From: an uncultured Clostridia bacterium
Lineage (GTDB): Bacteria; Bacillota; Clostridia; Oscillospirales; Acutalibacteraceae
DNA: 50,965 nt
Direction: 5' to 3'
Assembly (NCBI GenBank): GCA_947631855.1
Contig: CANRMX010000011.1
Coordinates: 1 to 50,965, forward strand
Positions 1 through 50,965 of this stretch are shown here, piece by piece. The position numbers and the translations under genes are program-made. Below the pieces are notes generated by a model. The model was not told where the DNA came from. It searched no databases and saw nothing but the letters and a program-made list of their open reading frames with translations. Each line of letters opens with the position of its first letter. Positions within the stretch are counted from its first letter, which is position 1.

Positions 1-510
1 GAGATGCGGGCCGCCGTCAAGGCCGCCGCCGACTATAACGGCCCGGTGTACATCCGGCTGGGCCGCCTGGCGGTGGAGAGCGTCCACAACAACGACGACT
101 TTTCCTTTGAATTGGGCCGCGGGGTGACCCTTCGGGATGGGGAGGACATCACCATCGTGGCCACGGGCCTGCTGGTGCAGGAGGCTGTGAAGGCCGCCAA
201 GGCGCTGGCGGAAAGCGGCATCAGCGCCCGGGTGCTGGATATCCACACCATCAAGCCGCTGGACACCACGCTGATCCTCAAGGCCGCCCTGGAGACCGGG
301 TGCATCCTCACCTGTGAGGAGCACAACGTCGTGGGCGGGTTGGGGGAGGCCGTGGCCTCCTACCTTTCCGAGGCGTGCCCCACGCCGGTGCACAAGCTGG
401 GCGTCAACGATGTGTTCGGGCATTCCGGCCCTGCACTGGAACTGCTGGAGGAATTCGGCCTCACCGCGCCCGCCATCGAGGCCCGGGTGCGGGAGATCCT
501 CAAAAAGTAG
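1..510 (+). CDS. Transketolase C-terminal subunit (5'-truncated by window edge)
   Basis: The reading frame is open from base 1 and ends at a TAG at 508-510, so the N terminus lies outside the window. The 169 visible residues match the last part of a transketolase C-terminal half: the end of the pyrimidine-binding domain (YIRLGR) and then the transketolase C domain (VLDIHTIKPLD, EEHNVVGGLGEAVA, GVNDVFGHSG). In Clostridia transketolase is often split into two adjacent genes; this would be the second. It transfers two-carbon units between sugar phosphates in the non-oxidative pentose phosphate pathway, in the cytoplasm. A 1-deoxyxylulose-5-phosphate synthase C terminus is the main alternative, but the motif set fits split transketolase better. 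Confidence 0.9.
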   Translation, partial: EMRAAVKAAADYNGPVYIRLGRLAVESVHNNDDFSFELGRGVTLRDGEDITIVATGLLVQEAVKAAKALAESGISARVLDIHTIKPLDTTLILKAALETGCILTCEEHNVVGGLGEAVASYLSEACPTPVHKLGVNDVFGHSGPALELLEEFGLTAPAIEARVREILKK

Positions 511-530
511 GGAAGCGCACGGTGGGAGAC

Positions 531-695
531 ATGGCCATTCGTCCCGCTCGCACGGAGGACTGGGCCAAAGCGTCCGGCGCGGCGGGGGTGCGGCTCCCTT
601 CCGGGGAGACCCGGGTGGGTGCCCACGCCTTCTACCGGTCGCTGGGGTATGCGGGCACTAATATGCAGCTCAACCTGAGGAAAATGTTCGACTGA
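531..695 (+). pseudogene. Remnant of a GNAT acetyltransferase gene
   Basis: A 54-codon frame opens with MAIRPARTEDW, a typical GNAT N terminus, then passes directly into a typical GNAT C terminus: a loop with SGETRVGAH, then FYRSLGY and a few closing residues ending KMFD. The central acetyl-CoA-binding strand and motif A (R/Q-x-x-G-x-G/A) are absent. The simplest reading is an in-frame internal deletion of a gene of about 150 codons. It starts 20 bases after the transketolase stop. A functional mini-protein cannot be excluded, but it lacks the cofactor-binding core. Confidence 0.55.
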
Positions 696-708
696 CTGTC
701 TTGATTTG

Positions 709-967
709 ATTCCCCGCCCGTAGGGCGGGGAATATATCTCTGCCCGAACGCCAGCCTGTTTTGCACTGCCGTGTATCTTTTGGGCCTTTCCGGATACAAT
801 GAATAACACAAGCGAAGATTTTTTATCATGATATATTCCCCGCCCGTAGGGCGGGGAATATATCTTTGCTCGAACGCCCGTAGGGCGGGGAATATGATTT
901 TGCTCAAACGCCTGTTTTGCAAGGCCGTGTATCTTTTGGCCTTTTCCGGATACAATGAATAACACAA
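709..967. repeat. Cluster of hairpin repeats (A) and 57-bp direct repeats (B)
   Basis: Two kinds of repeat alternate in this non-coding stretch. Element A is a perfect inverted repeat with 11-base arms (ATTCCCCGCCC / GGGCGGGGAAT) and a GTA loop, at 709-733 and 835-859. A third copy at 876-893 keeps the loop and right arm but has lost the outer left arm, as if fused to the tail of the second copy through shared GCCCG. Each A is followed by AATAT and a TGCNC-AACGCC tail. Element B is 57 bp, at 755-811 and 911-967, about 53/57 identical, ending in GATACAATGAATAACACAA. The order is A-B-A-A-B. No protein-coding reading is convincing. Confidence 0.85.
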
Positions 968-991
968 AGCATTGACAGAGAGGTATTCCGT

Positions 992-1168
992 ATGCAGAAG
1001 AAAGACTTGGAAGAGATGGACCCTGAGGCCCGCCGATATTTCGACACCCTGCCCGCGTCGCTGCGGGAACAGCTGATGCAGAGCGGCGTGAAGATGACCA
1101 CCCGGGAACAGCTGGAAAGCTATTGCGTCAATGTGCTCCGGCAGCACGGCAACGGCATCCGGCTGTAA
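992..1168 (+). CDS. Small uncharacterised protein, 58 residues
   Basis: ATG at 992 is preceded by a GAGAGG ribosome-binding site (978-983), and the frame ends at a TAA at 1166-1168, right before a terminator. The product starts MQKKDLEEMDPEARRYF and contains LPASLREQLMQSGVKM and TTREQLESY. It is charged, mostly helical by composition, and has no signal peptide, Cys pair or membrane segment. I do not recognise a named family; the pattern is that of small conserved hypothetical proteins of Clostridia. Its upstream region is made of the B repeat, so that repeat may supply its promoter. Confidence 0.6.
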   Translation: MQKKDLEEMDPEARRYFDTLPASLREQLMQSGVKMTTREQLESYCVNVLRQHGNGIRL

Positions 1169-1177
1169 TGAAACAGG

Positions 1178-1206
1178 AAAATCCCCGTTCTGTGACGGGG
1201 ATTTTT
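1178..1206. terminator. Bidirectional intrinsic terminator
   Basis: Inverted repeat AAATCCCCGT / ACGGGGATTT around a short loop, flanked by A- and T-runs. It lies between the stop of the 58-residue gene (+) and the stop of the MazG-like gene (-), so it can serve both. Confidence 0.75.
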
Positions 1207-1219
1207 CGTATGCGCAGCG

Positions 1220-1543
1220 CTACCACCTTTGCATATTCCGCCGGTGCTTCTCCCGGTAGATGGTCTCGATCTCCTCCGGCGTGACGCCATAGCACAGGCA
1301 CAGGTCGTTTAAGTACATCATCACGTCGCAGAATTCCTCCACGAAGTGCCGCCGAGTCTCGCGGTCGGTCATGATCGCACCGCCCTGCTTCTTGAGGATA
1401 TCCGCCACTTCGCCGATCTCGCCCACGGCCCACAGCAGGGACTGCACGCCCTTTTCCGGCCCAAGGCCGCCCCATCTGTCCAAATACTTGGCCTGCAGTT
1501 CCTTTTGGATCGCCTGCATGGCGGCAAAATCAAAAGAACCCAT
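1220..1543 (-). CDS. MazG-like nucleotide pyrophosphohydrolase
   Basis: 107 residues with the all-alpha NTP pyrophosphohydrolase (MazG/dUTPase-2) pattern: WAVGEIGEVADILKK on one helix (E-x-x-E metal ligands) and EEFCDVMMYLNDLC (E-x-x-D) on the next. Members hydrolyse non-canonical or excess NTPs to NMP and pyrophosphate in the cytoplasm, usually as dimers. The start at 1543 is preferred because AGGAGG then lies 9 bases upstream; an ATG two codons earlier (1549) is only 3 bases from it. The gene is monocistronic, with its own promoter at 1572-1600, divergent from PFOR. The exact substrate cannot be told. Confidence 0.8.
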   Translation of the reverse strand: MGSFDFAAMQAIQKELQAKYLDRWGGLGPEKGVQSLLWAVGEIGEVADILKKQGGAIMTDRETRRHFVEEFCDVMMYLNDLCLCYGVTPEEIETIYREKHRRNMQRW

Positions 1544-1571
1544 CCCCATCCGCCTCCTTTGTTTTGACCCC

Positions 1572-1600
1572 ATTCTATCCCAAAACGCCCCTTCTGTCAA
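1572..1600 (-). promoter_or_regulatory. Sigma-A-type promoter of the MazG-like gene
   Basis: On the minus strand TTGACA (1600-1595), a 17-base spacer and TAGAAT (1577-1572). The start codon lies 29 bases downstream of the -10, so the leader is short. Confidence 0.75.
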
Positions 1601-1639
1601 CTCCAGGGGAGAGAGGCGGGAATTTTTGTGATTTCCATC

Positions 1640-1668
1640 TTTACAGTGGGGGAAAAAGGTGATAAAAT
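1640..1668 (+). promoter_or_regulatory. Probable promoter of the pyruvate:ferredoxin oxidoreductase gene
   Basis: TTTACA (1640-1645), 17-base spacer, TAAAAT (1663-1668). The roughly 80-base leader carries a short GGGTACCGGTCAACCC stem and the AAAAAGGAGG ribosome-binding site at 1733-1742. Confidence 0.6.
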
Positions 1669-1752
1669 AATCCTGTATGAGTGGGCGGGTACCGGTCAAC
1701 CCGGGATCTGTACCGTCTGTTCCGATCATCCAAAAAGGAGGAAATAAGTTCT

Positions 1753-4700
1753 ATGGCAAGACAAATGAAAACCATGGATGGCAACAACGCCGCCGCGCAT
1801 GTATCCTATGCGTTTACCGACGTTGCCGCCATCTACCCCATCACGCCCTCTTCCGTGATGGCCGATGAAACGGACAAGTATGCCGCTGCAGGCCGCAAAA
1901 ACCTGTTCGGCAGAGAGGTCCGTGTCACCGAGATGCAGAGTGAGGCCGGCGCCGCCGGCGCAGTCCACGGCTCTCTGGCCGCGGGTGCGCTGACCACCAC
2001 CTACACCGCTTCCCAGGGCCTGCTGCTGATGATCCCCAATATGTACAAGATGGCCGGCGAGCTGCTGCCCAGCGTGATCCATGTATCCGCCCGTACCCTC
2101 GCCACCCACGCGCTGAACATCTTTGGCGATCACTCCGACGTATACGCCTGCCGGCAGACCGGTTACGCCATGCTGTGCTCCAACTCCCCCCAGGAAGTTA
2201 TGGATCTGGGCGCCGTGGCGCACCTCTCCGCCATCAAGGGCAAGGTGCCCTTCCTGCACTTCTTCGATGGCTTCCGCACCTCCCATGAGATCCAGAAGAT
2301 CGAGGTTTGGGATTACAAGGATCTGGGCGAAATGCTGGATTGGGACGCGGTGGATGCTTTCCGCCGCCACGCGCTGAATCCCGAGCATCCCGTGCTCCGC
2401 GGCCAGGCCCAGAACGGCGACATCTTCTTCCAGGCCCGTGAAGCCTGCAACAAGTACTACGACGCGGTGCCCGAGGTCGTGGTGGAGTACATGAACAAGG
2501 TCAATGCCAAGTGCGGCACCGACTACAAGCCCTTCAATTACTACGGCGCGCCCGATGCGGAAGAAGTCATCATCGCCATGGGCTCCGCCTGCGAGACCGC
2601 CGAAGAAGTGGTGGATTACCTCACCGCCGCCGGCGAGAAGGTCGGCCTGGTAAAGGTCCATCTGTATCGTCCCTTCGTGGCCAAGTACCTGCTGGACGTC
2701 CTGCCCGAGACCGTGAAGAAGATCTCCGTGCTGGACCGCACCAAGGAGCCCGGCTCCCTGGGCGAGCCCCTGTATCTGGACGTGCTGGCCGCCATCAACG
2801 GCACCCAGTTCGGCGCCTGCCCGGTGTACACCGGCCGCTATGGTCTGGGCAGCAAGGACACCAAGCCCAGCGACATCATCGCCGTCTACCGCAACATGGA
2901 GAGCGCCACCCCCAAGAAGCGCTTCACCATCGGCATCGTGGACGATGTGACCCATCTGTCTCTGGATATCACCGAGGATCCCGATACCGCTCCTGCCGGC
3001 ACCACCAGCTGCAAGTTCTGGGGCCTGGGCTCCGACGGCACCGTGGGCGCCAACAAGAACTCCATCAAGATCATCGGCGACCACACCGATATGTACGCCC
3101 AGGGCTACTTCGACTATGACTCCAAGAAGTCCGGTGGCCTGACCATTTCCCACCTGCGGTTCGGCCATACCCCTATCAAGTCCACCTACTACATTTCCAA
3201 GGCGGATTTCGTGGCCTGCTCCAATCCTGCCTATCTGGACACCTACGACATGGTGCAGGATCTGAAGCCCCACGGCAGCTTCCTGCTCAACTGCGCCTGG
3301 ACGGATGAAGAGATGGATCGCCGTCTGCCCGGCAAGGTGAAGAAGTATATCGCCGACAACGACATCAACTTCTACACCATCGACGGCTTCAAGATCGGCA
3401 AGGAGATCGGTCTGGGCACCCGCATCAACACCGTGCTGCAGTCCGCCTTCTTCTCCATCGCCAAGATCATCCCCGAAGAGGATGCCATCGGCTACATGAA
3501 GGACGCCGCCACCAAGTCCTACGGCCGCAAGGGCGAGGCCGTGGTCAAGATGAACCACGACGCCATTGACCAGGGCGCTACCGGCTACAAGAAGGTCAAC
3601 GTGCCTGAGAGCTGGAAGAACGCCGTGGACGACACCAAGCCCCATGTGGCTACCGGCGACCGCCAGGAGCTGGTGGACTATGTGAACAACGTGGTCTATC
3701 CCGTCAACTCCTTCCATGGCAAGGATTTGCCTGTTTCCACCTTTGAGAATTACGCCGACGGCACCAGCCCCCAGGGCACTGCCGCCTATGAGAAGCGCGG
3801 CGTGGCCGTGGATGTGCCCGAGTGGATCGTGGAGAACTGCATCCAGTGCAACCAGTGCTCCTATGTCTGCCCCCATGCGGTCATCCGTCCCATCGCCATG
3901 ACCGACGAAGAGCTGGCCGCCGCTCCCGAGGGCACCAAGAGCAAGCCCATGCTGGGTGTGCCCGGTATGCACTTTGCCATGGTGATCTCCGCTCTGGACT
4001 GCACCGGCTGCGGCTCCTGCGTCACCACCTGCCCCGCCAAGGAGAAGGCCCTGAAGATGGCCCCCATCGATTCCCAGCGCGCCCAGCAGGATGTGTTCGG
4101 CTATGCCATCGATCTGCCCGCCAAGCCCGAAGTGGCTGAGAAGTTCAAGGAGACTACCGTCAAGGGCAGCCAGTTCAAGCAGCCCCTGCTGGAGTTCTCC
4201 GGCGCTTGCGGCGGCTGCGGTGAGACGCCCTATGCCAAGCTGGCCACTCAGCTGTTCGGCGATAAGATGTTCATCGCCAACGCCACCGGCTGCTCCTCCA
4301 TCTGGGGCGGCTCCGCGCCTGCCACGCCTTATACCGTGAACAAGCAGGGCCACGGCCCCGCCTGGCAGAACTCCCTGTTTGAGGACAACGCCGAATTCGG
4401 CCTGGGCATGGCCCTGGCGCAGAACGCTGTCCGCGGCCGTCTGGCGGAGCTCACCGAGAAGCTCATCGCCATCGACTATGTGGAGCAGGAAGTCAAGGAT
4501 ACCGGCAAGAAGTGGCTGGAGACCATGAACGATTCCAAGACCAACGAGGCTGCCGCCGAGGCGTACATCGCCGCGCTGGAGTACAGCCGCGCCTCCATCG
4601 ATTGGGTCATCAACTGGGCCAAGTCCGACGAGGCCGTGAAGGTCATGGGCAGCAAGGAAGCTGCCGAGGCTCATGTGAAGGAGCTGGAGGAGAAGAAGGC

Positions 4701-5424
4701 TGCCGGCCAGAAGTATTGCGACTGCCCCGCCTGCTCTCTCTGCGATCAGATCTTGAAGGATAAGGATTATCTGGCCAAGAAGTCCATGTGGATCTTCGGC
4801 GGCGACGGCTGGGCCTATGACATCGGCTTCGGCGGTCTGGATCATGCCATCGCTTCCGGCGAGAACATCAACATCCTGGTGTTCGATACCGAGGTGTATT
4901 CCAACACCGGCGGCCAGGCTTCCAAGTCCACGCCCACCGGCTCTGTGGCGCAGTTTGCCGCCACCGGCAAGGCCACCAAGAAGAAGGATCTGGCTGCCAT
5001 CGCCATGAGCTACGGCTATGTGTATGTGGCGCAGGTCGCCATGGGTGCCGACATGAATCAGTGCATCAAGGCGTTCAGCGAGGCCGAGAGCTATCAGGGC
5101 CCGTCCCTGATCCTGGCCTACGCGCCCTGCATCAACCACGGCATCAAGGGCGGCATGGGCGTGTCCCAGCTGGAGGAGAAGAAAGCGGTCGCGGCCGGTT
5201 ATTGGCACAACTTCCGCTTCGATCCCCGTCGTGCCGACAACGGTGAGAATCCGTTCCAGCTGGACAGCAAGGCTCCTTCCGCCAGCTATCGCGACTTCAT
5301 CATGGGCGAGGTCCGTTACAACAGCCTGACCCGTTCCTTCCCGGAGCGCGCCGAGCAGCTGTTCACCAAGGCCGAGCAGTACGCCGAGGAGAAGTACGCC
5401 AAGCTGAAGAAGATGGCCGAGTAA
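1753..5424 (+). CDS. nifJ: Pyruvate:ferredoxin (flavodoxin) oxidoreductase, single-chain
   Basis: 1223 residues, the expected size for the homodimeric PFOR that oxidises pyruvate and CoA to acetyl-CoA and CO2, giving electrons to ferredoxin; it is central to anaerobic energy metabolism. Visible in order: domain I with YPITPSS (from Y28), the CoA/gamma-type region, two ferredoxin-type 4Fe-4S motifs (CIQCNQCSYVCP from C696 and CTGCGSCVTTCP from C750), and the C-terminal TPP domain with GACGGCGETPYAKL, GDGWAYDIGFGG (from about 1016) and NTGGQASKSTPTG. Cys pairs near CDCPACSLC match the proximal cluster. Start chosen at the ATG after AAAAAGGAGGAAATAAG. Monocistronic between its own promoter and a strong terminator. 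Confidence 0.97.
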   Translation: MARQMKTMDGNNAAAHVSYAFTDVAAIYPITPSSVMADETDKYAAAGRKNLFGREVRVTEMQSEAGAAGAVHGSLAAGALTTTYTASQGLLLMIPNMYKMAGELLPSVIHVSARTLATHALNIFGDHSDVYACRQTGYAMLCSNSPQEVMDLGAVAHLSAIKGKVPFLHFFDGFRTSHEIQKIEVWDYKDLGEMLDWDAVDAFRRHALNPEHPVLRGQAQNGDIFFQAREACNKYYDAVPEVVVEYMNKVNAKCGTDYKPFNYYGAPDAEEVIIAMGSACETAEEVVDYLTAAGEKVGLVKVHLYRPFVAKYLLDVLPETVKKISVLDRTKEPGSLGEPLYLDVLAAINGTQFGACPVYTGRYGLGSKDTKPSDIIAVYRNMESATPKKRFTIGIVDDVTHLSLDITEDPDTAPAGTTSCKFWGLGSDGTVGANKNSIKIIGDHTDMYAQGYFDYDSKKSGGLTISHLRFGHTPIKSTYYISKADFVACSNPAYLDTYDMVQDLKPHGSFLLNCAWTDEEMDRRLPGKVKKYIADNDINFYTIDGFKIGKEIGLGTRINTVLQSAFFSIAKIIPEEDAIGYMKDAATKSYGRKGEAVVKMNHDAIDQGATGYKKVNVPESWKNAVDDTKPHVATGDRQELVDYVNNVVYPVNSFHGKDLPVSTFENYADGTSPQGTAAYEKRGVAVDVPEWIVENCIQCNQCSYVCPHAVIRPIAMTDEELAAAPEGTKSKPMLGVPGMHFAMVISALDCTGCGSCVTTCPAKEKALKMAPIDSQRAQQDVFGYAIDLPAKPEVAEKFKETTVKGSQFKQPLLEFSGACGGCGETPYAKLATQLFGDKMFIANATGCSSIWGGSAPATPYTVNKQGHGPAWQNSLFEDNAEFGLGMALAQNAVRGRLAELTEKLIAIDYVEQEVKDTGKKWLETMNDSKTNEAAAEAYIAALEYSRASIDWVINWAKSDEAVKVMGSKEAAEAHVKELEEKKAAGQKYCDCPACSLCDQILKDKDYLAKKSMWIFGGDGWAYDIGFGGLDHAIASGENINILVFDTEVYSNTGGQASKSTPTGSVAQFAATGKATKKKDLAAIAMSYGYVYVAQVAMGADMNQCIKAFSEAESYQGPSLILAYAPCINHGIKGGMGVSQLEEKKAVAAGYWHNFRFDPRRADNGENPFQLDSKAPSASYRDFIMGEVRYNSLTRSFPERAEQLFTKAEQYAEEKYAKLKKMAE

Positions 5425-5464
5425 TTCATCGCATCCATCTCGTTTTAGAGACCTCCTTTTTTGG

Positions 5465-5496
5465 AAAAGGCTCGCCTTCGGGCGGGCCTTTTTCCG
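5465..5496 (+). terminator. Intrinsic terminator after PFOR
   Basis: 12-base stem (AAAAGGCTCGCC / GGCGGGCCTTTT, one G-T pair) closed by a TTCG tetraloop, followed by T residues. Confidence 0.85.
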
Positions 5497-5504
5497 TGGT
5501 GGGG

Positions 5505-5533
5505 TTGCAATCCCGTGTGGCGAGGCGTATAAT
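5505..5533 (+). promoter_or_regulatory. Sigma-A-type promoter of the GNAT gene
   Basis: TTGCAA (5505-5510), exact 17-base spacer, TATAAT (5528-5533); the start codon follows 27 bases later. Confidence 0.75.
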
Positions 5534-5559
5534 GACAGGCAGAAAAGGAGTGGAAAACG

Positions 5560-6093
5560 ATGGACAAGCTGACGATCCGGCCGATCACGCAACAGACGCC
5601 GGAGCTTTCGGAGATCAAGGCGCTCTATTGCCGGGCCTTCCCGGAGAATGAGCGGCGGGACTTTGAAGCATTGATCCGTCCCCGGGGCGATTATTTGACT
5701 TTTTCGGGTTTCTGGGACGGGCCGACTTTTGTGGGATTTGTCTGCCTGCTCACCAGCGGGGATATTTCCCACATCATCTATTTTGCGGTGGAGGAGGCCC
5801 TGCGGAACCAGGGCTACGGCGGCGCGATCCTGCGCCAGGTGGCCGAATCGCGGCCCGGATACCGGCTGCTGGTGGATATCGAGCGGGAATATCCCGGTGC
5901 GCCCAACAATCCCCAGCGTGCCCGGCGCAAGGCATTCTATCTCCGCCATGGGTATGGGGAGACGCCGGTGCGCTACCGCTGGCGCGAGGAGGAGTATGAG
6001 ATTCTTTGCAGCGGGGGCGCGCTCACCGACGAAGAATTCGACGCCTTCTGGGAGTCGCTGGAGCGGCAGGACCCACACCCGGTGGGAGAGTGA
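5560..6093 (+). CDS. GNAT-family N-acetyltransferase
   Basis: 177 residues. The N terminus (LTIRPIT...ELSEIKALYCRAFPENERRDFEALI) and the later VEEALRNQGYGGAILRQV (motif A, R/Q-x-x-G-x-G: NQGYGG) followed by DIEREYPGAPNNPQRARRKAFYLRHGY are typical of a GNAT subgroup common in Clostridia. It should move an acetyl group from acetyl-CoA to an unknown amine in the cytoplasm. AAAAGGAG lies 10 bases before the ATG. It is a single gene with its own promoter and a shared terminator facing cca. Substrate is unknown. Confidence 0.85.
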   Translation: MDKLTIRPITQQTPELSEIKALYCRAFPENERRDFEALIRPRGDYLTFSGFWDGPTFVGFVCLLTSGDISHIIYFAVEEALRNQGYGGAILRQVAESRPGYRLLVDIEREYPGAPNNPQRARRKAFYLRHGYGETPVRYRWREEEYEILCSGGALTDEEFDAFWESLERQDPHPVGE

Positions 6094-6094
6094 G

Positions 6095-6126
6095 AAGAAG
6101 CCCCGGCCTTTGCCGGGGCTTTCTTA
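6095..6126. terminator. Bidirectional intrinsic terminator
   Basis: Stem AAGCCCCGGC / GCCGGGGCTT with a short loop, A-rich on one side and T-rich on the other, between the GNAT stop and the end of the minus-strand cca unit. Confidence 0.8.
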
Positions 6127-6277
6127 TCATTTCTTCAAAGCTGCGCCAATTTTTCGTGATTGGCTGCCCGCCGTCCAGGTGCAGCACCGGGCAGGTCAGG
6201 GCCTTCTCCCACTGGTCGTGCTGGGCCCGGCTGCGCATATCCGTGCCGCCGATCAATGGGTTATATTGGCGGATTCC
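6125..6277 (-). pseudogene. Possible C-terminal remnant of a small kinase-like gene downstream of cca
   Basis: A minus-strand frame, open after a stop codon just upstream of 6277, reads YNPLIGGTDMRSRAQHDQWE, then KALTCPVLHLDGGQPI and SFEEMI. This looks like the end of a real protein (W/HDxW and VLxLDG patterns occur at the C termini of P-loop nucleotide kinases). It overlaps the cca stop codon, has no in-frame start with a ribosome-binding site, and runs into the terminator without its own stop. The best guess is a truncated gene fused against cca; family assignment is weak. Confidence 0.3.
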
Positions 6278-7608
6278 TCACCCGCCAGTTCACCTGCCCG
6301 CCGCAGCAGGGTCTCCCGGGTGTTTTCCAGCCGGTCGTCCAGCACCTCGTCCAATAACCGATGCAGCGCCCGGCCCAGCGCAGGGGAGGGGGAATATCCC
6401 AGCGCCAGCAGGTCTTTTCCGGAGATCGCCAAATCCTTGAGGGTGAGGGTGCTTTCCTCCGCCAGCAGTCTTCGGGCAGCGGATTCCGTGGCCACCAGCC
6501 CGGGCAGGCGCTGTTCCAACAGGCCCGGCGTTTGGGCAGCCCAGTCGGCGCGGATCAGGTCAAGCAGGCGGAACAGCTGCGCTTCGCCCAGCCGGGCCAG
6601 CAGCTTTTTCAGGCGCTTTTCCGTGGGCGGCATCTGCTCCATATGCAGGGCCACCAGCTGCAAGATTGCTTCGCCGTCCCGCCGGGAGAACCGCATCCGC
6701 TCCAGAATCTCCCGGCTGATCGCTTCGCTGCGGGCCGCGTGGCCGTAAAAGTGTGCGCCGGCGCTGTCGGTGGACTTCGTATCGGGCTTGCCGCAGTCGT
6801 GGAGCAGCGCCGCCCACCGGACAATGGGATCGGCCTCCGCCGCGTCCAGCGCGTGCAGCGTGTGCTCCCACACATCGAAGCAATGGTAGGGGGATTCCTG
6901 CCCGCAGCCCATCATGGGGCGCAGCTCCGGCAGCACCGTGAAGACCACCTCCGGGTAAGCCCGCAGCACCTGGGCCGCCCAACGCCCCGGCAGCAGCCGG
7001 GTCAGCTCCTCCCGAACCCGCTCGTGGGAGAGGGCATGGAGCAGGTCTTTTTGGGCGATTGCCGCCCGGCCGGTGCCGCTCTCGATGGAAAAGCCCAACG
7101 TGGCGGCGAACCGCAGCAGGCGGAGGATGCGCAGGGCGTCTTCATTAAAGCGCAGGGCAGGGTCGCCCACGGTGCGGAGGATGCCCGCCCGCAGATCGGC
7201 CCCGCCGCCGAAGGCGTCCAACAAACCCCGTCGGGGATGATAGGCCAGGGCGTTCACCGTGAAATCCCGCCGGGCCAGGTCCTCCTCGATCCGCCCGGAG
7301 AACCGCAGCGCCGCCGGGTGCCGGTGGTCGCTGGAGCCCGTCTCGGCCCGATAGGTGGTGATCTCGATATTCCCGCCCGGCAGCACCGCCGTCACCGTGC
7401 CGTGGCGCACGCCGGTAGGGAGCACGCGAATCCCATGAAGCGCGGCGGCAGTCTCCTCCGGCGTGGCGGCGGTGGCCACATCCCAGTCGGCGGGCATGCG
7501 GCCCAGCAGGGAATCCCGGACGCAGCCGCCCACGATCCAGGCTTCAAAGCCCGCGCCCTCCAGCAGGGCAAGCACCCGCAGCACATCCTCCGGCACCGCT
7601 ATATCCAT
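6253..7608 (-). CDS. cca: CCA tRNA nucleotidyltransferase
   Basis: 451 residues. The class II nucleotidyltransferase head carries GGCVRD (27-32) and DWDV (41-44, metal-binding carboxylates), followed by RRDFTVNALAY and the RNA-binding RFNEDALRILRLLRFAATLGF block. An HD domain follows (HDCGKPDTKS, His near residue 268), as in the longer bacterial CCA enzymes. It adds or repairs the 3' CCA of tRNAs in the cytoplasm. The two tRNA genes in this window already encode CCA, so here it would act mainly in repair. GGAGG lies 7 bases before the ATG. Probable promoter at 7641-7669. Confidence 0.95.
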   Translation of the reverse strand: MDIAVPEDVLRVLALLEGAGFEAWIVGGCVRDSLLGRMPADWDVATAATPEETAAALHGIRVLPTGVRHGTVTAVLPGGNIEITTYRAETGSSDHRHPAALRFSGRIEEDLARRDFTVNALAYHPRRGLLDAFGGGADLRAGILRTVGDPALRFNEDALRILRLLRFAATLGFSIESGTGRAAIAQKDLLHALSHERVREELTRLLPGRWAAQVLRAYPEVVFTVLPELRPMMGCGQESPYHCFDVWEHTLHALDAAEADPIVRWAALLHDCGKPDTKSTDSAGAHFYGHAARSEAISREILERMRFSRRDGEAILQLVALHMEQMPPTEKRLKKLLARLGEAQLFRLLDLIRADWAAQTPGLLEQRLPGLVATESAARRLLAEESTLTLKDLAISGKDLLALGYSPSPALGRALHRLLDEVLDDRLENTRETLLRRAGELAGEESANITH

Positions 7609-7640
7609 CCGAACACCTCCACCGTTTTCTTGTGGGATTT

Positions 7641-7669
7641 ACCTTACCATGTTTTGCGGCTTTTTTCAA
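7641..7669 (-). promoter_or_regulatory. Probable promoter of cca
   Basis: Minus strand TTGAAA (7669-7664), 17-base spacer, TAAGGT (7646-7641). The -10 is weak. It is divergent from, and only 7 bases from, the -35 of the SEC-C gene. Confidence 0.5.
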
Positions 7670-7676
7670 GGTTTCG

Positions 7677-7705
7677 TTGACATTTCCCGGGAAAAATGGT
7701 AGGAT
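7677..7705 (+). promoter_or_regulatory. Promoter of the SEC-C gene with a palindrome in the spacer
   Basis: TTGACA (7677-7682), 17-base spacer, TAGGAT (7700-7705). The spacer starts with the perfect 12-base palindrome TTTCCCGGGAAA (7683-7694). A similar palindrome sits at the same place in the V-ATPase promoter (26000-26028), suggesting a common operator. Confidence 0.65.
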
Positions 7706-7737
7706 TTCCTTAGCAAAAACCGGAAAGGGTGTAGGTC

Positions 7738-8235
7738 ATGGCGTTGCTGCAGCAGTGGCAGGCATTGTGGGAAGAAAAGCAGGATCGGGGAGAGACCGCG
7801 AAATTTTGGCGGTCCTATGTGGATCAGGAGACGGAGATCTACAAAAAGATCCTGGTGAGCAAGCCCCGGAAGAACACCGTGGAGGGGTACGCCAAAAAGT
7901 ATGGCGTGGATCTGCTCACCATGGCGGCTTTTCTGGACGGGATCAATTCCAGCCTCAAGGAGGGCAACCCCACGGAGGCGCTGGAGGCGGATACCCCGGT
8001 GAATCTCAATTACGACAAAGAGCTGCTCTACAAGAACATGGTAGAGGCCAAGGCCGATTGGCTGTACAACCTGCCCCAGTGGGAGCCGCTGATCCCAGCC
8101 GAGCGCCGGACAGAGCTCTATAAGGAGCAGAAGCGCTCCAAGACCGTGGTGAAGGGGAAGAAGATCGGCCGCAACGATCCCTGCCCCTGTGGCAGCGGCA
8201 AAAAGTATAAGCACTGCTGCGGCCGGAACGCCTGA
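7738..8235 (+). CDS. SEC-C metal-binding domain protein
   Basis: 165 residues. The last 21 residues form a SEC-C motif, [16 protein letters not shown] (C149, C151, C160 and C161 or His159), the zinc-binding tail also found on SecA. The preceding ~125 residues are helical and resemble the UPF0149/YecA-like or clostridial 'SEC-C domain' proteins ([35 protein letters not shown]). A role in metal-dependent protein or ribosome interaction is inferred only from the tail. A GGAAAGGG site precedes the ATG. It is a single-gene unit between cca (divergent) and sigG. Confidence 0.85.
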
Positions 8236-8400
8236 GGGACTGTTTCAAGAAATTTTTTCACGGACGCTTTCCGCCGCGCCCTGTATCTTTTTTCGCTATA
8301 TGGCGGCCGCGGGGCGTTGACCGGCGCTGATTCCCGGTGATTAAAGCGCGGAGAAATTGCAGAAAATACCTTCGTAACAACGCATTACGGAGGTTTTTTC

Positions 8401-9171
8401 ATGCAGGGAAAAGTGGAGATCTGCGGTGTGAATACCGCCAGACTGAAGGTGCTGAAAAACGATGAGACCCAGGCGCTGCTGGTGCGCTGCAAAAACGGCG
8501 ACAAGGATGCCCGGGAACAGCTGATCGCCGGGAATCTGCGGCTGGTGCTCAGCGTGATCCAGCGATTCAGCAGCCGGGGAGAAAATCCGGACGACCTGTT
8601 CCAGGTGGGCTGCATTGGGCTGATCAAGGCGATCGACCACTTTGACGTGACCCAAGGGGTGCAGTTTTCCACATATGGGGTACCTATGATCATAGGCGAA
8701 GTACGGCGCTTTTTGCGCGACAACAACCCCGTGCGGGTCAGCCGATCCATGCGGGACACCGCCTACAAGGCGATCCAGTGCCGGGAGAGGCTCACCACGG
8801 AGAAAGGAAAAGAACCCACGGTGGAGGAGATCAGCACCCAGCTGGGTATGCGCCGGGAGGACGTGGTGGTGGCGCTGGAGGCCATTGTGGAGCCGGTCTC
8901 CCTCTATGAGCCGGTGTTTTCCGACGGCGGCGACACCATCTATATCATGGACCAGGTGGGCGATTCCAGCGGCGAAGGCGATTGGCTGGAGGAAATCGCC
9001 ATCAAACAGGCTATCCGCGACCTGAGCGACCGGGAGAAGCGAATCCTCAGCCTACGCTTCCTCCAGGGCAAGACCCAGATGGACGTGGCGGGAGAAATCG
9101 GTATCTCCCAGGCCCAGGTCTCCCGGCTGGAAAAGGGCGCCCTGGGGAAGATCAAAAAAGAGATTCGATAA
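8401..9171 (+). CDS. sigG: RNA polymerase sporulation sigma factor SigG
   Basis: 256 residues, the usual SigG length. The N terminus KVEICGVNTARLKVLKND is the SigG signature. Region 2 (NLRLVLSVIQRF, DDLFQVGCIGLIKAIDHFD, FSTYGVPMIIGEVRRFLRD), region 3 and region 4 with the helix-turn-helix MDVAGEIGISQAQVSRLEKG follow. SigG directs late forespore transcription during endospore formation. GGAGG lies 7 bases before the ATG. In bacilli and many clostridia it follows spoIIGA-sigE, but here it stands alone between a SEC-C gene and a lipoprotein gene. I could not identify its own forespore promoter with confidence in 8236-8400. Confidence 0.97.
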   Translation: MQGKVEICGVNTARLKVLKNDETQALLVRCKNGDKDAREQLIAGNLRLVLSVIQRFSSRGENPDDLFQVGCIGLIKAIDHFDVTQGVQFSTYGVPMIIGEVRRFLRDNNPVRVSRSMRDTAYKAIQCRERLTTEKGKEPTVEEISTQLGMRREDVVVALEAIVEPVSLYEPVFSDGGDTIYIMDQVGDSSGEGDWLEEIAIKQAIRDLSDREKRILSLRFLQGKTQMDVAGEIGISQAQVSRLEKGALGKIKKEIR

Positions 9172-9183
9172 CTTTCTCACATC

Positions 9184-9217
9184 AAACCGCCCCTGCTTTT
9201 CCAGCAGGGGCGGTTTC
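9184..9217. terminator. Bidirectional terminator between sigG and the lipoprotein gene
   Basis: Stem AAACCGCCCCTGC / GCAGGGGCGGTTT around TTTTCCA, just after the sigG stop and facing the convergent minus-strand unit. Confidence 0.85.
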
Positions 9218-9245
9218 GTATCCGAACTGTGACAGGCGAGCGCAA

Positions 9246-10031
9246 TCATGAAATATACATGGGGCCCCACTCGATATCCGCGCCGCCGGAGCTGTTGAAG
9301 GAGAAGGCGCTGTCCTCATAGAAGATCGCGCCCAGGCCGCTGCGCCACTTGGAGCACTGGAAGCCCACCCGGTCGTCCGCCACGGAATCCTCCGCCAGGG
9401 TGAAGAGCAGCCCGTCCTCCCAGTAGAGCTCCGCGTCGTTGATATACCCCTGCTCCACCAGTTCCTCATAGGTACCGAACAGCGGGATTTTGCCCAGCGA
9501 CTGGCTGAAAAGCGTGCCGAGGATCCGGGCCTCCTGCGCATTCAGGGTGGAGAGGCCGGTGAGATCGAACCCGAAGTAGTCGGCGTCGTCGTTGAGCCCG
9601 GGATCCTCCTCCCACAGGGCCGTGAGGATCGCCAGCCACACGCCGTAGTAATCGTTGCCCGGCTCTTTCAGGGTCACGTCCTGGGCGGTGAGCTGCGCCG
9701 GGTAGGTCTCCCGCAATTCGCCGTCAAAGGTCACCTCCACTGTGTCGCCTGGGGTGATTTTGCTCCCCTCCGGCAGGGTGCAGGTGAAGGGCTCGCCGCT
9801 CTCCGTAAAGTACGCCAGCACGGAGATGCTGTCGCCCGCCCGGTACGATTCCAGCACCTTGGCCGTCTGCACCACCACCGGCGGCGCCGTGGGTGCTTCC
9901 GTGGGGGCCGCTGTCGGGGCGGAGGAAAGTTCCGGGCTGGGGGCGGGGCTGCTTGCGCCGCGGCCGCCGGTGCAGGCGGTGAGCATACACAGGGCGCAGA
10001 GCAGCGCCGCAAGGGTTTTTGCGCGTTTCAT
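9246..10031 (-). CDS. Predicted lipoprotein of unknown function
   Basis: 261 residues. A type II signal peptide is clear: MKRAK, hydrophobic stretch, lipobox LTAC with Cys20. Residues 21-55 are a Ser/Pro/Ala/Thr-rich linker (PAPSPELSSAPTAAPTEAPT), which would tether the domain away from the membrane. The rest reads as a small beta-rich part (about 58-115) and an alpha/beta part rich in acidic and aromatic residues (YYGVWLAILTALWEEDPG, WEDGLLFTLAEDSVADDRVGF). I do not recognise the family. It follows ppa by 28 bases on the same strand with a good site (AAAAAGGAGA), so it is probably cotranscribed from the ppa promoter. Confidence 0.8.
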   Translation of the reverse strand: MKRAKTLAALLCALCMLTACTGGRGASSPAPSPELSSAPTAAPTEAPTAPPVVVQTAKVLESYRAGDSISVLAYFTESGEPFTCTLPEGSKITPGDTVEVTFDGELRETYPAQLTAQDVTLKEPGNDYYGVWLAILTALWEEDPGLNDDADYFGFDLTGLSTLNAQEARILGTLFSQSLGKIPLFGTYEELVEQGYINDAELYWEDGLLFTLAEDSVADDRVGFQCSKWRSGLGAIFYEDSAFSFNSSGGADIEWGPMYIS

Positions 10032-10059
10032 GGGACGTCTCCTTTTTGGGTCGATTGCC

Positions 10060-10593
10060 TTACCGGCAGAAATCGTTCAGATAATGATCCAGCGCGTCGC
10101 CGATGATCCGCCGGGCCTCGCCGGCATTTTTCACCTCGCTGATATCCGTATCCTTGCCGGTCTCCAGCTGCTTATACACCGAGAAGAAGTGCTGCATCTC
10201 GTCGAAGATGTGCTGGGGCAGCTCCACGATGTCGTGATAGCCGTTGTAGGTGGGATCGTCAAAGGGAATGGCGATGATCTTCTCATCGTCCTTGCCGCCG
10301 TCGTTCATGATGATCACCCCGATGGGGTAGCACCGCACCAGCGACATGGGCAGGATGTTTTCGCTGCACAGCACCAGCACGTCCAGCGGGTCGCCGTCGT
10401 TGGCGTAGGTGCGGGGGATAAAGCCGTAGTTGGCGGGATAGTGGGTGGAGGTGTACAGCACCCGATCCAGCCGGAGCAGGCCGGTGTCCTTGTCCAGCTC
10501 ATACTTGGTCTTGCCGCCCTTGGTGATCTCGATCACCGCGAAGAAATCGTCGTCCTTGATGCGTTTGGGGTTGATATCGTGCCAGATATTCAT
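10060..10593 (-). CDS. ppa: Inorganic pyrophosphatase, family I
   Basis: 177 residues. Family I signature DGDPLDVLVL (D66, D68, D71) plus ITKGGKTKYELDKDTG and YPANYGFIP; these are the metal and pyrophosphate ligands. It hydrolyses PPi from biosynthesis in the cytoplasm. The start at 10593 follows AAAAAGGAGGGA; an upstream in-frame extension of 39 codons lacks a site and is rejected. Many Clostridia use family II enzymes or membrane pyrophosphatases, so a family I enzyme is worth noting. First gene of a two-gene unit with the lipoprotein. Confidence 0.95.
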   Translation of the reverse strand: MNIWHDINPKRIKDDDFFAVIEITKGGKTKYELDKDTGLLRLDRVLYTSTHYPANYGFIPRTYANDGDPLDVLVLCSENILPMSLVRCYPIGVIIMNDGGKDDEKIIAIPFDDPTYNGYHDIVELPQHIFDEMQHFFSVYKQLETGKDTDISEVKNAGEARRIIGDALDHYLNDFCR

Positions 10594-10615
10594 GGAAGTC
10601 CCTCCTTTTTCTTTC

Positions 10616-10644
10616 ATTGTACCACGGGCCGCCGGGATTTGCAA
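10616..10644 (-). promoter_or_regulatory. Promoter of ppa and the lipoprotein gene
   Basis: Minus strand TTGCAA (10644-10639), 17-base spacer, TACAAT (10621-10616); the ATG follows 22 bases after the -10. Confidence 0.7.
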
Positions 10645-10724
10645 TCGGCAGTTTTGGGCTTTTCCCACATAGACCGGGCCGGCGGCGCATATCCATAGAG
10701 AAAAGCGCATTTGGGGGGATCGGT

Positions 10725-11021
10725 ATGACGTGCAGGATGGGCGAGCTGCGCAACAAGGAAGTCATCAGCGTGAAGGACGGGGAGCGGATCGGCTTTATCT
10801 CCGATGTGGAATTGGACACCGCCGCGGCGCACCTCACCGCCGTGGTGATCTACGGCCGCCTGCGCCTGTTCGGGCTGCTGGGGAGGGAGCCGGACCTGGT
10901 GATCCCCTGGCGGGACATCGCGCTGATCGGCGGGGACACGGTGCTGGTGGATTACCGCCGGCCGCCCGAGGTGAAAAAGGAAAACGCCCTCAGCCGGGTG
11001 CTGAGCAAGCTGGGCTTATAG
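10725..11021 (+). CDS. YlmC/YmxH-family PRC-barrel protein
   Basis: 98 residues with a PRC-barrel: [27 protein letters not shown], then [42 protein letters not shown]. This matches the YlmC/YmxH group of sporulation-linked small proteins in Firmicutes; the molecular role is not settled. Start at 10725 with a GGGGGGAT site 6-8 bases upstream. Divergent from ppa and 178 bases before rpsB, which has its own promoter, so it is probably a separate unit. No clear vegetative promoter is visible upstream, which would fit a sporulation sigma factor. Confidence 0.85.
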
Positions 11022-11067
11022 GGCTGCGGAAAGCGCGGGAAAATCTGAAAAAACCGGGGAAAAACGC

Positions 11068-11096
11068 TTGATTTCACAACTCCGGTGTGTTATAAT
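11068..11096 (+). promoter_or_regulatory. Promoter of rpsB-tsf
   Basis: TTGATT (11068-11073), 17-base spacer, TATAAT (11091-11096). The leader to the rpsB ATG is about 97 bases and carries GC-rich stems, which may hold an autoregulatory S2 site; I could not match it to a known motif by eye. Confidence 0.75.
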
Positions 11097-11199
11097 ATTC
11101 CAGCAAAACGCACGCCGCGTTTCGGCTTGGTGCCTGCGAGAGCGGGTCTTTTCCGAAAAAATCAAGACGCGGCGGAGGAAAAACCAGGAGGTTTTCAAA

Positions 11200-11967
11200 A
11201 TGGCAGTCGTATCTATGAAGCAGCTGCTGGAGGCCGGCGTGCATTTCGGCCACCAGACCAGAAGATGGAACCCGAAGATGGCTCCCTACATCTTCACCGA
11301 GCGCAACGGCATCTATATCATCGATCTGCAGAAGACCGTGAAAAAGATGGACGCCGCGTACAATTTCGTCCGCGACCTGGCCGCCGACGGCAAGAACATC
11401 CTGTTCGTGGGCACCAAGAAGCAGGCCCAGGAGTCCGTGAAGGAAGAGGCCACCCGCGCCGGCGCGTACTATGTGAACGCCCGCTGGCTGGGCGGTATGC
11501 TCACCAACTTCACCACCATCCGCAAGCGGGTCCAGCGTCTGGCCCAGCTGCGCAAGATGGAGGAGGACGGCACCTTCGAGCTGCTGCCCAAGAAGGAAGT
11601 GGCCAAGCTCCAGCTGGAGATCGAAAAGCTGGAGAAGTACCTGGGCGGCATCAAGGAAATGCACGATTTCCCCGGCGCGCTGTTCATCGTCGATCCCCGC
11701 AAGGAGCGCATCGCCGTGTCCGAGGCCCGCAAGCTGGGCATCCCCATCGTGGCCATCGTCGACACCAACTGCGACCCCGATGAGATCGATTATGTGATCC
11801 CCGGCAACGACGACGCCATCCGCGCCGTGAAGCTCATCGCCGGCGCCATGGCCGACGCCATCATCGAGGGCCGCGAGGGCCAGATGGGCGCCGCCGCCGC
11901 GGAGGAGCCGGAGACCGATGAGGCTGAGGAAGCCGAGGAAGAGACCGAAGAAGCCGTCGAGGAGTGA
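11200..11967 (+). CDS. rpsB: 30S ribosomal protein S2
   Basis: 255 residues. Family signatures: [19 protein letters not shown] near the N terminus, [20 protein letters not shown], and [58 protein letters not shown]. The C terminus is extended by an acidic Glu/Ala-rich tail of about 28 residues ([13 protein letters not shown]...), common in Clostridia. It assembles into the 30S subunit and helps hold S1/mRNA. The ATG at 11200 follows AGGAGG by 8 bases. First gene of rpsB-tsf. Confidence 0.98.
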
Positions 11968-12051
11968 TCCTCCGCCCGGTTAGTAGTAGAGAATGATCCC
12001 CGTGCCCGGCGCCTCTGCCGGACAGGATAAAAGAGAGAGGAAGAGTTTACC

Positions 12052-12966
12052 ATGAATTTTACCGCTAAGGATGTTGCCGCGCTTCGGGAGAAGACCGGCG
12101 TTGGCATGATGGAATGCAAGAAGGCGCTGGCCGCCGCTGACGGCGACATGGACAAGGCCGTGGATATCCTTCGGGAAAAGGGCCTGGCCGCTGCCGTGAA
12201 GAAGGCCGGTCGTATCGCCGCCGAGGGCGTGGCTTTTGCTACCGTCAGCGAGTGCGGCAAGGTGGCCGTGGTGATCGAAGTCAACGCCGAGACCGACTTC
12301 GTGGCCAAGAATGCCGAGTTCCAGGCCTTTGTCAAGACCTGCGCCGACACCGTGATCCATGAGAATCCCGCCGACGTGGAGACCCTGCTGGCCTGCACCG
12401 CCTATGGCAGCGACCAGACCGTGGACGCCCTGCTGAAGGAGAAGATCCTCACCATCGGCGAGAACATCAAGATCCGCCGTTTCGCCCGCTACGAAGGGGC
12501 CGTCACCGCCTATGTCCATGGCGGCGGCCGGATCGGCGTCATCGCCTCCTTCGATACCAGCGACGACATCGCCGCCACCGACGGCTTCAAGGCCTATGCC
12601 CACAACGTGGCCATGCAGATCGCCGCGCTGAATCCCGAGTTCCTGGATGAAGCCTCCGTGCCTGAGGAGCGTAAGGAGCACGAGAAGGCCATCCTGACCC
12701 AGCAGATCGTGGACGAGGGCAAGCCTGCCGCCATCGCCGAGAAGATCGTGGCCGGACGGCTCAGCAAGTTCTTCAAGGAGATCTGCCTCACGGATCAGCA
12801 GTATGTGCAGGACAGCAAGCTGACCGTGCAGCAGTACACCGACAGCGTCGCCAAGGAGCTGGGCGGCAGCATCAAGATCACCGCATTCACCCGCTTTGAG
12901 AAGGGCGAGGGCCTGGAGAAGCGCGAGGAGAATTTCGCCGACGAGATCGCCAAGCTGGTGAAGTGA
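12052..12966 (+). CDS. tsf: Elongation factor Ts
   Basis: 304 residues. N-terminal UBA-like part with TGVGMMECKKALAAADGD, then the dimerisation core with EVNAETDFVAKNAEFQAF (the TDFVA motif that contacts EF-Tu), and a C-terminal part to FADEIAKLVK. It exchanges GDP for GTP on EF-Tu. It follows rpsB by 84 bases with an AGAGGAAGAG site. A strong terminator follows immediately, so the pyrH-frr genes that often continue this operon are not linked here. Confidence 0.98.
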   Translation: MNFTAKDVAALREKTGVGMMECKKALAAADGDMDKAVDILREKGLAAAVKKAGRIAAEGVAFATVSECGKVAVVIEVNAETDFVAKNAEFQAFVKTCADTVIHENPADVETLLACTAYGSDQTVDALLKEKILTIGENIKIRRFARYEGAVTAYVHGGGRIGVIASFDTSDDIAATDGFKAYAHNVAMQIAALNPEFLDEASVPEERKEHEKAILTQQIVDEGKPAAIAEKIVAGRLSKFFKEICLTDQQYVQDSKLTVQQYTDSVAKELGGSIKITAFTRFEKGEGLEKREENFADEIAKLVK

Positions 12967-12990
12967 TTCCACAATAATTACTAATAAAAG

Positions 12991-13018
12991 AGGCCACCCA
13001 ACTTGGGTGGCCTTTTTG
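12991..13018. terminator. Bidirectional terminator after tsf
   Basis: Perfect 10-base stem AGGCCACCCA / TGGGTGGCCT with loop ACT, A-rich before and T-rich after. Also ends the minus-strand feo unit. Confidence 0.9.
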
Positions 13019-13027
13019 TATTCTTTT

Positions 13028-13381
13028 TTACCCTTTCTGCCGCCGACGCGCCCGGGAAACCAGCCCGGACGCAACGCCTCCCGCCAGGGCAATCCCCAAA
13101 TAGACCGCGCCATAGACCAGGGTGTCTTCCCAGCCCATCTCGATCACTTTCCATCCCGACAGCACAAACAGCGCCAGGAACAGCGCGGCGCTTGCCCACC
13201 GGGTCTTGGGTGCGGTGCCCGCATAGACGCCCAGGCCCAGGGCAGTGATGGGGAGCAAGATCAACAGCGCCGTGATCCACAGCCCGAAGCCCGGCCCGGA
13301 GGACAGCAGGTGTACCGATATCAGGGGCAGCGCCGCCCCCATGAGCAGCGCAACGAGATCGGGAACGCATCTCTTTGCCAT
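13028..13381 (-). CDS. Small four-helix membrane protein, end of the feo unit
   Basis: 117 residues, largely hydrophobic. Four membrane segments are likely (about 8-28, 33-55, 62-84 and 87-110), ending in a basic tail SRARRRQKG. GGAGG precedes the ATG at 13381 by 8 bases; a longer frame upstream overlaps the Cys-rich gene and lacks a site. It lies 14 bases after the FeoB-associated gene on the same strand, so cotranscription is likely. I do not recognise the family. A link to iron uptake is inferred only from position. Confidence 0.7.
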   Translation of the reverse strand: MAKRCVPDLVALLMGAALPLISVHLLSSGPGFGLWITALLILLPITALGLGVYAGTAPKTRWASAALFLALFVLSGWKVIEMGWEDTLVYGAVYLGIALAGGVASGLVSRARRRQKG

Positions 13382-13395
13382 TGCGATTTCCTCCG

Positions 13396-13551
13396 TCACA
13401 GCGTCTTTTTGGTCTGATCCCGCTTGGCGCAAACGGGGCAATTCCCACCGCCGCAGCAGGTTTTTCCGGCTTTCCTGTCCTTATAGAGCTTCCGGGCGGC
13501 GAAGAACACCGCCGCAGCCAGGAGCAGACAGATCAAAACAGTGGACAGCAT
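13396..13551 (-). CDS. FeoB-associated Cys-rich membrane protein
   Basis: 51 residues: one N-terminal membrane helix (LSTVLICLLLAAAVFFAA), a basic RKLYKDRKAGK linker, then a cysteine cluster CCGGGNCPVC. This is the usual layout of the small FeoB-associated Cys-rich proteins (sometimes called FeoC-like) encoded after feoB in Clostridia and Bacteroidetes, thought to assist Fe2+ transfer. The AGGAGG site sits directly after the feoB stop, 13 bases before the ATG, so it is translated from the feoAB message. Confidence 0.85.
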   Translation of the reverse strand: MLSTVLICLLLAAAVFFAARKLYKDRKAGKTCCGGGNCPVCAKRDQTKKTL

Positions 13552-13569
13552 ATCCAGAATTTTTTCCTC

Positions 13570-15669
13570 CTACACGAGCAGCAGCCCGATGTGATAGACG
13601 ATGAACGCAACCACCCACGCCACGCCGATCTGGAACCCGGCGGACAGCAGGGTGCGCTTCCAGCTGCCCGTCTCCCGGCGGATCACCGCCAGAGTGGCCG
13701 CGCAGGGCACGTAGAGCAGGGAGAAGGTCATCAGGGCGTAGGCGTTCAGCGGGCCGAAGCCCAGGGCGGCCAAGGCGCTCTGCAGGGCGGCCATGCCCGC
13801 CCCGGAGTTGATATTCCCGATGCCGAACAGCACCGCGCAGCTGGAGACCACCACCTCTTTGGCGGAGATACCGGCGATCAGGGCCACGACGATCTGCCAG
13901 AAGCCCAGCCCGATGGGCGCGAACACCGGCACGATCCACTGCCCCAGCAGGGAGCCGAAAGTCCTGCTCATGTCGTCGGAGTATCCGCCGGGGCCGAAGT
14001 GCAGCAGGAACCACATCACGATGGACGCGATAAAGATGGTGGTGCCGGCCTTGGTCAGGTAATCCTTCACCTTTTCCCACACGTAAATGGCGATGGTGCG
14101 GGCGCTGGGGGATTTGTATTCCGGCAGCTCGATGAGCAGGGAAGCCTGCTGCTGCCCGCCCTTGCGCCGGTCAAAGAGGTGCAGGATAAAGGCACTGACC
14201 ACAGCCACCAACAGCCCCAGCAGGTACATGGAATAGGCCGCCAGCATGGCGTGGCGGGGGAAGAAAATGCTGGAAAACAGCACATAGATGGGCAGACGCG
14301 CACTGCACGACATAAACGGGGTGATCAGGATGGTGCGGAATCGGTCGCGGGAAGTCTCCAGCGTGCGGGAGGCCATGATCGCCGGGACGGTGCAGCCGAA
14401 GCCCAGCATCATGGGGATAAACGCCCGGCCGGACAGTCCCAGCCTGCCCATGATGCCGTCCATGACGTAGGCCACCCGGGCCATGTAGCCGCTGTCCTCC
14501 AGAAAGGCCAGCGCCAGGAACAGGATGAAGATATTGGGCAGAAAGGTGAGGATCCCGCCCACCCCGGCGATGATGCCGTCCACGATCAGCGAGATGGCCA
14601 CGGGCGACACGTGGATGGCCTCCAGCGCCCGCAGCGCCCCGGTGGAGAACAGCTCCAGTCCCGTCTCAAAGTACCCCTTGAGCCAGTCCCCCACAAAGAA
14701 GGTGAGGAAAAAGACCAGCGCCATCACCAGCAGGAAGATGGGCAGTCCCAGAAAGCGGTGGGTCAGCAGCCCGTCGGCCCGGTCGGTGAGGGCCGCCTTG
14801 CGGTCGCGGTTCACCAGCACCTCCTGGATGATCTCCTCGATGAAGTCGTATTTCTGATTGATAATGTCCTTCTCGTAGCTGCGGTCCAGAATGTCCGGCG
14901 CGTCCACCGGGTACTTTTCGGTGATCTCCCGGTCGCCCTCCAGCAGCTTGATGGCGTGCCAGCGCAGGTTGGTGACTTCCGGGTACTTCACCCGGAGCAG
15001 CTCTTTCAAGGCGTCGATCTTTTCCTCCAATTCCCGGCTGTACACCATAGTCAGCCGCTGGTGGCGGTCCAGATCGTGGGCATGGGGCTGGTGGACTTCG
15101 TAAGGGTGGGGCCGGGTCTGGTGGGTGACGCTGCCCGCCTGATGGTGGTGGATCAGGGGCAGGTCGCTTTCGCCATCGGCGTGGTGGGCGGCGGCGTGCA
15201 TCAGGATATCCAGCCCGGTCTTGCGCCGGGCGGAAACGGGGATCACCGGGATGCCCAGCATTTCGGGCAGACGGTGCAGGTCGATCTCCATGCCCCGCTT
15301 CTCCACGATGTCCATCATGTTCAGGGCCAGGATCACCGGCTTGCCCAGCTCGATGAGCTGCAGCGTCAGGTACAGGTTGCGCTCCAGCGCCGAGGCGTCG
15401 GCCACGTCGATGATCACGTCCACGTCCTCGCCCAGGATGTACTGCCGGGTCACCTGCTCCTCCATGGTGTAGGAGGTCAGGCTGTAGGCCCCGGGCAGAT
15501 CCACCAGCTTGTAGAGGGCGTCGTGAAATTTGAAGCTGCCCTCTTTCTTTTCCACGGTGACGCCCGGCCAGTTGGCCACCTTGAGATTGGCGCCGGTGTA
15601 GGCGTTGAACAGCGTGGTCTTGCCGCAGTTGGGATTCCCGGCAAATCCGATGGATAAGCTGTGTTCCAT
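13570..15669 (-). CDS. feoB: Ferrous iron transport protein B
   Basis: 699 residues. The cytoplasmic G domain has G1 GNPNCGKT (11-18), G2 in VANWPGVTVEKKEG, G3 DLPG (57-60) and G4 NMMD (117-120). It is followed by a spacer with an unusual histidine cluster (12 His between 158 and 203), then the membrane part with GFGCTVPAIMASRTLE and LITPFMSCSARLPIYVLF (conserved Cys gates). It moves Fe2+ across the inner membrane, regulated by GTP. It starts 1 base after the feoA stop codon and precedes the Cys-rich partner. The His-rich spacer is longer and richer than I expect for FeoB and could bind metal. Confidence 0.97.
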   Translation of the reverse strand: MEHSLSIGFAGNPNCGKTTLFNAYTGANLKVANWPGVTVEKKEGSFKFHDALYKLVDLPGAYSLTSYTMEEQVTRQYILGEDVDVIIDVADASALERNLYLTLQLIELGKPVILALNMMDIVEKRGMEIDLHRLPEMLGIPVIPVSARRKTGLDILMHAAAHHADGESDLPLIHHHQAGSVTHQTRPHPYEVHQPHAHDLDRHQRLTMVYSRELEEKIDALKELLRVKYPEVTNLRWHAIKLLEGDREITEKYPVDAPDILDRSYEKDIINQKYDFIEEIIQEVLVNRDRKAALTDRADGLLTHRFLGLPIFLLVMALVFFLTFFVGDWLKGYFETGLELFSTGALRALEAIHVSPVAISLIVDGIIAGVGGILTFLPNIFILFLALAFLEDSGYMARVAYVMDGIMGRLGLSGRAFIPMMLGFGCTVPAIMASRTLETSRDRFRTILITPFMSCSARLPIYVLFSSIFFPRHAMLAAYSMYLLGLLVAVVSAFILHLFDRRKGGQQQASLLIELPEYKSPSARTIAIYVWEKVKDYLTKAGTTIFIASIVMWFLLHFGPGGYSDDMSRTFGSLLGQWIVPVFAPIGLGFWQIVVALIAGISAKEVVVSSCAVLFGIGNINSGAGMAALQSALAALGFGPLNAYALMTFSLLYVPCAATLAVIRRETGSWKRTLLSAGFQIGVAWVVAFIVYHIGLLLV

Positions 15670-15670
15670 A

Positions 15671-15901
15671 CTACCGGGCCTCCTTTCCGATCACAGTGAT
15701 GTTCTCGGCGATCTGCCGGCCAATGGCGAATCGCGCGCCCCGCACCGAGATCACCATAGCGCCCCGGGGCTTTTTCCGCAGGACGGTGATGGCGGTGCCC
15801 TCCAAAATCCCCAGCGCCTCCAGGCGGCGTTCCAGGGCCACCGGCAGCGCCAGCCCGGTGACCACGTAGCTTTTTTCCGATTCTCCTTCATGCAGCGTCA
15901 T
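15671..15901 (-). CDS. feoA: Ferrous iron transport protein A
   Basis: 76 residues folding as one SH3-like FeoA domain: GLALPVALERRLEALGILEGTAITVLRKKPRGAMVISVRGARFAIGRQIAENITV. FeoA is a small cytoplasmic partner of FeoB. AAAGGGG lies about 10 bases upstream of the ATG. The gap to the preceding uxuA stop is only 29 bases with no terminator or promoter visible, so feoAB may be read through from uxuA. Confidence 0.93.
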   Translation of the reverse strand: MTLHEGESEKSYVVTGLALPVALERRLEALGILEGTAITVLRKKPRGAMVISVRGARFAIGRQIAENITVIGKEAR

Positions 15902-15930
15902 GTGCCCAAATCCCCTTTATTTGAACTTGC

Positions 15931-16983
15931 TTACCGCTTAACTTCCTTTTCGGCGGCCTCGAACAGCCCGTTGATGTAGGCCGCTCCCAGCGCCCGGTCG
16001 TAGAGGCCGTACCCGGCCCGCCCGGTCTCACCCCAGATCATCCGGCCGTGGTCGGGCCGCACATAGCCGTCAAAGCCGTTTTCCACCAGCGCCTTGACAA
16101 TGGCGTACATATCCAGACCGCCGCAGCTGCTCAGATGGGCCCGCTCCTCAAAGCCGCCGGGGAGCAGCTGCACGTTGCGCAGGTGGACGAAGTGGATGCG
16201 GCCCATGGCGGCGTATTTGGCGGCCAGCTTGGGCATATCGTTTTTGGGGGAGCACCCCAGAGAGCCGCAGCACAGGGTCAGGCCGTTGTGGGGATCGTCC
16301 ACCAGGTGCAGGAAGCGGTCGAGATTCTGCTCGTCGGTGATGATCCGGGGCAGGCCGAAGATGCTCCAGCAGGGGTCGTCCTGGTGGATCGCCATCTTGA
16401 TCCCGGCCTCCGCCGCCACAGGGATGACCCGCTCCAGAAAATACCGCAGGTTGTCCCACAGGTCTTCCTCGGTCATCTCCCGATATTGGGCCACCACGTC
16501 CCGCAGCTCCTCCCGGGTGTAGCTGGCGTCCCAGCCGGGGAGGGTGAGATCGCTGTCGGTTTTGAGGGGGTCCACCTGCTCCGCCTGCTCGCTGTAATAG
16601 ACCAGGGAGGTGGAGCCGTCGGGCAGCACGTGATTCAGGTCGGTGCGGGTCCAGTCGAACACCGGCATGAAGTTGTAGCACACGCACTTGATCCCGGCCT
16701 CGCCCAGCCGCCGCAGATTTTCGCAGTAATTCTCGATGTACCGGTCCCGGCTGGGCAGCCCCAGCTTGATGTCCTCATGGACGGGCACGCTTTCGATCAC
16801 CTCAAAGTGCAGCCCGGCGGCCTCGGTGCGCTGTTTCAGCCGGGCGATGCTCTCCCGGCTCCACACCTCGCCCACGGGCACATCGTACACCGCGGTGACG
16901 ATGCTGTGCATCCCGGGAATTTGCCTGATCTGTTCCAGGGTAACCTTGTCGTCTTCGCCGTACCAGCGGAAGGAAAGTTTCAT
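15931..16983 (-). CDS. uxuA: Mannonate dehydratase
   Basis: 350 residues, the usual UxuA length. TIM-barrel signatures include [23 protein letters not shown] at the N terminus, [55 protein letters not shown] and [12 protein letters not shown]; the His, Cys, Asp and His residues here bind the metal and substrate. It dehydrates D-mannonate to 2-keto-3-deoxygluconate in glucuronate catabolism. The start at 16983 follows AAAGGA; a 19-codon upstream extension lacks a site. The usual partners (uxuB, kdgK, kdgA) are absent here. Promoter at 17020-17048. Confidence 0.96.
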
Positions 16984-17019
16984 AGTCGCGTTCCTTTCGG
17001 TAAATATTTCTCCAGAATG

Positions 17020-17048
17020 ATGATAGCACAGAACGGCCATTCCCGCAA
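17020..17048 (-). promoter_or_regulatory. Promoter of the uxuA-feo unit
   Basis: Minus strand TTGCGG (17048-17043), 17-base spacer, TATCAT (17025-17020), 36 bases before the uxuA ATG. Confidence 0.6.
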
Positions 17049-17092
17049 GGCTTTTCTATAATTGGCGGCCAGAGACAGCGCACAACGGATAG

Positions 17093-17214
17093 TAAGGCAT
17101 CCCCCGCCTTCGGCGGGGGATGCCTTACGCAAAGCTGCGGCCGGGCCACGAGAAGTTCTTTTTGCTTCCTTTTTCTCCGAAAGAAAAAGGAAGTCCCCAC
17201 CTTTCGGCAGGGAC
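17093..17214 (-). terminator. Three stacked hairpins closing the V-ATPase operon
   Basis: In minus-strand order: a GTCCC/GGGAC hairpin (17214-17193); a 12-base stem CTTCCTTTTTCT / AGAAAAAGGAAG (17193-17165) followed by CAAAAAG; and a perfect 16-base stem at 17127-17093 (TAAGGCATCCCCCGCC and its complement, loop TTC/GAA). The second or third is the likely terminator of the 8.7-kb operon. No gene is seen in 16984-17225. Confidence 0.75.
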
Positions 17215-17225
17215 TATATAATAAC

Positions 17226-17882
17226 CTAGAACGTCTCGTACCCGTGGGCCTCCTGCAACATCATGTCCTTCACCTTCATCAGCCGGATCTGCGTGGAGCG
17301 CTCGTTTTCGTCCAGCTTCATGGTGATGTACCGGATGTTCTCTTGCAGCTCGGGGATGACTACGTGCTCCAGGGCGTTCACCCGGCGGCGGGTCTTCTCG
17401 ATCTCCGCGGCCATCAGCTGGCACGCCTTTTCGCATTCCGCCAGCTTCAGCATCTGGGGGAAGATATCCTGCAGTGACTGCACCGCGCCGTCCAGATCGC
17501 CGGAGGTGAACGCAAAGCCGTAGGAGAAGATGTCATGGCGGTTGGGCGTGCGGGTCTTAAAGGTGAATTTCGGCACCTCCACGCTCATGACGTTTTCCAC
17601 GCCGCACTCCAGCGAGACCCGCTGCTTGGGGGCCAGCAGGGCGGTGTTCATCACCGGATCCTGGGTGCCGGCCCGGGCCAGCAGGAAATTCTTATTGGCA
17701 GCCAGGATGCCGGCCTCCACTTCTTCCCGCAGGCGGCGGTTTTCCCGCACCCGATCCAGAAACTGGCGCATCAGCTCGTCCCGCTTGTCCTTGAGCAGCT
17801 TGTGGCCGCGGGTGGCGGTGGTGAGCTTCTTCTTGAGCCGTGTCAGCTCCATCCGGGTGGGATTGACCTGTGTACCTGCCAC
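17226..17882 (-). CDS. ntpD: V-type ATP synthase subunit D
   Basis: 218 residues. N-terminal signature VNPTRMELTRLKKKLTTATRGHKLLKDKRDELMRQF, then a long coiled-coil pair ending in TRRRVNALEHVVIPELQENIRYI. Subunit D is the central rotor shaft that turns inside the A3B3 head. It starts 6 bases after the stop of subunit B and is the last gene of the operon, before the triple hairpin. Confidence 0.96.
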   Translation of the reverse strand: MAGTQVNPTRMELTRLKKKLTTATRGHKLLKDKRDELMRQFLDRVRENRRLREEVEAGILAANKNFLLARAGTQDPVMNTALLAPKQRVSLECGVENVMSVEVPKFTFKTRTPNRHDIFSYGFAFTSGDLDGAVQSLQDIFPQMLKLAECEKACQLMAAEIEKTRRRVNALEHVVIPELQENIRYITMKLDENERSTQIRLMKVKDMMLQEAHGYETF

Positions 17883-17888
17883 GGCGCA

Positions 17889-19262
17889 TCACACCTTTCC
17901 GTAATACTGATCCAGCAGCCGGTCGTTGATCCGCTTGAGCTCGCTGCGGGGCAGGATCGACAGCAGCTTCCAGCCCAGATTCAGCGTCTCCTCGATGCTG
18001 CGGTCGGTGTTGTAGCCCTGGGAGACATATTCCTCTTCAAAGGCGTCGGCGAATTTGGCGTACAGCTTGTCGATCTCCGTCAGCGCCGCTTCGCCCAGCA
18101 CCACCATCAGTTCCTTGGCTTCCTTGCCCCGGGCATAGGCCGCGAACAGCTGATTCATGGTGCTGGCGTGGTCTTCCCGGGTCTTGCCCTCGCCGATGCC
18201 CTTGTCCTTCAACCGGGACAGGGAGGGCAGCACGTCGATGGGCGGGGCGATATTCTTGCGGTACAGCTCCCGGCTGAGGATGATCTGCCCCTCGGTGATG
18301 TACCCGGTCAGATCGGGGATGGGGTGGGTCTTGTCGTCCTCGGGCATGGAGAGGATAGGGATCAGGGTGATGGAGCCGTTTTTGCCCTTCTGCCGGCCGG
18401 CCCGCTCGTAGATGGAGGCCAGATCGGTATACATATAGCCGGGATAGCCCCGGCGGCCGGGCACTTCCTTCCGGGCGGCGGAGACCTCCCGCAAAGCGTC
18501 GGCGTAGTTGGTGATGTCCGTGAGGATCACCAGCACGTGCATATTCTTCTCAAAGGCCAGGTATTCCGCGGCGGTCAGGGCCATCTTGGGGGTGGCGATG
18601 CGCTCCACGGCGGGGTCGTTGGCCAGATTCACAAACATCACCGTGCGGTCGATGGCCCCGGTCTCCCGGAAGCTTTGGATGAAGTAATCCGATTCCTCAA
18701 AGGTGATGCCCATGGCCGCGAAGACCACCACGAAGGGGTCGTTGGTGCCCCGCACCTTGGCCTGCCGGGCGATCTGCGCCGCCAGCTGGGCATGGGGCAG
18801 GCCGCTGGCAGAGAAGATGGGCAGCTTCTGGCCGCGCACCAGGGTGTTCAGTCCGTCGATGGCGGACACCCCGGTCTGGATGAATTCCTGGGGATAGTTC
18901 CGGGCGGCGGGATTCATGGGCAGGCCGTTCACGTCCGCCCGGCGGTCTGGCAAGATCTCCGGCCCGCCGTCGATGGGGCGGCCCAGCCCGTCAAACACCC
19001 GGCCCAGCATGTCCTCGGAAACGCCCAGCTCCATGCTGCGGCCCAGGAAACGCACCTTGGAATTGGACAGGTTGATGCCGGTGGAGCTTTCAAAAAGCTG
19101 CACCAGCGCGTTGCCCTCGTTGATCTCCAGCACGCGGCAGCGGCGCTTTTCGCCGTTGGCCAATTCAATCTCCGCCAGCTCGTCGTAGGCGACGTTCTCC
19201 ACGTCCTTCACCAGCATCAGAGGACCGGCCACCTCCTGGATCGTTCGATATTCCTTTGGCAT
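17889..19262 (-). CDS. ntpB: V-type ATP synthase subunit B
   Basis: 457 residues. Typical of the non-catalytic regulatory subunit: [10 protein letters not shown]-like [118 protein letters not shown]. There is no P-loop, as expected. The start overlaps the stop of subunit A by one base (TGATG), indicating coupled translation. Confidence 0.97.
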
Positions 19263-21043
19263 CAGAAGTCCTCCTTTCCGTTTTTCACGCCGTCGATCTC
19301 ATGCGCCAGCTGGGCCATGACCTGCTCATACTGGGCTTTCACCTGCTCCGGCTGGGCATATTTGAATCGCCCGATCTGCTCCCGCACCGGCAGCGCGATG
19401 AGCTTCTCCACGTCCGCGCCCTCGTCCAGGGCAGCCACGCACTGGTCGTAGTAGGCGGTGATCAGCAGCAGCATATCCCGCTGCTTCTCCAGCGGTGTGT
19501 AGGTGTCCACCTCGTCGAAGGCATTCTGGTGCAGGAAATCCTCCCGGATGGATCGGGAAGCCTCCAGCTTCAGCCGATCAGGGGCGCTCAGGGCGTCCAT
19601 GCCCACCAGCTGGACGATCTCCTCCAGCTCCGCCTCGTCCTGCAAAAGCCGCATGATCTTGGTGCGCAGGGCGACCCAGTCGCTGCTGACGTTCTCGGTG
19701 AACCACTTGCTGATGGTGTCCAGATACAGAGAATAGCTGGTGAGCCAGTTGATGGCGGGGAAGTGGCGCTTATAGGCCAGGGAGGAATCCAGGCTCCAGA
19801 AGACCTTCACGATCCGCAGGGTGGCCTGGGCCACCGGCTCGGAGATGTCGCCGCCGGGCGGGGAGACCGCCCCGATCACCGACAGCGCGCCTTCTCTGTG
19901 GTCATGGCCCAGGGCCGTGACCCGACCCGCCCGCTCGTAGAACTGTGCCAGGCGGCTGCTCAGGTACGCGGGGTAGCCTTCTTCGCCGGGCATTTCCTCC
20001 AGACGGCCGGACATTTCCCGCAGCGCCTCGGCCCAGCGGGAGGTGGAGTCCGCCATCAGGGCCACGGAATAGCCCATGTCCCGGAAGTATTCGGCGATGG
20101 TGATGCCCGTGTAGATGCTGGCCTCCCGGGCCGCCACGGGCATATCCGAGGTGTTCGCGATGAGCACCGTGCGCTTCATCAGGGAGTAGCCGGTCTTGGG
20201 GTCCACCAGTTCGGGGAACTCGTTGAGCACGTCGGTCATCTCGTTGCCGCGCTCGCCGCAGCCGATGTAGACCACGATATCCGCCTCGGCCCATTTGGCC
20301 AGCTGGTGCTGCACCACGGTCTTGCCGCTGCCGAAGGGGCCGGGCACCGCCGCCACACCGCCTTTGGCGATGGGGAACAGGGTGTCGATGACCCGCTGCC
20401 CGGTGATCAGCGGCATCTCCGGGGAGAGCTTCTGCCCATAGGGGCGGCCGCGGCGCACGGGCCATTTCTGCATCAGGCCCACGGGGATATCCTTCCCGTC
20501 CGCACCGGTGAGGACGGCCACCGTGTCGGTGACGGTCTTCCCGCCGGAAGTGATCTCCTTCACCGTGCCGGAGACGCCGGGGGGCACCATGATCTTGTGG
20601 GACACCAGCTCGGTCTCCTGCACCGTGCCCAGAATGTCGCCGCCGATGACGGGATCGCCCACCTGCACGGCAGGGACGAACTCCCACACCTTGTCCCGGC
20701 GCAGGGAGGCCACTTCCACGCCCCGCTGCAGATTGTTGCCGGAGATCTCCATGATGTCCTGCAAAGGACGCTGGATACCGTCATAGATATTGCCGATCAG
20801 GCCGGGGCCCAGCTCCACGCTCATGGGCTCTCCGGTGGATTCCACAGGGGAGCCGGGGGCCAGCCCGGAAGTCTCCTCATACACCTGGATGGAGGCTTCA
20901 TCCCCGTGCATCTCGATGATCTCGCCGATCAGGCGGGCCTGGCTGACGCGCACCACGTCGAACATATTGGCGTCCCGCATCCCTTTGGCGATGACCAGAG
21001 GCCCGGCCACTTTTTTGATCGTGCCAGTACTCAATGTTTTCAC
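19262..21043 (-). CDS. ntpA: V-type ATP synthase subunit A, catalytic
   Basis: 593 residues. Catalytic features: Walker [10 protein letters not shown] (near residue 232), the A-type bulge region with [10 protein letters not shown], the [11 protein letters not shown] motif, and [33 protein letters not shown]. It couples ATP hydrolysis or synthesis to rotation of the D/F shaft. It begins 70 bases after subunit F, the widest gap in the operon; no promoter is obvious in that gap. Confidence 0.97.
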
Positions 21044-21113
21044 CTAGCTTTCCATTTCATATCTGCATATCGTTCTAATCGGGCACAAAGGCAAATCTTC
21101 CTTGCCGCCCGCG

Positions 21114-21437
21114 CTATTTGCCGTCGTTAAAGATAATGTCCGATCCGACCGCCTTTTCCACCGAGCGCTTCACGTTCAGCATGCCCATGCCGGTGTTGCC
21201 CAGCACGCCGGGGATCGGGATGATCGCGGGCAATTTCCGTTCGGCCAGCCGCTCCAGTTCTTCGGGCAGCTGGGCCGCCAGGGCTTCGGTGATGTAGATC
21301 ACCGCGTATTCCCGCTGGGTCAGGCTGTGCAATTGCCGGACGGCTTCCTCCCGGTCGAAAATGGGGAAGACCTCCAGCCCCAGGGCGGCAAAGCCATAGA
21401 TGCTGTCCCGGTCTCCCATCACTGCGATCCTATACAT
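21114..21437 (-). CDS. ntpG: V-type ATP synthase subunit F
   Basis: 107 residues, Rossmann-like alpha/beta: MYRIAVMGDRDSIYGFAALGLEVFPI, then AVIYITEALAAQL, and IPIPGVLGNTGMGM. It binds subunit D in the rotor and can modulate ATP hydrolysis. Named ntpG in Enterococcus hirae, atpF elsewhere. It overlaps the end of subunit C by 8 bases. Confidence 0.93.
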   Translation of the reverse strand: MYRIAVMGDRDSIYGFAALGLEVFPIFDREEAVRQLHSLTQREYAVIYITEALAAQLPEELERLAERKLPAIIPIPGVLGNTGMGMLNVKRSVEKAVGSDIIFNDGK

Positions 21438-22389
21438 ACATATCCCTCAGCCTTTCCCGGATCATCTCGTCGGGCAGCTGATTGAGCTTGCCGGAAAGGA
21501 TGATCCGCACCACACCGATCTCGCTGCGCCTTGCCAGAGCATAGGCCAGCAGCGGCCCTACGGTGAAGGGGTTGGTCTTCTGCTCCCGGATGAGCGCCAT
21601 GATCCGGTCGTCGCACCACTTTTCAAAGGCGGAATTGGATGCCCGCAGATGCTCCGCGGCCTCCCCATAGGGGGTGCTCTCCAAAAAGGCGAACAGCTCC
21701 TCCTGCCCGCGGCAGGCGGCGTCGGCCAGGGCGGAAACGTCCAGCGTGCCGCAGGGAGCCAAAGCCTCCTCCAGGAACGCTTTTGTTTTTTCCGTCCTGC
21801 ACGCCCGCACTGCGATCTTGATATCGGTGGTGGCCGCCAGCAGTTCGGCGTAGCCGATCAGCGTTTCGTTTTTGCTTTCCTTTGCCGCCGCCAGAATGTC
21901 GCCAAGGCACGCCCGGTCCAGGATCACGTCGCACCGCTGGCCGTCTTGCTCCTGCAAGAGGGCCTTGTAGGCCGTGTCTGCCGCCTCCGCCATGGCGGGG
22001 GGGAGGGCGGAGAAATCGCTCTCCCGCACGCAGCGCAGCAGGGTCTCCGGCGGAATCTCCCCACCGGGGAGGAACACGTCCACCGGCTCCTGCCCGGTGA
22101 CCACGGATTTGATGGCGGCTTTCAGATTGTTGTACTCGGTGGGGGCGAAAAGCACTCGGAACAGCACGGGATCCTCCGTGAGCTCCCGCAAAAAGGCCCA
22201 GGTCTTTTCCTCCTCGTGGGAGAGCATGGCTTCACCCGAACCGCTGTCGTCCCAGCCCTTGTCTTTCAGCTGGCGGAGGCACTCCTCATAGCTGCGGCAG
22301 GCCATCAGCTGGTCGATATCCTGCCGGGAGAGCAGCGTCAATTCCCGGGCGCGGATCCTTGCCACCGCGTAAATGTAATCGTCGCTCAT
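21430..22389 (-). CDS. ntpC: V-type ATP synthase subunit C
   Basis: 319 residues, all-helical, with the subunit C/d pattern: YIYAVARIRARELTLLSRQDIDQLMACRSYEECLRQLKDKGW, TEYNNLKAAIKSV, and the C-terminal KTNPFTVGPLLAYALARRSEIGVVRIILSGKLNQLPDEMIRERLRDMYV. It caps the c-ring and holds the D/F shaft. The start at 22389 was chosen because it matches the family N terminus (SDDYIYAVARIR); a 34-codon extension overlaps subunit E. Confidence 0.95.
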   Translation of the reverse strand: MSDDYIYAVARIRARELTLLSRQDIDQLMACRSYEECLRQLKDKGWDDSGSGEAMLSHEEEKTWAFLRELTEDPVLFRVLFAPTEYNNLKAAIKSVVTGQEPVDVFLPGGEIPPETLLRCVRESDFSALPPAMAEAADTAYKALLQEQDGQRCDVILDRACLGDILAAAKESKNETLIGYAELLAATTDIKIAVRACRTEKTKAFLEEALAPCGTLDVSALADAACRGQEELFAFLESTPYGEAAEHLRASNSAFEKWCDDRIMALIREQKTNPFTVGPLLAYALARRSEIGVVRIILSGKLNQLPDEMIRERLRDMYV

Positions 22390-22426
22390 GGCTGCGACCC
22401 CCTTCCTTTCTCTGCCGATTGTCCGC

Positions 22427-23023
22427 TCATCCTGCGGCGGGGAACAGCATCCGTCCCGCCAGGTCTCTGAGCTCGCTTTCCCGATCCTCAAAGATGGCCC
22501 GGAAGCTGCAATTGACGTCGATGCCGCCGTAGGTCAGCACAAAGCCGCTGGAAAGGTCGATGGGCTCTTTGGAAAGGGTGGTGTCGCTGTGGGGCGCGGC
22601 GGCCTTGAGCCTTGCCTCGAAGTCCTGGGGCAGGCGGGCCAGGTCCCGTTCGTTCATGTGCATCTCGCCGACGCCCTCTGCCGCGAAGCGTCCGTATAAA
22701 GCGACCAGCGTGTCGAAATACGCTTCGTCCGGGGCGTTTTCCAGCGAGGCCCGGGCGTCGTCCAGAGCCTTGCGGATCAGTTCCTGCTTAAAGGTCAGCA
22801 GGGCGTTGCGCCGGGCCAGCTGGGCAGCGGATTCCGCCCGCTGGGTGATGCGTGCGGCTTCCTGCTCCGCCTCCTGCAGCGCAGCCCGGGTGTTTTCCCC
22901 GGCCTGTGCCCCTGCCTGTTCCAGGATGCCGTCGGCTTCCTGCCGGGCAGATCCCAGCACCGTGTCGGCCTCCTGCCGGGCGTCGTCCAAAATCTGCCCG
23001 ATGATTTTCTCCAGAGCTGTCAT
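22427..23023 (-). CDS. ntpE: V-type ATP synthase subunit E
   Basis: 198 residues. The N-terminal half is a long helix rich in Ala/Glu/Arg (EKIIGQILDDARQEADTVL...), the C-terminal half a compact head (SGFVLTYGGIDVNCSFRAIFEDRESELR). E pairs with H/G as the peripheral stalk. Two ATGs are in frame; 23023 is 8 bases from AAGGAGA, while 23029 is only 2 bases away, so 23023 is preferred. Confidence 0.92.
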   Translation of the reverse strand: MTALEKIIGQILDDARQEADTVLGSARQEADGILEQAGAQAGENTRAALQEAEQEAARITQRAESAAQLARRNALLTFKQELIRKALDDARASLENAPDEAYFDTLVALYGRFAAEGVGEMHMNERDLARLPQDFEARLKAAAPHSDTTLSKEPIDLSSGFVLTYGGIDVNCSFRAIFEDRESELRDLAGRMLFPAAG

Positions 23024-23047
23024 GGTCATCGTCTCCTTGGGCAGCGA

Positions 23048-25589
<2,542 letters not shown>

Positions 25590-25592
25590 GGA

Positions 25593-25913
25593 TCACGCCT
25601 CCTTTCCGGCCACGGCCTGTTTGATGGTTTCCACGGTCTTGTCCCAGACGCTTTCGGCTGCCTGCCGGAGGCGGTCTTTTTCATCTTCGGTCTCTCCGGC
25701 GGATCGCGCTTTCAGCGCCTCGCCCTGATCGGCCGCCTGCTGGGCGATGGCCCGGGCCTGCCGTTCGGCTGCCTGAGCGCTTTCCTGGAGCAGCGCCCCG
25801 GCTTTTTCCTTTGCCTCCCGGAGAAGTTTTTCCTTCTCCGCCTGGGCGTTCTGGAGCAAAGTCCGGGCCTGCTGTTCGGCGTCGCTCAACGCCTGCATGG
25901 TTTCTTTTGCCAA
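25593..25913 (-). CDS. V-type ATP synthase subunit H/G (peripheral stalk), TTG start
   Basis: 106 residues, a single amphipathic coiled coil (ALSDAEQQARTLLQNAQAEKEKLLREAKEKAGALLQESAQAAE...). This is the partner of subunit E in the stator; it is called H or G and is ntpF in Enterococcus hirae. The TTG at 25913 is preferred as start because AGAGGTG lies 8 bases before it and it restores the family N terminus (AKETMQAL...DAE); the ATG at 25898 gives 101 residues without a good site. First gene of the operon, ending 4 bases before subunit I. Confidence 0.85.
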   Translation of the reverse strand: MAKETMQALSDAEQQARTLLQNAQAEKEKLLREAKEKAGALLQESAQAAERQARAIAQQAADQGEALKARSAGETEDEKDRLRQAAESVWDKTVETIKQAVAGKEA

Positions 25914-26262
25914 CCTGCATTCACCTCTGCTTTCGGTGCACAAGTGTCGATCGTCTTCGGGCGCTTGCCGCCCACGGTCAATCGGCCGTCTAACGAATAA
26001 GTATATCCTTTTTCCGGGAAAAAGTCAAATGTTCCCCAGACCGCCAAAGGGCCGGATTTTTCCAAAATTTCGTGGATTTTCCCCAGCATATGGCGCGTTT
26101 TCGGGGACTGGCGGGCCGGGAGGGAGCCCTTTCAGGTTTTTTGAGATTTTTTGGCAATCTTTTGATTTTTCCACCGGCAGATCGGGCAGGGGAAGCGCCC
26201 GATGGAAACGATCTTACCACATTTAACGGAAAAGTAAAATGGGCAAAGGCGGGCGATTGTCT
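25914..26262. other. Intergenic region upstream of the V-ATPase operon
   Basis: About 350 bases with no supportable gene. It holds the V-ATPase promoter (26000-26028), an 80-base leader, and T-rich and A-rich runs at 26010-26070 and 26130-26180. A weaker minus-strand promoter-like pair, TTTACT-16-TAAGAT, lies around 26207-26235. Confidence 0.7.
26000..26028 (-). promoter_or_regulatory. V-ATPase operon promoter with palindromic operator
   Basis: Minus strand TTGACT (26028-26023), 17-base spacer, TATACT (26005-26000). A perfect 17-base palindrome, CTTTTTCCGGGAAAAAG (26008-26024 on the plus strand), fills the spacer, where a bound protein would block RNA polymerase. The SEC-C gene promoter has TTTCCCGGGAAA at the same position. 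Confidence 0.75.
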
Positions 26263-26288
26263 GAAAAAGCCGCCCGGTGGACGGGCGA
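26263..26288 (-). terminator. Terminator of the HxlR-family gene
   Basis: Minus-strand stem CGCCCG / CGGGCG with loop TCCAC, followed by GCTTTTTC, starting just after the stop codon. Confidence 0.75.
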
Positions 26289-26624
26289 TTATATACGGTT
26301 TTGGTCGCCCCAGTCGCACATCTGATCCAGGATCGGGATCAGCGATTTTCCACGCTCCGTCAGGCTGTATTCCACCTTGGGCGGGATCTGCGGATACTCC
26401 TTCCGATGGACCAGCCCGTCCGCTTCCAATTGCTTGAGCGTTGCGCTGAGGGTCTTGTAGGTAATGCTGCCGATGTATTTCCGCATTTCGTTGAAACGCA
26501 CGGTCTGAAATTCCATCAGCGTGTAGAGAATAAACATTTTATATTTGCCCTGGATCAGCGACATGGTGTAATTGAAGCCCGTGTCCTCCAGCCTGCAGTC
26601 GGCAATACAGTCTTTGCGCATCAT
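26289..26624 (-). CDS. HxlR-family transcriptional regulator
   Basis: 111 residues. Winged-helix HxlR pattern: CRLEDTGFNYTMSLIQGKYKMFILYTL, RFNEMRKYIGSITYKTLSATLKQLEADGLVHRKEYPQIPPKVEYSLTERGKSLIPILDQMCDWG. The N-terminal Cys pair (MRKDCIADC) includes the position that senses thiol-reactive electrophiles in relatives such as YodB and HypR. It binds DNA as a dimer. Starts at 26624 or 26621 are both compatible with GGAGG. Divergent from the flavin reductase gene through overlapping promoters, so it is the likely regulator of that gene and of itself. Confidence 0.92.
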   Translation of the reverse strand: MMRKDCIADCRLEDTGFNYTMSLIQGKYKMFILYTLMEFQTVRFNEMRKYIGSITYKTLSATLKQLEADGLVHRKEYPQIPPKVEYSLTERGKSLIPILDQMCDWGDQNRI

Positions 26625-26663
26625 ACTTTCCTCCAAGATAGTATCTATCCAAAATGTGCGTAC

Positions 26664-26691
26664 TTGCTTTACGACGAACACCGGCTATAAT
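26664..26691 (+). promoter_or_regulatory. Promoter of the flavin reductase gene
   Basis: TTGCTT (26664-26669), 16-base spacer, TATAAT (26686-26691). The -10 shares bases with the -10 of the divergent HxlR promoter. CTTTACG (26667-26673) and CGTAAAG (26697-26703) form an inverted repeat around it, a candidate HxlR operator. Confidence 0.65.
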
Positions 26692-26718
26692 TATAGCGTA
26701 AAGACCTGAGAGCGTCAA
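26690..26718 (-). promoter_or_regulatory. Promoter of the HxlR-family gene
   Basis: Minus strand TTGACG (26718-26713), 17-base spacer, TATAAT (26695-26690). Together with the opposite -10 it forms the 14-base palindrome GCTATAATTATAGC (26684-26697). Confidence 0.75.
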
Positions 26719-26759
26719 CCGTGTGTTGACCGACAAAAAACAGCAAAGGAGCAAAGAGC

Positions 26760-27332
26760 ATGAAAAAAGAACTGGGCGTAAATCCGTATCTGTTTCCCAT
26801 GCCGACCTATATGATCGGCACCTACAATGAGGACGGCACGGTGGACGTGATGATGATGGCCTGGGGCGGTATCTGCGCCGAAGATCGGGTGGCGCTGAAT
26901 CTGGAGGCCGACCACAAGACCGTGGCCAACATCCGGGCGCGGGGCGCGTTTACCCTGGCGATTCCCGGAACGGATACGCTGGAGGCGTCGGATTTCTTCG
27001 GGATCGCCACGGCCAACAAGATGGCAGACAAATTTGAACGCACCGGCCTCCACGCCGCCAAGAGCAGCCGGGTGGACGCGCCGGTCATCGAGGAATATCC
27101 CGTCACGCTGGAGTGCGTTGTGGAGAAGCTGGAGGATGAGCCCTACGGTCTGCGTGTGCTGGGGAGGATCGTAAACGTGCTGGCGGATGAAAAGGTGCTG
27201 GACGAGCAGGAAAAGATCGACGCGGGCAAGCTGAACGCCTTTATCTTCGACCAGATGCGAAACGGATACTACGCCGTGGGGGAGAAGATCGGTCAGGCGT
27301 GGCACAGCGGCGCGGCGCTGATGAAGCAATAA
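26760..27332 (+). CDS. Flavin reductase-family protein (FMN-binding split barrel)
   Basis: 190 residues. Split-barrel flavoprotein pattern: YLFPMPTYMIGTYNEDGTVDVMMMAWGGICAEDRVALNLEADHKTVANIRARGAFTLAIPG, then DFFGIATANKMADKFERTGL (Thr/Ser and Lys that usually contact FMN) and LECVVEKLEDEPYGLRVLGRIVNVLADE. It likely binds FMN and reduces flavin, quinone or another small acceptor using NAD(P)H. AAAGGAG lies 8-9 bases upstream. Under an HxlR-type sensor this suggests an oxidative or electrophile stress role, which is inference. Confidence 0.9.
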   Translation: MKKELGVNPYLFPMPTYMIGTYNEDGTVDVMMMAWGGICAEDRVALNLEADHKTVANIRARGAFTLAIPGTDTLEASDFFGIATANKMADKFERTGLHAAKSSRVDAPVIEEYPVTLECVVEKLEDEPYGLRVLGRIVNVLADEKVLDEQEKIDAGKLNAFIFDQMRNGYYAVGEKIGQAWHSGAALMKQ

Positions 27333-27365
27333 GCTCTGCCCGCCGGCAAAAATAGGAATCACTTT

Positions 27366-27400
27366 GGCCCGAGGCATGAAAGCGCGCCTCGGGCTTTGCT
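27366..27400 (+). terminator. Terminator of the flavin reductase gene
   Basis: Stem GGCCCGAGGC / GCCTCGGGCT around ATGAAAGCGC, followed by a short TTTGCTGTT tract. Confidence 0.55.
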
Positions 27401-27438
27401 GTTCGGGAAAGATCGGGCACCGGATACCGCGCCCAGGA

Positions 27439-27467
27439 TTGACACCCCGCCCAAATCGGTGTATACT
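27439..27467 (+). promoter_or_regulatory. Promoter of the SLH/deacetylase gene
   Basis: TTGACA (27439-27444), exact 17-base spacer, TATACT (27462-27467), followed by an AT-rich start region and a ~50-base leader. Confidence 0.8.
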
Positions 27468-27518
27468 TTATTAAATTGTAAGATAGCGGTTGTGCCGCGC
27501 AAAGGGGTGGGCGTAAAC

Positions 27519-29027
27519 ATGAAACGAACAAGCCGTCTGATTGGCCGGCCATTGAGTCTGCTGCTGGTACTTGTGATGGTATTCTCGCTGGCTGCGCCCG
27601 CCGCATTTGCCCTGCCCGATACGACAGCCCCACAGCCTGCGGGCACGGATGGCTCCCAGGAGGCGACCGATTCCCTGCTGATCCTCGGTGGACACGCTGC
27701 CTACATGAACGGGGACGGCGGCGGCATCTTCGCGCCGGGGCGGGCCTTGAGCCGGGCCGAAGCGGCCCAGGTGCTGTACCGTCTGCTGCGGGAGAAGCCC
27801 GCGGCGGCGGCCAGCCGTTTCACCGACGTGAACTCTTCCAGATGGTACGCCACGGCGGTAAACGCTCTGGCGGCGCTGGGCGTGGTTTCCGGCGTGGGCG
27901 GCGGCAGATTCCAGCCCAATCGCGCGGTGACCCGGGCCGAATTTGTCACCATGGTCTGCGGGTGCTTCACGCTGCCCGAAGGTACCGGGACATTCCGGGA
28001 TGTGCCGCCGACGCACTGGGCATACAAAAATATCGCAAAGGCCGCGGACGCGGGGTGGATCAACGGCAAGGGCAACGGCATCTTTGATCCCAACGGCCCC
28101 ATCCTGCGGTGCGAGGTGGCGGTGATCCTCAACGCGGCGCTGGGCCGTACCAACAGCCCGGCCTATGCGGCGGATCGCGACGTGCAGAAATTTATCGACG
28201 TCCCCGTCACCCATTGGGCGTATCTGGCCATCACGGAGGCCGCCCAGCCGCCTGTCCAGCCGGTGGATGTGCCTATCCTGATGTACCACCATTTTGTGGA
28301 GGATCCGGCGGAAGCGACCACCAAGGACATCATGACCCGGGCGCAGTTTTCCCGGGAAATGCAGCTGCTGGCCGAAAACGGGTACACCCCGGTGCTGATC
28401 GAGGATCTGATCGCCTTTGTCGAGGACGGCAAGCCCCTGCCCGAGAAGCCGGTGTGCCTGACCATCGACGACGGCTACCGCAGCGCATACGAGATCGCGT
28501 ACCCGATCCTGAAACGGTACGGCTTCAAGGCGACGCTGTTTCCCATCGGCGTGTCGGTGGGGAAGAGCACCTATAAGGATACGGGCTACCCGGTCATTCC
28601 GCATTTCACTTTCGCCCAGGCCGGGGAGATGGCCCGCTCCGGATTGGTGTCCATTCAGAGCCATTCCTATGACTTGCATCAGACGGACTTCCTGGAATCG
28701 GGCGGGGTGATCCGCGCCACGGCGGTGTGGGATCGGCAGGAGAGCTTCGGCCAATACTATGCGGCGGTGTGCGGAGATCACCAGCAATTCTGCCAGGAGA
28801 TGGAGCCGGTCACGGGACAGCCGGTGGTAGCGCTGGCCTATCCCCATGGCTCGTATGATTCCCTGGCGGAAAGTATCTTCCGCGCCCTGGGCGTGCAGGC
28901 GACCCTGGCCATCAGAAACGCGAAGGCCCATCTGGTCCCCGGGGATTCGGAAACCCTGTACCACCTGAACCGATTTTACATGACCCCGGGACTGACCGAT
29001 GGGGAATTTCTGGCCATGCTGCGGTGA
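27519..29027 (+). CDS. S-layer-homology polysaccharide deacetylase
   Basis: 502 residues. Signal peptide MKRTSRLIGRPLSLLLVLVMVFSLAAPAAFA with cleavage after Ala31. Three SLH repeats follow (about 52-95, 100-150, 157-215; e.g. FTDVNSSRWYATAVNALAALG and FRDVPPTHWAYKNIAKAADAG), which anchor proteins to secondary cell-wall polymers. From about residue 250 there is a NodB (CE4) domain: VPILMYHHF, LTIDDGYRSAYEIAYPILKRYGFKATLFPIG, SIQSHSYDLH and ALAYPHGSYD, supplying the Asp and His residues for the metal and catalysis. It should deacetylate peptidoglycan or another polymer at the cell surface. AAAGGGG lies 10 bases upstream of the ATG. Confidence 0.93.
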   Translation: MKRTSRLIGRPLSLLLVLVMVFSLAAPAAFALPDTTAPQPAGTDGSQEATDSLLILGGHAAYMNGDGGGIFAPGRALSRAEAAQVLYRLLREKPAAAASRFTDVNSSRWYATAVNALAALGVVSGVGGGRFQPNRAVTRAEFVTMVCGCFTLPEGTGTFRDVPPTHWAYKNIAKAADAGWINGKGNGIFDPNGPILRCEVAVILNAALGRTNSPAYAADRDVQKFIDVPVTHWAYLAITEAAQPPVQPVDVPILMYHHFVEDPAEATTKDIMTRAQFSREMQLLAENGYTPVLIEDLIAFVEDGKPLPEKPVCLTIDDGYRSAYEIAYPILKRYGFKATLFPIGVSVGKSTYKDTGYPVIPHFTFAQAGEMARSGLVSIQSHSYDLHQTDFLESGGVIRATAVWDRQESFGQYYAAVCGDHQQFCQEMEPVTGQPVVALAYPHGSYDSLAESIFRALGVQATLAIRNAKAHLVPGDSETLYHLNRFYMTPGLTDGEFLAMLR

Positions 29028-29052
29028 AAAAGATTTTTCTGGAAATTTGTAC

Positions 29053-29081
29053 TTGACTTCTGAAAGAAGCTGTTGTATAAT
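29053..29081 (+). promoter_or_regulatory. Promoter of the tRNA pair
   Basis: TTGACT (29053-29058), 17-base spacer, TATAAT (29076-29081), 31 bases before the first tRNA. Confidence 0.8.
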
Positions 29082-29112
29082 ATCGACTGTCGCCCGAACT
29101 GATCGGGCGGAT

Positions 29113-29189
29113 GGCCCGGTAGTTCAGTTGGTTAGAACGCTAGCCTGTCACGCTAGAGGTCGACGGTTCGAGCCCGTTCCGGGTCGCCA
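29113..29189 (+). tRNA. tRNA-Asp (GTC)
   Basis: 77 bases folding into a full cloverleaf: acceptor GGCCCGG/CCGGGTC, D arm GTTC-AGTTGGTTA-GAAC, anticodon stem CTAGC/GCTAG with loop CTGTCAC (anticodon GTC), T arm GACGG-TTCGAGC-CCGTT, discriminator G and encoded CCA. Confidence 0.97.
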
Positions 29190-29190
29190 T

Positions 29191-29266
<76 letters not shown>

Positions 29267-29267
29267 G

Positions 29268-29306
29268 AAAGTGCTGTGCTCGAAAGAGCATGGCACTTTT
29301 TGTTTT
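29268..29306 (+). terminator. Terminator of the tRNA pair
   Basis: Stem AAAGTGC / GCACTTT with an inner TGCT/AGCA pair, followed by TTTGTTTT, two bases after the tRNA-Thr CCA. Confidence 0.8.
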
Positions 29307-29307
29307 G

Positions 29308-29322
29308 GGAGACCTCATCCTT
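29308..29322 (-). repeat. Inverted 15-base copy of part of tRNA-Thr
   Basis: GGAGACCTCATCCTT is the exact reverse complement of tRNA-Thr bases 29227-29241 (3' side of the anticodon arm through the variable region). Confidence 0.85.
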
Positions 29323-29378
29323 TCTCGCGCGAAAGCGCGGGGGCTTGGGGCGCAGCCCCATATTAAACGGCGCAGGGT

Positions 29379-29405
29379 CCCCGAAAATGCGCAGCATTTT
29401 TGGGG
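29379..29405. repeat. Hairpin CCCCGAAAATGC / GCATTTTTGGGG
   Basis: 12-base stem with a GCA loop and one G-T pair, one of several hairpins (also 29327-29339 and 29346-29360) in the insert between the tRNA and the partial tRNA repeat. Confidence 0.75.
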
Positions 29406-29411
29406 TGAATC

Positions 29412-29435
29412 GGTCTCCAGTTTGAATCTGGATAG
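29412..29435 (+). repeat. Partial direct repeat of the tRNA-Thr T arm (possible att remnant)
   Basis: 24 bases match tRNA-Thr 29235-29258 with one mismatch (C to T in the T loop). Duplicated 3' tRNA ends are a classic mark of integration by tyrosine recombinases. It stands directly before the AT-rich region that leads to the polysaccharide operon. Confidence 0.75.
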
Positions 29436-29898
29436 GCGGGGCAAAAAATCAATTTGTTAGTAACGTGTTAGTAACCGATGCCTTTCCAATTTCTCCAATC
29501 AACGCCGCACTAACCCAAATTATACTTCTAAAGCTATTTTGCGTAATCTGCCATTTTCTGACTGCGGATGCGACCGCATATTGCAGAAAACGGCATTATT
29601 CCGACATGAAAGAGTCGAAAAGGAGCCCTTTTGTGGGACATCCTGCCGTTTGAAGGTACCTTTTTAGCAAAAAAGGGTTGAAGAAATAGTCCGCTTGTGT
29701 TATAATTCTTTGAACAGTAGGTCTATAAGCGCTTTTGTGGCATAGGTTAAGTGGTTGTGTGACGAGCTTCCGCCAAATCACTTGTAGTGCTTTTGTATTG
29801 TGTAACATCGTAGGGGAAGACAGTTAGAAGTTTTTTGTGGGAGTCCCGTTATGTTGGTCGAACTTCTCTGATGCAGAGCAGAAGGAGATGCCCGGCGA
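29436..29898. other. Leader and scar region before the polysaccharide operon
   Basis: No supportable gene. It contains tandem GTTAGTAAC at 29456-29477, a 47-base inverted repeat (29549-29595: TGCCATTTTCTG / CAGAAAACGGCA, with inner TGCGG/CCGCA), a small hairpin near 29623-29638, the operon promoter (29678-29706) and a leader of about 185 bases. On the minus strand the frame ending near 29455 reads ...LIGEIGKASVTNTLLTN-stop, similar in style to integrase C termini, but too short to call. Confidence 0.7.
29678..29706 (+). promoter_or_regulatory. Promoter of the polysaccharide operon
   Basis: TTGAAG (29678-29683), 17-base spacer, TATAAT (29701-29706). The leader to the first gene is about 185 bases and includes a CACTTGTAGTG-CTTTTG hairpin, which could be an attenuation point. 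Confidence 0.75.
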
Positions 29899-30756
29899 AT
29901 GAAAAGAATATTGATCACCGGTGCCAAAAGCTATATCGGAACGTCGTTTGAGAGGTATATACAGAAGAATTATCCTGAGCAGTATGAGATCGACACTGTG
30001 GATATGACCGACGGAAGTTGGCGGGAAAAGAGTTTTGCCGGTTTCGACAGCGTTTTTCATGTGGCAGGGATCGCACATCAAAAAGAGAATAAAGAGAACG
30101 GACATCTATATTACGAAATAAATCGTGATTTAGCGATTGAAGCTGCCAGTAAAGCAAAAGCTGACGGTGTCCGCCAATTTCTTTTTCTTAGTTCGATGAG
30201 CGTCTATGGAATGGATACCGGAACGATAACTGCAAAAACCATTCCAATTCCAAAAACCAATTACGGCATTTCCAAACTTCAGGCAGAAGAGAAAATTGCG
30301 GAAATTGCATGCGACTCTTTCCTTTTCTGTGTTTTACGCCCGCCGATGGTTTACGGAAATGGATGCCGAGGTAATTTCAATTTCATTAGGGAATTTGCTT
30401 TAAAATTACCTGTATTTCCGAAAATAGATAATCGACGTAGCATGATCTATATTGATAATTTATGCGCATTTGTTGAGCGCTGTGTGGAAGGTGAAGCGGC
30501 AGGAATTTTCTTTCCTCAAAATCCTGACTACGTTCGAACCGATGATATGGTGAAAAAAGCTGCTGCTGCGATCGGACGGAGTGTCCACTTAAGCCCTTTG
30601 CTTGGATTGACAGTACGTTTACTGATGCCGTTTAGTAATAAACTTCAAAAAGCTTTTGGATCATTGATTTATGAAAACATGGGTCGCGATCTGACTTATC
30701 CTTCGATTGGTTTTGAAGATTCAATCACATTTAGTATGGGGGATCGATCTGCATGA
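29899..30756 (+). CDS. NAD-dependent sugar-nucleotide epimerase/dehydratase
   Basis: 285 residues, extended SDR fold. N-terminal dinucleotide site ILITGAKSYIGTSF (variant of G-x-x-G-x-x-G), FDSVFHVAGIAHQ, FLFLSSMSVYG and the catalytic pair Y122-x-x-x-K126 (YGISK). RPPMVYGNGCRGNFN and DNLCAFVERCV follow. It resembles the shorter UDP-glucose/UDP-GlcNAc 4-epimerase-like proteins of O-antigen loci; the precise reaction is not determinable. GAAGGAG lies 9-10 bases upstream. First gene of the operon; its last 4 bases overlap the next start (ATGA). Confidence 0.85.
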   Translation: MKRILITGAKSYIGTSFERYIQKNYPEQYEIDTVDMTDGSWREKSFAGFDSVFHVAGIAHQKENKENGHLYYEINRDLAIEAASKAKADGVRQFLFLSSMSVYGMDTGTITAKTIPIPKTNYGISKLQAEEKIAEIACDSFLFCVLRPPMVYGNGCRGNFNFIREFALKLPVFPKIDNRRSMIYIDNLCAFVERCVEGEAAGIFFPQNPDYVRTDDMVKKAAAAIGRSVHLSPLLGLTVRLLMPFSNKLQKAFGSLIYENMGRDLTYPSIGFEDSITFSMGDRSA

Positions 30757-31976
30757 ACGTCACTTTTATTGCTGGGTATTTTCCCCCAGAACAAAGCGCG
30801 GATGTACGGCTGAATTATGATTTGGTATGCGGTCTTGCCGAACGCGGAATCAAGACAACCGTTATTGTCCCATATCCTACGCGGGGAGTTCCGGAAAAAA
30901 TGAACAAGGAGTTCATAAATAAACCCTGCGAACAAGTTTCGGAAAATCTTACAATTATCCGGGTGGGGAAGCCAGGTACCTACCATCAAGGACTTATTAG
31001 ACGTGGGCTTGATTTTGCAATAAAAACATTCCGCCAGTATTGGGTAGCTAGGAAAATGCAAACAGACGTATATGTTGTAATCAGTACACCTCCGTTTCTC
31101 GGATATGTAGCAGCTTTGCTGGCAAAAAAGCATAAGGTCATTTTCAAACTTCAGGATATGTTTCCTGACAGCTTGTTCCACTTCAAGAAAATCAACAGTA
31201 ATAGTTTTGCTGGTAAGATTCTAAAAAAAGCAGAAAGATGGGTATACAGAAGGGTTACAACGATCGTTGCTGTTTCTGATGACATTAAGCACTCTTTGAT
31301 AAAAAAAGGTGTTCCTGAAGAGAAGATTGATGTCATATTCGACTGGGTGGACGAAAAGAAATGCTTCCCTGTTGCCCGTGAAAAGAATTGGCTTTTTGAC
31401 AAATTCAACTTGCCGGTAGATGATTTCTACGTCTGCTATGCTGGAAACATCGGGTTTATGCAAAATATTGGAACCATTGTCAAAGCGGCGGAAATCCTAT
31501 CACAAAAGGAAGAACCGATACGGTTTGTGATTATCGGTGACGGCTCGTGGAAAGCGGCCCTTGATGAAATTCTCTCGAAGGGGAACCATAATAATATTTT
31601 TTGCTTTCCCATGCAGCCGACTGATTCTATTGCCTATGTTTATAGTCTTGGGGATATTGGAATCGTTTCTCTCAAGCCCGATATTACCCAGATTGCCCTG
31701 CCGTCGAAGACGTGGGATATTCTGTCAGCCGGAAGACCTGCAATATGCGAGATAGACCGTTACAGCGGCCTTTGCAGTATTATTGAGGGTGAAGGGTGTG
31801 GCCGCTGTGTGGCGCCCGGAGACGCAGAAGGTATGGCTGAGGCAATTCTGAAATTATATTGTGACCGGGACTCTCTGATCAAAGCCGGAAACCGAGGTAG
31901 AAGATACATTGAAACCAATCTGACAAAGGATTGCCAAGTACAAAAATACGTGGATAGAATACATTCGATAAGATAA
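30753..31976 (+). CDS. GT4 glycosyltransferase, WbuB-like (L-FucNAc transferase candidate)
   Basis: 407 residues. GT-B fold of family 4: N-terminal FIAGYFPPEQSADVRLNYDLVCGLAERG, FKLQDMFPDSLFHF, VAVSDDIKHSLIKKGVPEEKIDVIFDWVD, then the donor domain CYAGNIGFMQNIGTIVKAA, FVIIGDGSWK and ALPSKTWDILSAGRPAICEIDRYSG. These are hallmarks of the WbuB/WbjE group that transfers L-fucosamine in O-antigen synthesis. The adjacent UDP-L-FucNAc genes support that donor. It probably acts at the cytoplasmic membrane face on an undecaprenyl-linked acceptor. Confidence 0.85.
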   Translation: MNVTFIAGYFPPEQSADVRLNYDLVCGLAERGIKTTVIVPYPTRGVPEKMNKEFINKPCEQVSENLTIIRVGKPGTYHQGLIRRGLDFAIKTFRQYWVARKMQTDVYVVISTPPFLGYVAALLAKKHKVIFKLQDMFPDSLFHFKKINSNSFAGKILKKAERWVYRRVTTIVAVSDDIKHSLIKKGVPEEKIDVIFDWVDEKKCFPVAREKNWLFDKFNLPVDDFYVCYAGNIGFMQNIGTIVKAAEILSQKEEPIRFVIIGDGSWKAALDEILSKGNHNNIFCFPMQPTDSIAYVYSLGDIGIVSLKPDITQIALPSKTWDILSAGRPAICEIDRYSGLCSIIEGEGCGRCVAPGDAEGMAEAILKLYCDRDSLIKAGNRGRRYIETNLTKDCQVQKYVDRIHSIR

Positions 31977-31993
31977 AAGACGGGGGTAGAAAC

Positions 31994-33034
31994 ATGTCAC
32001 ACTTCAAAGATGCAACATTAATGATCACCGGCGGCACAGGTTCTTTCGGCAATACGGTGCTGAAACACTTTCTGACTTCGGACATCGGAGAAATCCGCAT
32101 CTTCTCCCGTGATGAGAAGAAGCAGGATGACATGCGGCACGACCTGCAGGTGCGTTTTCCAGAATACGCGGGAAAGGTGCGCTTTTACATAGGCGACGTG
32201 AGAAATCCCCGCAGCGTGCAGGATGCAATGCACGGGGTGGACTATATCTTCCACGCCGCGGCGCTGAAGCAGGTGCCGAGCTGCGAGTTCTTCCCGATGG
32301 AGGCCGTGCGGACGAATGTGGAAGGCACAGACAACGTGCTGCACGCGGCGATCGATGCTGGGGTGAAGCGCGTGGTGTGCCTCTCGACGGATAAGGCGGC
32401 GTACCCGATCAACGCGATGGGGATCTCGAAAGCGATGATGGAGCGCGTGATCTATGCAAATGCGAGAGTGGCTGCGGAGCGCAGCGGGACGGTGATCTGC
32501 TGCACCCGATATGGAAACGTGATGTGCAGTCGGGGCAGCGTGATCCCGCTGTTTATTGACCAGATTAAAGCCGGAAACCCCATCACGATCACAGACCCCA
32601 ATATGACGCGATTCCTGATGAACCTCGACGAGGCGGTGGATCTGGTGCAGTTCGCGTTTGAGCACGCAAACTCCGGTGATCTTTTCATCCAGAAAGCCGA
32701 CGCGAGCACGATCGGAGACCTGGCAAAGGCTGTACAGCAGTTGTTCGGCGATACGGGGACGCGGATCATCGGAACGCGGCACGGGGAAAAGCTCTACGAA
32801 ACGCTGATGACGCGGGAAGAACGTCTCCGCAGTGAAGATATGGGCAATTACTACCGTGTTGTGGCGGACAGCCGGGATTTGAATTATGACAAGTTCTTTG
32901 TTAAAGGCGAAGTGCAAACGATGGCAGAGGAAGCGTATACCAGCCATAACACGAATCGTTTGGATGTGGAAGGAACTGTCCGTAAGATCCTGACGGCAGA
33001 GTACGTGCAGGAAGCATTGGGGATGAACACATGA
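31994..33034 (+). CDS. fnlA: UDP-GlcNAc 4,6-dehydratase/5-epimerase (FnlA/WbjB/CapE-like)
   Basis: 346 residues. Extended SDR of the WbjB group: MITGGTGSFG (13-19), IFSRDEKKQDDMR, IGDVRNPRSVQDAMHGVDYIFHAAALKQVPSCEFFPMEAVRTNVEGT, LSTDKAAYPINAMGISKAMMERV, RYGNVMCSRGSVIPLF. It starts UDP-L-FucNAc synthesis from UDP-GlcNAc. GGGGGTAG lies upstream. Its GC is clearly higher than its neighbours (36/60 in 32281-32340 against 27/60 in 30301-30360), so the gene or its core was probably swapped in from another genome. It overlaps fnlB by 4 bases. Confidence 0.92.
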   Translation: MSHFKDATLMITGGTGSFGNTVLKHFLTSDIGEIRIFSRDEKKQDDMRHDLQVRFPEYAGKVRFYIGDVRNPRSVQDAMHGVDYIFHAAALKQVPSCEFFPMEAVRTNVEGTDNVLHAAIDAGVKRVVCLSTDKAAYPINAMGISKAMMERVIYANARVAAERSGTVICCTRYGNVMCSRGSVIPLFIDQIKAGNPITITDPNMTRFLMNLDEAVDLVQFAFEHANSGDLFIQKADASTIGDLAKAVQQLFGDTGTRIIGTRHGEKLYETLMTREERLRSEDMGNYYRVVADSRDLNYDKFFVKGEVQTMAEEAYTSHNTNRLDVEGTVRKILTAEYVQEALGMNT

Positions 33035-33888
33035 AAAAAGTTTTGGTCATGGGATCTGCTGGAATGGCGGGTCACCAGATTTCTTTGTATTTGAAGGAGC
33101 AGGGATATGCTGTCGAGGGTTTTTCTTTGGAAAAGAATCCTTTGGTGGACGGCTTTGTTGGGGATGCTACGAACTTTCCGTTTGTGCGGGAAATCGTTAC
33201 GATAGGCAAATATGATTTTGTTATCAACTGTATCGGGATTTTAAACCAAGCCGCGGAGAATCATCATGGGAATGCGATTCTTCTTAATACATACCTGCCG
33301 CATTTTTTAGCAGAGGTCACACATGATCTTCCAACTCGTGTGATTCACATGAGTACAGACTGTGTTTTTTCCGGGAAGCGTGGGGGGTATGCAAAAGACG
33401 ATCTTCGCGACGGAGAAACGTTTTATGATCGCACGAAAGCATTAGGAGAACTGGAAGACGAGAAAAATACGACGCTGCGTAATTCTATTGTTGGCCCCGA
33501 TGTAAATGAAAACGGGATTGGCTTGCTGAACTGGTTCATGAAGCAAAGGGGAACGATCAACGGTTACACTGGAGCGATTTGGACGGGGCAGACAACTTTG
33601 CAGCTTGCAAAAACGATGGACTATGTGATGCAGCGTGGAATCACTGGACTATATAATGCCGTGCCAGAAGAACCCATCACGAAATATGAATTGCTGAAAC
33701 TTTTCAATCACTATCTGAGAAATGATTCTTTGGTGATCAAGCCGGTAGAAGGTGTGTGCTTGGATAAATCGCTTATTCCTACGCAGCTTGACGGTTCGTT
33801 TATGATCCCCACTTATGACGTGATGGTGCGAGAGATGGCGGATTGGATTCTCGCACACAGACAGCTTTATCCGCACTATGATCTATAA
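33031..33888 (+). CDS. fnlB: RmlD-like reductase of the UDP-L-FucNAc pathway (FnlB/WbjC-like)
   Basis: 285 residues. RmlD-type SDR: VLVMGSAGMAGHQISLYLKEQGY, DFVINCIGILNQAAENHHGNAILLNTYLPHFLAEV, HMSTDCVFSGKRGGYAKDDLRDGETFYDRTKALGE (Y-x-x-x-K). In the FucNAc pathway this enzyme reduces the 4-keto intermediate at C3/C4 before C2 epimerisation. It is shorter than Staphylococcus CapF, lacking the C-terminal cupin domain that performs C3 epimerisation there. Placed between fnlA and fnlC homologues with overlapping start and stop codons. Confidence 0.85.
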   Translation: MKKVLVMGSAGMAGHQISLYLKEQGYAVEGFSLEKNPLVDGFVGDATNFPFVREIVTIGKYDFVINCIGILNQAAENHHGNAILLNTYLPHFLAEVTHDLPTRVIHMSTDCVFSGKRGGYAKDDLRDGETFYDRTKALGELEDEKNTTLRNSIVGPDVNENGIGLLNWFMKQRGTINGYTGAIWTGQTTLQLAKTMDYVMQRGITGLYNAVPEEPITKYELLKLFNHYLRNDSLVIKPVEGVCLDKSLIPTQLDGSFMIPTYDVMVREMADWILAHRQLYPHYDL

Positions 33889-33898
33889 AGGAGAAAAC

Positions 33899-35023
33899 AT
33901 GGGAAAGCTGAAATTGATGACAATCGTCGGAACACGGCCAGAAATTATTAAGATGTCCGAGATCATCAAAAAGTGCGATCTCTATTTTGACCATGTCCTC
34001 GTACATACAGGGCAGAATTATGACTATACGCTGAATCAGATCTTCTTTGAGGAACTTGGCCTGCGGGAGCCGGATCATTACCTGGGCGTTGTTGGGAATA
34101 ATCTCGGGCAGACAATGGGTAATGTAATTGCAAAGTCCTATGAGTTGATGCAGGAAGTCAAGCCCGATGCATTGATCGTCCTGGGTGACACAAATTCCTG
34201 TCTGTGCGTAATTTCCGCAAAAAGGCTGAAAATCCCTGTGTTTCATATGGAGGCCGGCAATCGCTGCAAAGACGAAAACCTTCCTGAAGAGGTAATTCGC
34301 CGTATCGTAGACGTCACGAGCGATGTGAATCTCTGTTATTCTGAACACGCGAGGCGGTATATTTTGGAATCGGGTGTACGGCCGGAATACACATTCGTGG
34401 TGGGCTCACCGATGGCGGAGGTCTTTTCAAAGTGCAGAGAGAAGATCGCAGCGAGCGAGATTTTGAACTCGCTGAACCTTGAGCCAAGAAAGTACATCCT
34501 GCTCTCCGCACATAGAGAAGAAAATATCGACAACGAGAGCAACTTTCTAAGTCTGATGAGTGCGGTCAACGCGATTGCAGAGCGTTATGATATGCCGATC
34601 CTGTACAGTTGCCACCCGCGCTCGAAAAAATATATCGAGGAGAGAGGTTTTCAATTCGACCGAAGAGTGATCCAACATCAGCCGCTAGGTTTTTTTGATT
34701 ATAACAAGTTGCAGCAGAACGCATTCTGTGTCGTTTCGGACAGCGGAACACTGCCGGAAGAGAGCGCATATTTTGGCTTTCCTGCGGTCTCAGCTCGGAC
34801 GAGCACCGAGCGTCCGGAGGCGATGGACAAGGGCGTGTTTGTGATCGGATCCATCACGGCGGAGCGGGTGGAACAAGCGGTGGACTTAGCCGTTTTCATG
34901 TATGCAAACGGGGACATGGCGGAGAAGGTACCTGCGTACACGGATGAAAATGTTTCTGCAAAAGTCGTGAGGATCATTCAAGGCTATACCGGTGTCGTCA
35001 ACAAAATGGTGTGGAGAAAGTAA
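33899..35023 (+). CDS. fnlC: UDP-N-acetylglucosamine 2-epimerase-type enzyme (FnlC/WbjD/CapG-like)
   Basis: 374 residues. WecB fold: LMTIVGTRPEIIKMSEII, HTGQNYDYTLNQIFFEELGL, DALIVLGDTNSCL, FHMEAGNRCKDENLPEEVIRRIVD (the CapG-type variant, with NRCKDEN where WecB has LRTGD), LLSAHREENID and SDSGTLPEESAYFG. It performs the last C2 epimerisation giving UDP-L-FucNAc. The start at 33899 has AAAGGAG 6-7 bases upstream; a 7-codon extension overlaps fnlB. The fnlA-fnlB-fnlC order is the canonical one. Confidence 0.92.
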   Translation: MGKLKLMTIVGTRPEIIKMSEIIKKCDLYFDHVLVHTGQNYDYTLNQIFFEELGLREPDHYLGVVGNNLGQTMGNVIAKSYELMQEVKPDALIVLGDTNSCLCVISAKRLKIPVFHMEAGNRCKDENLPEEVIRRIVDVTSDVNLCYSEHARRYILESGVRPEYTFVVGSPMAEVFSKCREKIAASEILNSLNLEPRKYILLSAHREENIDNESNFLSLMSAVNAIAERYDMPILYSCHPRSKKYIEERGFQFDRRVIQHQPLGFFDYNKLQQNAFCVVSDSGTLPEESAYFGFPAVSARTSTERPEAMDKGVFVIGSITAERVEQAVDLAVFMYANGDMAEKVPAYTDENVSAKVVRIIQGYTGVVNKMVWRK

Positions 35024-36166
35024 ATGGCAAAAGTTTTATTCCTCAATCCATATTATTATCCCGGGTTCCGTTCGGGCGGGCCTCAGCGGACGTTGATGAA
35101 TATTGCGGATGCTTTCGGCGAACAACAGGAGATTTATATCCTTACCCAAAACTGCGATTTTGGCAGTTCAGATAGCTACGATGTGGAGACGCACAAATGG
35201 ATCCGTGTCGGAAACGCCAATGTAATGTACCTACCACCAAAGGAATACAATATACTCTCTATAAAGAAATATTCCAAAGATTTCGAGAAGGTTTACGCTT
35301 GCGGTTTGTTTTGCGGATGCACGATAAATGCATTACTTTTGCACAAGTTGAATCCGTCTCAAAAGCTATATGTTGCACCGATGGGGGTGTTTTCTGAAGC
35401 GGCAATTGCATCGAAAGCGCCGAAAAAGCGAAGTTTCTTGTTTGTTTTTAAGCACTGTGGATTCTTCAAGAACATCGTGTGGTCTTTTACATCTAAAATG
35501 GAAATATTAGATGCAAAAAAAGTGCTTGGAGATGCAGCAATCCAGGAGTATATCATTGCTGAAGATTTGCCCCGGATGATTGATTTTGAAACGCAGCTAA
35601 GAAGAGCAAGATCGCAGGACATACATCCAGGCGAACCCCTGAAAATTGTCTTTTTATCAAGGATTTCTCCTCAAAAGAACTTGGACTTTTGTGCTGAAAT
35701 ATTGAGAGAAATCAAAGATATAGACATTTACTTTGATATTTACGGAACGATTGAGGATAAGAGTTATTGGGATAAGTGCAGCGGTTTTCTGGATCAATTG
35801 CCGCATAATATTCACTATAGGTATTGCGGTGAAGTAACCCCCGAAAATGTGATCGACACTTTCTCAAAATATGATGTGTTTCTGTTCCCAACAAAAGGGG
35901 AAAATTTCGGCCATGTGATTTATGAGGCACTTGCTGCCGGGTGCGTGCCAATTATCAGTGATAGGACGCCATGGCAGGACTTGGAAGAAGCCAAATGCGG
36001 TTATGTTTTGCCGCTGGTGGAGCCGAATGCATTTAGAAAGGCGATCCAGAGTCTTGCTGTAAGGAAAGCAGAAATCAAAGAAATGAAAATCAATGCCGTT
36101 GAATATACGCGTGAAAAGAGGAGTAGGGCAATTAAGGAATCCGGATATATGCAAGTGTTTTTGTGA
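35024..36166 (+). CDS. GT4 glycosyltransferase
   Basis: 380 residues. GT-B fold: VLFLNPYYYPGFRSGGPQRTLMNIADAF, then a donor domain with IVFLSRISPQKNLDFCAEIL, IDIYFDIYGTIEDKSYWDKC and the E-x7-E motif FPTKGENFGHVIYEALAAGCVPIISD. Starts on the base after the fnlC stop. The donor and acceptor sugars are unknown; it would add the next residue of the repeat unit after or before FucNAc. Lower GC than the preceding two genes. Confidence 0.87.
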   Translation: MAKVLFLNPYYYPGFRSGGPQRTLMNIADAFGEQQEIYILTQNCDFGSSDSYDVETHKWIRVGNANVMYLPPKEYNILSIKKYSKDFEKVYACGLFCGCTINALLLHKLNPSQKLYVAPMGVFSEAAIASKAPKKRSFLFVFKHCGFFKNIVWSFTSKMEILDAKKVLGDAAIQEYIIAEDLPRMIDFETQLRRARSQDIHPGEPLKIVFLSRISPQKNLDFCAEILREIKDIDIYFDIYGTIEDKSYWDKCSGFLDQLPHNIHYRYCGEVTPENVIDTFSKYDVFLFPTKGENFGHVIYEALAAGCVPIISDRTPWQDLEEAKCGYVLPLVEPNAFRKAIQSLAVRKAEIKEMKINAVEYTREKRSRAIKESGYMQVFL

Positions 36167-36192
36167 TAAAAGTGCTCCAAGGTGGGGATGGT

Positions 36193-37464
36193 ATGGGAAA
36201 GAAGATTTCTAAAATCAATCTGATACTTATTAATGCATTTCTTGTGCGAATCATTGTGCTGATTTGTATTGTTGTCTTAGCAGATATGCTTCCGGCTTAT
36301 GGGCTGCGCGGAAACTTTGTCGAGGCCGATGATTACCGCTATGAACAGGGAGCGGTCGAGTATGCTCATTCTGCAGAAGGATTGATCGATGTTGAAACAT
36401 TTACGGAAATATTTGACTCTATGGGAGATCATACCGGGCACCACTTATTTAGCTTGCCGGAGTTTATTTCTTGGTCTCCACTTTGGTATTGGATCGTCTG
36501 CATTTTGGTCTATATAACCAAATGGCGATGGTCCATTCGTATTCTGAATATTTTGCTGGTGACTTTTTCCGTTAAATTCGTGTATAAACTCACGCAATAT
36601 GTTTATGGTGAGAAAACAGCATTATTGGCCGCCAATCTCATGGCGTATTTGCCTTATATTGTGCTTTTTTCCTGCTTTTCTTACAAAGATTGCCTCATCA
36701 TGTTTTGCACCTTTTTCCTGTGGTATTTTTTTGTTAAAAGGAAATACGAGGGTAGCAACACATGGCAAGACTATTCGGGTGTTGTAATTTGTACAGTACT
36801 TCTTTTCTTAACCAGAAGCGGGTTGAGTTTTATTCTTCTGGGCATTTTGCTGGTGTATTATTATTTTGACAAAATATGTGATGTCATAAAAGATGGAATA
36901 AGAGGCCTCAAAGAAAACAGGAGATTCAATAAAAAACTCGTAGGATTGGCTGTAATATTCGTTCTTGTGTGCGTCCTGGTAGTTCTGTACCGAGCTCCTT
37001 TAATGCGGAAGTTTGCTGCATATATTACGAACGATAACAATTTCGAGGGGCTGGGGTTTGGAGCTTTAGCTAAGATCCGTAGCTTTAAGGACATATGGAA
37101 GCTTCCGTTGACATTGACACTTGCTATCCTGCAACCAATCGGATTTGATGGAGGAATAGCGTCATGGGGTAACCTCATCAGTGTTGTGAACATTGTGATG
37201 TGCCCTGTTGCAGTTGGATGTTTACTATACATCATCCGACGGGATAAACCGGATAGGCCGTGTTTTTGGTTTATGATGCTGTATTACATGATCAGTGCAG
37301 TACCGTCTGTACTGATTTTCAGGCATCTGTTCAGCGTCTTGCCGATACCTTTAATTGCTTGCAGTGACTTTCTTTCGAGAGCCAGTGCAAAGCAGAGAAA
37401 ATGGTGGATGGCCTTGTCTGGATGTTTGATGCTCGCAGTAGCAGCGGTATTTGTTTTTACATAA
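36193..37464 (+). CDS. Polytopic membrane protein, candidate oligosaccharide polymerase (Wzy-like)
   Basis: 423 residues from the ATG at 36193 (GGTGGGG site 3-9 bases upstream; a GTG at 36163 overlapping the previous stop is the alternative). About 9-10 hydrophobic segments, with a soluble loop after the first (ADMLPAYGLRGNFVEADDYRYEQGAVEYAH... to FISWSPLWYW). WSPLWYWIVCILVYITKWRWSIRILNILLVTF resembles GT39-like and polymerase-like membrane proteins of surface-polysaccharide loci. Sequence similarity between polymerases is low, so the call rests on topology and position. Confidence 0.6.
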   Translation: MGKKISKINLILINAFLVRIIVLICIVVLADMLPAYGLRGNFVEADDYRYEQGAVEYAHSAEGLIDVETFTEIFDSMGDHTGHHLFSLPEFISWSPLWYWIVCILVYITKWRWSIRILNILLVTFSVKFVYKLTQYVYGEKTALLAANLMAYLPYIVLFSCFSYKDCLIMFCTFFLWYFFVKRKYEGSNTWQDYSGVVICTVLLFLTRSGLSFILLGILLVYYYFDKICDVIKDGIRGLKENRRFNKKLVGLAVIFVLVCVLVVLYRAPLMRKFAAYITNDNNFEGLGFGALAKIRSFKDIWKLPLTLTLAILQPIGFDGGIASWGNLISVVNIVMCPVAVGCLLYIIRRDKPDRPCFWFMMLYYMISAVPSVLIFRHLFSVLPIPLIACSDFLSRASAKQRKWWMALSGCLMLAVAAVFVFT

Positions 37465-37548
37465 GCGCACGGTATATGAGCTCTTGATGATTCGGACAAA
37501 AAGGGGTATTGCCTTTAAGTCGGAGTCGGGTGGAAATAAGGGTGATTT

Positions 37549-38709
37549 ATGTTGTACGATATTCTTAAAATTGGGGTTGTTTTTTTACTCCGCACAATTT
37601 TGAAAATTTTCTGGATTCTCCCTGTTAAACAGAACCGAATATTGTTTTTCAGTTTTTTTGGGAAACAATATTCTGATAATCCTAAATACCTTTGTACGGA
37701 ATTATCCGCACGATCTATGGAGTATGAGATCGTTTGGGCGTTGAACGATCCAGAAAAATGGAAGGCATACATACCGCAAAGTTATAAAGTGATACCTGCC
37801 AAAGGCATGCGGTTTCTTCTCTATGCTTTAACAGCTAAAGCAGTTGTTACAAACAGCAGCATCTCCTCTTATATCCCGATTCGGAAAAGCCAGATTCTCT
37901 TGGAAACATGGCACGGAGGCGGCGGACTGAAAAGATGTGACCCAAATGGCACATATGATAAGTTCACGTTTATGATTGTTGGGAACGAGGTGAGCGGCGT
38001 GGTGGAAAGTAGCCGCTTTGTCACAGAAGAACTTTTCAAAAAATCTTTTGGATATACAGACTGTGACTTTATCCGTTCCGGAATGCCGCGAAACAGCATT
38101 TTATATACGAACAACGACGAGATACGCCAAAAAGTTTATGACTACTTTGGTGTGGAGGACATAGAAAATACAGCGTTGCTTCTATATGCGCCAACGTTTA
38201 GAAATTCTTTTCAGAATGCAGTCTTCCTTCAATCGGAAGAAAAATTGGACACGGTAAGTTTACTGAATAAGCTTGAAAAGAAGTTCCAAAAGAGATTTCT
38301 CTTGCTATTTCGTGCGCACCATTCTTTTGCCGAAGGTTTTTCTGACACAGATTATCTTGACGCGACAAATTATCCAGATGTCCAGGAACTGCTGTATGCG
38401 TCCGCAGTGCTGCTCACGGATTATTCTTCATGTATGTGGGACATGAGCCTGATGAAAAAGCCGATATTCCTTTATACGCCGGATCTGAATGATTATTTAA
38501 GCGAAAAAGGTTTTTATTGTGATTTTTTGAATTTGCCTTTTCCTATTGCAAGAGATCAGGCCACTCTGGAAAAAAACGTTTCCGAATTTGATCAAGTCTC
38601 CTATGTGAAAAAAGTGGGGGCATATCTGAGTGAAATGGGAAGTTATGAAAGCCCTGATTCGGCAAAAAAAGTTTGTGACTGGTTAGTAAATAGAATGCAA
38701 GCTAAATAG
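37549..38709 (+). CDS. CDP-alditol:polyol-phosphate transferase (TagB/TagF/TarL-like)
   Basis: 386 residues. Glyphos_transf family: an N-terminal membrane-associated stretch, KQNRILFFSFFGKQYSDNPKYLCTEL, LLETWHGGGGLKRCDPNG (catalytic His), FIRSGMPRNSILY, LLYAPTFRNS, LFRAHHSF and LLTDYSSCMWDMSLMKKPIFLYTPDLNDYLSEKGFYCDF. Members attach glycerol- or ribitol-phosphate from a CDP donor to a teichoic acid or capsule glycan at the cytoplasmic membrane face. The following three genes appear to make the CDP-alditol donor. AAGGGTG precedes the ATG. Confidence 0.87.
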   Translation: MLYDILKIGVVFLLRTILKIFWILPVKQNRILFFSFFGKQYSDNPKYLCTELSARSMEYEIVWALNDPEKWKAYIPQSYKVIPAKGMRFLLYALTAKAVVTNSSISSYIPIRKSQILLETWHGGGGLKRCDPNGTYDKFTFMIVGNEVSGVVESSRFVTEELFKKSFGYTDCDFIRSGMPRNSILYTNNDEIRQKVYDYFGVEDIENTALLLYAPTFRNSFQNAVFLQSEEKLDTVSLLNKLEKKFQKRFLLLFRAHHSFAEGFSDTDYLDATNYPDVQELLYASAVLLTDYSSCMWDMSLMKKPIFLYTPDLNDYLSEKGFYCDFLNLPFPIARDQATLEKNVSEFDQVSYVKKVGAYLSEMGSYESPDSAKKVCDWLVNRMQAK

Positions 38710-38746
38710 CATACAGTCAGTATAACGTGCAGGAGGGTACTAAAAA

Positions 38747-39448
38747 ATGACAATCGGACTGATACTTTCCGGTGGCATCGGAAGTCGGATGGCGACAAAC
38801 GGAATTCCAAAACAGTATCTTTCACTCTGTGGTCATCCTATCATATCCTACTCTCTACAAACATTTGACGCCCACCCCAGCATTGCAGAAATGGTGATCG
38901 TTGCGGACAAGATCTGGCAGGAGCAGATCACAGAATGTATAGATCGAAGTCACATAACAAAGCCTGTTTTCTTTGCTGATCCGGGTGAGACGAGGCAGTA
39001 CTCTATATTCAACGGACTCAAAAAAATTGTACAATCGTGTACGAATACGGATTATGTGATTATCCACGATGCCGCACGGCCCCTGGTCAGTGGGAAACTG
39101 ATCTCCAGGTGCCTCGGTGCGTTGTTCGGCCATGACGGAGTGATGCCCGTACTGCCAGCGAAGGATACCTTTTATTTAACGGATGGGCACGGGAAAGTTG
39201 TCCAGCTTTTGAACCGTTCCGCGCTGGCGGCGGGGCAGGCACCGGAAGCCTTTGTATTTCAAAAATATTATGAAGCCCATCTGAAAACACCTCGAAAAGA
39301 GTTGTTGAAGATCAACGGAAGTACAGAGATTGCTGTGTTGAACGGGTTTGATATCGTGACAGTCGATGGGGACGAACGCAATATCAAAATCACAACCTCA
39401 AGCGATCTCACTTTGGCAGAGCAGTATATGAAAGAGGCGAAGAGATGA
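38747..39448 (+). CDS. IspD/TarI-family cytidylyltransferase (alditol-phosphate activation)
   Basis: 233 residues. Nucleotidyltransferase fold: LILSGGIGSRMATNGIPKQYL (CTP-binding G-G-x-G-x-R), DYVIIHDAARPLVS (metal Asp), LNRSALAAGQAPEAF and VDGDERNIKITTSSDLTLAEQYM. The family includes IspD and TarI. Being locked by an ATGA overlap to a polyol dehydrogenase next to a TagF-like gene argues for a TarI-type role: CTP plus alditol phosphate gives CDP-alditol. GGAGG lies 9 bases before the ATG. Confidence 0.88.
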   Translation: MTIGLILSGGIGSRMATNGIPKQYLSLCGHPIISYSLQTFDAHPSIAEMVIVADKIWQEQITECIDRSHITKPVFFADPGETRQYSIFNGLKKIVQSCTNTDYVIIHDAARPLVSGKLISRCLGALFGHDGVMPVLPAKDTFYLTDGHGKVVQLLNRSALAAGQAPEAFVFQKYYEAHLKTPRKELLKINGSTEIAVLNGFDIVTVDGDERNIKITTSSDLTLAEQYMKEAKR

Positions 39449-40497
39449 AAGCGCTGGTATTGGAAGATATAGGAAAGCTTGAGTATAAAGATGTACCAGA
39501 CCCGTCTGTGGGATCCGGTGAGGTACTGCTGAAGGTACAAGCCTGCGGCATTTGTTCCAGCGACATCCCTCGGATATTTACAACGGGCACTTATCATTTC
39601 CCAACAGTCCCGGGGCATGAGTTCGCTGGAGAAATCATTGCATGCGGACCAGGGGTGGACAAAGGACTGATCGGACGTCGTGCCGCAGTGTTTCCTCTTT
39701 TGCCCTGTGGAAAATGCGATTCCTGCCGAGAAGAGGAATACGCCCGATGCTCTGATTATAATTATTTTGGTTCCCGCTGCGATGGGGCCTTTGCAGAGTA
39801 TATTGCGGTTCCTGTTTGGAATCTTGTACTCTGTTCGGACCGAATACCGTATTCGACGGCGGCCTTGTGTGAGCCGGCCTCTGTTGCCAAGCACTGCGTG
39901 GATGCGGGAAAAATTCGAGTTGGGGAGACTGTTGCCGTTATAGGGACGGGGACGATTGGGCTGCTAGCGGCATTGTGGGCCAAGATTCAGGGCGCGGAAA
40001 AGGTGATCACAGTAGGAAGGTCGGACAAGTGTTTTGCCTTTGCCAAGTCTTTGGGAATAGACTGTACCATTGATTCTTCCCGAGACGATTCCCTAAATCA
40101 GCTTCTGAATCTCACGCAGGGCAGGGGTGCCGATGTGGTCCTCGAATGTGTGGGCAGGCCTGAGGCAATCAGCAACGCTATACTTTACGCCAAAAAAGGC
40201 GGTCGGGTCGTGCTGACAGGCAACCCTTACGGAGATATTTGCCTCAACAAGGATGTGTACTGGAAGATCCTGCGAAACGAACTCACGGTGACAGGGACCT
40301 GGAATTCCAGCTACAAGTCCTCCGTTAATAATTGGCGTGAGACAGTGGAGGCTCTGGAGACCGGGAGGCTGCATATAGATCGACTCATCACGCATAAATT
40401 TCCGTTGGAGCGGTATAAAGAAGCCCTTGATACGGTGCGGAATCCGGGGATTTTCTCATTAAAAGTGATGTTTGAGCCAGAGGGAGGAAAAGTATGA
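39445..40497 (+). CDS. Zinc-dependent polyol-phosphate dehydrogenase (TarJ/GatD-like)
   Basis: 350 residues, medium-chain dehydrogenase. Catalytic zinc region GICSSDIPR...PGHEFAGEI (Cys, His, Glu), structural zinc cysteines in LLPCGKCDSCREEEYARC, and cofactor site VAVIGTGTIGLLAALWAKIQGA. Closest in style to galactitol-1-phosphate 5-dehydrogenases. By context it reduces a pentulose 5-phosphate to a pentitol phosphate for the cytidylyltransferase. It overlaps both neighbours by ATGA, a strong sign of one pathway. Confidence 0.88.
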   Translation: MKALVLEDIGKLEYKDVPDPSVGSGEVLLKVQACGICSSDIPRIFTTGTYHFPTVPGHEFAGEIIACGPGVDKGLIGRRAAVFPLLPCGKCDSCREEEYARCSDYNYFGSRCDGAFAEYIAVPVWNLVLCSDRIPYSTAALCEPASVAKHCVDAGKIRVGETVAVIGTGTIGLLAALWAKIQGAEKVITVGRSDKCFAFAKSLGIDCTIDSSRDDSLNQLLNLTQGRGADVVLECVGRPEAISNAILYAKKGGRVVLTGNPYGDICLNKDVYWKILRNELTVTGTWNSSYKSSVNNWRETVEALETGRLHIDRLITHKFPLERYKEALDTVRNPGIFSLKVMFEPEGGKV

Positions 40498-41165
40498 ACA
40501 AAGCAAAAATATCCGTTTCCATGATGTGTTCAAACCTGGTGGACCTGAAGCGGACTGTGGAGATTTTTGAAGAAGAACATATAGAGTATCTGCATATTGA
40601 TGTAATGGACGGCAGTTTTGTACCAAATTTTGGCTTGGGTTCAGATTATATTCGGGGACTGAGAGAGTTGACGAATATCCCGCTGGATATTCACATGATG
40701 GTGACGTCTCCGGAATACAAATTCCGTTGGATTGGAATACGGGAAACGGACATCGTATCGATCCACTACGAGAGTACCACGCAGATTCAACGGGCGTTGG
40801 ACTGGCTGGCAGAGATAGGGTGTCGGCGCTTCCTGGCAATTAATCCGGCGACGCCCATCTATGTTTTGGAAGAAGTACTAGATTATATAGATGGAATCAA
40901 TTTACTAATGGTAAATCCAGGCTTTGCCGGGCAGAAGATCGTGCCAAGCACATTGAAAAAAGCGGAAAAGCTGATGTTGTTTTTGAAAGAGCACGGCAAG
41001 GAAGATATTCAGGTTGAAGTAGATGGAAATATAACGTTTGAGAACGCGAGTAAACTTCGGCATATCGGGGCAGACATTTTTGTCGCAGGGACGTCGAGCG
41101 TATTTCTCGGTGCAATAGATTCTTACAGGAAAAACATTCTGGAGTTAAAAAAAGCCATAAATTAA
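40494..41165 (+). CDS. Ribulose-phosphate 3-epimerase-family protein
   Basis: 223 residues, TIM barrel. Rpe motifs are intact: HIDVMDGSFVPNFGLG (metal His and catalytic Asp), LDIHMMVTSPE, INPATPIYVLEEVLDYIDGINLLMVNPGFAGQK and VEVDGNITFENASKL (second catalytic Asp). It interconverts ribulose 5-phosphate and xylulose 5-phosphate or a close analogue. Location inside the CDP-alditol module, with overlapping start, suggests it supplies the specific pentulose phosphate to the dehydrogenase rather than serving central metabolism. LMVNPG replaces the more usual MSVNPG. Confidence 0.88.
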   Translation: MNKAKISVSMMCSNLVDLKRTVEIFEEEHIEYLHIDVMDGSFVPNFGLGSDYIRGLRELTNIPLDIHMMVTSPEYKFRWIGIRETDIVSIHYESTTQIQRALDWLAEIGCRRFLAINPATPIYVLEEVLDYIDGINLLMVNPGFAGQKIVPSTLKKAEKLMLFLKEHGKEDIQVEVDGNITFENASKLRHIGADIFVAGTSSVFLGAIDSYRKNILELKKAIN

Positions 41166-41261
41166 TAAGCTGCCGCAAAAAGATAGCCTAGGGGAAGGAG
41201 TTGCCCGAGCGAGATTCTTTCGTAAGCTTAGAATACATGGATCAAGAAGGAGAGAATGTAT

Positions 41262-42683
41262 ATGAAGGGACGAGGCAAGTATTCGGAATTAACAAAGAAT
41301 ATGCTCGTGCTATTCATAGGGAATCTCTCTTCTAAAGTATTGGTTTTTTTACTGGTCCCGATATACACACGTGTGTTGTCCAGCGCAGAATATGGGGTGT
41401 ACGATCTGTCTGTATCTACGGCTCAGATGATTTTTCCCATTTTATCCCTCAATATTATCGATTGTATTTTACGGTTTGCGCTGGATAAAACGAAAGACGC
41501 AACAGAAGTTTTTCGGATCGCACGGATGATCGTTTCGATTAACTGCGTGTTAGCCGGGATATGTGCGTCTCTTATTTTCTTTTTGAGCCCGCAAAATGAG
41601 ATCAAGGAACACATTTGGCTGATCCTTCTGTATTACATCTTCTATTCCTATAATCAGATGTTTCTACAAGTGGTAAAGGCCATTGACCGTGTAAGCGCAA
41701 TTGCAGCGACTGGGTTTGTCAGTTCCATTGTTCTTTTTGGCACCACTTTCCTTTTTCTCTTTCCTATGCAGCTGGGTTTAAAGGGCTTTTTCCTATCCAA
41801 CATATTGAGCCAGTGCTCGTCGTTCGTAATGTATCTATTTGCTTGTAGGTCAATATGGATTCACAAGTTGCGTAAATCTACATGGGACAAGATGCTATGT
41901 CTCAGTATGTTGAAGTATTCCGTACCCTTGATTGCGATAACGCTTTGCTGGTGGGTAAACAGTAATGCGGATAAATACGTAGTTTTAGCTTTATGCGAAG
42001 TTTCCGTAACGGGCTTACTAGCGACTGCATACAAAATCCCCAATGTGTTAAGCGTGCTGTCTGGGATTTTTACACAAGCATGGCAGATTACAGCAATTAA
42101 GGAATATGATGCCCAAGAAGAAACCGGAGCATTTTATACTTCTGCTTTTTCCAAACTTAATTTTGTAGCTTGTTCCGGTATAGCAATTTGCATTCCTTTG
42201 ACAAAAATATTCGCCACGATTCTTTTCGCAAAAGAGTTTTATGAGGCATGGACATTTGTTCCTTTCCTGTTGGTAAGTGTTCTATTTACAGTAGCATCCG
42301 GATTTCTCGGTCCGATTTTAACCGCAGGCTATCAAGTTAAAATGATCACGATCTCCGGGTTAGTCGGAATGATTCTCAATGTGGTGCTGAATATAGGGCT
42401 TACTCTTTTAATAGGGCCACAGGGCGTTGTAATCGCTACAGCCATTTCGAGTTTCGCTATTTTTTTCGTTCGCTTATATGCGATGAAGGGCAAAGATTTT
42501 CATTTCGGGAAAAGGAACGGCTTTGCCTGGTGCTTGGTTGTGCTCTCTGCAGTCAGTTATGTGTTTTTTGATTTTGAATGGATCAGTCTGGTATTAAGTT
42601 TACTCACGATCGCCCTTTTTTCAAAGGATATTCAAGACACATTTATGATGCTTAAAAAAGCAATATCTGCTCAGAGGAAGTAG
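41262..42683 (+). CDS. Oligosaccharide flippase (Wzx, PST/MVF family)
   Basis: 473 residues with about 12-14 membrane helices: NMLVLFIGNLSSKVLVFLLVPIYTRVLSSAEYGVYDLSVSTAQMIFPILSL at the N terminus is the usual Wzx opening. Later parts include YSVPLIAITLCWWVNSNADKYVV and TKIFATILFAKEFYEAWTFVPFLL. It flips the undecaprenyl-linked repeat unit outwards. The start at 41262 is 9 bases from GGAG; an ATG at 41256 is only 3 bases away. Last gene of the operon, followed by a hairpin at 42767-42800. Confidence 0.92.
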   Translation: MKGRGKYSELTKNMLVLFIGNLSSKVLVFLLVPIYTRVLSSAEYGVYDLSVSTAQMIFPILSLNIIDCILRFALDKTKDATEVFRIARMIVSINCVLAGICASLIFFLSPQNEIKEHIWLILLYYIFYSYNQMFLQVVKAIDRVSAIAATGFVSSIVLFGTTFLFLFPMQLGLKGFFLSNILSQCSSFVMYLFACRSIWIHKLRKSTWDKMLCLSMLKYSVPLIAITLCWWVNSNADKYVVLALCEVSVTGLLATAYKIPNVLSVLSGIFTQAWQITAIKEYDAQEETGAFYTSAFSKLNFVACSGIAICIPLTKIFATILFAKEFYEAWTFVPFLLVSVLFTVASGFLGPILTAGYQVKMITISGLVGMILNVVLNIGLTLLIGPQGVVIATAISSFAIFFVRLYAMKGKDFHFGKRNGFAWCLVVLSAVSYVFFDFEWISLVLSLLTIALFSKDIQDTFMMLKKAISAQRK

Positions 42684-42766
42684 ATAAGTACTGCACCTCT
42701 CCCATCATTCCCTCCACACTTTCTCGCCCGAGTTCAGATTTCTATTTTCCCCCCGCTTGCCCTCTC

Positions 42767-42800
42767 TTTCAGAATGATTACTCTCAACATCATTCTGAAA
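42767..42800. terminator. Hairpin ending the polysaccharide operon
   Basis: Perfect 12-base stem with loop TACTCTCAAC; it is followed by GGGGGG rather than T residues, so termination efficiency is uncertain. Confidence 0.45.
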
Positions 42801-42844
42801 GGGGGGAAGCTTTGTTTTTTGCGCAACTTATTGAACTCTATCCC

Positions 42845-42873
42845 TTGACACCCCCGAATAAAAGTTCTATAAT
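42845..42873 (+). promoter_or_regulatory. Promoter P1 of the TerB operon (full consensus)
   Basis: TTGACA (42845-42850), exact 17-base spacer, TATAAT (42868-42873). The transcript leader would be about 185 bases. Confidence 0.85.
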
Positions 42874-42907
42874 AAATCAGAAACTTCGTTCCCGGACCTG
42901 GACCCCG

Positions 42908-42936
42908 TTGCAATCCGGGAGAAAATCAGGTATAAT
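42908..42936 (+). promoter_or_regulatory. Promoter P2 of the TerB operon
   Basis: TTGCAA (42908-42913), exact 17-base spacer, TATAAT (42931-42936), 63 bases downstream of P1. Confidence 0.75.
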
Positions 42937-43064
42937 CAAAAGGGCTGTAAGGCTTGCCGCCCGCAGGTCGATCCGTTCACCGACTGGGCAAGCTGTTATC
43001 AGAGATCGCCGGCGCGTCTGAACGCACGCTCGGGGATTAGGCGCCGCGCTGCTGGGAGGCTGTT

Positions 43065-44708
43065 ATGGGTGCAGAGGGCAAAAAATATGAACCGCTCCAA
43101 ATTCCCGCCCGTCGGCCCAGCCCGGACGGGCAGCCTTCCGCGCTGCCGAAAAGCGGGGAGAACCCGCCCTCCGGCGACGGTCTGTTCTACGAGATCGACT
43201 ACGACGCCTCACCCATCGAGGGCGTGGGGAAGTATGTTCTAAAGCCCGAGCCCATCCGGCCGCCCAGCCGGGACGCCCTGCGGGACCGCTTCTATCAAAT
43301 GCGGGAGCTGGCCCGCCGGGAGCACCTGCCGTTCCTCAATGCCTCCCGGTTTTACGATCAGCGGGTGCAGCGGGAGAACGCCCGCATCTTCTACAAGCAG
43401 GCGGTGTTCATGGCGGATCTTGAAGACGACTATCCCGACGAAGCGCCTTTTTCCGCCTATTTCCCGGACTATCAGCGGATGGGCTACGAGCAGCTGCGCA
43501 CCTATTTCACCTGGCGCGCCCGGGTGCGGCGGGGCGAGGTGCGGCCCATCCCGCTGTCCTATGGATTCCTGTACATCTACGAGCTGCTGAACAATATCGG
43601 CGTGGCTGATCCCCAGGAGGGGCTGGAGCGGCTGATGGACTTCTGGCTGGCGTTTCGGGCATTCGAGCCGGATGTGGACAAATACGTGCCGCGGTGGCTG
43701 CGGGATTATCACATCTATTATCCGCTGGACCATACCTTCCGGGAATTCGCGGAGTCCCGGGGGCTCACCGAACGCTACCCGGAGCTGGCCGGGCAGGGCG
43801 AACCATTTGCCCGGCTGTGCAGCCTGTCCCGCTACGACGTGCGTAGATCCGGCTTTTTCGCCGGGGAGACGGCTGCCCTGCTGGCCGAAGGTATCCTTCG
43901 GGTGATGGGGCAGGTGCGTGGGGCGCTGCAAGCTGCCGGCATCGCCCTGGAGGGCTCGCTGTTCTATCCCGTGAAGCAGAACGCCCCATGGACGCCCTTT
44001 AAGGGCGCGCTTTTTCATGATTGGCTTCGCCAACCCGACAGAAAGATTCAGCTTTCGGAGGACGAATTGTACCTGTGCAGCGGGCACAAATGGTACCGCA
44101 ACACGGCGCTCTCCACGGACAAAGGGCGGCGGCTGGTCGGGTATGTGATGAAGGAGACCGAGGCCGTTTTGCGGCGGGCGATGCACTATAAATACAAACT
44201 CACCGCCAACGTGGATTCCGTCGATCCGGGGCTTCTGGCGGCCCTGCAAAAGGCGGGGCTTTCGCTGGAAACCATCGTGGAGCAGGCCGCGCTGGCGTAT
44301 TATCGGGAGGCCACCAAGGTGGTGGTGGCGGTGGATGCTTCTTCTCTCAACCGCATCCGCCAGGAGGCCATGGCCACCCAGGCGGCGCTGACGGTGGAGG
44401 AGGAACCCGCTCCGCCGCCGGTGTATGCAGCCGTGGAACTGACCCCCGCTTTGCCGGATTCCGGCTGGGACGCGCTGCGGGAGGCCCTCAGCGATGCGGA
44501 ACGGGCTGTGCTGGCATCGCTGCTCCGTGGGGAGAGCCTGGCGGCGGTGGCAGCGCGGCAGGGCATGATGCCGGAGGTGCTGGCGGACGGGATCAACGAA
44601 AAGGCTGTGGACACGGTGGGCGACAGCCTGCTGGACGGAGAACTGGCGCTCTATGAAGACTATCTGGAACCGGTCAAAGGAATGCTGGAGGGAATGGTGA
44701 AGGAATGA
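43065..44708 (+). CDS. TerB_N/TerB_C domain protein
   Basis: 547 residues. A Pro-rich disordered N terminus (about 1-70) precedes a TerB_N-like region (about 75-290) with FSAYFPDYQRMGYEQLRTYFTWRARVRRGEVRPIPLSYGFLYIYELLNNIGV and DYHIYYPLDHTFREF. The C-terminal part (about 460-545) resembles TerB_C: LSDAERAVLASLLRGES, AARQGMMPEVLADGINEKAVDTVGDSLLDGE, ALYEDYLEPVKGML. The central TerB domain itself is not obvious. These families were described as part of Ter-linked stress and DNA-processing systems. GGGAGG lies 7 bases upstream. The stop overlaps the next start (ATGA). Function unknown; probably the sensor or scaffold of the triad. Confidence 0.8.
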   Translation: MGAEGKKYEPLQIPARRPSPDGQPSALPKSGENPPSGDGLFYEIDYDASPIEGVGKYVLKPEPIRPPSRDALRDRFYQMRELARREHLPFLNASRFYDQRVQRENARIFYKQAVFMADLEDDYPDEAPFSAYFPDYQRMGYEQLRTYFTWRARVRRGEVRPIPLSYGFLYIYELLNNIGVADPQEGLERLMDFWLAFRAFEPDVDKYVPRWLRDYHIYYPLDHTFREFAESRGLTERYPELAGQGEPFARLCSLSRYDVRRSGFFAGETAALLAEGILRVMGQVRGALQAAGIALEGSLFYPVKQNAPWTPFKGALFHDWLRQPDRKIQLSEDELYLCSGHKWYRNTALSTDKGRRLVGYVMKETEAVLRRAMHYKYKLTANVDSVDPGLLAALQKAGLSLETIVEQAALAYYREATKVVVAVDASSLNRIRQEAMATQAALTVEEEPAPPPVYAAVELTPALPDSGWDALREALSDAERAVLASLLRGESLAAVAARQGMMPEVLADGINEKAVDTVGDSLLDGELALYEDYLEPVKGMLEGMVKE

Positions 44709-46021
44709 CGCAGCAGGTACCTGTACGGATCGCGAATATTTTGATCAACGCCCTGAAAAGCGGCGTGGTGCCTCGGGTGGGCCTGGAATACATCACGGTG
44801 GGCCGCACCCAGGAGATCGCCGCCATTCTCCGGGACATCGAGATGATCGAGGAGGGCGGCGCGTCTTTCCGCTTCATCGTGGGCAAATACGGCAGCGGCA
44901 AGAGCTTCCTGCTCCAGACCATCCGCAACTACGCCGTGGCCAAGGGCTTTGCGGTGGTGGATGCGGACCTCTCTCCCGAGCGCCGGTTTGCTGGCACCAA
45001 GGGGCAGGGGCTGGCCACCTATAAGGAGCTGTTGCGCAACCTGTCCACCAAATCCAAGCCCGATGGCGGCGCCCTGCCGCTGATTTTAGAGCGTTGGATC
45101 TCGGGCATCCAGGCCGGGGTGAAAGCCGAGACCGGCGCGGAGGGTGCGGAATTTGACGCGCTGGTGGAGCAGAAAATTTACGCCGTGGCGAGTTCGCTGG
45201 AAGGGATGGTCAACGGCTTTGAATTCGCCCGGGCGGTGGTGCTCTATTGGCGGGCCTACCGGGAGGACGATTCCGCCCTCAAATCCAATGTGCTGCGGTG
45301 GTTCCGGGGCGAATACCCCACCCGGAAGGAGGCCCGGGAGGAGCTGGGGATCAACTTCATTGTGGGCGACGACACCTGGTACGATTTTCTCAAACTCTTC
45401 GCGGCCTTTCTGGTGGGCGCGGGCTACAAGGGGATGCTGGTGATCATCGACGAGCTGGTGAATATCTATAAGATCCCCAATTCCATCACCCGTGCCAACA
45501 ACTACGAAAAGATCCTCACCATGTATAACGACGCGCTGCAGGGCAAGGCCGGGCACATCGGCTTTCTGATGGGCGGCACGCCCCAGTGCATCGAGGACAG
45601 GTACCGGGGCGTGTTCAGCTATGAGGCGCTGCGCTCACGGCTGGCGGAGGGACACTTTGCCACCGATTCCCTCAAGGACCTTTCCGCGCCCATCATCCGC
45701 CTGCAAATGCTCTCCCAGGAGGAGATGTACATCCTGGTGGAAAAGCTCCGGGACATCCACGGGCAGCTCTATCGCTACACGCCCAGACTGGGCCACGAAG
45801 ACCTGCTCTATTTCCTCACGGTGGAGTACAACCGGGTGGGGGCCGAGACCCACATCACGCCCCGGGAGATCATCCGGGATTTTATCGAGCTTTCCAATAT
45901 CCTGTACCAGAATCCCGCCCTCAGCGTGGCGGAGGTGCTGGGCAGCAACAGCTTCGAGATGGCCAAGGGCGGGCTTTCCGATGAGGAGCTCCACAGCGAA
46001 TTTCAGGAATTTGAGGTATAA
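44705..46021 (+). CDS. BrxD-like P-loop ATPase (DUF2791 family)
   Basis: 438 residues. Opens RIANILINALKSGVVPRVGLEYITVGRTQEI, typical of the BREX ATP-binding DUF2791 family. Walker A VGKYGSGKSFLLQ (G60-S67), then DLSPERRFAGTKGQGLATYKELLRNL, Walker B GMLVIIDEL (D249, E250) and a sensor-like GFLMGGTPQCIEDRYRGVFSYEALRSRL. The C-terminal lid includes ITPREIIRDFIELSNIL. In BREX type 2 and related systems this ATPase (BrxD) is paired with helicase BrxHI, as here. It should act on DNA in the cytoplasm. Stop is 5 bases before the helicase start. Confidence 0.87.
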   Translation: MTQQVPVRIANILINALKSGVVPRVGLEYITVGRTQEIAAILRDIEMIEEGGASFRFIVGKYGSGKSFLLQTIRNYAVAKGFAVVDADLSPERRFAGTKGQGLATYKELLRNLSTKSKPDGGALPLILERWISGIQAGVKAETGAEGAEFDALVEQKIYAVASSLEGMVNGFEFARAVVLYWRAYREDDSALKSNVLRWFRGEYPTRKEAREELGINFIVGDDTWYDFLKLFAAFLVGAGYKGMLVIIDELVNIYKIPNSITRANNYEKILTMYNDALQGKAGHIGFLMGGTPQCIEDRYRGVFSYEALRSRLAEGHFATDSLKDLSAPIIRLQMLSQEEMYILVEKLRDIHGQLYRYTPRLGHEDLLYFLTVEYNRVGAETHITPREIIRDFIELSNILYQNPALSVAEVLGSNSFEMAKGGLSDEELHSEFQEFEV

Positions 46022-46026
46022 AAGCG

Positions 46027-48225
46027 ATGAATGTGTTTGACCGCTTTGCCCCGTTTATTCAGGATTTCATCTACCGGAGCGGCTGGGAGGAGCTCAGAGG
46101 CATCCAGGTGGCCGCCGCGGAGGTGATCTTCGACAGCGACGACAACCTGCTGCTGTCCTCGGGCACGGCCTCCGGCAAGACCGAGGCCGCCTTTCTGCCC
46201 ATCCTGACGGAGCTCTACAACCATCCGTCCCGTTCGGTGGGGGTGCTGTACATCTCGCCGCTGAAGGCGCTGATCAACGACCAGTTTATCCGGCTGGATC
46301 AGCTGCTGCAGGATTCCCACATCCCGGTGACCAAGTGGCACGGGGACGCCTCCCGTTCCCAGAAGGAAAAGCTGGTCAAGCATCCCCAGGGGATCTTGCA
46401 GATCACCCCCGAATCTCTGGAGAGCCTGATCACCGGCAGGCGGGGCGCGTGCCTCAGCCTGTTCAGCGACCTGCGGTTCGTGGTCATCGACGAGGTGCAC
46501 TACTTCATGCGGGACGTGCGGGGCGTCCAGCTGCTGTGCGTGCTGGAGCGCCTGATGCGCCTCACCGGCGCAAATCCCCGGCGGGTGGGGCTCTCTGCAA
46601 CGCTGGGGGACGTCAGTCTTGCCCAGCAGTGGCTGAACACCGGCACCGGCTGCACCTGCGCCGCGCCCATAGTGGAGGAGGGCAAGAGAAAAGTGGGCCT
46701 GCACGTGGAGCGCTTCGTCAACTACGCCGACAAGCGGGACACGGAGAACACCGGCGACGGCGACAATTCCCTTTCCGCCGACAACGCCGGCACCCGGGAG
46801 CATTTTGAATACCTCTTCCGGCACACGCTGGACAAGAAGACCATCATCTTCACCAATTCCCGGGAGGAGACAGAATTCGTCATCGCCAACCTGCGGGAGA
46901 TCGCCCTGCGGCACAAGGCCCCGGACGTGTACCGGGTGCACCACGGGAATGTCTCCGCCCTGCTGCGGGAGACCACCGAGGAGGAGATGAAAGCCGAGGA
47001 GGAAAAGATCGTCACCGGGGCCACTGTGACGCTGGAGCTGGGCATCGACATCGGCTCGCTGGATCAGGCGGTGCAGATCGGCACGCCCTATAATGTCTCC
47101 AGCTTCGCCCAGCGATTGGGCCGGTGCGGGCGACGGGGACAGGTGCCCCAGCTGCTGTTCACCTTCGTGGAGAATATCAAGATCAATTCCGAGGACACCC
47201 TGGGCCCCATCAATTGGGATTTTATCCGCACCATCGCCATCATCCAGCTCTACCTCAAGGAGCATTGGATCGAGCCCATCCCGCCGCTGCACCACGCCTA
47301 TAATCTGCTGTACCATCAGACCATGAGCACCCTCAAATCGGCGGGGGAGATGTCCCCGGCGGCCCTGGCCCAGTCCATGCTGACCCTGGGCCCCTTCCAA
47401 GAGATCACCAAGGAGGATTACCGGGAGCTTCTGCGGTATCTGCTGGAGATCGGCCAGCTGGAAAAGACCGAGCGGGGCGGGCTGATCATCGGCAGGGAAG
47501 GGGAGAAGGTGGTCAATTCCCACAAGTTCCTCACGGTGTTTCTGGCGCCGGAATATTTGCTAGTGAAGGATGAAAACCGCACCATCGGCACGGTGGACAA
47601 GGTGTATCCGGTGGGGGTGCGGTTTGCCCTGGCGGGCATGGCCTGGGAGACTGTGGACGTGAACGTGAAATCAAAAGTGATCTTCGTCAAGCGGGTGCCG
47701 GGCATCTCGCTGGTGGATTGGGACGTGGATTTTGAGAACGAACTCCACACCGTGCTGGTGCGCAAGCTGCGGAGCATCCTCCTCAGCGACGAGGACTTCC
47801 CCTATCTGAGCCTCCGGTGCAAGGAGCGGCTGGAAGAGATCCGCTACATCACCCGGAACAGCGGCGTCCTCCACAACATGGTCACACCGCTCTCAAACAA
47901 AAAATTCGCCATTTTCCCCTGGGTGGGCACCCGCCAGCTGATCACCCTGCAGTATGCGCTGCTCCACCGTGGCGTCAAGAACCGCCATCCCTGGCCCACC
48001 TGCATCTATCTGGAGGCGGTTTTCGACGGGCCGGGCGAGGAGCTGGAAGCCCTGCTGCGGGAAATTCTCCACACTGACCTGGACCTGTACGAGCTCCCTC
48101 TGCCCGACAAGGTGCAGCTTTTGGGGAAGTACAATGAATTCGTCCCGCAGCACCTGCTGCGCAAGCAGTATATTGAGGACTTTCTGGATTTCAAGGGCTT
48201 GCAAAGCGCCCTCAGCGATTTTTGA
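46027..48225 (+). CDS. BrxHI-like superfamily II DEAD/DEAH helicase
   Basis: 732 residues with complete SF2 motifs: Walker A SSGTASGKTEAAFLPIL (G46-T52), YISPLKALINDQF (Ia), ITPESLESLIT, DEVHYFM (motif II, D155-H158), LSATLGD (III), IIFTNSREETEFV (IV), TLELGIDIGSLDQAVQIGTP (V) and QRLGRCGRRGQ (VI, Q362-G371). About 350 further residues form an accessory C-terminal region. Similar to BrxHI and Lhr-type helicases in layout. AAAGCG is the only weak site, so translation is probably coupled to the ATPase gene. The operon ends at the terminator 48262-48293. Confidence 0.93.
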   Translation: MNVFDRFAPFIQDFIYRSGWEELRGIQVAAAEVIFDSDDNLLLSSGTASGKTEAAFLPILTELYNHPSRSVGVLYISPLKALINDQFIRLDQLLQDSHIPVTKWHGDASRSQKEKLVKHPQGILQITPESLESLITGRRGACLSLFSDLRFVVIDEVHYFMRDVRGVQLLCVLERLMRLTGANPRRVGLSATLGDVSLAQQWLNTGTGCTCAAPIVEEGKRKVGLHVERFVNYADKRDTENTGDGDNSLSADNAGTREHFEYLFRHTLDKKTIIFTNSREETEFVIANLREIALRHKAPDVYRVHHGNVSALLRETTEEEMKAEEEKIVTGATVTLELGIDIGSLDQAVQIGTPYNVSSFAQRLGRCGRRGQVPQLLFTFVENIKINSEDTLGPINWDFIRTIAIIQLYLKEHWIEPIPPLHHAYNLLYHQTMSTLKSAGEMSPAALAQSMLTLGPFQEITKEDYRELLRYLLEIGQLEKTERGGLIIGREGEKVVNSHKFLTVFLAPEYLLVKDENRTIGTVDKVYPVGVRFALAGMAWETVDVNVKSKVIFVKRVPGISLVDWDVDFENELHTVLVRKLRSILLSDEDFPYLSLRCKERLEEIRYITRNSGVLHNMVTPLSNKKFAIFPWVGTRQLITLQYALLHRGVKNRHPWPTCIYLEAVFDGPGEELEALLREILHTDLDLYELPLPDKVQLLGKYNEFVPQHLLRKQYIEDFLDFKGLQSALSDF

Positions 48226-48261
48226 CGAATCGCGCTTGGACTCACACTCCGGCACAAAGAT

Positions 48262-48293
48262 ACCGCCGCAGGAACCTCCCCGCGGCGGTTTTG
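48262..48293 (+). terminator. Terminator of the TerB operon
   Basis: Stem ACCGCCGC / GCGGCGGT with loop AGGAACCTCCCC followed by TTTT, between convergent genes. Confidence 0.8.
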
Positions 48294-48300
48294 ATATGCT

Positions 48301-48765
48301 TTACAGTGTGATCCGGTACCGAATCTCCGCTTCCTCAAACGTGGGGTCGTCCAGATCGGTCACCACCACGCGGTCCAGCGCTTCCAGGGCCGCGGAGGCT
48401 TTTTGACATGCGCCTGTGAAAGCGGCGTTGCTGGCGTCGTTGTCCGCCGCGATGGTCACCTCCAGTGGCTTGGAGACGCCTCGCGCATAGCCGAGCACGG
48501 CGTCGATCAGCCGATAGGACAGCCCCTGGCCCCGATGGTCGGGCAGGATACCGATCTGCCAGATAAACACGGCGGAGGGAGCTTCCAGGGCCGTGATGAA
48601 CCCCACCGGCCGGCCATCCTGCTCCAGCACGAAGCTGCTTTTCCCATGGTACTTGGCCAGGACCCAGTAGGTATAGGGCGTGTGCACGTCCAGCGGCGGG
48701 CACAGCTGTGCCAGGCGGCGAAGCCGCGGGGCGTCGGATTCCGTAGCGTTTCTCAAAGTATACAT
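48301..48765 (-). CDS. EctA-like GNAT acetyltransferase
   Basis: 154 residues. The sequence follows diaminobutyrate acetyltransferase (EctA): LRNATESDAPRLRRLAQLCPPLDVHTPYTYWVLAKYHGKSSFVLEQDGRPVGFITAL, then AVFIWQIGILPDHRGQGLSYRLIDAVL (motif A around R78-G-Q-G) and TIAADNDASNAAF. EctA makes N-gamma-acetyl-diaminobutyrate for ectoine. EctB and EctC are not adjacent, so a different amine substrate is possible. GGAGG lies 7 bases before the ATG at 48765, and the gene begins 16 bases after the stop of the channel-like gene, forming a two-gene unit. Confidence 0.82.
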   Translation of the reverse strand: MYTLRNATESDAPRLRRLAQLCPPLDVHTPYTYWVLAKYHGKSSFVLEQDGRPVGFITALEAPSAVFIWQIGILPDHRGQGLSYRLIDAVLGYARGVSKPLEVTIAADNDASNAAFTGACQKASAALEALDRVVVTDLDDPTFEEAEIRYRITL

Positions 48766-48781
48766 AGTGTTGCCTCCCAAT

Positions 48782-50701
48782 TTACCGCAGCGTCTTGCGA
48801 ACCACCGCCACGGAGAAATAGCCCACCAGGAACGACCCGATGGAAGTTTCAATGATCGTACAGATGCACACCCAGAGATTGAGCGGCTCGAACTGGGACA
48901 CGAAGGGGATGATGTTGCCCAGGCTGTAGATGATGGACGGCAGCAGATTGCCCGCCCAGCTGCCCGTTTGCAGGGCGCCCAAATTGGCCGCGCCGATGTC
49001 GAAGGCTGCGCTGCCGAAGAGGCAGGCCATGAGATCGTACACGCCGGCAAAGGCCAGGATCGTAACGGCCAGGGAGACGATCACCCGCATGGGGGAGATA
49101 CCGTATTTGCCCACGAAATAGAGCAGGCGGTACAGCCACCGGGTGAGCCCATCGCTCTTTGGCAGGGGATCCTGCTCCCGGGACGTTTTGCGGTAGACGG
49201 AATTGATATAGGGTTTAAACTCCATGTACAGGATGAACGCCTCGTCCTGCTGGTCGTATTTGCCCTGGGCGCTGAAATCCTCGGCCAGCATCACGAAATC
49301 CTTGGCCTTGGTATAGCACAGCAGATTGCGGCATTCGTCCTCCGTGTACTTTCCCCGCCGGTATACGTCGATGTTCTGATTGTTGTAGACCGCCTTGAGG
49401 ATGGGGCTGACAATGTGCTTCCGCTTGCCCGACAGCGTCGTGACGAGGAAATCGCCCCAATCGGCGGCCTCTACGATCTTGCCGTAGTTGCAGGAATCGT
49501 AAAAGGACAGGGCGGACACGTTGCCGATGTAGAGGGTCTTTTGGATTTCGCAGTTCTTGATCAGCAGATAATTGTTTGGACACTCCTCCTGGGGCGAAAG
49601 CCCGGCGTCCGCGAAGCGAACGGGGGCCAGGCAAATTTTCGCCAGGGGCAGGGCCGGGACGTTTTCAAACACGATCTTGGTATCGGTCATCTCCGCGTCG
49701 GTCATGTCGATGGAGGAATCGTCCGCCATCAGCACGTTCTTGAAGCCCAGCACGTGTTCGGCGGCGGGCCGGCTTTTCAGTTCGTCCTTGGGGACGTGCC
49801 AGATGTAGTTTCCCAGCACCGTTTGGAAGAAATTCACAGCCATGTGCCCGAAATTGACATTGATAAAGTCCAGGGAGCGCTGGATGCGGGCGTCCTCGAA
49901 GGAAATCTCCATGTCGGGAGCCTCGCCGTAAAATTCGATATCCCGGAACAGCACGCCGTCAAAGAAGCGCACGTTGCGGAAATCGACCTTGTTGCAGTCG
50001 TATCCGGCGGAGACCCGGGACTTGTCGGCGTCGAATTCAAACACCAGATTGCCCACGTCCAGGCTGCCGCAGAAGGTGGCCTCGCTGAAGCACATGCCCT
50101 TCTTGAAATGGGGGAGGGGAGTCTCGCCGGTCTCGTCCTTGAGGTGCAGGCAGGTGTCCCCATAAAAGACCACCCCGGAGGCGTCGATCTCGCCGAAATG
50201 GAATTCCTCCGTCCCGCGAAACGCCGCCAGAACGCGGTTGATGTCAAAATCCCGCACAGCCGCTGGAGATTCCGCCGAACCCAGCCGCGCCAGATCGATG
50301 GACAGTTCCATGCGCTCCCTGTCAAAGGCGAACACCGTTTCGTCGCCCAACAGCGCGTCCATGGTCAGGGCCGTATCCGGGCACGGATCGGGCGCTTCCT
50401 GATACAGAAAACGGTTGTATTTGTACGGGCGCGGCGTGCCCCGGGTGTGGGCGTAAATGCAGGCGTCCAGTTCCTTGCGCTGGCTGGGCACGGTGTAGAT
50501 GCCCCGGGTCACCGGGTCTACCTTCAAAAACATCCGGCGCTCGCCGTCGAAGCGCTCGTTGAGGAACGCGTCAATGGCAACGCTGCCTCGATGAATATTC
50601 CGTTCCCGCAGCATCCGCTCCAGCTGATCCTCATACAGTCTGCCGGGCGCTTCCCGCACGTAGCGCATGATCTCGATCCACCAGGTTTCTGGTTGCTTCA
50701 T
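48782..50701 (-). CDS. Large protein with repeat-rich soluble part and two-helix channel-like C terminus
   Basis: 639 residues. Residues 1-75 look like a small helical, possibly winged-helix domain (WWIEIMRYVREAPGRLYEDQLERML...). About 150-430 contain degenerate aromatic/aliphatic repeats that read like a pentapeptide-type or beta-helix surface (VDFRNVRFFDGVLFRDIEFYG, LDFINVNFGHMAVNF). Helical segment 440-530 includes YTKAKDFVMLAEDFSAQGKYDQQDEAFILYMEFKP. The C terminus has a membrane helix (about 538-562), a pore-like SIIYSLGNIIPF, then a second helix with ETSIGSFLVGYFSVAVVRKTLR, which closely resembles the end of two-helix K+ channels, but the TxGYG filter is missing. Start at 50701 follows AGGAGGG. 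Confidence 0.75.
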   Translation of the reverse strand: MKQPETWWIEIMRYVREAPGRLYEDQLERMLRERNIHRGSVAIDAFLNERFDGERRMFLKVDPVTRGIYTVPSQRKELDACIYAHTRGTPRPYKYNRFLYQEAPDPCPDTALTMDALLGDETVFAFDRERMELSIDLARLGSAESPAAVRDFDINRVLAAFRGTEEFHFGEIDASGVVFYGDTCLHLKDETGETPLPHFKKGMCFSEATFCGSLDVGNLVFEFDADKSRVSAGYDCNKVDFRNVRFFDGVLFRDIEFYGEAPDMEISFEDARIQRSLDFINVNFGHMAVNFFQTVLGNYIWHVPKDELKSRPAAEHVLGFKNVLMADDSSIDMTDAEMTDTKIVFENVPALPLAKICLAPVRFADAGLSPQEECPNNYLLIKNCEIQKTLYIGNVSALSFYDSCNYGKIVEAADWGDFLVTTLSGKRKHIVSPILKAVYNNQNIDVYRRGKYTEDECRNLLCYTKAKDFVMLAEDFSAQGKYDQQDEAFILYMEFKPYINSVYRKTSREQDPLPKSDGLTRWLYRLLYFVGKYGISPMRVIVSLAVTILAFAGVYDLMACLFGSAAFDIGAANLGALQTGSWAGNLLPSIIYSLGNIIPFVSQFEPLNLWVCICTIIETSIGSFLVGYFSVAVVRKTLR

Positions 50702-50771
50702 AGGCGGCCCTCCTGTTCGTTCTAAACTATTTAACGATCTCACATAATCCCAGACTGCCTCTCACATCCAA

Positions 50772-50800
50772 ATTATATAACAGGAAAAACCCGCCGTCAA
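50772..50800 (-). promoter_or_regulatory. Promoter of the channel-like gene and the EctA-like gene
   Basis: Minus strand TTGACG (50800-50795), exact 17-base spacer, TATAAT (50777-50772), with a leader of about 65 bases. Confidence 0.8.
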
Positions 50801-50965
50801 TACGGTGTTATTCTTCTCGCGTTGGGATAGGGGACTGTGCAATCCAGCGGAAACAGCTGGGGCAAAGGGGAGGACTCGATTCTCGCCTGCCGGCTCGGGC
50901 CCTGTGTCCCAGTGGGACACGTCCAGGGCCGACCGAAGCGGAGCGTAGACCGGCGCTTTTGCGCT
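50801..50965. other. End of window, no gene seen; hairpin at 50898-50930
   Basis: The only structure is a nested hairpin: inner perfect palindrome GTGTCCCA-G-TGGGACAC (50904-50920) inside GGCCCT (50898-50903) and AGGGCC (50925-50930). It may be a terminator or operator of something beyond the window edge. Confidence 0.6.

Follow-up and report, generated by a model that had tools for sequence, protein, structure and literature searches.

Shango is a named anti-phage system of three genes, sngA, sngB and sngC. The tested copy comes from Pseudomonas aeruginosa PA14, and in P. aeruginosa it lowered the plating of many phages while leaving some unaffected; E. coli was also used for the assays, as told in the same report (PMC10250203). 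A 2026 review gives the mechanism, in its table, as unknown (PMC12926258). According to PMC12278908, the SngC helicases may form one defence clade together with DruE of Druantia, DpdJ of Dpd and BrxHI.

Here we describe a three-gene operon from an uncultured member of the Clostridia. The window, by which we mean the whole stretch of DNA analysed (50,965 nucleotides), is the entire contig 11 of its assembly and ends 2.7 kb after the operon. The original prediction described a triad encoding a TerB-domain protein, a BrxD-like ATPase and a BrxHI-like helicase, proposed a possible antiviral role and stated that no experimental account of such a triad was known. The last statement has to be withdrawn, since the triad corresponds to Shango, which was phage-tested in P. 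aeruginosa; the same correspondence, with anti-phage activity in P. aeruginosa and E. coli, supports the antiviral role (PMC10250203). We have hardly any doubt that the three genes are SngA-SngB-SngC, a system already named and not new. The new element lies in the apparent wiring of many clostridial Shango operons to the SOS, or DNA-damage, response, of which we found no description in the literature.

Results

Gene content and organisation

Three open reading frames of 547, 438 and 732 amino acids lie on the + strand at 43065–44708 (sngA), 44705–46021 (sngB) and 46027–48225 (sngC). The first two share the ATGA at 44705–44708, at the end of one gene and the start of the next, and 5 bases separate the second from the third. 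Upstream, on the same strand, are a sigma-70-type promoter, TTGACA-17-TATAAT (42845–42873), with 12/12 consensus matches, and a second promoter-like site, TTGCAA-17-TATAAT (42908–42936), with 10/12; across both strands of 42500–48800 six promoter-like sites were found, against 1.7 expected by shuffling. Overlap, short gap and paired promoter-like sites uphold the claim of a single operon. Where the terminator was claimed, a GC-rich, terminator-like hairpin with a 12-pair stem is present between sngC and a convergent GNAT gene (48262–48289); the scan listed it for the − strand only, where the convergent gene would use it, and on the + strand the stem is followed by TTTGAT. Operon GC (0.60–0.64) is indeed unlike that of the adjacent island (0.40–0.56 at 29–43 kb); the stretch ahead of the island, at 25–29 kb, has 0.52–0.65. 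An RNA element in the leader was considered and rejected, there being no Rfam match and folding no better than that of shuffled sequences (z = 1.42).

SngA matches the PADLOC model PDLC03958 (1.8e-68) over residues 77–541 of 547 and carries, as anticipated for the first gene, both TerB domains above their Pfam cut-offs: TerB_N (PF13208, residues 99–235, 43359–43769; 104 bits, cut-off 25; 1.2e-29) and TerB_C (PF15615, residues 414–535, 44304–44669; 52.9 bits, cut-off 26.3; 6.2e-14). A sequence search with SngA gave no relative of solved structure. SngB belongs to the BrxC/BrxD family of AAA+ ATPases and matches PDLC03959 (6.7e-178; residues 3–421 of 438) and, above cut-off, PF10923 (BrxC_BrxD, 9.5e-160). 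Its GKYGSGKS (residues 60–67, 44882–44905), which we take to be Walker A, includes G60 and Y62–S67, invariant in nine aligned SngB sequences, as are D249 and E250 of IIDE (residues 247–250, 45443–45454), presumably Walker B. SngC, an SF2 DEAD/DEAH-type helicase, matches PDLC03960 (6.9e-220; residues 3–727 of 732) as well as DEAD (PF00270) and Helicase_C (PF00271), both above cut-off. Three of its segments contain residues invariant in 30 aligned SngC sequences: GTASGKT (residues 46–52, 46162–46182; T47, A48 and G50–T52), DEVH (residues 155–158, 46489–46500; D155, E156 and H158) and QRLGRCGRRG (residues 362–371, 47110–47139; Q362, R363, G365, R366 and G368–R370), which we assume to be helicase motifs I, II and VI respectively. 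Pfam recognised no nuclease domain in any of the three proteins. The locus thus combines matches to SngA, SngB and SngC, intact motifs and contiguous A-B-C order, the features by which Shango is recognised.

The names BrxD-like and BrxHI-like captured the family kinship correctly but are second-best, the Shango models being far ahead. Matches of SngB to BrxD (2.3e-44) and of SngC to BrxHI (9e-119), together with the linked BrxD/BrxHI pair of BREX type 2 (PMC12839542), might suggest what is left of a BREX type 2 system, degraded or minimal, in which BrxD and BrxHI persist after loss of PglZ, PglX, PglW and BrxC. We regard this as extremely improbable. SngB scores 590 bits with its Shango model versus 150 with BrxD, and SngC 730 versus 396 with BrxHI; the NCBIfam BrxD model falls short, with 152.3 bits where its curated cut-off is 350. 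PglZ has no match in the organism's own assembly (81% complete, the window spanning the whole of contig 11), which agrees with the view of the triad as separate from BREX. PADLOC (E up to 1e-10), run on the other 42 ORFs of 150 residues or more in the window, found no PglX, PglW or BrxC; MzaA and PDC-S12 were the sole matches, each as a single member. Moreover, the same TerB-ATPase-helicase combination is found in dozens of genomes.

Distribution, co-inheritance and neighbourhood

The neighbourhood survey bore out the expectation that the three genes co-occur elsewhere. SngB lies downstream of SngA in 86 of 94 related loci, at up to 300 bp in 78 and at up to 10 kb in the other 8. Of these 86 loci, 74 also have SngC after SngB, 68 of them at up to 300 bp and the remaining 6 at up to 10 kb. 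Exceptions to the triad exist, as two SngA loci (L092 and L106) have no SngB in nearly 10 kb of downstream DNA and six SngB-bearing loci have no SngC, with at least 2.5 kb available. A-B-C order is identical in the four plasmid loci that we opened, from E. coli, Paenibacillus, Azospirillum and Sulfitobacter, the last being given as Shango, with identical coordinates, in PMC10221251. Mean identity is 40% for SngA, 76% for SngB and 70% for SngC, making SngA the fastest diverging, and across 65 complete triads the distances for the three proteins show correlations of 0.82–0.95, exceeding all 1000 permutations. As far as sequence comparison can establish it, the window operon therefore comprises three recognised families with intact predicted ATPase and helicase motifs, inherited together as an A-B-C unit.

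Carriage is patchy. Of 150 genomes from the family 14 have SngA, and of 29 from the genus 5 have SngB, the window's own genome being included in each count. An SngB-like match was found in 691 plasmid records, 542 of them predicted conjugative. Phage carriage was rejected, as SngB had no match in 50,697 phage records and, by peptide patterns, none in IMG/VR. Shango might instead act against incoming DNA generally, as an anti-plasmid or anti-conjugation system for which phages are no special target; helicase-centred systems such as ApsAB can remove plasmids (PMC11096173), and SngB-like genes are themselves plasmid-borne, mostly on records predicted conjugative. That very carriage, however, suggests no general anti-plasmid action and, given the phage activity seen in P. 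aeruginosa (PMC10250203), we consider this explanation unlikely.

The surroundings of related loci are miscellaneous. Ten ORFs from nine loci, inserted between Shango genes or after SngB and representing part of all such insertions, were scanned with Pfam and comprised a flavin reductase, LRR, pectate lyase, HipA_C, YitT and RACo, with four lacking a Pfam match; an extra effector was rejected on the grounds that no conserved fourth subunit appeared among these ten. A recurrent downstream partner was likewise rejected: in 15 of 65 loci the gene after SngC shares its strand at a distance of up to 60 nt, and the two largest clusters of neighbours have 8 members (mainly HTH/S24 regulators upstream) and 7 members (resembling ATP-binding-cassette proteins). 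The predicted enrichment near defence genes did not materialise as a strong local island among 128 first neighbours, a set that includes some spurious ORFs and has no matched control. These matched 19 families at the PADLOC threshold used (E up to 1e-20), each in at most two members; two members match MADS models and one a pAgo model, and the DpdF/PsyrT matches are probably RecQ-like ORFs of L045 and L065. In Pfam scans of window proteins (6, 10 and 10, one of them twice) no TerC, TerD, TerE or other ter partner appeared.

Regulatory sequences

Between the −35 and −10 elements of the first promoter lies a candidate LexA (SOS) box, CGAATAAAAGTTCT (42855–42868, + strand), with 8/10 matches to CGAAC-N4-GTTCG. 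Sites of this kind number 17 in the window versus 24 expected by chance, and the own genome holds 26 B. subtilis-type boxes per strand versus 75 in a backwards control of other composition. Since neither showed an excess, the matrix was rebuilt from the recA and lexA boxes of the genus, with a threshold of 10 bits. By this matrix the candidate box scores 7.0 bits, a value with p = 0.09 in shuffles of the intergenic region, and is weak alone. LexA control of the window operon, as read from its promoter, is thus possible, if somewhat doubtful.

Related loci present a clearer signal. Of 85 loci, 31 carry a LexA-type site of at least 10 bits ahead of sngA, versus 20 of 365 control genes, and none of 500 permuted matrices reached 31 loci. 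Of 25 loci, 15 have such a site at the promoter, versus 3.8 expected, in an interval that includes the stretch just after the −10 and was picked post hoc, making its p-value optimistic; counting only sites that overlap the span from −35 to −10 gives 4 of 25 versus 2.3 expected, which is not notable. In six loci other than the box-bearing ones, a gene for a LexA/CI-like S24 repressor lies directly upstream, and 48 of the 85 have neither a box of at least 10 bits nor an S24 gene. Among three non-clostridial loci scanned, only that of Paenibacillus has a site (10.7 bits), and the LexA-matrix scan gave none in the E. coli and Azospirillum loci. We conclude that LexA control is likely in many clostridial Shango loci.

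The 31 box-bearing loci could also be read as belonging to a general DNA-repair or stress operon, whose main role is mending host damage and whose phage resistance is a by-product. The solved helicases closest to SngC by sequence include YprA and two entries named 'ATP-dependent DNA helicase', the latter presumably Lhr. Both Lhr and YprA have roles in repair. Nevertheless, a patchy distribution fits defence better than housekeeping repair, as do the 691 plasmid records, the rapid divergence of SngA and the phage assays (PMC10250203), and we judge repair as the main role to be very unlikely.

Discussion

Taken as a whole, the observations are best explained by a complete chromosomal Shango, an antiviral triad that is often under damage control in Clostridia, and we hold this with considerable confidence; an anti-phage role for the window operon, judged from its sequence, is very probable. 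Within such a system SngC, an SF2 helicase grouped with BrxHI, DruE and DpdJ, would act on processed or replicating phage DNA, and SngB, the AAA+ ATPase related to BrxC and BrxD, would load or activate it. Loading of the helicase by the ATPase, an idea published for BrxD and BrxHI in BREX type 2 (PMC12839542), is plausible here, and we lean slightly towards it. SngA, fast-diverging and built of TerB_N and TerB_C parts, might be the recognition or adaptor subunit; its role as recogniser is suggested tentatively, from divergence rate and domain names. Because the three proteins have no Pfam nuclease domain, the outcome is probably that phage replication is blocked or mis-processed, or that a host nuclease is used.

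Expression would be held down by LexA at the promoter-near box or, elsewhere, by a dedicated, self-cleaving S24 repressor; replication of a phage, or genome injury caused by infection and sensed through RecA, would then free the operon and yield more Shango. We think it rather probable that clostridial Shango is in this way a damage-inducible second line of immunity, the box in the window's core promoter having decayed. If so, two wirings to one signal imply action on damaged or replicating DNA that is costly when constant. SOS-type operators or repressors in many clostridial operons would tell when Shango is wanted, and suggest that the cue is DNA that has been damaged or processed; the contrast of a fast SngA with slow SngB and SngC points to a possible seat of specificity.

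Among known systems, several share components with this locus. Bunzi and Dionysus are not known to consist of the A-B-C triad. Both contain a TerB-type domain, as SngA does (PMC10952713; for Dionysus, according to the review PMC12926258). DruE of Druantia has PLD nuclease domains (PMC13192584), whereas Pfam recognised none in SngC. BREX type 2 (Pgl) sets an AAA+ ATPase beside an SF2 helicase, as here, but the window has a TerB_N/C protein instead and its BrxD and BrxHI scores are weaker. Shango itself differs in detail: coordinate-derived lengths of SngA are 769 residues on the E. coli plasmid and 847 in Sulfitobacter, against 547 here, and the window's SngB is 40–42% identical to enterobacterial plasmid forms among the matches listed. 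The assays come from P. aeruginosa and E. coli, while the clostridial copy is known from its sequence; all three families, the gene order, the operon structure and the motifs of Shango are the same in the window.

Identity and layout of the operon

The three-gene operon of the original prediction is real and lies on the forward strand near the end of the contig. The reading frames of sngA (43065-44708, 547 aa) and sngB (44705-46021, 438 aa) overlap by an ATGA, and five bases separate sngB from sngC (46027-48225, 732 aa). Upstream are a promoter matching the consensus at 12/12 positions (42845-42873) and a second promoter-like site (10/12; 42908-42936), while a hairpin (48262-48289) lies between sngC and a GNAT gene that runs towards it. 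The operon has a GC content of 0.60-0.64, compared to 0.40-0.56 in the polysaccharide island upstream (29113-42683). This island, which is preceded by Asp and Thr tRNA genes and contains epimerase, glycosyltransferase, Glyphos_transf, IspD-like and flippase genes, ends just before Shango. On the reverse strand, 48782-50743 encodes a protein of 653 aa whose pentapeptide-repeat match is weak and stays below cut-off. Its translation shows hydrophobic stretches close to the C-terminus, and it has no match in the other 28 genus genomes.

Pfam matched both domains expected of the first protein, TerB_N (aa 99-235) and TerB_C (aa 414-535), together with BrxC_BrxD in the second and DEAD and Helicase_C in the third. 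PADLOC names the proteins SngA (1.8e-68), SngB (6.7e-178; runner-up BrxD, 2.3e-44) and SngC (6.9e-220; runner-up BrxHI, 9e-119). SngB scores 152 bits against the NCBIfam BrxD model, far under the cut-off of 350, and PglZ, which the triad was described as lacking, has no match in its own assembly (81% complete). Hence, judged by these sequence comparisons, we identify the operon as Shango, a further member of a system type already known. Among solved structures, sequence searches found none like SngA (best E 0.31) and none like SngB; the best matches to SngC were YprA and two DNA helicases, which we take to be Lhr.

Distribution, linkage and divergence

SngA is present in 14 of 150 family genomes (own genome included; G128 has a partial, weak match only) and SngB in 5 of 29 genus genomes, the four besides our own at 59-83% identity. 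SngB-like matches occur in 691 plasmid records, every one below 60% identity and 542 of them predicted to be conjugative, and in no phage record. Not all 691 need be Shango, since at least the weakest match listed carries the annotation BREX ATP-binding protein.

Loci were drawn from the family genomes, the genus genomes and the best 80 of at least 583 confirmed matches in named genomes, the last picked for similarity to the SngA of the window, which biases them to Clostridia. Leaving aside the window and two duplicates, we compared 94 SngA with a length of 300 aa or more. In 78 of them a same-strand SngB gene lies no more than 300 bp downstream, in 8 it is farther away, and in 8 there is none, six of these reaching the contig end within 1.5 kb. 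SngC follows SngB within 300 bp in 68 of 86 loci and farther away in six; it is absent in 12, six of these with less than 2.5 kb remaining. The same A-B-C order is seen in four annotated plasmid loci that we chose from the match lists, representing three classes (Gammaproteobacteria, Alphaproteobacteria twice, and Bacilli).

Several loci depart from this arrangement. Two SngA-like genes (L092, L106) have nearly 10 kb downstream yet no SngB, and are possible stand-alone SngA relatives. Nine loci (L056, L061, L064, L073, L075, L078, L093, L100, L102) hold other genes in gaps of 1.3-7.3 kb between Shango genes. An SngC relative is split over two adjoining ORFs of 201 and 532 aa (L046:7678-9897), through a broken gene or an assembly error, and a genome of the same family encodes an SngA of 923 aa in which two stretches match SngA (L025:3961-6732). 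On a Sulfitobacter plasmid, a PD-(D/E)XK nuclease gene begins 2 nt past sngC (L121:6015-7721), possibly an extra effector in that lineage; on an E. coli conjugative plasmid, a Lit-family phage-exclusion gene adjoins the triad (L118:179-1102).

Across 65 complete triads of normal length, window included, SngA sequences share a mean pairwise identity of 0.395, compared to 0.756 in SngB and 0.703 in SngC. The distance matrices of the three proteins are correlated (A-B 0.86, A-C 0.82, B-C 0.95), each beyond 1000/1000 permutations, which shows that the genes are co-inherited as a unit, co-evolution and shared ancestry not being separable by this measure. Across 9 SngB and 30 SngC sequences, the Walker and helicase motifs, respectively, are conserved; the best-conserved stretch of SngA includes YEQLRTYFTWR (aa 141-151), within TerB_N.

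Regulation

Regulation was examined because the window's promoter contains CGAATAAAAGTTCT (42855-42868), placed exactly between -35 and -10 and close to the Bacillota LexA box, and because HTH/Peptidase_S24 genes precede sngA in several relatives. With the consensus of this box, sites of at least 8/10 occur in 30 of 85 sngA upstream regions, compared to 9.4 in shuffles. We then derived a genus matrix from the upstream regions of recA and lexA (29 and 28 loci; 50 sites from 57 regions, none of which contributed more than one), with consensus CAAACATATGTTTG; the window's own genome has TAAACATTTGTTCG upstream of recA and CAAACATACGTTTA upstream of lexA. Sites of at least 10 bits were found in 31/85 sngA upstream regions against 20/365 for other genes of the same loci (Fisher p = 1e-12, loci treated as independent). 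Shuffled sngA regions gave a mean of 3.3 and a maximum of 6 over 60 rounds, and none of 500 column-permuted matrices reached 31 (mean 4.1, maximum 20; 84 regions, window excluded). Repeated counting of a single family does not explain the signal, since 15 of the 32 SngA clusters at 50% identity carry such a site.

A promoter-like site is present in 25 of the 31 regions with a box. The box touches the interval from -35 to 12 nt past -10 in 15 of these 25 (3.8 expected), an interval picked after inspecting the site listing, so that its p-value is optimistic; it starts some 0-12 nt past -10 in 10 (1.1 expected) and overlaps the -35 to -10 stretch alone in 4 (2.3 expected). Taken as a group, clostridial Shango is thus probably under LexA control, a well-supported reading of these upstream regions. 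Outside Clostridia, a LexA-type site, CGAACGTGCGTTCT, precedes sngA in the Shango locus of Paenibacillus (L119, upstream of 2262; 10.7 bits).

Among the other loci of the genus, L115 (16.9 bits) and L114 (11.9 bits) have good sites; L116 and L117 have none upstream of sngA with the genus matrix. The window's best site scores 7.0 bits, equalled by 9% of intergenic-region shuffles, and LexA control of this operon is therefore only possible.

A search with the S24 protein of L036 against the ORFs of loci L013-L107 and L114-L117 found six members, query included (L015, L029, L030, L036, L063, L083). All six genes immediately precede sngA and share its strand (20 nt overlap to 122 nt gap), and Peptidase_S24 was matched in the four proteins scanned with Pfam; the upstream neighbour in L066 is HTH only. 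Two features expected in a self-cleaving repressor, a GxSM serine motif and an AG dipeptide ahead of it, are kept in 6/6. None of the six loci has a LexA box of at least 10 bits upstream of sngA, and the best site upstream of the S24 genes scores 6.6 bits. These repressors may respond to DNA damage, other cues being possible for such proteins. With these six loci, 37 of the 85 carry a box or an S24 gene and 48 neither.

Comparison with known systems

Alongside the observed families, motifs, linkage, divergence pattern and boxes, we propose that SngB would load or activate SngC on phage DNA, that SngA may recognise or recruit, and that damage control could time expression.

PMC10250203 cites an earlier E. 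coli study of Shango (its reference 22, presumably Millman et al. 2022) with an approximately 10-fold effect on two phages, and describes the P. aeruginosa PA14 Shango (TerB-like protein, ATPase and DEAD/DEAH helicase) as protecting liquid cultures and, for many but not all phages, modestly lowering plating (10-100-fold). Other sources give the mechanism of Shango as unknown (PMC12926258) and rank P. fluorescens Shango components beyond the 85th percentile for GRP induction (PMC11888443). Searches of openly licensed PMC literature found no account of Shango being under SOS control, which is not proof of absence; accessible parts of the literature naming both Shango and LexA do not connect the two.

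BrxD and BrxHI are a tight dyad of BREX type 2, with BrxD suggested as a possible loader or activator of BrxHI, in PMC12839542, the text of which contains neither TerB nor Shango. In PMC12278908, SngC, BrxHI, DruE and DpdJ are grouped among the SF2 defence helicases as a clade that is potentially distinct; this clade is not settled, because DruE is called YprA-like (PMC13192584, a preprint) whereas BrxHI is classed as Ski2-like (PMC12839542). DruE differs from SngC in having a nuclease domain, none being recognised by Pfam in SngC. PMC13192584 describes DruE as preferring 3'-tailed DNA and as engaging intermediates that contain ssDNA, which fits a system activated by the intermediates on which RecA is loaded.
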